IMG/VR virus record: IMGVR_UViG_3300008339_007878
Span: 1 to 22,792 of that record
Strand: one strand, 5' to 3'
Length of the DNA: 22,792 nucleotides
Source: a virus
The notes below the pieces were generated by a model. The model ran no database searches and was not told where the DNA came from. It saw only the letters and a program-made list of their open reading frames with translations. The translations under genes were made by a program, and so were the position numbers. Positions 1-22,792 of this stretch are shown in pieces. Positions within the stretch are counted from its first letter, which is position 1. Every line of letters begins with the position of its first letter.

Positions 1-96
1 CATAGCAGTTATTTTTGTCACTATAGTCCCGGTAAACTAACTATTATTCCAGATAAAGACAAAGGACGTTATAATGAATCCAGAACTCAGTGGTAA
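1..96 (+). CDS. C-terminal end of an upstream gene (partial)
   Basis: The first frame is open from the window edge to a TAA at 94-96 and encodes about 31 residues; the other two + frames stop at once or by about position 38. The tail overlaps the next gene's start by 23 nt, a packing style seen elsewhere in this window. There is not enough sequence to name a family. It is called only because an open frame at the edge of such a gene-dense region is most simply the end of a gene. Confidence 0.45.
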   Translation, partial: HSSYFCHYSPGKLTIIPDKDKGRYNESRTQW

Positions 97-481
97 ACTA
101 ATCTCAAAGTATCCAGAACAATTTTCTAATTATCAATACATTGAATGCGACGATGGATGGTATGATCTTCTAGATAAATTATGCTCTTCTATCCAATCTC
201 ATCTGGATCACAGAAAAAAAACAGAAGAACCTCTTTCCTACTTTAGTTGGTCACAAATCAAAGAAAAGTTTGGTGGATTAAGAGCCTATTCTTATGGTGC
301 AGATTCTTATATCAATGGATTAATTGCTATGGCAGAAAGTATGAGTTACAGCATTTGTGAAATTTCTGGAGAAAAAGGAAAGTTGCGTAAACAAAGAATT
401 GGAGAAAATGGAGAGCCTATTCCTGCATGGATGAAAACCCTGTCAGATAGTGAGGCACAAAAGGCGGGATACGTTCTCTAA
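74..481 (+). CDS. conserved phage-type hypothetical protein
   Basis: This 135-residue protein has an AAAGGA ribosome site at 61-66 ahead of the ATG. It has the layout of a recurring phage/bacterial hypothetical family: an N-terminal DDGWYDLL segment (residues 26-33), a central KEKFGGLRAY block (about 63-72), an amphipathic AE-S helix, then a C-terminal CE-x-x-G-x-x-G-K-L-R knuckle. In the relatives I recall, that knuckle is CxxCG; here the second Cys is Ser, so metal binding is probably lost. Function is unknown. No signal peptide or membrane segment is visible. Confidence 0.7.
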   Translation: MNPELSGKLISKYPEQFSNYQYIECDDGWYDLLDKLCSSIQSHLDHRKKTEEPLSYFSWSQIKEKFGGLRAYSYGADSYINGLIAMAESMSYSICEISGEKGKLRKQRIGENGEPIPAWMKTLSDSEAQKAGYVL

Positions 482-491
482 AGAATCCCTC

Positions 492-519
492 TTGACAATG
501 CCGATACCTGTGCTATACT
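492..519 (+). promoter_or_regulatory. sigma70-type promoter with CGATAC spacer box
   Basis: TTGACA at 492-497 and TATACT at 514-519 are separated by 16 nt. The spacer contains CGATAC at 502-507, also found at the same place in other promoters of this window. It sits 34 nt upstream of the zinc-ribbon gene, followed by an AAGGAG ribosome site at 540-545. Confidence 0.75.
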
Positions 520-552
520 TAGGACATAACACCTAACACAAGGAGATTCAAA

Positions 553-957
553 ATGCCTCGCGGCCAGAAAATTTGTCCAAGTTGTTCTGCTATCAATGGT
601 CCCCGTGCATACACTTGTAAGAGTTGTGGTTCAGATTTTGCTTTCAAGCCCAAAAGCAAGGAAGTTAAAAACACCAAGATCATTAAGGATGTTAATTGGA
701 AAGAATTGGTTAAGGGTGATCGTATAAAAGTTCGCGGTGGCCCCTATTATGTTCATAAGGGTGAATTTATCCCTATGGGTTATCGTGGACGCTTTGTGGT
801 AGACTGTATTGATGACAAGGGCATTAGGGCTTATGGTATTGATAAGCACGGTGGATTTGCTCATATTTATATGGGTGGAGACTTTCAAAACAAGGAAACC
901 GGCGTATGGAAGATTGCTCACGAAATTGTCAAACTGAAAAACAGAGAAGTGGTATAA
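553..957 (+). CDS. zinc-ribbon protein, KOW/SH3-like middle (putative)
   Basis: This is a 134-residue basic protein. An N-terminal zinc ribbon is visible as C8xxC11 and C22xxC25 in the context MPRGQKICPSC, a start I recognise from small zinc-ribbon proteins of phages and bacteria. The middle (about 53-82: KGDRIKVRGGPYYVHKGEF) is rich in beta-forming residues and Gly, like an SH3/KOW barrel, but that is only a resemblance. It has its own promoter and a strong AAGGAG ribosome site, so it should be well expressed. Nucleic-acid binding is plausible; the target is unknown. Its stop overlaps the next start (TAATG). Confidence 0.75.
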   Translation: MPRGQKICPSCSAINGPRAYTCKSCGSDFAFKPKSKEVKNTKIIKDVNWKELVKGDRIKVRGGPYYVHKGEFIPMGYRGRFVVDCIDDKGIRAYGIDKHGGFAHIYMGGDFQNKETGVWKIAHEIVKLKNREVV

Positions 958-1229
958 TGAGTTTGGTTCCTCAACAACAAGAACAATTAGAAAAACTGTT
1001 AGAACATAGAGACTCTATAGTTAGCCACTTATATCAGATTGAGCATATTTTAAAGGAATATTTTCCTGAGCAATTTGAACTAGCATATCAACATTGGATT
1101 CCTCAAATTACTACTGCTCTTTATGAACAACCTAAGTGGCTTCCTAGAGGACAATATTCTATGGAAGATACAGTAAAGAATATTACAGATAAGGACGATG
1201 GTTCTGGTGTATTTAAATATTTGAGGTAA
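957..1229 (+). CDS. conserved phage hypothetical protein
   Basis: This 90-residue protein starts at the ATG that overlaps the preceding stop (TAATG), which I prefer to an in-frame ATG at 906 buried in the upstream gene. The N-terminal half is a Gln/Glu/Leu-rich helix suited to a coiled coil. The C-terminal half carries HWIPQITTAL and LPRGQYSMEDT segments of a type that recurs in phage hypothetical proteins. No enzymatic motif is visible. Translation is probably coupled to the zinc-ribbon gene. Confidence 0.65.
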   Translation: MSLVPQQQEQLEKLLEHRDSIVSHLYQIEHILKEYFPEQFELAYQHWIPQITTALYEQPKWLPRGQYSMEDTVKNITDKDDGSGVFKYLR

Positions 1230-1232
1230 TAT

Positions 1233-1616
1233 ATGGACGAAAAACTCTATTCTATTGTTGATCTTGAAGGATACGCTAAACAGGTTAGAGAAGCGGCTGC
1301 TCAAACCTTATCAGAAAATAACAACGATAATCTTGATGATTATATCACCATCACACAACTAGTCCAGATGGTGCGTAAAAACTGTTGTGGTTTTGATGAT
1401 GATAACAGACCTCTCTTAAATGAAGATATTAACGAGCAAATTTATGACTGTACTATAACTTGGATACATAATGTCGCATTAGCAAAATTGGCTGCTAAAG
1501 ACTTACTAGAATGTGCTTGGGATGATAAGGCTAATGAAATGGTATTTTGGCCTAAAGAGACTGAAAATGATAAATCCGTCAAACGAAGAAATAAGAAAAA
1601 GAATAAAGAGTCTTGA
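1233..1616 (+). CDS. small protein with winged-helix-like C-terminus
   Basis: This is a 127-residue acidic protein with a Lys/Arg-rich C-terminal tail (KRRNKKKNKE). Residues 85-108 (LAAKDLLECAWDDKANEMVFW) match the pattern of the protein at 13622-14041 (LVKKGLVESAFDTECNDFIFW), so the two are probable paralogues. The helix-turn followed by a strand ending in FW resembles the wing of a winged-helix domain. The function is unknown. A GAGG lies just before the ATG, 3 nt after the previous stop. Confidence 0.65.
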   Translation: MDEKLYSIVDLEGYAKQVREAAAQTLSENNNDNLDDYITITQLVQMVRKNCCGFDDDNRPLLNEDINEQIYDCTITWIHNVALAKLAAKDLLECAWDDKANEMVFWPKETENDKSVKRRNKKKNKES

Positions 1617-1746
1617 AGAAGAAATACATAATTACGAAACATATCTACTGTCAGAAAGTTGCAGTAGGTGTGCTGATGCTTATGCTAAGATAGAGCAATA
1701 CAAGACAGAAATTGGTGAACTGATACAACTATATCATAATGATTAA
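1567..1746 (+). CDS. small coiled-coil protein with CxxC
   Basis: This is a 59-residue protein. I chose the ATG at 1567 because AAAGAGA lies 9 nt upstream, rather than the in-frame ATG at 1513 deeper in the preceding gene. The overlap with that gene is 50 nt. The sequence is a near-continuous charged helix with heptad spacing (IRKRIKSLEEEI, then YAKIEQYKTEIGELI) interrupted by C32-S-R-C35 at the turn, suggesting a helical hairpin pinned by a metal or disulfide. Function unknown. Confidence 0.55.
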   Translation: MINPSNEEIRKRIKSLEEEIHNYETYLLSESCSRCADAYAKIEQYKTEIGELIQLYHND

Positions 1747-1749
1747 TAA

Positions 1750-2104
1750 GGGGGTATAACGGTATCGATTGGATAATAGCAATTATGTTAGCAAGTAGTG
1801 GTTGATCGACCGGCCACTTTAAAAAGTCGATTAAACGCTTTAACTGGCGAAACTCAGTTAGCCCTTGCTGCCTAATAAATAAGTAGCAACAATCTTAGAA
1901 AGCGATGAAGGTAGCGTTCAAAAGATTGATGTAAAATCCTTCGGCTGCTAGAATAGCCAACGGGTTCTAGCCTGAGATTAGTTGGTACGGAAAGATGAAT
2001 GTTGTTTGTTCTTTAGTCTTTCTTAAAATTTATGAATAAACTAAACTTGTAGAATATATAATGAAAATTATCGCAACACATGGGTTCGACTCCCATTACC
2101 TCCA
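1750..2104 (+). ncRNA. ssrA: transfer-messenger RNA (tmRNA)
   Basis: This is a full one-piece tmRNA. The acceptor stem pairs GGGGGTA (1750-1756) with TACCTCC (2097-2103), with A2104 as discriminator. The T arm is ATGGG-TTCGACT-CCCAT (2080-2096). The 5' block GGTATCGATTGG matches the conserved region after the acceptor stem. Pseudoknot PK1 is explicit: stem 1 AGTGG/CCACT (1797-1801/1814-1818) and stem 2 ATCGAC/GTCGAT (1805-1810/1826-1831). Eleven nt later, the same spacing as in E. coli tmRNA, an open frame (1843-1872) encodes TGETQLALAA before TAATAA; the ALAA end is the classical protease signal. The resume codon would be ACU, unusual for a position normally Ala or Gly, so the exact first codon is less certain than the tag end. 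No CCA is encoded. Such an RNA frees stalled ribosomes and tags the nascent chain. Confidence 0.93.
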
Positions 2105-2106
2105 CT

Positions 2107-2451
2107 ATGCCTAGAAAAATTTGTACTTATTGTGGTAAAAGAAAAAACCGTAAAAGTTTTCCTAAACATAGTTTGTACAAAGATAAACTAGATACAAGAT
2201 GTAAAAAATGCGTTAAAGAACATTCAAAGGTAAGAAATAAACTTCATAAAAAAGCACCAGATAAACCAGAAGTTTGTGAGTGTTGTAAAAAGATCCCCAT
2301 TAAATGGGTATTAGATCATAACCATGATGATGATACTTTTCGTGGATGGCTTTGTGATAGATGCAATACCGGCATAGGAAAATTAGGAGATAATTTAGGT
2401 GGTATTGTCAATGCGATGAATTATTTTCTCTCAAGACCCAATCGCAAATAG
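2107..2451 (+). CDS. endonuclease VII-like HNH nuclease
   Basis: This is a 114-residue His-Me-finger nuclease of the recombination endonuclease VII family (T4 gp49-like), which resolves Holliday junctions and other branched DNA. An N-terminal zinc knuckle (C6xxC9, C32xxC35) precedes the core: C57-x2-C60, D70-H71-N-H73, the FRGWLCDRCN block with C83xxC86, and GIGKLGDN. I set the start at ATG 2107, two bases after the tmRNA discriminator; an in-frame ATG at 2080 lies inside the tmRNA T arm and is rejected. No Shine-Dalgarno is present; the upstream bases ACCTCC are anti-SD-like and belong to the acceptor stem. It is shorter than T4 gp49, so it may be a related homing-type or debranching nuclease. 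Confidence 0.82.
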   Translation: MPRKICTYCGKRKNRKSFPKHSLYKDKLDTRCKKCVKEHSKVRNKLHKKAPDKPEVCECCKKIPIKWVLDHNHDDDTFRGWLCDRCNTGIGKLGDNLGGIVNAMNYFLSRPNRK

Positions 2452-2458
2452 TCGATAC

Positions 2459-2487
2459 TTGACAGCAGCATGAGCGTCTGGTACGAT
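2459..2487 (+). promoter_or_regulatory. sigma70-type promoter for DNA ligase
   Basis: TTGACA (2459-2464), a 17-nt spacer, then TACGAT (2482-2487). Here CGATAC copies flank the hexamers (2453-2458 and 2484-2489) rather than lying in the spacer. An AGGAGA ribosome site follows at 2499-2504. Confidence 0.7.
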
Positions 2488-2512
2488 ACCATCAACACAG
2501 GAGACTAAACGG

Positions 2513-3829
2513 ATGACTCACGATTTTGATTATGTTTGGAAGATGGTAACTGCTCTTAGAAATACAAGCAGCACAAAAGAAAAAGAAGATATTATCAAGA
2601 TTAATTGTGGAATTTTCAATAATTCATCTGCAAATTTTGCTAAGAAAATTCTACTCTATACTTATCATCCACTTTGGCAATATCATGTAACCAGTGATAA
2701 TTTAAAGAAGAAAAATTATTTGGTCGCCAGAAAGAATGAATACAAAAATTTCTTTGATCTGCTTGATGCTCTAAAGAGTCGTAAAATTACTGGGCATGAT
2801 GCTATATCTGCTGTGAATAGTTTTGTCGAACATTACGCTGACTATGAGGAACTTATTCATTGTGTTTTGGATAAAGACTTGAAAACCCGTGCTGGCGATA
2901 AGATCATTAATAAGGCTATTCCAGATCATATTCCAGAATTTAGTGTAGCCTTGGCCGATAAATATAGTCCAGATATTGTAGATTGGAAAGATGAATGGTA
3001 TGTTAGTCGTAAGATCGATGGTGCTAGATGTATCGCTATTGTTGATAGTAATGGGGAGTCTACTTTTTATTCCCGCACGGGAAAAGAGTTTGATACTCTT
3101 GGTGTTGTTGCTGGTGGCATTAAGAGTTTGGGTGTTACTAATGTAGTATTTGATGGTGAACTTTGTCTTGTGGATGATGAGGGTAATGAAGATTTTCAGG
3201 GGATCATGAAACAACTCAAAAAGAAGGATCATACCATCCCTAATCCTTCATATAAGATTTTTGATATGATTTCTCACGACGAATTTTATAGTAAGAAGGG
3301 CGAGAAGAACAAGCCTTATTCTATTCGCTATAATAATCTACGAGAAGTTATGAAAAATAATACTTGTACTTGTCTTAGTGTGCTTGGTCAAGAACTTATT
3401 AAAGATGATGATCATTTTCAGGAGTGGATTAAAAAAAGTAAAGATTACAAGTATGAAGGACTTATGCTACGAGCAGACGAACCATATAAAGGGAAGCGTA
3501 GTAAAGATCTGCTGAAAGTTAAGAAGTTTTTTGACGATGAGTATGAAGTTATTGATGTGGAAATGGGTCCATTTCGTTATGTATTGAATGGTAAAGAGCA
3601 TGAGGAAACCATGCTTTCTTGCGTAATGATTAAGCATAAAGATCATGTTGTTAGAGTTGGTAGTGGATTTGCTATTGACCAAAGACAAGAGTTTTATCAA
3701 GACCCCAAAAAGATTCTTGGTAAAATTATTACGGTTCAATATTTTGAGGAAACTAAAAACCAAGAAGGCGGAATTAGTTTGCGTTTCCCAACATTTAAGT
3801 TTTTGCATGGGTCTGCTAGAACCGTTTAA
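2513..3829 (+). CDS. ATP-dependent DNA ligase (T4 gp30-like)
   Basis: This 438-residue ligase seals nicks in duplex DNA through a ligase-AMP intermediate and would act in phage replication and repair. The nucleotidyltransferase motifs are in order: motif I K167-I-D-G-A-R172 with the AMP-accepting lysine, motif III FDGEL (213-217), IIIa YKIFDM (247-252), motif IV YEGLMLR (314-320) and motif V LLKVKKF (333-339). An OB-fold region follows to the end. The N-terminal 160 residues form a helical domain like that of T4 ligase, and the length is close to T4 gp30 (487 residues). The gene has its own promoter and uses AAG and CGT codons more than its neighbours. Confidence 0.95.
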   Translation: MTHDFDYVWKMVTALRNTSSTKEKEDIIKINCGIFNNSSANFAKKILLYTYHPLWQYHVTSDNLKKKNYLVARKNEYKNFFDLLDALKSRKITGHDAISAVNSFVEHYADYEELIHCVLDKDLKTRAGDKIINKAIPDHIPEFSVALADKYSPDIVDWKDEWYVSRKIDGARCIAIVDSNGESTFYSRTGKEFDTLGVVAGGIKSLGVTNVVFDGELCLVDDEGNEDFQGIMKQLKKKDHTIPNPSYKIFDMISHDEFYSKKGEKNKPYSIRYNNLREVMKNNTCTCLSVLGQELIKDDDHFQEWIKKSKDYKYEGLMLRADEPYKGKRSKDLLKVKKFFDDEYEVIDVEMGPFRYVLNGKEHEETMLSCVMIKHKDHVVRVGSGFAIDQRQEFYQDPKKILGKIITVQYFEETKNQEGGISLRFPTFKFLHGSARTV

Positions 3830-3839
3830 GAAACGAGTC

Positions 3840-3868
3840 TTGACAAGACGATACCAGTAGTGTAGAAT
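3840..3868 (+). promoter_or_regulatory. sigma70-type promoter with CGATAC spacer box
   Basis: TTGACA (3840-3845), a 17-nt spacer carrying CGATAC at 3849-3854, then TAGAAT (3863-3868). It lies in the 69-nt gap between the ligase and the next gene and has a GGAG ribosome site downstream at 3890-3893. Confidence 0.78.
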
Positions 3869-3898
3869 CGTAGCATACACGCTAACATTGGAGTTTTT

Positions 3899-4600
3899 AT
3901 GATTGTTGAGAACACTGTGGTCGATACCAATAAAGTTGAAATGAGCAAGACGAAGGCTGATATTTTCTTTGAGACTTTTCCTAAAGATAAGGTTGTCAAG
4001 TATAAGGAATATTGGGAGAGTGTTCGTCCTCAGAATGTTGAGGATATTTTTCGTCGCTATCTTTTCAGTTTTATGAGCGTTCATACAACATGGAAGTCTA
4101 ATGTTAGTGGCTATAACGCAATCAAAGACTTTAATGATTGGATTGATAATAAAGAACTGCTGAGAGATAAGATTAAAAGTAGTGGTTGTGGGCTATACAA
4201 CAATCGCACAAAGTTTATTTGGGATTTTAAGGATAAATTTTGGTCTAATCCGAAAGACTTTTATCTAACAAACAAAAAGTATCATGTAAAAAAGAGAGAT
4301 CAGATTGTCAATAATATTTCTGGACTAGGTACTGCAAAAGTTTCGTTTGCATTAGAGCAATGCCACCCTAATGAGTGTAGGGTATTTTGTGGTGATACTC
4401 ATATGCTGGAATTGTATGGCATGAAAACTCTTACTTATCAGTCTAAAAGGGGTCTTGAACAATATAAGAAAATGGAAAGACATTGGAGTATTAATTGTGG
4501 CAAATTAGGCGTTCCTCCTTATATTGCTAGATGTATTTTTTGGGATGCAAAACAGAACAAGACCGATTCTCGTTATTGGTCGTATGTATTTGAAGAATAA
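3899..4600 (+). CDS. HhH-GPD DNA glycosylase-like protein
   Basis: This 233-residue protein is probably a base-excision-repair glycosylase relative. Residues 138-152 form a helix-hairpin-helix (NNISGLGTAKVSFAL) followed by C-G-D166-T-H, matching the HhH-GPD layout in which Asp is catalytic (VDTH in endonuclease III). Lys147 lies within the hairpin, one residue off from the catalytic Lys of endonuclease III; archaeal 8-oxoguanine glycosylases show a similar K/D pair. There is no FeS cluster Cys set at the C-terminus. The promoter, codon use and position after DNA ligase fit a repair role. Substrate unknown; loss of lyase activity is possible. Confidence 0.6.
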   Translation: MIVENTVVDTNKVEMSKTKADIFFETFPKDKVVKYKEYWESVRPQNVEDIFRRYLFSFMSVHTTWKSNVSGYNAIKDFNDWIDNKELLRDKIKSSGCGLYNNRTKFIWDFKDKFWSNPKDFYLTNKKYHVKKRDQIVNNISGLGTAKVSFALEQCHPNECRVFCGDTHMLELYGMKTLTYQSKRGLEQYKKMERHWSINCGKLGVPPYIARCIFWDAKQNKTDSRYWSYVFEE

Positions 4601-4752
4601 AGATTTTTGGAGAGTGGCATATAGACCATATCAAACCATGTTGTAGTTTTGATCTCACAGATACACAACAGCAAAAATTATGTTTTCACTATACCAACCT
4701 ACAACCGTTATGGGCTATTGATACTCTAAAAAAGTCTGGAAAATTATTATGA
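4594..4752 (+). pseudogene. 5'-truncated HNH endonuclease remnant
   Basis: One frame is open from just after a TGA at 4591-4593 to TGA 4750-4752 with no usable start codon near its beginning. It reads about 52 residues: FGEWHIDHIKPC, then SFDLTDTQQQ, then CFHYTNLQPLWA near the end. This is the exact C-terminal signature of a common viral/phage HNH nuclease family (WHIDH with the metal His, and the NLQPLWA block). The N-terminal part of the nuclease is missing, and the fragment begins inside the end of the glycosylase-like gene. It looks like the scar of a lost homing-type insertion; an unusual start codon (ATT at 4603) cannot be excluded. Confidence 0.7.
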
Positions 4753-4859
4753 GCCAAAACGGTAAAGGAAGTAAACCAAGACCTAAAAGCGTAGATTATA
4801 AAACATGGGAGAAAAACTATGAGCGAATTTTTAGAAAAAAAGCCAAGAAAAAAATTTAA
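4749..4859 (+). CDS. tiny conserved phage protein (GKGSKPRP type)
   Basis: This 36-residue basic protein overlaps the HNH remnant's stop (ATGA) and runs 41 nt into the next gene in another frame. It has the N-terminal GKGSKPRP motif, then SVDYKTWEKNYERIF and a lysine-rich tail. I recognise this pattern (short protein, GKGSxPRP followed by a W-x-x-IF helix) from many unrelated phage genomes, always without assigned function. The match of the whole length to that pattern is the reason to call so short an ORF. Confidence 0.65.
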   Translation: MSQNGKGSKPRPKSVDYKTWEKNYERIFRKKAKKKI

Positions 4860-5103
4860 TTGTAGTCTTTTTCTGAGATGCGGTTGTCAGAGCGAAATGC
4901 TGGTTCTAGACTATGATCCAGAATTAGACATGGTGGATATATCAATATATGAGATATTAACTTCCTATAAATATAGAATGTCTTGGTGGCAAAAATTACG
5001 ATATATTTATCAGACGCTAAGGCATGGACAACCATATAACGATCAAATAGTCTTAAATAGGACTCAGATAGATCAACTGAAAGAGTACATTAATTCATTA
5101 TAA
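4819..5103 (+). CDS. conserved small phage protein
   Basis: This 94-residue protein is preceded by GGGAGA 6 nt before the ATG. After a basic N-terminus comes a compact beta-rich region (LFLRCGCQSEMLVLDY), an acidic strand, then MSWWQKLRYIYQTLRHGQPY and a C-terminal helix. The CGC near the start together with SWWxRLR-x5-LxxGxP is a signature I have seen in hypothetical proteins of large tailed phages. It has no membrane segments despite the WW pair. The biological role is unknown. Confidence 0.7.
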   Translation: MSEFLEKKPRKKFNCSLFLRCGCQSEMLVLDYDPELDMVDISIYEILTSYKYRMSWWQKLRYIYQTLRHGQPYNDQIVLNRTQIDQLKEYINSL

Positions 5104-5114
5104 ATATCCGTTTT

Positions 5115-5133
5115 GGTGTTATTATATTAATGG
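5115..5133 (+). promoter_or_regulatory. AT-rich element before DUF1501 gene
   Basis: GGTGTTATTATATTAATGG contains a -10-like TATTAT/TATATT without a matching -35. Nearly the same string, GGTGTATTATATTATG, occurs at 15371-15386 before the secreted protease gene. A shared promoter type is an inference from two copies. Confidence 0.4.
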
Positions 5134-5149
5134 CAACGGAGTTTATAAT

Positions 5150-6496
5150 GTGAAAATATCCAGAAGATCACTTATTCAAAGTGGCCTATTAGGCTACTCA
5201 TCATTATCTGCAACTGAGGTTATAGCAGAATCTAAAACTGATAATTCAGTCATACTGGTTTGGTTGCCGGGCGGGCTTTCTCAATTAGAAAGTTATGATC
5301 CTAAATCACAAGCCAAAAGCGATGTAAAGGGATTATTTAATAGTATTCCTACTAATGTGGTTGGAACTCATATTAGTGAACTATTTCCTTTACAGGCACA
5401 AATAGCAGATAAATTTACTCTTATACGATCTATGACCCACAGATTCACCGATCATGGTGGAGGGTCCAAAAGAGTAATGACAGGAAAAGAACCCAAAGTT
5501 CCTACAGGTACTATTAACGATACTCCATCTATAGCATCAGTAGTTTCAAAACATAACCATAATAATGGTTGTATTATTCCATCTAATATTTTATTAGCGG
5601 ATGGTGGCACTAATTCTGTTGATGAATTTGCACTAGGGTCTGCATTTTTGGGATCGTCATATGATGCCTTTATTGTTGATGGCGACCCTTCTGCTAAAAA
5701 TTTTAAAGTAAACAATATTACTATGTCAGATAGTCTTAAAGGCAGAATTGATGATAGATTACAATTGCTATCTCAAATAGATAAAATAGATAGACAATTA
5801 GATTATTCGCAATCTATGAGTGCTATGGATAATTTTCATAAAAAGGCTTATGATTTATTAACTTCTCATGAAGTTAAAGGAATTTTTGATGTAGTCTCTG
5901 AGCCGTTATCTGTTAGAGAGAGTTATGGATTAAATGCTTGGGGTCAAAGATGTCTTATGGCAAGAAAACTAGCAGAAGCAGGCAGTAATTTCGTAACTGT
6001 AACATTAAGAAATCCGCCAGGATCACCACCAGATCATTCGTATTATAATTGGGATTGTCATGCTGTTAATTGCGATATATTTATAGATATGAAATATAAA
6101 GCAAATTTTTATGATCAGGCTGTTAGTGGATTAATTAATGATATCTATAATAGAGGATTAGATAAAAATATTTTAGTTGTAGTAATGGGAGAATTTGGAC
6201 ATACTCCTAAATTAGAATATAAAGAAGCAAGAGGTAAAATAAGAAATGGTAGAGATCATTGGTCTAAAGCATTTTCTATATTAGTATCTGGTGGTGGATT
6301 AAAAATGGGTCAGGTTATTGGCAAAACAGATGACAATGCTGCATTTGTAATTGATCGTCCTGTGACTCCAGAGGACTTGTGGGCCACGATTTATAGGCAC
6401 TTGGGTATTGATGCGTCTAAAGTTATTTATGACCTCAGTGGTCGGCCAATTCCTATTTTAGCAGATGGCAGACCCATAAAAGAACTGGTGATTTAA
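5150..6496 (+). CDS. DUF1501 exported protein with Tat-like signal
   Basis: This 448-residue protein starts at GTG 5150 (the ATG two bases earlier runs straight into TGA), with ACGGAG 8-13 nt upstream. The N-terminus (ISRRSLIQSGLLG) has a twin-arginine motif and a short hydrophobic stretch, so Tat export is likely. The body shows the DUF1501 family blocks: LPGGLSQLESYDPK (39-52), W301-D-C-H304, MGEFGHTPK (346-354), GRDHW (367-371) and GGGLKMGQVIGKTD (381-394). The family belongs to the alkaline phosphatase/sulfatase fold and is very abundant in Planctomycetes, usually beside DUF1549/DUF1553 cytochrome-type genes, which are absent here. The substrate is unknown. A copy in a phage suggests acquisition from the host and action at its surface. 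Confidence 0.88.
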   Translation: MKISRRSLIQSGLLGYSSLSATEVIAESKTDNSVILVWLPGGLSQLESYDPKSQAKSDVKGLFNSIPTNVVGTHISELFPLQAQIADKFTLIRSMTHRFTDHGGGSKRVMTGKEPKVPTGTINDTPSIASVVSKHNHNNGCIIPSNILLADGGTNSVDEFALGSAFLGSSYDAFIVDGDPSAKNFKVNNITMSDSLKGRIDDRLQLLSQIDKIDRQLDYSQSMSAMDNFHKKAYDLLTSHEVKGIFDVVSEPLSVRESYGLNAWGQRCLMARKLAEAGSNFVTVTLRNPPGSPPDHSYYNWDCHAVNCDIFIDMKYKANFYDQAVSGLINDIYNRGLDKNILVVVMGEFGHTPKLEYKEARGKIRNGRDHWSKAFSILVSGGGLKMGQVIGKTDDNAAFVIDRPVTPEDLWATIYRHLGIDASKVIYDLSGRPIPILADGRPIKELVI

Positions 6497-6679
6497 ATGA
6501 ATATGATACAATATCTGGCTCATGAATTAAATAATAAGGTGTTTCATCTACAAAAACTGCTCAAAGAAACAGAACTTGCTCTGGATGAATCAAAAAAAGA
6601 AAATATGAAACTATTATCTCTTTTAGAAGCACGGAAAATTTCTCCCAATACGGAAACTGAAACAGCAGACTGTTGCTGA
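6497..6679 (+). CDS. small helical protein
   Basis: A 60-residue ORF begins directly after the DUF1501 stop (TAA then ATG), so it is probably translationally coupled; an in-frame ATG at 6503 is an alternative start. It is predicted to be one long amphipathic helix (LAHELNNKVFHLQKLLKET), ending with a Cys-Cys pair. There is no signal peptide. Function unknown. Confidence 0.5.
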   Translation: MNMIQYLAHELNNKVFHLQKLLKETELALDESKKENMKLLSLLEARKISPNTETETADCC

Positions 6680-6705
6680 AAAATAAAAAATCTCAAGTTG
6701 TGCTA

Positions 6706-6733
6706 TTGACAAGCCGATACTGTGAGATAGAAT
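6706..6733 (+). promoter_or_regulatory. sigma70-type promoter with CGATAC spacer box
   Basis: TTGACA (6706-6711), a 16-nt spacer with CGATAC at 6715-6720, then TAGAAT (6728-6733). It drives the small HTH-like gene through a 70-80 nt leader that contains a hairpin. Confidence 0.8.
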
Positions 6734-6744
6734 GAGTTAGTCGC

Positions 6745-6776
6745 TGTGAGAGATTTGATCATGCGATCAACTCACA
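6745..6776 (+). promoter_or_regulatory. 5'-UTR hairpin
   Basis: The outer arm TGTGAG (6745-6750) pairs with CTCACA (6771-6776), and the inner arm TTGATC (6755-6760) with GATCAA (6765-6770) around an ATGC loop; four unpaired bases (AGAT) sit on the 5' side. It lies between the promoter and the ribosome site and could stabilise the mRNA or serve as an operator. Confidence 0.6.
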
Positions 6777-6809
6777 AAAGACAAATTTGGATATGTTTGG
6801 AGGTTGATT

Positions 6810-7088
6810 ATGGCTGAAGTTAATGTGCTTGAGAAGCAGAAGAGGATTCGTTGCTCTGACGAGGCTTTTCTTGAGGCGGTTTTTAGCAGTAAGACTTATG
6901 CTGAAGTTTCTGCTAAGACTGGGCAGAAGATTGCCACTACTATGGCTAGGTATGCCCGTGCTAAGGCGGCATTAAAGGCCAAGGGTGAGGATCTTCCTAA
7001 GATGGAAAGAGCAAAGCCTGTTAAGAGTGTGGATAATATTGAGGCTATGGCGGATTTTGTCCGTCGCCTCAAGGCTCACAAGGCTTGA
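6810..7088 (+). CDS. small basic HTH-like protein
   Basis: This 92-residue protein starts at the ATG 6 nt after a GGAGG ribosome site (6799-6803); an in-frame TTG two codons upstream is less likely. Residues 15-50 (SDEAFLEAVFSSKTYAEVSAKTG and the following KIATTMARYARAKAAL) have the helix-turn-helix rhythm with a Lys/Arg-rich second helix. The C-terminal third is basic and helical. I infer DNA binding, possibly as a regulator or nucleoid-type protein; no family name is certain. The strong promoter, optimised codons (AAG, GCT, CGT) and dedicated terminator make it a stand-alone, highly expressed unit. Confidence 0.7.
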   Translation: MAEVNVLEKQKRIRCSDEAFLEAVFSSKTYAEVSAKTGQKIATTMARYARAKAALKAKGEDLPKMERAKPVKSVDNIEAMADFVRRLKAHKA

Positions 7089-7098
7089 ACATAAATAG

Positions 7099-7179
7099 CA
7101 GCCAACTACAATCGTCCAGAGATAAAGGAACAGCATTTAATCAACCTCTTATCAACGGATATTGTAGTTGGTTGTTTTT
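7099..7179 (+). terminator. long-armed terminator or structured RNA
   Basis: CAGCCAACTACAAT (7099-7112) pairs along its whole length, one G-T pair included, with ATTGTAGTTGGTTG (7161-7174), and a TTTTT run follows at 7175-7179. The 48-nt interior can fold further (TCC 7115-7117 with GGA 7157-7159; GATAA 7121-7125 with TTATC 7149-7153), making one long irregular hairpin. The T run supports intrinsic termination of the HTH-gene transcript, but such an interior is larger than usual, so a small RNA is also possible. Confidence 0.7.
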
Positions 7180-7209
7180 ATATCTTGTATTACTAAAAAG
7201 GAATAACTT

Positions 7210-7431
7210 ATGAAAAAGACAGAAAGTTTTTTTGAATTAAACGCCATAGGAACTAAGGTACGTTTAGAAGATGATGTGTTTGGTACTATAGTTGGGATAC
7301 ATATCTCTCAGAATAATGCTATAGCCTATGAAATTGGATGGTGGAATGGACGATCTTACTCTAAGGATGCTTTCCTTCCTCATCAATTAGTTATAACTAG
7401 TGACGAAAAAATTCGTATAGGTTTTGCATGA
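7210..7431 (+). CDS. small beta-barrel-like phage protein
   Basis: This 73-residue protein has an AAGGA ribosome site 9 nt before the ATG. The pattern GTKVRLEDDVFGTIVGIHI, then AIAYEIGWWNGRSYSKDAF, looks like a small SH3/KOW-type barrel: alternating hydrophobics, Gly turns and a WWNGRS signature that recurs in phage hypothetical proteins. Its stop overlaps the next start (ATGA). Function unknown. Confidence 0.65.
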   Translation: MKKTESFFELNAIGTKVRLEDDVFGTIVGIHISQNNAIAYEIGWWNGRSYSKDAFLPHQLVITSDEKIRIGFA

Positions 7432-7730
7432 ATAAGAACGCTAATCCTTTGGATTATGTGCTTAAATGTTCTGAGCAAGGACTTGTGCCGTATGACTTTG
7501 ATATATTAAACGCTAAAGACGAACTGAAAAAACTTCGGGATTGTCAAAAAGAACTATCTGAACTAAAACAAATTATGTCTAATACTGTAGCATGGGGTTT
7601 GGTGAATGATCGTAAAGATATTTATGATCTAAGAACTCAACCTAATCCTTATTATGATCAAACTAAAGTAGTTTCATTATGTTGCGATCAAAACTCATTT
7701 AATAAGATTAACAATGGTAACATATCCTAA
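7428..7730 (+). CDS. conserved phage hypothetical protein
   Basis: This is a 100-residue protein, coupled by ATGA to the gene before. A helical N-terminal half with leucine spacing (LKKLRDCQKELSELKQI) is followed by a compact block, AWGLVNDRKDIYDLRTQPNP, then YYDQTKVVSL. The block WGLVNxRxDIYDLRxQxNP is familiar from other phage hypothetical proteins. No catalytic motif is seen. It ends 17 nt inside the next gene. Confidence 0.65.
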   Translation: MNKNANPLDYVLKCSEQGLVPYDFDILNAKDELKKLRDCQKELSELKQIMSNTVAWGLVNDRKDIYDLRTQPNPYYDQTKVVSLCCDQNSFNKINNGNIS

Positions 7731-8064
7731 TAGATTCTTTTATGGTTTTTCTGTGAATGATGGCAATCATAATTCACATTTTATTCACTATATTATAGAA
7801 ACCGTACATGATATATCTGATTATAATGGAGATACTATAATTGAAAGAGTATCTCGTATGGAAGATTATTATCTGAATACCGACAGAATAGATGAACCAT
7901 ATTATATTGTATATGGATCACTAAAACCAGAATTTAATGAATCTTCCAAATTTATAGCCTCTTTTGAAAATCTTAGTCAGGCTATCTGTTTGGTCGAACA
8001 TTTAACTGGTAACAAAATAGTTGAATCTGATTTACCTATTTATAGACAAAAGCATGAAAACTAA
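7714..8064 (+). CDS. hypothetical protein
   Basis: This 116-residue acidic, aromatic-rich protein begins inside the end of the previous gene (17-nt overlap). No family is recognised. It alternates short strands (FFYGFSV, PYYIVYGSL) with helices and has no signal peptide, membrane segment or metal motif. Context suggests one of a row of small accessory genes transcribed together from 7210 to 9471. Confidence 0.6.
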   Translation: MVTYPNRFFYGFSVNDGNHNSHFIHYIIETVHDISDYNGDTIIERVSRMEDYYLNTDRIDEPYYIVYGSLKPEFNESSKFIASFENLSQAICLVEHLTGNKIVESDLPIYRQKHEN

Positions 8065-8545
8065 ATATATAGTAGAAATACTTAGAAGCGAAGGTGCGAG
8101 CGCCCAATTTTATTCTATTAAAGGCTCAAAAACTTTAGGCTTTAAAGAATTCTGTTCAAAAAAGACCGCACTCTATGCTTATAAGGTTCAGAAAAAATTA
8201 TCTAAACTAGGTTTAGCCCCTAAAGTTTATGTTAAAATTAAACGAGTTCCCATTCATAATCATAATGAGTCTACTAATTGGGGATTCGTTACTCAAAAGG
8301 CAAGAATTCTAGGGCATAAATATTCTAGAGAAAAAATACAAACTCTTGTTGATAAAATATTCGACAAAACAAATTTAAAGTTTTGGGACTGCCATTCTTG
8401 GAATATTGGCAGATTAAATAACAAGTATGTTTGCATAGATACTGGTAGGGAAAGTTTTGATAGCAATTGTAACGCTTGGGGAAATGTTGACCCAGGTCCA
8501 AAATGTGACTATTGTTTAAAATATAAATGTAAATGCGAGGAATAA
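8054..8545 (+). CDS. kinase-like fold protein (small, degenerate)
   Basis: This is a 163-residue protein. I chose ATG 8054, which overlaps the previous stop, over an in-frame ATG at 8021. Residues 29-58 (GFKEFCSKKTALYAYKVQ, then LSKLGLAPKVYV) resemble the N-lobe of small phage protein-kinase-like proteins. D112-C-H-S-W-N117 followed by C-I-D129-T-G131 mimics the kinase DxHxxN and DFG-type pair. A usual ATP-binding Gly loop is not obvious, so activity is doubtful. The C-terminus adds a Cys-rich tail (C151xxC154, C159xC161) that may bind zinc. The assignment is by motif order only. Confidence 0.45.
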   Translation: MKTKYIVEILRSEGASAQFYSIKGSKTLGFKEFCSKKTALYAYKVQKKLSKLGLAPKVYVKIKRVPIHNHNESTNWGFVTQKARILGHKYSREKIQTLVDKIFDKTNLKFWDCHSWNIGRLNNKYVCIDTGRESFDSNCNAWGNVDPGPKCDYCLKYKCKCEE

Positions 8546-8548
8546 TAT

Positions 8549-8860
8549 ATGCCTTATGTAGATGAAGATGATAGAGAAGAATTAGATTTTTGTATTGACC
8601 AATTAACTAATTGTTTACGCGTTATGAAACACCCCCTGAATAATCCTCATGATTTTAGCATATATCTAGGTAGAATAAACTATTGTTTTTCTAGAATAAT
8701 TAGCGGGTTGATGGGTAATCCATCTTATGCTAAGATAGCAATGATTACTGGTGTATTAGAGAATATTAAACAAGAATTTTATCGTCGCGTAGCATCACCA
8801 TATGAAGATAAAAAGATTTTGGAATATGGAGATATAAAAGAATATAAAAAACTTAGTTAG
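8549..8860 (+). CDS. conserved phage hypothetical protein (PYEDKK type)
   Basis: This is a 103-residue helical protein. It has the full layout of a widespread small phage family: MPY-x6-R-x-E-LD at the N-terminus, a central helix with GRINYCFSRI, then SYAKIAMITGVLENIKQEFY and RRVASPYEDKKILEYGD near the end. The family has no established function. A GAGG ribosome site lies 7-10 nt upstream of the ATG, within the end of the previous gene. Confidence 0.75.
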   Translation: MPYVDEDDREELDFCIDQLTNCLRVMKHPLNNPHDFSIYLGRINYCFSRIISGLMGNPSYAKIAMITGVLENIKQEFYRRVASPYEDKKILEYGDIKEYKKLS

Positions 8861-8869
8861 GAGATTATT

Positions 8870-9220
8870 ATGTCTAGAGATTATGATGATATTATTAAAG
8901 AGATAACTAAAAGTAATAAAGAAATTCATAATATGGATAAGAGTTTTTCTAAAGATATAGACTCTCTTCAAAAGAATATTAAGACGATAGAGACTAAGTT
9001 AGCCAAAATAGATGCTACTCTTGAAAAAGTATACGATCTTTTAACTGCTATAACTGTTTTTATAGAAGAAGCAGAAGAAGATGAAGAGGTTGACGAAGAT
9101 TCAGAAGATTGGACCCCTTATGATGAAAGAAATTTTTCATATGAGGACGATGAAGAAGAAAATACAGATAGTGATTATGGTCTAGAAAATGATTGGGAAG
9201 ATCATAATGATGATAACTAA
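8870..9220 (+). CDS. coiled-coil protein with acidic tail
   Basis: This is a 116-residue protein with AGGAGA upstream. Residues 5-65 form a strong heptad coiled coil (IKEITKSNKEIHNM, then LQKNIKTIETKLAKI, and LEKVYDLLTAI). From residue 66 to the end it is almost entirely Asp/Glu with a few Tyr/Trp/Ser. Acidic tails are also found in RIIB and in the protein at 13178 in this window. A DNA-mimic or chaperone-like role is possible but unsupported. The stop overlaps the next start (TAATG). Confidence 0.6.
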   Translation: MSRDYDDIIKEITKSNKEIHNMDKSFSKDIDSLQKNIKTIETKLAKIDATLEKVYDLLTAITVFIEEAEEDEEVDEDSEDWTPYDERNFSYEDDEEENTDSDYGLENDWEDHNDDN

Positions 9221-9471
9221 TGGCTAGTTTAGCGTTAATAGTGGCATTTATATTTTTAGGAATGATATTCTGTGGCCCATTAGTGCTGCTGTTAAATAGA
9301 GTAAATATATTACCTAGAATAATTATTCAATTATTATCTACTGTTTGTATAGTTTATGGATTTTGGTGGATAATCACTCTTGTTACCCCTATTCGCTGGC
9401 TAGGATTATTGCCCATATATTGTGGGTGGTTAGCCATAAAAACTAAAGAGAGGACACTTGACAGTCGATAG
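9220..9471 (+). CDS. small integral membrane protein
   Basis: This 83-residue hydrophobic protein overlaps the previous stop (TAATG). Two clear transmembrane stretches (about 3-25 and 34-57) are followed by a third weaker one (about 60-72), with a basic C-terminal end. No holin or transporter motif can be named, although small multi-span phage proteins near RII genes may act on the host membrane. Its end overlaps the RIIA promoter. Confidence 0.6.
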   Translation: MASLALIVAFIFLGMIFCGPLVLLLNRVNILPRIIIQLLSTVCIVYGFWWIITLVTPIRWLGLLPIYCGWLAIKTKERTLDSR

Positions 9472-9485
9472 CAGTATGGTACGAT
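9458..9485 (+). promoter_or_regulatory. sigma70-type promoter for RIIA
   Basis: TTGACA (9458-9463), a 16-nt spacer with a CGATAG variant of the spacer box at 9466-9471, then TACGAT (9480-9485). The -35 overlaps the last codons of the membrane-protein gene. A TGGAGA ribosome site lies just before the ATG at 9529. Confidence 0.75.
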
Positions 9486-9528
9486 AGGAGCATCACAGGA
9501 ACCTTGGTTAAACACTTGGAGACAAACG

Positions 9529-12195
9529 ATGAAGTTGGCAGACAGGACAGTTGAGACTCATAGCACTGGCATTAAGAGTGAGTCTGGTTTCACTATTGCA
9601 CAAACCAGCAAAATGTTTAAAATCTTGTCAGACTCGCTGTATTCTGATAAGGTTATGGCCGTTATTCGTGAACTATCAACCAATGCTTATGATAGTCATA
9701 TCGCTTCTGGCAATAAGAATCCATTCAAGGTGATTCTGCCGAATGCTGCTAATCCTAACTTTGTAGTGCGTGATTATGGTACTGGTCTTAGTCAGGCCGA
9801 TATGGAGAACCTGTATACAACATACGGGGCTAGTAACAAGAATACTAGTAACGATTTTGTTGGTTGTCTTGGTCTTGGTAGTAAGAGTCCTTTTGCTTAT
9901 ACCAAGAGTTTTACCACCAGTTCTTATTTTAACGGCCAAAAATATACTTATGTAGCCGCTATTGATGACTCTGGAGTGCCAACGCTGAATCTGTTTAATA
10001 TCTCAGAAACAGATGAGCCTAATGGTCTAGAGATTAGTTTTGCTGTAAAGCAATATGACTTTGCTGAATTTAGCAGTAAGTCTATGCGTATTTTTCACTA
10101 TTTTAAGATGAAGCCAATTATTGAGGGTGGCGTACTCAATAATCTAAAAGATCACAAGTACAGTAATCGTAGTATTGTTTTGAGTGGTGATGGATGGAGA
10201 GTTTGTCGTCTAAATAACGATGCTAATTATTATCCCAATGTTCATCATCATATTGATAGTGGTATTGTGGCACTTATGGGTAATATTGCATACCCTGTTA
10301 AGGCTAGTCAGATTATTGGTGAGGATAAGCAGACCACTAATGATGCTATTCAGCGTTGGAATCGTGCTTTTCAAAAGGCCGATATCGACAGTTGGAAAAG
10401 TTTTGTTAATGAAATTATCAATCAGAACCTTTATCTGGAACTTGACTTTAGTATTGGCGAATTGGAAATGGATGTTTCCAGAGAAGGCTTACAGTATACT
10501 AAAGACGTAATTAAGACCTTGCGTGAAAAGACTCAAGAGATTTATCTTGAGATGAAGGAAGAATTTAGCAAGAAAATTTCTGCCGCTAAAACTAAGGTAG
10601 AAGCAATTACACTATATTATACCCTTAATGATCTTGCTGGAGGATGGGGTGTTGGTGCTGAGTGGACCGATAGTAATGGTAAGAAGCATAATATTAATTC
10701 TGGAACAGATCTAGAATATAAGATTGCTGCCGGAAAGAGTATGTACGTTTTTAACTATCGTACTGCTGGCTATCGTTCTCGCCGCATGGTTTATCAGACA
10801 AATAGTATTCATCACAATACTCTTACTGGTAAGGGAGAATACTATTGGAATAGCCAGAAAAAGACAGGCGAACTATCCTTCTTTGTTTGCGACATTAAAA
10901 CAGAAGAAACAGCAAAGAAGATTGTTACTAGATATTGCAACGAGAAGAATTGCTTTGCATATCTAATGATTGATACCAAAGATCATACTAAAGTTGGTGA
11001 AGGTTTTGATGATCTTATTACTGATGTTGGTTCTCATAATATCAAGAAGGTTTCAGATTACAAAGACCTTATTAAGAATAATGGTCCTCGTAAGTCTAGC
11101 AATAGAGGTTCTACTGGCGTTATTAGTGATCAAGATGTATTCTTTATTTATGGTCAATCTAAGAATAGTGGAACAATTTCTTCTGTTTATAACGATGCGA
11201 CATATCTGCGTACTCTCACAGAATCTGAACTAGAAGATTTTGAAGATAGTACGGATATTGTTTATGTGCCCATTACGCGATATAGTAGCGATAGTGGCTA
11301 TCCATCATTAATGGGCTTAAACAAGATTATCTCTGATAGTTCTTTGTCTACTATGGTCAAAGAATTGTTTGGATCAGTCAAAATATATGCTATTAAGAGT
11401 AACTTTGTTAAGAAGTTGCAGAACAGTGGATATAATATGATTGATTTTAATAAGTTTTTCAAGACTCAACTAAAGAAATTGGCAAGCGGCACATTTGGTC
11501 AAATGGCCGAATACAATAGTCTGGTTCAGTTTTGCAAAAACGAAGATGCTAAGATGAGCAAAGACAGTGGATATGGATATGGGTCTATGGAGAAACAGTT
11601 TGTGTTCCATATGCTAAATATTTTTGGTCTAGATTATAGTAAGCATCTAAATAACAAAGATTTGACCGATGCTATAGATCATTGTCTGGTCATAGAGTTT
11701 TTTGCTGATACTGTTCATCGTTCTAATTTTGATATTGCTCGATTTACTCAGAAAGAGTATTTTGATCATATTACCAAACTACTAAATAAGATCGGTATCA
11801 CCAGTATTGATAGTAAAAAGATCAAAGATAGTAATATTGCATACAATACTCTGAGTCGTGCAATTGAACACACTATGTACAATTCGCTAGATCATGATGT
11901 TGTTTCTGAATGTCTGGAAATTATTAAGCCAGATATGACCAAGAAGCATACTCTGCCAAAGATTAGTGATATTAAAAATCTAATCAAGATCGGGCTTGAC
12001 AACAACCCGATACTGAAGTATATTGTTGGTAGTCACAGCGTTAGTGGTAATCTTAGGGATTTGCAATTGTCTAACGATCCTGTTTCTCAACTGCAAGAAC
12101 GAAATTACTATTATAGAAATAGCAACAAGCCTTGGCTGGCAACTCTAAGTGATGTGGATTCTCTTAGAAAGCAAATTGGTAGTTTGGTTAAGTAA
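9529..12195 (+). CDS. rIIA: RIIA-like protein, GHKL ATPase
   Basis: This 888-residue protein is the largest in the window. The N-terminal GHKL (Bergerat) ATP site is explicit: N-box IRELSTNAYDSH with E48 and N52, G1 box R81-D82-Y-G84-T-G86, and G2 box GCLGLGSKSPFAY (112-124). RIIA of T4 is a membrane-associated protein (725 residues) needed for lysis inhibition and for growth on lambda lysogens; biochemical function remains open. The C-terminal 600 residues show no recognised domain. The gene pairs with RIIB 25 nt downstream. It uses many AAG, CGT and GGT codons, unlike the AGA/AAA-rich small genes before it. Confidence 0.9.
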   Translation: MKLADRTVETHSTGIKSESGFTIAQTSKMFKILSDSLYSDKVMAVIRELSTNAYDSHIASGNKNPFKVILPNAANPNFVVRDYGTGLSQADMENLYTTYGASNKNTSNDFVGCLGLGSKSPFAYTKSFTTSSYFNGQKYTYVAAIDDSGVPTLNLFNISETDEPNGLEISFAVKQYDFAEFSSKSMRIFHYFKMKPIIEGGVLNNLKDHKYSNRSIVLSGDGWRVCRLNNDANYYPNVHHHIDSGIVALMGNIAYPVKASQIIGEDKQTTNDAIQRWNRAFQKADIDSWKSFVNEIINQNLYLELDFSIGELEMDVSREGLQYTKDVIKTLREKTQEIYLEMKEEFSKKISAAKTKVEAITLYYTLNDLAGGWGVGAEWTDSNGKKHNINSGTDLEYKIAAGKSMYVFNYRTAGYRSRRMVYQTNSIHHNTLTGKGEYYWNSQKKTGELSFFVCDIKTEETAKKIVTRYCNEKNCFAYLMIDTKDHTKVGEGFDDLITDVGSHNIKKVSDYKDLIKNNGPRKSSNRGSTGVISDQDVFFIYGQSKNSGTISSVYNDATYLRTLTESELEDFEDSTDIVYVPITRYSSDSGYPSLMGLNKIISDSSLSTMVKELFGSVKIYAIKSNFVKKLQNSGYNMIDFNKFFKTQLKKLASGTFGQMAEYNSLVQFCKNEDAKMSKDSGYGYGSMEKQFVFHMLNIFGLDYSKHLNNKDLTDAIDHCLVIEFFADTVHRSNFDIARFTQKEYFDHITKLLNKIGITSIDSKKIKDSNIAYNTLSRAIEHTMYNSLDHDVVSECLEIIKPDMTKKHTLPKISDIKNLIKIGLDNNPILKYIVGSHSVSGNLRDLQLSNDPVSQLQERNYYYRNSNKPWLATLSDVDSLRKQIGSLVK
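11996..12024 (+). promoter_or_regulatory. possible internal promoter for RIIB
   Basis: Inside the RIIA coding region TTGACA (11996-12001) is followed after 17 nt by TATATT (12019-12024), and the spacer holds CGATAC at 12008-12013. The arrangement equals that of the intergenic promoters, about 200 nt before RIIB. Because the bases also encode LDNNPILKY, chance is possible. Confidence 0.45.
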
Positions 12196-12220
12196 TCACA
12201 GGAAACTAAGGAGATTTATA

Positions 12221-13093
12221 ATGAGTGTTCCATTTATGTTTGTTGACGGTAATTTGACTCTTGTTCTTAACAATAAGAGTTATCAGGTGTTGCCAGATCA
12301 TCTAAACTATAAGATGATTCTGGAAGTTCTACCTACTGCTAGTGCAGATGAACTGCTAGAGATGGTGGATATTCAAAAGGCCGTGACAGTTTATAGTCAG
12401 GGTCTTGTGGAGATCAAGGAAGGTCGTGTTCTTTATGATAACGAAGAAGTACATGGTAGTATCAGTAAGCGTATTCTTGAGTTTATGAGCAAGGGTCTGC
12501 CATTTCAGCCTCTTGTTAATTTCTTGAATAACTTGATGGATAATCCTAGTATGCAGAGTCAGCAGGAACTATATGATTTCCTAGAGCATGAGCATCTGCC
12601 AATTACTGAAGATGGTCATTTTCTAGCATATAAGGCTGTTCGGTCAGATTATATGGACAAGTATGCTGGCAAGTTTCGTAACAAGGTTGGCGATATTTGT
12701 AAGATGACTCGTTCAAAGGTTGATGATAATCGTAGTGTGGGATGTTCTCAGGGACTTCATGCTGGGGCATTGAATTATGTTGCGTCTTATGGTAATGTAG
12801 ATGCTGGTGATAAGATCGTGATTGTTAAGATCAATCCTAAAGATGTAGTGAGTGTTCCTAGTGATTGTAATCATGAGAAACTTCGCACCTGCCAATATGA
12901 AGTTGTTGGAGAGTATCAGGGCGAATTGCTCAAGCCTCTTTACTCTGCTAATTTTAATGAAGATGATTATAATGATGATGAAGACGAGTATGATAATGAC
13001 TATGATTGGGGATGGAATGACGATGAAGAAGATATAGATGATGATTTTTATGCTGAACAAGAGGATGAAGAGGACTACGACGATCAATATTGA
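12221..13093 (+). CDS. rIIB: RIIB-like protein with acidic tail
   Basis: This is a 290-residue protein starting at ATG 12221 with AAGGAG 8 nt upstream; an in-frame ATG at 12149 lies in RIIA and is rejected. The core matches the RIIB pattern: LPITEDGHFLAYKAVR, then YAGKFRNKVGDICKM, SQGLHAGALNYVASYG, IVIVKINPKDVVSVPSDC and CQYEVVGEYQ. The last 50 residues are a run of Asp, Glu, Tyr and Asn not expected in T4 RIIB. RIIA and RIIB act together. The TGA lies inside a perfect palindrome. Confidence 0.88.
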   Translation: MSVPFMFVDGNLTLVLNNKSYQVLPDHLNYKMILEVLPTASADELLEMVDIQKAVTVYSQGLVEIKEGRVLYDNEEVHGSISKRILEFMSKGLPFQPLVNFLNNLMDNPSMQSQQELYDFLEHEHLPITEDGHFLAYKAVRSDYMDKYAGKFRNKVGDICKMTRSKVDDNRSVGCSQGLHAGALNYVASYGNVDAGDKIVIVKINPKDVVSVPSDCNHEKLRTCQYEVVGEYQGELLKPLYSANFNEDDYNDDEDEYDNDYDWGWNDDEEDIDDDFYAEQEDEEDYDDQY

Positions 13094-13097
13094 TCGT
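13080..13097 (+). repeat. perfect palindrome over the RIIB stop
   Basis: ACGATCAATATTGATCGT is an exact 18-nt inverted repeat that includes the RIIB stop codon at 13091-13093. As RNA it could form a loopless or small-loop hairpin; as DNA it could be a dimer-binding site. No T run follows, so it is not a canonical terminator. Confidence 0.6.
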
Positions 13098-13103
13098 TGG
13101 AGG

Positions 13104-13160
13104 AAGATGGTCCGCTGGGCGGATACTAGTTAAAGAGCGGTTCGATTCCGTTACCATCTT
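13104..13160 (+). ncRNA. tRNA-like element without anticodon arm
   Basis: AAGATGGT (13104-13111) pairs over 8 bp with ACCATCTT (13153-13160). Immediately inside the 3' arm sits a canonical T arm: AGCGG-TTCGATT-CCGTT (13136-13152). The 24 nt between can form a TCCGC-TGG-GCGGA hairpin (13111-13123), with T13111 shared, in the D-arm position, then 12 unpaired bases. This is too short for an anticodon arm, so it cannot be a normal tRNA. It lies between RIIB and the next gene and could be a processing or stability signal, or a shrunken tRNA. Confidence 0.5.
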
Positions 13161-13177
13161 TTAAGGACTTATATACA

Positions 13178-13612
13178 ATGCACGAAGATTATGATGATCA
13201 TGACTATGATGATGAGGACTACTATGATTATGATGATAATGACCAGTATGATCCTTACAAGTTTTATTTCAAGTTTGATGTGGGTGCAGACTCACCAATA
13301 TCAGATATGATTAATAAATGGTTTAATCTTAGTCAAGACTCTTTCAATGGATTACACTGGTATAGTTTTCCAACAAATATTGATGGTTGGCCTGTAATTA
13401 AGTTTCCTGTGAGTAGTTGGAATCCCAATACTGGCAAGGATAATTCCTTCCAGTATTTGGGGTCCAATTATCAAGGATCACCCATATGGAAAAAAAAGTA
13501 TTTCGTATATAATCCTCTAAATATAGAGTATAAATTACATTTACAGCAACACGCTACACATTTTATACAACAACCGACATATTACAAAGGAATGTTTGAT
13601 ATACTCAACTAA
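13178..13612 (+). CDS. hypothetical protein with Asp/Tyr-rich N-terminus
   Basis: This 144-residue protein has AAGGAC 10-15 nt upstream of the ATG. Residues 3-26 are almost only Asp, Tyr, Glu and His (HEDYDDHDYDDEDYYDYDD), similar in composition and DNA sequence to the tail of RIIB, which ends 85 nt earlier. The rest (from YKFYFKFDV) is aromatic-rich with SFPTNIDGWPVIKFPVSSW and no recognised motif. The similarity suggests that the acidic segment was copied or that a longer gene was split. Function unknown. Confidence 0.6.
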   Translation: MHEDYDDHDYDDEDYYDYDDNDQYDPYKFYFKFDVGADSPISDMINKWFNLSQDSFNGLHWYSFPTNIDGWPVIKFPVSSWNPNTGKDNSFQYLGSNYQGSPIWKKKYFVYNPLNIEYKLHLQQHATHFIQQPTYYKGMFDILN

Positions 13613-13621
13613 GGAAAAATT

Positions 13622-14041
13622 ATGAGCGAATGGTTTGTAGTTAAAGACAAAGATCATTTAATAGAATCAACCAGAATATTAGTATTTAATAGTTTTGGTA
13701 ATACAGAATCTAATGTTAAACTAAGTATTAATTCACAAGACCAAGAAGAATTAGATACTATATTATCTTTCAATGAAACTGAAAATATTATGATGCCACA
13801 TTTGCGTAAGCAAAGAAATAAACGCACCAACGCAGAAAGATATCTATTAGAAGATAAGCAATATCAAGAAATCATTCAATTACTTGGATCTCGTATGGTT
13901 AGTAATATTCTACATGGTCTAGTAAAGAAGGGACTAGTAGAATCAGCATTTGATACTGAATGTAATGATTTTATTTTTTGGGTGCCAGACTTGGAAAAGG
14001 GCTTAGAGTCAAATGAAGAAAACAAACCAGAAACCGATTGA
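13622..14041 (+). CDS. winged-helix-like protein, paralogue of 1233 gene
   Basis: This is a 139-residue protein with AAGGA upstream. The C-terminal half (NAERYLLEDKQYQEII, then SNILHGLVKKGLVESAFD, CNDFIFWVPDLEKG) looks like a winged helix, with a recognition helix ending in KKGLVE and a wing strand ending in FW. The same pattern occurs in the protein at 1233-1616. A basic stretch (HLRKQRNKRTNAER) precedes it. DNA binding is an inference. It overlaps the following gene by 29 nt and so is tied to the RuvAB-like module. Confidence 0.6.
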   Translation: MSEWFVVKDKDHLIESTRILVFNSFGNTESNVKLSINSQDQEELDTILSFNETENIMMPHLRKQRNKRTNAERYLLEDKQYQEIIQLLGSRMVSNILHGLVKKGLVESAFDTECNDFIFWVPDLEKGLESNEENKPETD

Positions 14042-14411
14042 ACACGATGTACACCTAAAATATTTGTGTAAGAAGTGTGGTCAAATTCATTGGCTATCTC
14101 TTAAAGAGTCGTCTACCAAACACTTTAAAATTGTTTGTGACTGTGGTAATATTTTTGGAGTAAAGCGAACATCCAGAATCAAGATTCTGTATTCTAAAGT
14201 TTCCAAAACTTCTACAACCACTAAATCACCACCTACTTCAACTCCACAACCTATTCCCGACTCTTTATTGTCACAAGGAATTGGTGTGTTGTTGCCCTAT
14301 GGCTTTACAAAAAAAGAAGCCAGTGAACTGTTAGAGAAAACGTATATGCTGCATCCTACACAGGATATAGCGTCTTTGGTTAAAGAATCATTATCTTCAT
14401 TAAGGAACTAA
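14013..14411 (+). CDS. zinc-ribbon protein with RuvA domain III-like end
   Basis: This is a 132-residue protein. The N-terminus is a zinc ribbon (C19xxC22, C42xC44). A Ser/Thr/Pro linker (about 62-82) joins it to a C-terminal helical unit, IGVLLPYGFTKKEASELLEK then SLVKESLSSL. This unit resembles RuvA domain III, the mobile piece that binds RuvB (an LGY-x3-EA-x-LL followed by an LI-x-EAL helix). The gene for a RuvB-like ATPase starts 3 nt after its stop and its ribosome site lies within this ORF, so the two proteins are probably made together. RuvA's DNA-binding domains are absent; the zinc ribbon could replace them (inference). Confidence 0.65.
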   Translation: MKKTNQKPIEHDVHLKYLCKKCGQIHWLSLKESSTKHFKIVCDCGNIFGVKRTSRIKILYSKVSKTSTTTKSPPTSTPQPIPDSLLSQGIGVLLPYGFTKKEASELLEKTYMLHPTQDIASLVKESLSSLRN

Positions 14412-14413
14412 TT

Positions 14414-15319
14414 ATGGCAAACTATCTTAGACCATCATCTTTTGACGAAGTAATCGGCCAAGGCGATACTATCAACCGTCTAAAAATCATGGTGAGAGGC
14501 TGTTTAAAATCTGGAGGGGTGCTACCTCATGTTTTAATTGACGGGCCTCCTGGCCTTGGTAAAACGACAATAGCGGGTGCTATAGCGAACGAGTTGGGGG
14601 TCAACTTGTATACGCTCAATGCGGCCAATATCCGTAGCATCAAGAACATCCTTCCGTATTTAATGAGCATATCTCCACGATCAGTATTGTTTATTGATGA
14701 GATTCATAGACTGCCTAAGATTGTAGAAGAATTTCTATATCCAATCATGGAGGATTTTGTTCTTAGTATTACTGTGAAAGATGATAATGATAAAGAACAA
14801 CCAACAACTATTGATCTTCCGGCCTTTACATTGGTAGGAGCAACAACTAGCGGTGGCAGTTTGAGCCAGCCTTTCTATGATCGTTTTATCATTAAAGAAC
14901 ATCTATCTTTTTATAACCTGAGTGAGTTAGCCAAACTAGCAGGATTGACAGCAAACAAACTCGGACTAATGATAGACGACTATAGTCTTGAGCAAATTGC
15001 TATGAGGAGTAAAGGTACTCCTAGAATTTTGCAAAGTAGGTTGCACTGGTATAGGAATTATATCATGTGTGAAAAAGATACTAAGAATGATATTGATGCT
15101 ATTTTTCAACTACAGGGTATAGATAGTCAGGGATTAGATGTATATGATAGATTGTACCTAGATATTTTGCGTAAGGCTAAAGGAAATCCTTTAGGATTGA
15201 AAACCATATCTTCTATGACAGGAATAGCCATAGAGACTATTGAAAATAGTATTGAGCCTTATCTTGTAAGAGCTGGATTTATTCAGCGCACACCAAAAGG
15301 AAGAATTATAGTAAAATAG
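14414..15319 (+). CDS. ruvB: RuvB-like Holliday junction helicase
   Basis: This 301-residue AAA+ ATPase is slightly shorter than bacterial RuvB (about 335). Motifs in order: LRP-x7-IGQ at the N-terminus, Walker A GPPGLGKT (44-51), Walker B VLFIDEIHRL (91-100), sensor 1 LVGATT (140-145), D156-R157-F as the arginine-finger segment and sensor 2 GTPRI (201-205). A C-terminal winged helix follows (GIDSQGLDVYDRLYL, then GNPLGLKTISSMTG and EPYLVRAGFIQRTPKGR), as in RuvB. RuvB pumps DNA through the four-way junction to move it. Loading by the adaptor encoded just upstream and cleavage by the endonuclease VII at 2107 are suggested by context. Confidence 0.92.
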   Translation: MANYLRPSSFDEVIGQGDTINRLKIMVRGCLKSGGVLPHVLIDGPPGLGKTTIAGAIANELGVNLYTLNAANIRSIKNILPYLMSISPRSVLFIDEIHRLPKIVEEFLYPIMEDFVLSITVKDDNDKEQPTTIDLPAFTLVGATTSGGSLSQPFYDRFIIKEHLSFYNLSELAKLAGLTANKLGLMIDDYSLEQIAMRSKGTPRILQSRLHWYRNYIMCEKDTKNDIDAIFQLQGIDSQGLDVYDRLYLDILRKAKGNPLGLKTISSMTGIAIETIENSIEPYLVRAGFIQRTPKGRIIVK

Positions 15320-15370
15320 AGACTATATAATAGTATTAATAATTCAAAGAATAGCTAAATATAACATATC

Positions 15371-15386
15371 GGTGTATTATATTATG
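15371..15386 (+). promoter_or_regulatory. AT-rich element before secreted protease gene
   Basis: GGTGTATTATATTATG closely repeats the element at 5115-5133. It holds a TATTAT/TATATT -10-like core and lies 34 nt before the protease start. No matching -35 is visible. Confidence 0.4.
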
Positions 15387-15420
15387 CGATTTTTGTTTCA
15401 CGATAATGGAGTATTCCACC

Positions 15421-16158
15421 ATGAAACGCATAATATTACTATGGTTATTTTTGATATGCTCAATTTCTTATGGTGGTACTGGTAGTCCCGACACGCCAGA
15501 TGATAAATATGTAGATTATGGCAAAAAATTTACATCAGTAGTAAGAATTTGTGGTTCATATAAAAATAATCCACAAGAACAATACTGTGGATCAGCGGTG
15601 ATTATTAGTCCTCACTATATTGTGACTGCTGCTCATGTTGTCAGGGGTTCTAGGTCTTGTCATATAGTATTAAATAATAAAAACTATGAAATTACTCAAG
15701 TTGTCGCCCACCAAGACTTTGAAAAAGATACTTTAGATAGTGCTGATATTGCAGTAGGGTATAGTAAGGAACCTATGAACCTAGACTCTTATCCTGAACT
15801 TTATACTGAACAAGACGAAAAAAATAAGTCATGTGCATTATCTGGATTTGGTTTTGCTGGTAATTTTAATAGTGGTGCAACATTTAGTGACGGTGAAAGA
15901 AGAGCTGGTACTAATGTAATAGATTATGTAAATAAGGGGCTATTATTTTGCTCTCCATCAAAACCCCAAGAAAAAAACACAACTAGATTAGAATTTCTAA
16001 TTGCTAGTGGAGATAGTGGTGGTGGTCTTTTTATAGGTAATAAATTAGCTGGTATTCATTCATTTATTTTTGCAGATAAAAACCTAAGTCAGATTATCTT
16101 ACTGAATCAGCACACACTAGAATTAGTAAGTATGCGGATTGGATTAAGGAAAACATGA
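15421..16158 (+). CDS. secreted trypsin-like serine protease (S1)
   Basis: This is a 245-residue protein. I chose ATG 15421 because GGAG lies 9 nt upstream and the N-terminus (MKRIILLWLFLICSISYG) is a clean secretion signal; an in-frame ATG at 15406 would add 5 residues. The chymotrypsin-fold triad is complete: H72 in TAAHVV, D109 in SADIAV and S199 in GDSGGG. CGSAVIISPHYIVTAAH is the classic S1 approach to the histidine. Six Cys would suit disulfides outside the cytoplasm. Phage-encoded secreted S1 proteases are uncommon. It may act on the host envelope or on competitors; the target is unknown. Confidence 0.88.
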   Translation: MKRIILLWLFLICSISYGGTGSPDTPDDKYVDYGKKFTSVVRICGSYKNNPQEQYCGSAVIISPHYIVTAAHVVRGSRSCHIVLNNKNYEITQVVAHQDFEKDTLDSADIAVGYSKEPMNLDSYPELYTEQDEKNKSCALSGFGFAGNFNSGATFSDGERRAGTNVIDYVNKGLLFCSPSKPQEKNTTRLEFLIASGDSGGGLFIGNKLAGIHSFIFADKNLSQIILLNQHTLELVSMRIGLRKT

Positions 16159-16159
16159 A

Positions 16160-17101
16160 ATGAAACGCAATGATTATTCTCTATTACCATATACTAGACA
16201 AGATATATATGGATTATCTCCAAAAGTTAGTCAAATTTTAGGGTGGGAAATTATTCAGTTTGATATTGTTGAGCAATGGAAGTATTGTAGTGGTGATGAT
16301 GTTATTGTGGCGGTGATAGATACTGGTTGTGATTTAGATCATCCAGATTTATCTAAAAATTTATTACAAGGAATTAATCTTATAGACTCTAAAAAAGACC
16401 CAATAGACGATAATGGTCATGGCACTCATGTGTGTGGCACTATAGGAGCATCTCATAATAGTATAGGCATGGTTGGTGTAGCGCCAAATACCAAAATTTT
16501 ACCTATAAAAGCATTAGATGGTGCTGGATCTGGTAGTAATAAAGATATTGCAAGAGGTATAGTTTATGCTGCTGATAGGGGATCGAATTTGATTGCTATG
16601 TCTTTAGGTTCTCCAAATTTTTCTCAAGCTCTGTATGATGCAATAATTTATGCTACTAAGAAAAATAGTATTATTTTTTGTGCTGCTGGTAATGCTGGAG
16701 AAAATACTCCAATCATGTATCCAGCAAAACATAAAGAGACCATAGCAATAGGCTCTATTGATCGTAACCTGAATAGATCAACATTTACTTGTAAGGGTGA
16801 AGAATTAGATTTTTTATGTCCAGGACAAGATATATTTAGTTGTGTACCAAATAATACATATGCTATTATGAGTGGAACTAGCATGGCTAATCCATTCGCT
16901 GTTGGTTGTGCCTCATTAGTATTGTCTTTTTATAAATCACAAAAGCAAGAACATAAACTTTCTTCTAAAGAAGACTATATTAATTTATTCAAACAAATGA
17001 GTAAGAGTCTGAAAAATAGCAAATATGCGGGAAAGAAAGAGTATGAAGGATATGGTATAATATACCCAAGTATAGGTAATATTACTGCCCCACCTGCATA
17101 A
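16160..17101 (+). CDS. subtilisin-like serine protease (S8)
   Basis: This 313-residue protease has a complete S8 triad: D54 in VIDTGCDLDHPDL, H87 in NGHGTHVCGT and S241 in SGTSMANP, with the oxyanion-hole N178 in AAGN. There is no signal peptide and only a short N-terminal segment (about 40 residues), not a full inhibitory propeptide, so it may be intracellular like Bacillus IspA; export by another route cannot be excluded. AAGGA lies 9 nt before the ATG, one base after the previous stop. Pairing with the S1 protease suggests a proteolytic module, perhaps with one enzyme activating the other. Confidence 0.9.
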   Translation: MKRNDYSLLPYTRQDIYGLSPKVSQILGWEIIQFDIVEQWKYCSGDDVIVAVIDTGCDLDHPDLSKNLLQGINLIDSKKDPIDDNGHGTHVCGTIGASHNSIGMVGVAPNTKILPIKALDGAGSGSNKDIARGIVYAADRGSNLIAMSLGSPNFSQALYDAIIYATKKNSIIFCAAGNAGENTPIMYPAKHKETIAIGSIDRNLNRSTFTCKGEELDFLCPGQDIFSCVPNNTYAIMSGTSMANPFAVGCASLVLSFYKSQKQEHKLSSKEDYINLFKQMSKSLKNSKYAGKKEYEGYGIIYPSIGNITAPPA

Positions 17102-17125
17102 TTAATAGTAGCAAATCTTTGCCCT

Positions 17126-17183
17126 GTCAAGTGCTTATTTTTTAAGTTGCCGACTTGACTTCGGGCATGGCAAGTGTTATAAG
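17126..17183 (+). promoter_or_regulatory. inverted repeat and possible promoter
   Basis: GTCAAGT (17126-17132) and ACTTGAC (17153-17159) form an inverted repeat. The right arm overlaps a TTGACT hexamer (17155-17160), which is followed after 17 nt by TATAAG (17178-17183). This could be a promoter with an operator over the -35. It lacks the CGATAC box. Confidence 0.4.
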
Positions 17184-17193
17184 TATGTATCAG

Positions 17194-17394
17194 ATGAAAC
17201 AAACAATGAACTACGACGATAACAATAAACCTAACAAAAGAAAAAGAAATCCAGCAAAAAAGAGCACTAAGCACTTTTTTGATGATGATCAATTTCTCAA
17301 ACAAAAAATCAATAAGGACTTTAAGCAAAGGAAAAAATCCATCGTAGAAGACGATGATGATTGGAAAAATTGGAATAATGAACAATACGAATAA
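17194..17394 (+). CDS. small basic/acidic patterned protein
   Basis: This is about 66 residues if started at ATG 17194; ATG 17206 or 17167 are alternatives, and none has a clear ribosome site. If the promoter at 17155-17183 is real, the leader would be very short. The chain has a Lys/Arg-rich first half (KPNKRKRNPAKKSTK) and an acidic Asp/Trp-rich end (VEDDDDWKNWNNEQYE). It is probably disordered. Function unknown. Confidence 0.45.
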   Translation: MKQTMNYDDNNKPNKRKRNPAKKSTKHFFDDDQFLKQKINKDFKQRKKSIVEDDDDWKNWNNEQYE

Positions 17395-18130
17395 TATTCA
17401 TTATGTATTTGGTTTACGTCCAGATTTTGGTGGCAAACCTTGGTCTTATTGTCATTATTTATCAGTAAAATCTGCTGCTACTATCAATTCAGGCAGTAAT
17501 ATCTATTTCTGGCATGAACATGAGCCAGAAGGAGAATGGTGGGATAAAAGTAAACAATACCTCATACTAAAACCAATAAAAGCTCCCACATCTATATTTG
17601 ATAGACCACTATTACACCATGCACATAAGGCGGATGTAATTAGGCTATTAGCATTAAAAGAATTTGGTGGAACCTATATTGATAGCGATGTGATTTGTCT
17701 CAAGCCATTTGATACAATACAACATTGTGGCTTTTGGGGAGGCAAGCAGTATGACTATGGATTATGTAATGCGACTATGGGAGGATGTAGTGGGGCCTTA
17801 TTTATTGATTTATGGTTAGACACATTCAAAACTTTCAGAAGCCAAGGTTGGGACCAATACTGGGATGAACACGCAGTCAAGATTCCGAGACAACTATCAC
17901 AAATATATCCTAATTTAGTAACAGTTTTAGATCAAGAACTTTTTTTCTGGCCCTTTTGTCATCAAATAAAAGATATCTTTGAGAGTGATAAACCCAAATA
18001 TCTACAAAGATCATATTCAGTACATTTATGGGAAACAATATCTTGGAACTGGCTGAGTCAATTAACTCCAGATACTATAAATCGAAATAGTGAATTAGGA
18101 ATTATTCTACAAGAAAATAATATTATATGA
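17378..18130 (+). CDS. GT32-like sugar transferase
   Basis: This is a 250-residue glycosyltransferase of the Gly_transf_sug (DXD) type. I chose ATG 17378, which overlaps the preceding gene by 17 nt; upstream in-frame ATGs (17354, 17357) lie deeper in it. HAHKADVIRLLALKEFGGTY leads to the metal-binding D102-S-D104, the defining block of GT32 enzymes such as capsular or OCH1-type transferases. The N-terminus (IHYVFGLRPDFGGKPWS) fits the start of the GT-A fold. The donor sugar and acceptor are unknown. It likely modifies host surface sugars or a virion component. Confidence 0.82.
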   Translation: MNNTNNIHYVFGLRPDFGGKPWSYCHYLSVKSAATINSGSNIYFWHEHEPEGEWWDKSKQYLILKPIKAPTSIFDRPLLHHAHKADVIRLLALKEFGGTYIDSDVICLKPFDTIQHCGFWGGKQYDYGLCNATMGGCSGALFIDLWLDTFKTFRSQGWDQYWDEHAVKIPRQLSQIYPNLVTVLDQELFFWPFCHQIKDIFESDKPKYLQRSYSVHLWETISWNWLSQLTPDTINRNSELGIILQENNII

Positions 18131-18360
18131 TACGCAAAATTAAAACATTCTTGAAATCCTTATTATTTCATATTCATGCTGGTTTACCAAAAAGTAGTCA
18201 GGCAGAAATTAATCGCAGATATGATATTTGTATAAGTTGTGATAGTTTTGACACTGTTCATTCTCAATGCAAACAATGTGGATGTAATATTAATAATAAG
18301 AAAATGTTTATGAATAAATTAGCGTGGGCAGACCAAAAGTGTCCTCTTAATAAGTGGTGA
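18127..18360 (+). CDS. small zinc-finger protein
   Basis: This is a 77-residue protein overlapping the previous stop (ATGA). After a basic helix comes RRYDICISCDSF (CxxC), then QCKQCGCNI (CxxCxC) and a terminal KLAWADQKCPLNKW. This RY-x-IC-x-x-C, C-x-x-CGC, CP-x-x-KW layout is common in small proteins of viral and aquatic bacterial genomes. It probably binds one or two zinc ions; its partner is unknown. Confidence 0.7.
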   Translation: MIRKIKTFLKSLLFHIHAGLPKSSQAEINRRYDICISCDSFDTVHSQCKQCGCNINNKKMFMNKLAWADQKCPLNKW

Positions 18361-18363
18361 AAT

Positions 18364-18912
18364 ATGAAAACAGCTCAAACTCAATATCATAAAAGTAAAA
18401 TTAATTATGTGCGTGGCAATCTATTTGATTATGCTCATGATTATACCAAACAGGGTAATAGAGGGTGCAGCGTTATAGTACCTCATGTGTGCAATAACTC
18501 TAATGCTTTTGGTGCAGGTTTTGCTGGTGTATTAGGCGACAAATATCCTATAGTTAAAGAAAACTATCACCTTTTAGGTTCAACATTTTTAAAGAATAAT
18601 CTTGGATATGTGCAGTTTGTTGAGGTTAGTAAAGATAATACTTATGGCCACAAACTAATATTTGCGAATATGATTGCTCAGAATGGTTTAATTTCTAAGA
18701 CTAATCCTAGACCGCTAAATTATTATGCATTATGCAAAAGCATGAGTAATGTATATCGTTATATTACAACTAACTTTTCTTCTGATAATAAAGTTGAAAT
18801 TCATGCTCCAAAATTTGGTAGCGGTTTGGCTGGTGGTAATTGGAAATTTATTGCTGATCTAATAGACGACATATGGTCAAATTATCCAGTATTCGTATAT
18901 GAGTACAAATGA
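18364..18912 (+). CDS. macro domain protein (ADP-ribose processing)
   Basis: This 182-residue protein is a full macro domain of the Appr-1''-phosphate/Poa1p-DarG-like type. Key blocks: VPHVCNNSNAFGAGFAGVL (39-57) with the Asn and Gly-rich loop that grip ADP-ribose, KYPIVKENY (60-68), and the C-terminal HAPKFGSGLAGGNW. Such domains remove ADP-ribose from nucleic acids or proteins, or clear ADP-ribose-1''-phosphate. In a phage it could undo host ADP-ribosylation defences such as DarTG or take part in NAD salvage; that role is inferred. It overlaps the next gene by ATGA. Confidence 0.87.
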   Translation: MKTAQTQYHKSKINYVRGNLFDYAHDYTKQGNRGCSVIVPHVCNNSNAFGAGFAGVLGDKYPIVKENYHLLGSTFLKNNLGYVQFVEVSKDNTYGHKLIFANMIAQNGLISKTNPRPLNYYALCKSMSNVYRYITTNFSSDNKVEIHAPKFGSGLAGGNWKFIADLIDDIWSNYPVFVYEYK

Positions 18913-19208
18913 TACCAGATAATATTATTATATATCTACTAGTAGTTCTGAATATTATACTGGTGGCTCTTGGGTATTTATTAGGCAGATTACATAATGG
19001 TAATACAGACTATGTTTATAGTATCGGTAACAAAAAGAACAATTCAACAGCACCATCCAAAACACCTATACAAATCAATGAACAAAAATTTGTGACTGAT
19101 ATTAAAACAGACAATATAGAGAAAAAATTTGAAACCTTGGGTGATACTAAAACAAGTGAAGAAAACATATCATCAGCAATCAATAAACTAAAGAATATGA
19201 AAGGGTGA
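18909..19208 (+). CDS. single-span membrane protein beside actin-like gene
   Basis: This is a 99-residue protein with one N-terminal transmembrane helix (about 6-26, IIIYLLVVLNIILVALGYLL) and a hydrophilic, Lys/Asn/Thr-rich rest ending in a helix (SSAINKLKNMK). Coupled by ATGA to the macro-domain gene and 4 nt before the actin-like ATPase. Topology suggests a membrane anchor facing the cytoplasm. A role as filament anchor is inferred from position only. Confidence 0.65.
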   Translation: MIPDNIIIYLLVVLNIILVALGYLLGRLHNGNTDYVYSIGNKKNNSTAPSKTPIQINEQKFVTDIKTDNIEKKFETLGDTKTSEENISSAINKLKNMKG

Positions 19209-19212
19209 AATT

Positions 19213-20217
19213 ATGGCAATCGGATTAGACGTTGGTACAAGTTATATTGTGGCTTCTAGAGAAAATAATGGCAATGTGGAATATAAGGACTTTAGAGACG
19301 CTTTTTATATTATTAAGCCAACAACACCAGTAGCCACCAAAATGATTGAGAAAGGACTATCTGGTAAGATTTTCATTAAGGATAGTGATGGTTCTTTTAT
19401 TATTCTTGGTAAAGACGCTTTAGAAAAAGCTATAGAAAGAAATGATACGGCTAAACGCCCAATGTATCGTGGAGTAGTTTCAGCCAAAGAAAAAGACGCT
19501 AAAAGAATTCTAGCTTTTATTCTTAAAGAAGTTGTTGGAACAGCCTCAGAACCCAATGAACCACTAGTTTTCTGCGTTCCTGCACAACCAGTTGATCAAG
19601 ATGATGAAGATTTTGATGTTGGATATCATGAAGATGTAGTAAAGACTGTGCTAGCAGAATGTGGCTATAATGCTCGTGCTATTAATGAAGCAGAAGCTCT
19701 GTGTTATGCGGAACTAGAATCCGATGATTATACTGGCATTGGAATAAGTTGTGGAGCAGGAATGACGAATGTTTGTGTGATGCTTAACGGCGAGCCAACT
19801 GTGGTTTTTAGTACCACCAAGAGTGGCGATTGGATTGATCGTATGAGTGCCGTAGCCACAGGAGAAACGGACAGTGTTGTTCAGGCTGAAAAAGAGGGCG
19901 GCGATTTTAAAATTGGCGAACCAAATGATAATCCTGTGTTGTCCGCAGTTTCAGCATATTATGAAAGATTAATTGACTATACAACCAAGCAACTATCTGC
20001 TGCACTATCTAATCATAAATCATTACCCAAATTTAAAAATCCCATTAAAATTGTGATTGCTGGGGGAACATCACAAGCAAAAGGATATATTAGTAATTTT
20101 CAAATGAAACTGAACGACAATGGTTTTCCATTACAAGTTAAAGAAGTGGTTCACGCTAATGATCCACTCCATGCGGTATCGAAGGGTTGTCTGATAGCAT
20201 CAAAGGCTCTATCATAA
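19213..20217 (+). CDS. actin-like ATPase (filament-forming, putative)
   Basis: This 334-residue protein has the actin/Hsp70-superfamily nucleotide-binding layout: phosphate 1 GLDVGTSYIVAS (4-15), connect 1 INEAEALCYAELE (157-169), phosphate 2 GIGISCGAGMTNV (175-187) and adenosine motif KIVIAGGTS (279-287). The length is near MreB and ParM (about 320-350), much shorter than Hsp70, so a filament former is more likely than a chaperone. Large phages use tubulin- or actin-like filaments to position DNA or virions. It ends TAATG into a small membrane peptide and starts after another one. Filament assembly is unproven. Confidence 0.8.
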   Translation: MAIGLDVGTSYIVASRENNGNVEYKDFRDAFYIIKPTTPVATKMIEKGLSGKIFIKDSDGSFIILGKDALEKAIERNDTAKRPMYRGVVSAKEKDAKRILAFILKEVVGTASEPNEPLVFCVPAQPVDQDDEDFDVGYHEDVVKTVLAECGYNARAINEAEALCYAELESDDYTGIGISCGAGMTNVCVMLNGEPTVVFSTTKSGDWIDRMSAVATGETDSVVQAEKEGGDFKIGEPNDNPVLSAVSAYYERLIDYTTKQLSAALSNHKSLPKFKNPIKIVIAGGTSQAKGYISNFQMKLNDNGFPLQVKEVVHANDPLHAVSKGCLIASKALS

Positions 20218-20351
20218 TGACAGAGATCTTATTAATATTTTTTATAGTTTTGGGTTTGAGTGTTGGTATTTTAGATTCGTTTCGTAAACTAGAAAATAAT
20301 ACAACTATTATTAAGCATTCTAGCATATTTAATTACTGGCTAGGGAAATAA
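20217..20351 (+). CDS. small membrane peptide after actin-like gene
   Basis: A 44-residue ORF begins in the TAATG overlap with the actin-like gene and ends one base before the next ATG. Residues 3-20 (EILLIFFIVLGLSVGIL) form one transmembrane helix, followed by a short basic, polar tail. The exact junctions on both sides argue that it is a real gene. Function unknown. Confidence 0.65.
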   Translation: MTEILLIFFIVLGLSVGILDSFRKLENNTTIIKHSSIFNYWLGK

Positions 20352-20352
20352 A

Positions 20353-21213
20353 ATGACTGATATAGAACAAATCATACTTGTAACAAAACCATATCAAGAA
20401 TCTTACGAAGAGAAAGTAAGATCAGGACAACAATTTTTATCTAATCAAAATATAATATTTACAGGACTTGTGAGAGATGCTGAAACTGTTTTAGAAAAGA
20501 ATATTTCTAAACTTGAGAATTTTGCTCGGAAATACTGCCATAGCTATAAAATAGTTTTATATGAAAATGATTCTATTGACAATACAAAAAATATACTAAA
20601 AACTTTATCTATTCAGAATCCAAACATACATATCATATTAGAGACTTTGTCAAGACCTAAGTTTGGCCCAGTGAAAGACAAAAGTAGAACAGAAGCACTA
20701 GCCGAATATCGTAATAAATGTCAATCATTGATTAAGTCTCAATATCCTGATACAGATTTTATTATAACAATAGATTTGGATTTTCAAGACTTTAGCGAAA
20801 ATGGTTTATTTAATTCTTTTGGTTGGCTACAAGAAAATGCTGATATAGGAGGTATGTCAGGTAATAGTTTTGCATTAAGGTCACTTTTTAATCAGTCGCA
20901 AGCTTTATGGAATTATGATAGTTGGGCTTATCGTGGATCGTGGTGGGAAGATACCACACGATTTAACAATTCACCTTATCAAACTTATGATAGTTCATTA
21001 TGGTTTGGATTATGGCTACCACCAAGAGGATCAACGCCATTTAAAGTTAATAGTGCATTTGGTGGATCTTGTATATATCGCTCAAAATATTATTTTAATG
21101 GAATTTATGGTGGACAAGATTGTGAGCACGTAGTATTCCATTATAATTTATATCAACAAAATAATTTTAATTTATATCTAAATCCATCACAAATTATGCT
21201 ATTATCAATGTAA
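20353..21213 (+). CDS. GT-A glycosyltransferase (CAP59-type, putative)
   Basis: This is a 286-residue protein. A Rossmann-like N-terminal part (NIIFTGLVRDAETVLEKNI, then IVLYENDSIDNTKNIL) leads to D141-L-D143 in FIITIDLDFQDF, the metal-binding DXD of GT-A enzymes. Fungal alpha-1,3-mannosyltransferases of the CAP59 family share the ENDS-x-D-x-T and DLD pattern; that link is from memory of the motifs. The downstream cupin, HAD and kinase genes point to a sugar pathway that supplies this enzyme. Confidence 0.72.
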   Translation: MTDIEQIILVTKPYQESYEEKVRSGQQFLSNQNIIFTGLVRDAETVLEKNISKLENFARKYCHSYKIVLYENDSIDNTKNILKTLSIQNPNIHIILETLSRPKFGPVKDKSRTEALAEYRNKCQSLIKSQYPDTDFIITIDLDFQDFSENGLFNSFGWLQENADIGGMSGNSFALRSLFNQSQALWNYDSWAYRGSWWEDTTRFNNSPYQTYDSSLWFGLWLPPRGSTPFKVNSAFGGSCIYRSKYYFNGIYGGQDCEHVVFHYNLYQQNNFNLYLNPSQIMLLSM

Positions 21214-21231
21214 ATCAATACGGAACATAAA

Positions 21232-21591
21232 ATGTTTGTTATAAAAAAATGGGGTTATGAATTTTGGATTGAAAATAATAATAAATATTGTGGTAAACAT
21301 TTACATATAATACCAACCAGATTTTGCTCGGCACATTATCATAAAAATAAACAAGAGACATTTTATGTCATAAATGGTGAATTATTATTAGAATACTCAT
21401 CAGATCAAAGTATAGAAACTTGGCAATATGGGGTTAAACATAAAAAGATATTGAAGTCAGGCGATTCTTTTACTATCATGCCAAATATTGTACACAGATT
21501 TTCTAGTAATCTTAATACCCCTTGTGATTTTATAGAAATTTCTACATATCATAGTGATGATGATGTTTATAGGATTATAGAAAGTTTCTAA
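21232..21591 (+). CDS. cupin, sugar isomerase-like
   Basis: This is a 119-residue single cupin. The first cupin motif is exact: H35-x-H37-x4-E42-x6-G49 (AHYHKNKQETFYVINGE). The second is GDSFTIMPNIVHRF with a further metal His. The N-terminal KKWGYEFWIENN is like mannose-6-phosphate isomerase-type cupins, in which it precedes the metal site. It may epimerise or isomerise a sugar phosphate or nucleotide sugar. The stop overlaps the next start by one base. Confidence 0.75.
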   Translation: MFVIKKWGYEFWIENNNKYCGKHLHIIPTRFCSAHYHKNKQETFYVINGELLLEYSSDQSIETWQYGVKHKKILKSGDSFTIMPNIVHRFSSNLNTPCDFIEISTYHSDDDVYRIIESF

Positions 21592-21884
21592 TGATCTATT
21601 ATATAGATATCGATAATACTATATGTCATACCATTGATAGTAATTATTGGAGGGCTAAGCCCCTAAAAGATAGAATTACTAAAATCAATAATCTCTTCCA
21701 TGCGGGACACACAATAATATATTGGTCTGCTAGAGGATCACATTCTGGTAAAGATTGGTATGATTTTACAGATCAGCAACTTAATGACTGGGGATGCCTA
21801 AGACATAAGCTAGTTCTACAAAAGCCAGCATATGATATATTTATTGATGATAAAGTTATAAATACAAAGGACTTCTTTGAATAA
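21591..21884 (+). CDS. HAD-family sugar phosphatase
   Basis: This is a 97-residue short HAD hydrolase without a cap domain. The motifs are all present: D6-I-D8-N-T (nucleophile and acid), S46 in YWSARGS, K78 and D86-D87 in IFIDDKV. In heptose pathways a HAD enzyme (GmhB) removes the 7-phosphate between the kinase and the nucleotidyl transfer step; the following genes make that role plausible, though the protein is shorter than GmhB. Overlaps both neighbours by one base. Confidence 0.75.
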   Translation: MIYYIDIDNTICHTIDSNYWRAKPLKDRITKINNLFHAGHTIIYWSARGSHSGKDWYDFTDQQLNDWGCLRHKLVLQKPAYDIFIDDKVINTKDFFE

Positions 21885-22651
21885 TGAAACATATAGCAGT
21901 TATTGGAGAAGTATGTACTGATGAATATATATTTGGTCAATGTGATAGAGTGTGTCCAGAAGCTCCATCATTATGCTTTAATCACAATAATAAGAAACAT
22001 ACAAATGTAGGTATGGCTGGTAATGTTTATAGTAATTTAGTGTCGCTCAATAACAATAGTTATCTATTTAATATAGATTTAATAGCACCAGTATCGGACA
22101 TTATAAAAAGAAGATTTGTAGATACTAGATATAACAGTGTAGTATTTAGAGAAGATATTAATGATAGTGTATCAAAAATAGATTTACATAAATATGTTTT
22201 TAATCAGTATGATTGTATTGTTTTTGCGGATTATTGCAAGGGCTTTTTATTAGAATCAGATATACAATATATTTGTGAACAAAAAAAGAATACTTGTATT
22301 ACGTTTTTAGATACTAAAAAACAACTTAAAAGTCTAGCTCCTTATATTAATTTCATAAAAATTAATCATCTTGAATACAAGAATAATATGCAATATTTAG
22401 ATATTATTACTGAATATGCAAAATTAATAGTGACATACGGCGAAGAAGGAGCAAAAGCATTTACAAAAACAGATGTCAAACACTATCCTTCTAAGAAAGT
22501 AATTTTAAGAGACGTTTGTGGTGCTGGTGATACATTTTTAGCAGCATTAGTATTTAATTATTTGGATACAAATAATATAGATATGGCTATAAATTTTGCT
22601 AATACTTGCGCATCAAAAGTAGTCTCACAAGTTGGTGTGGCTACTATATGA
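21884..22651 (+). CDS. PfkB kinase, HldE N-domain-like (heptose kinase)
   Basis: This 255-residue protein belongs to the ribokinase/PfkB family. Like HldE, it starts [15 protein letters not shown] and has CPEAPS and a GMAGNV block (43-48). The catalytic motif is [13 protein letters not shown] with D216, and the end [10 protein letters not shown] matches the end of the kinase domain of HldE. It is about 50 residues shorter than that domain. The predicted reaction is heptose-7-phosphate to heptose-1,7-bisphosphate; specificity is inferred from the resemblance and the next gene. Its stop overlaps the next ATG. Confidence 0.8.
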
Positions 22652-22792
22652 CAACAGTTTGGACGAATGGATGTTTCGATATCCTACATATAGGACATAT
22701 CGAATTGTTTAAATACGCTAGATCTTTAGGGGATCAACTAATTGTTGGTATTGATAGTGATAATAGGGTTCGATCCCTAAAAGGCACATCTC
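22648..22792 (+). CDS. HldE C-domain-like cytidylyltransferase (partial)
   Basis: This gene begins in the ATGA overlap and is cut by the window edge after 48 residues. [20 protein letters not shown] carries the H14-I-G-H17 nucleotide-binding motif, and [16 protein letters not shown] the next strand, of the cytidylyltransferase superfamily, closest to the ADP-heptose-forming half of HldE (RfaE domain II). It would activate the heptose-1-phosphate made by the two genes before it. The kinase and transferase, one polypeptide in E. coli, are separate here. Confidence 0.8.

Follow-up and report, generated by a model that had tools for sequence, protein, structure and literature searches.

How is a RuvB motor brought to its DNA when the protein encoded in front of it resembles only the end of RuvA that holds RuvB? 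In bacteria, RuvA recognises the junction and loads RuvB through domain III, which the RuvB beta-hairpin binds by hydrophobic contacts (as described in the cited parts of PMC10272136). In the phage DNA studied here (the window, a stretch of 22,792 nucleotides), a small adaptor gene lies directly upstream of a phage RuvB gene, and the two are separated by two bases. The earlier note gave these reading frames correctly as 14013-14411 and 14414-15319, and the position 2107 that it assigned to endonuclease VII falls within an Endonuclease_7 reading frame, 2080-2451. Features of the locus are as follows.

2080..2451, + strand: endonuclease VII, candidate resolvase (Endonuclease_7, E=1.2e-10)
9529-12195, + strand: rIIA, in the syntenic block upstream of RuvB
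12149-13093, + strand: rIIB, in the same syntenic block
13622..14041, + strand: neighbour gene, product weakly winged-helix-like in its C-terminal part; overlaps the adaptor start by 29 bases
14013..14411, + strand: adaptor gene, predicted zinc ribbon, linker and RuvA domain III (132 aa, pI about 9.6)
14052..14159, + strand: predicted zinc ribbon of the adaptor (residues 14-49)
14199..14252, + strand: Ser/Thr/Pro-rich linker of the adaptor (residues 63-80, low pLDDT)
14253..14408, + strand: RuvA domain III-like three-helix bundle of the adaptor (residues 81-132)
14414..15319, + strand: phage RuvB gene (301 aa)
14759..14818, + strand: RuvA-docking beta-hairpin of RuvB, placed by equivalence to E. 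coli L135-L152

Domain composition of the adaptor

Taken alone, the window adaptor matches Pfam RuvA_C weakly (E=0.18, 12.8 bits); the domain III assignment is solid because 41 aligned adaptors (alignment A1) were used. The top PDB match of the A1 profile is RuvA domain III of the RuvA(DIII)-RuvB complex 1ixs (E=0.0013), and RuvA accounts for 7 of the 12 sequences among the matches listed at E<=10 in each of two PDB profile searches. Comparison by hhalign with domain III of 12 bacterial RuvAs gives a probability of 94.6 (E=7e-08), and none of 100 column-shuffled controls exceeds a probability of 3. When 49 divergent loci were searched with a profile of the 12 bacterial RuvAs, 22 gave an adaptor match at E<=0.01, the best of them at 2e-05. 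RuvA_C is matched by 9/41 members at E<=1 and by 6/10 divergent members at E<=0.1; its Pfam cut-off of 24 bits is reached by none of the 51 members scanned, the best score being 19.2 bits, among the 10 divergent ones. The AlphaFold2 model of the adaptor (mean pLDDT 84.9, pTM 0.41) has two units joined by a loose linker, a beta-rich ribbon at residues 14-49 and a three-helix bundle at residues 83-131. Searches with this model return RuvA or RuvA-RuvB entries at Foldseek ranks 1-11 and in the top 12 rows of VIA-align.

Small three-helix bundles are common, and the C-terminal bundle could be a UBA-like domain that merely resembles RuvA domain III. In the structural ranking, CUE and UBA folds come next, with Z of at most 4.9; values <8 may reflect a common arrangement only and are used alongside sequence evidence, and Foldseek gives no match at E<=0.001. 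We regard such a coincidence as extremely improbable and reject it, since hhalign with its shuffled controls, Foldseek and VIA-align all favour RuvA, as do the listed PDB profile matches, and the gene of the bundle adjoins RuvB.

The E. coli RuvA substitutions L167A and L170A abolish RuvB activity in vivo while junction binding is kept (cited part of PMC2628435). Adaptor L93 aligns with L167 and Y96 with L170, and both positions are hydrophobic in all 41 adaptors (L/M and Y/L/F); the position equivalent to V164 is hydrophobic in just 31/41. A linker with a median of 16 residues in A1 precedes the adaptor domain III, and a 15-aa linker precedes that of E. coli RuvA in the same source (PMC2628435). 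Homology to RuvA is confined to this C-terminal domain, and domains I and II (junction binding, tetramer) have no counterpart in the adaptor matches.

The N-terminal half resembles a zinc ribbon. Cysteines C19, C22, C42 and C44 are invariant in 41/41 aligned adaptors, as are Y17 and W27, and H26 occurs in 38/41. The first knuckle is CxxC or CxxxxC; throughout A1 the second reads CxC, and L248 is among the divergent members in which it reads CxxC. Invariant cysteines and modelled strands together give the two cysteine knuckles in a beta ribbon by which a C4 zinc ribbon is recognised. Profile and structure searches give weak matches to ribosomal and other zinc ribbons (E=0.14 for the window adaptor alone against a zinc ribbon profile). 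The domain is predicted to be a C4 zinc ribbon and is probably metal-binding. The N-terminal part is basic, with a median charge of +7, although not all adaptors are so: in a broader set (n=42), pI is as low as 4.5 and ribbon charge falls to -3.

Profiles and modelling confirm the composition of the adaptor as a predicted C4 zinc ribbon, a linker and RuvA domain III. The earlier note had described a RuvA domain III-like end linked to a zinc ribbon, a description borne out by the profiles, the hhalign comparison with shuffled controls and the best PDB matches of the AlphaFold model. Sixteen pairs of relatives were compared (some loci were used in two pairs); in the 12 with dS >0.1, dN/dS for the adaptor is 0.11-0.25, which indicates that the adaptor is under purifying selection. 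The other 4/16 pairs, with dS <0.1 and few synonymous changes, were left out; one of them, with 1 synonymous change and 4 others, gives 1.05.

The phage RuvB and its docking hairpin

The downstream protein has the full RuvB architecture. RuvB_N (3.8e-46, 157.2 bits), AAA_lid_4 (1.4e-07, 31.6 bits) and RuvB_C (1.5e-19, 70.1 bits) occur in order, each above its Pfam cut-off. The NCBIfam model NF000868 for RuvB scores 305.3 bits, above its cut-off of 282, and TIGR00635 scores 277.9 bits, below its cut-off of 299.05. Walker A and B motifs, the arginine-finger equivalent R157 and sensor-2 R204 are invariant in 50/50 aligned RuvBs, as are the DNA-contact residues R292, K295 and R297, with Lys at the R317 position; equivalences were taken from alignment with 9dx4, a 336-aa chain numbered consistently with E. 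coli, and from the cited parts of PMC10071043 and PMC2628435. The N-terminus is about 18 residues shorter than that of PDB 9dx4. Of 203 records with RuvB matches in a named-phage collection, 33 contain one that covers at least 80% of the RuvB query, with 36.9-43.0% identity. The Acinetobacter and Wolbachia records with RuvB in that collection have bacterial neighbouring genes, and Streptococcus phage Javan141 has a mix. Fourteen bacterial records were opened among the RuvB matches of this collection, and RuvA lies upstream of RuvB in 12 of them. In a RuvB tree that carries long-branch warnings, phage RuvB stands apart from eight bacterial RuvBs.

The docking hairpin differs from the cellular type. 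Where a sequence pattern could parse it (126/129 loci), the phage hairpin has 16, 21, 22 or 23 residues, with 16, 21 or 23 in all 80 loci of the first set and 22 in one later locus; the bacterial hairpin has 20 residues in 11/14 records, those matched by the pattern. The E. coli I148 position is polar in 126/126 parsed phage RuvBs, being E (111), D (9), T (4) or N (2), and is I, V or L in the 11 bacterial ones. Changes of this kind would be expected of a phage RuvB no longer paired with cellular RuvA. They bear on the proposal that phage RuvB still works with host RuvA and that the adaptor just modulates or competes for the shared hairpin. RuvA is normally present in bacterial hosts, and adaptor-less phages retain RuvB with no RuvA_N found, which this proposal would accommodate. 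Against it, hairpin length and the I148-equivalent residue are unlike those of cellular RuvB in every parsed locus, and we consider it improbable. The hairpin is altered in adaptor-less phages as well, so the adaptor alone does not account for the change.

Contact between the two proteins was also approached by modelling and covariation, neither of which gives a direct sign of it. Three loci (L038, L039 and L080) have the RuvB start codon in frame and immediately after the stop codon of the adaptor. A joint model of the L038 pair, translated through the stop and built on adaptor alignment rows of which only three cover RuvB, has a mean pLDDT of 59.5 and a pTM of 0.32, with a poor RuvB half. 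Mutual information across 40 adaptor-RuvB pairs shows no enrichment between domain III and the hairpin, where 3.5% of cells have z>2, the same as elsewhere. Coupling of the L170-equivalent adaptor residue with the polar hairpin residue was not seen, RuvB being mostly acidic there with either YG or LG.

Distribution of the pair and its gene neighbourhood

The adaptor-RuvB pair is common in uncultured water-borne phages. Of 80 RuvB loci, 66 have the adaptor in front of RuvB, and it is present in 45 of 49 more divergent RuvB loci; where loci were found by the adaptor instead, RuvB comes next in 72 of 73 and the remaining locus ends at a contig edge. The two genes are closely spaced or overlapping across loci. 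The search for the pair in other phages that the earlier note proposed therefore finds it widespread. A genome scan returned eight relatives, two of which (L085 and L086) have >60% identity to this RuvB over a long stretch; both carry the adaptor and resemble phage contigs binned into MAGs. It has to be considered whether the adaptor acts on the host as a decoy, with domain III capping host RuvB to block host RuvAB. A RuvB-binding module without a junction-binding part would suit that role, but a decoy would not need an adjoining phage RuvB, and the near-constant presence of one makes this proposal very unlikely.

The adaptor is absent from the fetched flanks of 14/80 and 4/49 RuvB loci, and four long adaptor-less records (113-230 kb) have no adaptor anywhere at E<=1. 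The RuvB tree requires eight adaptor gains or losses, at least three of them on well-supported branches. A second domain III copy was sought in the adaptor-less 230-kb record G015, and no convincing candidate was found (best E 0.1). One record that has the adaptor, G019, contains a single weak second domain III match (E=0.026).

The weakly winged-helix-like protein encoded at 13622-14041 could be the principal RuvB partner or loader, with the adaptor an accessory that is dispensable in some lineages. Its homologue occurs in the fetched RuvB flank of 80/80 and 49/49 loci, all adaptor-less ones included, and members of its family give weak matches (E<=0.5) to HTH_56 (13/40), DsrD (12/40) and an APAF-1-like winged helix (7/40). 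The same scan also gives weak matches to unrelated families, however; no match of the family profile in the PDB falls below E=0.36, and domain III was not found in the protein. Its constancy may be synteny alone because two further genes, rIIB and the 13178 gene, accompany RuvB almost as regularly, with homologues near 74/80 and 79/80 loci, respectively; rIIA homologues occur near 62/80. We find a principal role for this protein doubtful, and distinctly unlikely on present evidence.

The ligase, endonuclease VII and glycosylase genes are beyond the reach of the fetched flanks, and neighbour counts of zero there carry no meaning for them. The earlier note had named relatives with a full RuvA as evidence against its reading; no RuvA_N turned up in 42 distinct records (0/27 and 0/16, one shared), which may be incomplete and do not include the window record, and within these limits the outcome favours that reading. 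RuvC was found in 0 of 28 records, the window included, which may likewise be incomplete, in a search that gave a match in 11 of 14 control genomes. The RuvABC analogue proposed earlier is supported in that neither a RuvA core nor RuvC appears in these records. Endonuclease VII, proposed as the partner resolvase, was found in 16/28 records and not in 12/28; these 12 records, and the 14 of 80 loci with no adaptor in the fetched flanks, argue against an obligatory analogue. A RecA family protein was found by profile in 13/28. In three large records, phmmer searches gave no homologue of T4 UvsX, UvsW, UvsY, gp43, gp45, gp46 or gp47; among 13 T4 proteins compared with these records, the sole matches were of gp44 to RuvB itself and of gp41 to a DnaB-like helicase in one record.

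These inventories could also fit a repurposed RuvB, tied by the adaptor to a phage machine for replication, transcription or packaging and acting mainly on something other than Holliday junctions. The missing RuvA_N, the generic nature of the ribbon with its weak matches to ribosomal and other ribbons, a 230-kb relative with its own Pol III alpha, DnaB and Toprim protein, and the records in which endonuclease VII was not found are all compatible with such a change of task. Standard DNA-contact and ATPase residues are nevertheless invariant (one contact Arg being Lys), and RecA family proteins and endonuclease VII recur among the records, which makes repurposing unlikely, if less so than the host-RuvA and winged-helix proposals.

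Proposed role and comparison with known systems

We think it somewhat probable that the adaptor stands in for RuvA, docking on RuvB and directing it by means of the ribbon, to give a RuvAB-like system in which the clamp has been swapped for a portable tether. These phages would encode their own RuvB double-stranded DNA translocase with a small adaptor in the place of RuvA. Domain III, recognised by homology, would dock on the RuvB beta-hairpin, and the mostly basic ribbon on its flexible linker could tether RuvB to a target that is not a RuvA-clamped junction. The likeliest target would be DNA that is branched or single-stranded, at intermediates of phage replication or recombination, or else a phage replisome protein. 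RuvB, in which motor and DNA-contact residues are conserved, would pump duplex DNA, so that branches migrate or forks are remodelled, and in phages that have endonuclease VII this enzyme may cut the junction. A simple replacement of RuvA is argued against by the 14/80 and 4/49 loci that appear to have no adaptor and by the predicted winged-helix-like neighbour gene in all 129. More tentatively, it is quite possible that a large aquatic phage lineage discarded the RuvA clamp, moved the docking domain to a zinc ribbon, rebuilt the RuvB hairpin and took on a new substrate. If this is true, RuvA domain III would be a portable motor-recruitment module and RuvB could be aimed without RuvA. A natural adaptor that has only the docking domain would separate motor recruitment from junction recognition, what RuvB needs from RuvA would become directly testable with two small proteins, and a RuvB-type module would be added to phage biology.

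The system shares endonuclease VII, rIIA/rIIB and DNA ligase with T4-type recombination (UvsX, UvsW, gp46/47 and endonuclease VII), from which it differs in having no homologue of T4 UvsX, UvsW, gp46 or gp47 in the three large records. Junction processing is phage-encoded in RuvC-bearing jumbo phages as well, but RuvC occurs there without a RuvB-like ATPase in the cited portion of PMC7824862, whereas RuvB occurs here without RuvC in the records searched. RuvAB has also drifted from the usual model in Mycoplasma, although junction-binding RuvA homologues are present there (cited part of PMC3364216). Phage RuvB is like bacterial RuvB (NF000868; PDB 9dx4, 7pbl and 1in4) in its full architecture, ATPase motifs, arginine finger and DNA-contact residues, and unlike it in hairpin length, the polar I148 position, the shorter N-terminus and its separate place in the tree. 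With bacterial RuvA, the adaptor shares a C-terminal domain III of the same three helices, a flexible linker of similar length before it and a gene position upstream of ruvB; in place of the junction clamp of domains I and II, the adaptor has a predicted C4 zinc ribbon.

The RuvB locus of the window

The window is an uncultivated virus record of 22,792 bases. The product of its gene at 14414-15319 is, on its sequence, unambiguously a RuvB, and it is preceded by an adaptor gene and by a winged-helix-like neighbour. Because the neighbour overlaps the adaptor start, the three genes are operon-like in packing.

Genes of the RuvB-adaptor locus
13622-14041: winged-helix-like neighbour, upstream of the adaptor and overlapping its start by 29 bases
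14013-14411: adaptor, basic product of 132 aa
14414-15319: RuvB, product of 301 aa

RuvB_N, lid and RuvB_C each lie above their own Pfam cut-offs, the protein scores above the NF000868 cut-off and below that of TIGR00635, and the best 18 rows of a PDB search are RuvB entries; phage RuvB is filed here as a divergent member of the RuvB family. Judged by its residues, its motor is intact and its docking hairpin is changed. An alignment of 50 phage RuvBs shows no variation at the Walker residues, at the sensor-2 arginine or at the residue equivalent to arginine finger R174. The C-terminal DNA contacts reported for P. aeruginosa RuvB, R314, R317 and R319 (PMC10071043), correspond to three invariant positions, with K at that of R317.

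In E. coli RuvB, L135-L152 form the hairpin that binds RuvA (PMC2628435), and the RuvB hairpin is described as binding RuvA through hydrophobic contacts (PMC10272136). The bacterial hairpin has 20 residues in all 11 pattern-matched sequences from 14 bacterial records; by the same sequence pattern, phage hairpins in 80/80 loci have 16, 21 or 23 residues (51, 24 and 5 loci, respectively), with one of 22 residues in a more divergent set. We take I148 and I150 of the E. coli hairpin to be contact residues; a literature search on I148 found nothing. The residue aligned with I148 is I, V or L in the 11 bacterial hairpins and E, D, T or N in 126/126 phage loci parsed, and the three loci outside the pattern (3/129) have D or E there when read by eye. 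The remaining hydrophobic hairpin positions are mostly conserved in phage RuvBs.

Other genes of the window also recur around RuvB. Trypsin-like and subtilisin-like proteases are encoded downstream of RuvB at 15406-17101, with homologues in 59/80 and 29/80 loci, and an actin-like protein of the Volactin family (19213-20217; PF25216, 214 bits) has a homologue in retrieved RuvB flanks of 53/80. A DUF1501 protein (5150-6496; E=3.3e-79) lies within the phage record.

The two units of the adaptor

The C-terminal unit of the adaptor is a RuvA domain III. Alone, the window adaptor matches Pfam RuvA_C at E=0.18, and the homology becomes visible with profiles. A PDB search with a profile of 41 adaptors gave as its top match 1ixs_A (E=0.0013), which is RuvA domain III from a structure of its complex with RuvB. 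With 42 adaptors in a broader profile the value was E=0.00079, and RuvA made up 7 of the 12 sequences listed in each search. In hhalign, the phage unit aligned with domain III of 12 bacterial RuvAs over 49 columns at a probability of 94.6, as against a maximum of 2.9 for 100 column shuffles, 0.5 for a reversed profile and 0.06 for the ribbon. Pfam RuvA_C matches 9/41 members of the 41-adaptor set at E<=1 (best 0.007) and 6/10 divergent adaptors at E<=0.1 (best 0.0017; its score of 19.2 bits is below the 24-bit cut-off). When 12 full-length bacterial RuvAs were used as a profile, the adaptor was matched in 22/49 divergent loci (E<=0.01; best 2e-05), and nothing else was matched on the + strand of those loci within flanks of <=3 kb.

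Structure prediction agrees. The AlphaFold2 adaptor model (mean pLDDT 84.9, pTM 0.41) has high-confidence helices at 83-96, 100-113 and 119-131. In Foldseek, RuvA or RuvA-RuvB entries take ranks 1-11 (probability 0.82-0.99, all E-values >=0.001). VIA-align puts RuvA domain III in its first 12 rows (Z 5.7-7.0); an unrelated chain comes next at Z 5.2, and CUE, UBA and other domains score <=4.9. In E. coli, mutation of RuvA L167 and L170 is reported to abolish RuvB activity in vivo while junction binding is kept (PMC2628435). The aligned adaptor positions are L/M and Y/L/F in 41/41, and that aligned with V164 is hydrophobic in 31/41.

The N-terminal unit reads as a C4 zinc ribbon, in which C19, C22, C42 and C44, together with Y17 and W27, are invariant across 41 adaptors and H26 occurs in 38/41. 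Up to residue 62 the median net charge is +7 (range 3 to 13 among the 41 adaptors, -3 to 12 in the broader 42). The ribbon weakly matches ribosomal and other zinc ribbons, and these matches name no target. A linker with a median length of 16 residues (41 adaptors) precedes domain III; an unstructured 15-residue linker is reported at this place in E. coli RuvA (PMC2628435).

Distribution, linkage and adaptor-less relatives

When viral contigs were scanned with RuvB, 175 relatives came up. Among the best 80 of these, retrieved with flanks, the adaptor lies directly upstream of RuvB in 66 (49 distinct proteins) and was not found in the retrieved flanks of 14. An adaptor-profile scan (best 80 of 173 relatives kept) added 73 new loci, many on contigs shared with the RuvB scan; RuvB is directly downstream in 72, and the remaining locus ends 20 bases past the adaptor. 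Starting from a divergent RuvB, a further scan returned 50 loci. Of these, 49 were new (the first set shares at least one of their contigs, 3300042565_001932), with the adaptor present in 45 and absent in 4. The adaptor is under purifying selection, with dN/dS of 0.11-0.25 in 12 of 16 compared pairs (those with dS > 0.1). RuvB blocks that include the adaptor also occur at two loci, L085 and L086, whose contigs were assigned to Flavobacteriales and Chitinophagia MAGs; this hints at Bacteroidota hosts or at a binning error.

Neither the window adaptor nor the 13622 protein has a match at E<=1 among 50,697 named phage records. RuvA stands upstream in 12 of 14 examined named-phage records with a full-length RuvB match. 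In two phage-collection records, L093 (labelled Acinetobacter phage) and L094 (labelled Wolbachia phage WO), ruvA-ruvB is surrounded by housekeeping genes of bacteria, which makes these stretches look like DNA of the host.

A tree was built from 67 RuvB rows, of which 48 come with the adaptor, 11 lack it and 8 are bacterial. In it, phage RuvBs stand apart from bacterial ones (100/100; long branches), and explaining the adaptor-less label takes eight gains or losses, of which well-supported branches impose at least three. The tree does not give their direction; since the genes around RuvB keep their order, most are read as losses. The adaptor was not found elsewhere in four long adaptor-less records (113-230 kb) at E<=1, and the RuvB hairpin of adaptor-less phages is altered as well. 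In a relative that does have the adaptor, a second, weak match to the adaptor profile, in its domain III part, occurs at G019:C1:58679-58780 (155-aa frame, E=0.026). The winged-helix-like neighbour is commoner than the adaptor, being in the retrieved RuvB flank of 80/80 and 49/49 loci (129 in total). Therefore, RuvB of some lineages can manage without the adaptor, whose work may be shared by the neighbour or by something not yet seen.

Putative function and relation to known systems

By analogy with known RuvA-RuvB biology, the domain III unit very probably docks on the RuvB hairpin. Adaptor-RuvB covariation is flat, and the model of the pair is poor and shows nothing on contact. It is somewhat likely that the ribbon directs RuvB either to DNA that is branched or single-stranded or to a protein of the replisome, and there is about an even chance that branch migration or fork remodelling would result, with endonuclease VII acting afterwards.

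RuvA_N was found in 0/27 records from the first 80 loci (mostly long, some adaptor-less) and in 0/16 later ones (G018, a relative's record, is in both, giving 42 distinct records, which may be incomplete and do not include the window); 10/14 control genomes were positive. Among 28 records, the window included, which may likewise be incomplete, RuvC occurs in none, endonuclease VII in 16 and RecA in 13. An OGG-type DNA glycosylase-like protein (3899-4600; PF22175, E=4.6e-07) is encoded in the window close to ligase and endonuclease VII.

One relative of 230 kb, without the adaptor, has genes for RecA, DnaB, a Toprim protein, Pol III alpha, DNA ligase and ribonucleotide reductase. Its Pol III alpha (locus L187) is split between ORFs at 5124-6995 (PHP and NTPase domains) and 7900-9525 (finger domain), about 900 bases apart. 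A phmmer search of three large records with 13 T4 proteins found no T4-type UvsX, UvsW, polymerase or clamp. Given this and the Pol III alpha/DnaB set, these phages, which have rIIA/rIIB and endonuclease VII in common with T4, are otherwise not T4-like in look. A phage RuvB paired with a domain III adaptor was not found described in the literature searched, which covered phage RuvB, RuvA domain III and RuvA-free RuvB and had most subscription papers and all bioRxiv preprints outside its scope. The adaptor is filed as a new architecture that borrows domain III of RuvA, and not as a RuvA.
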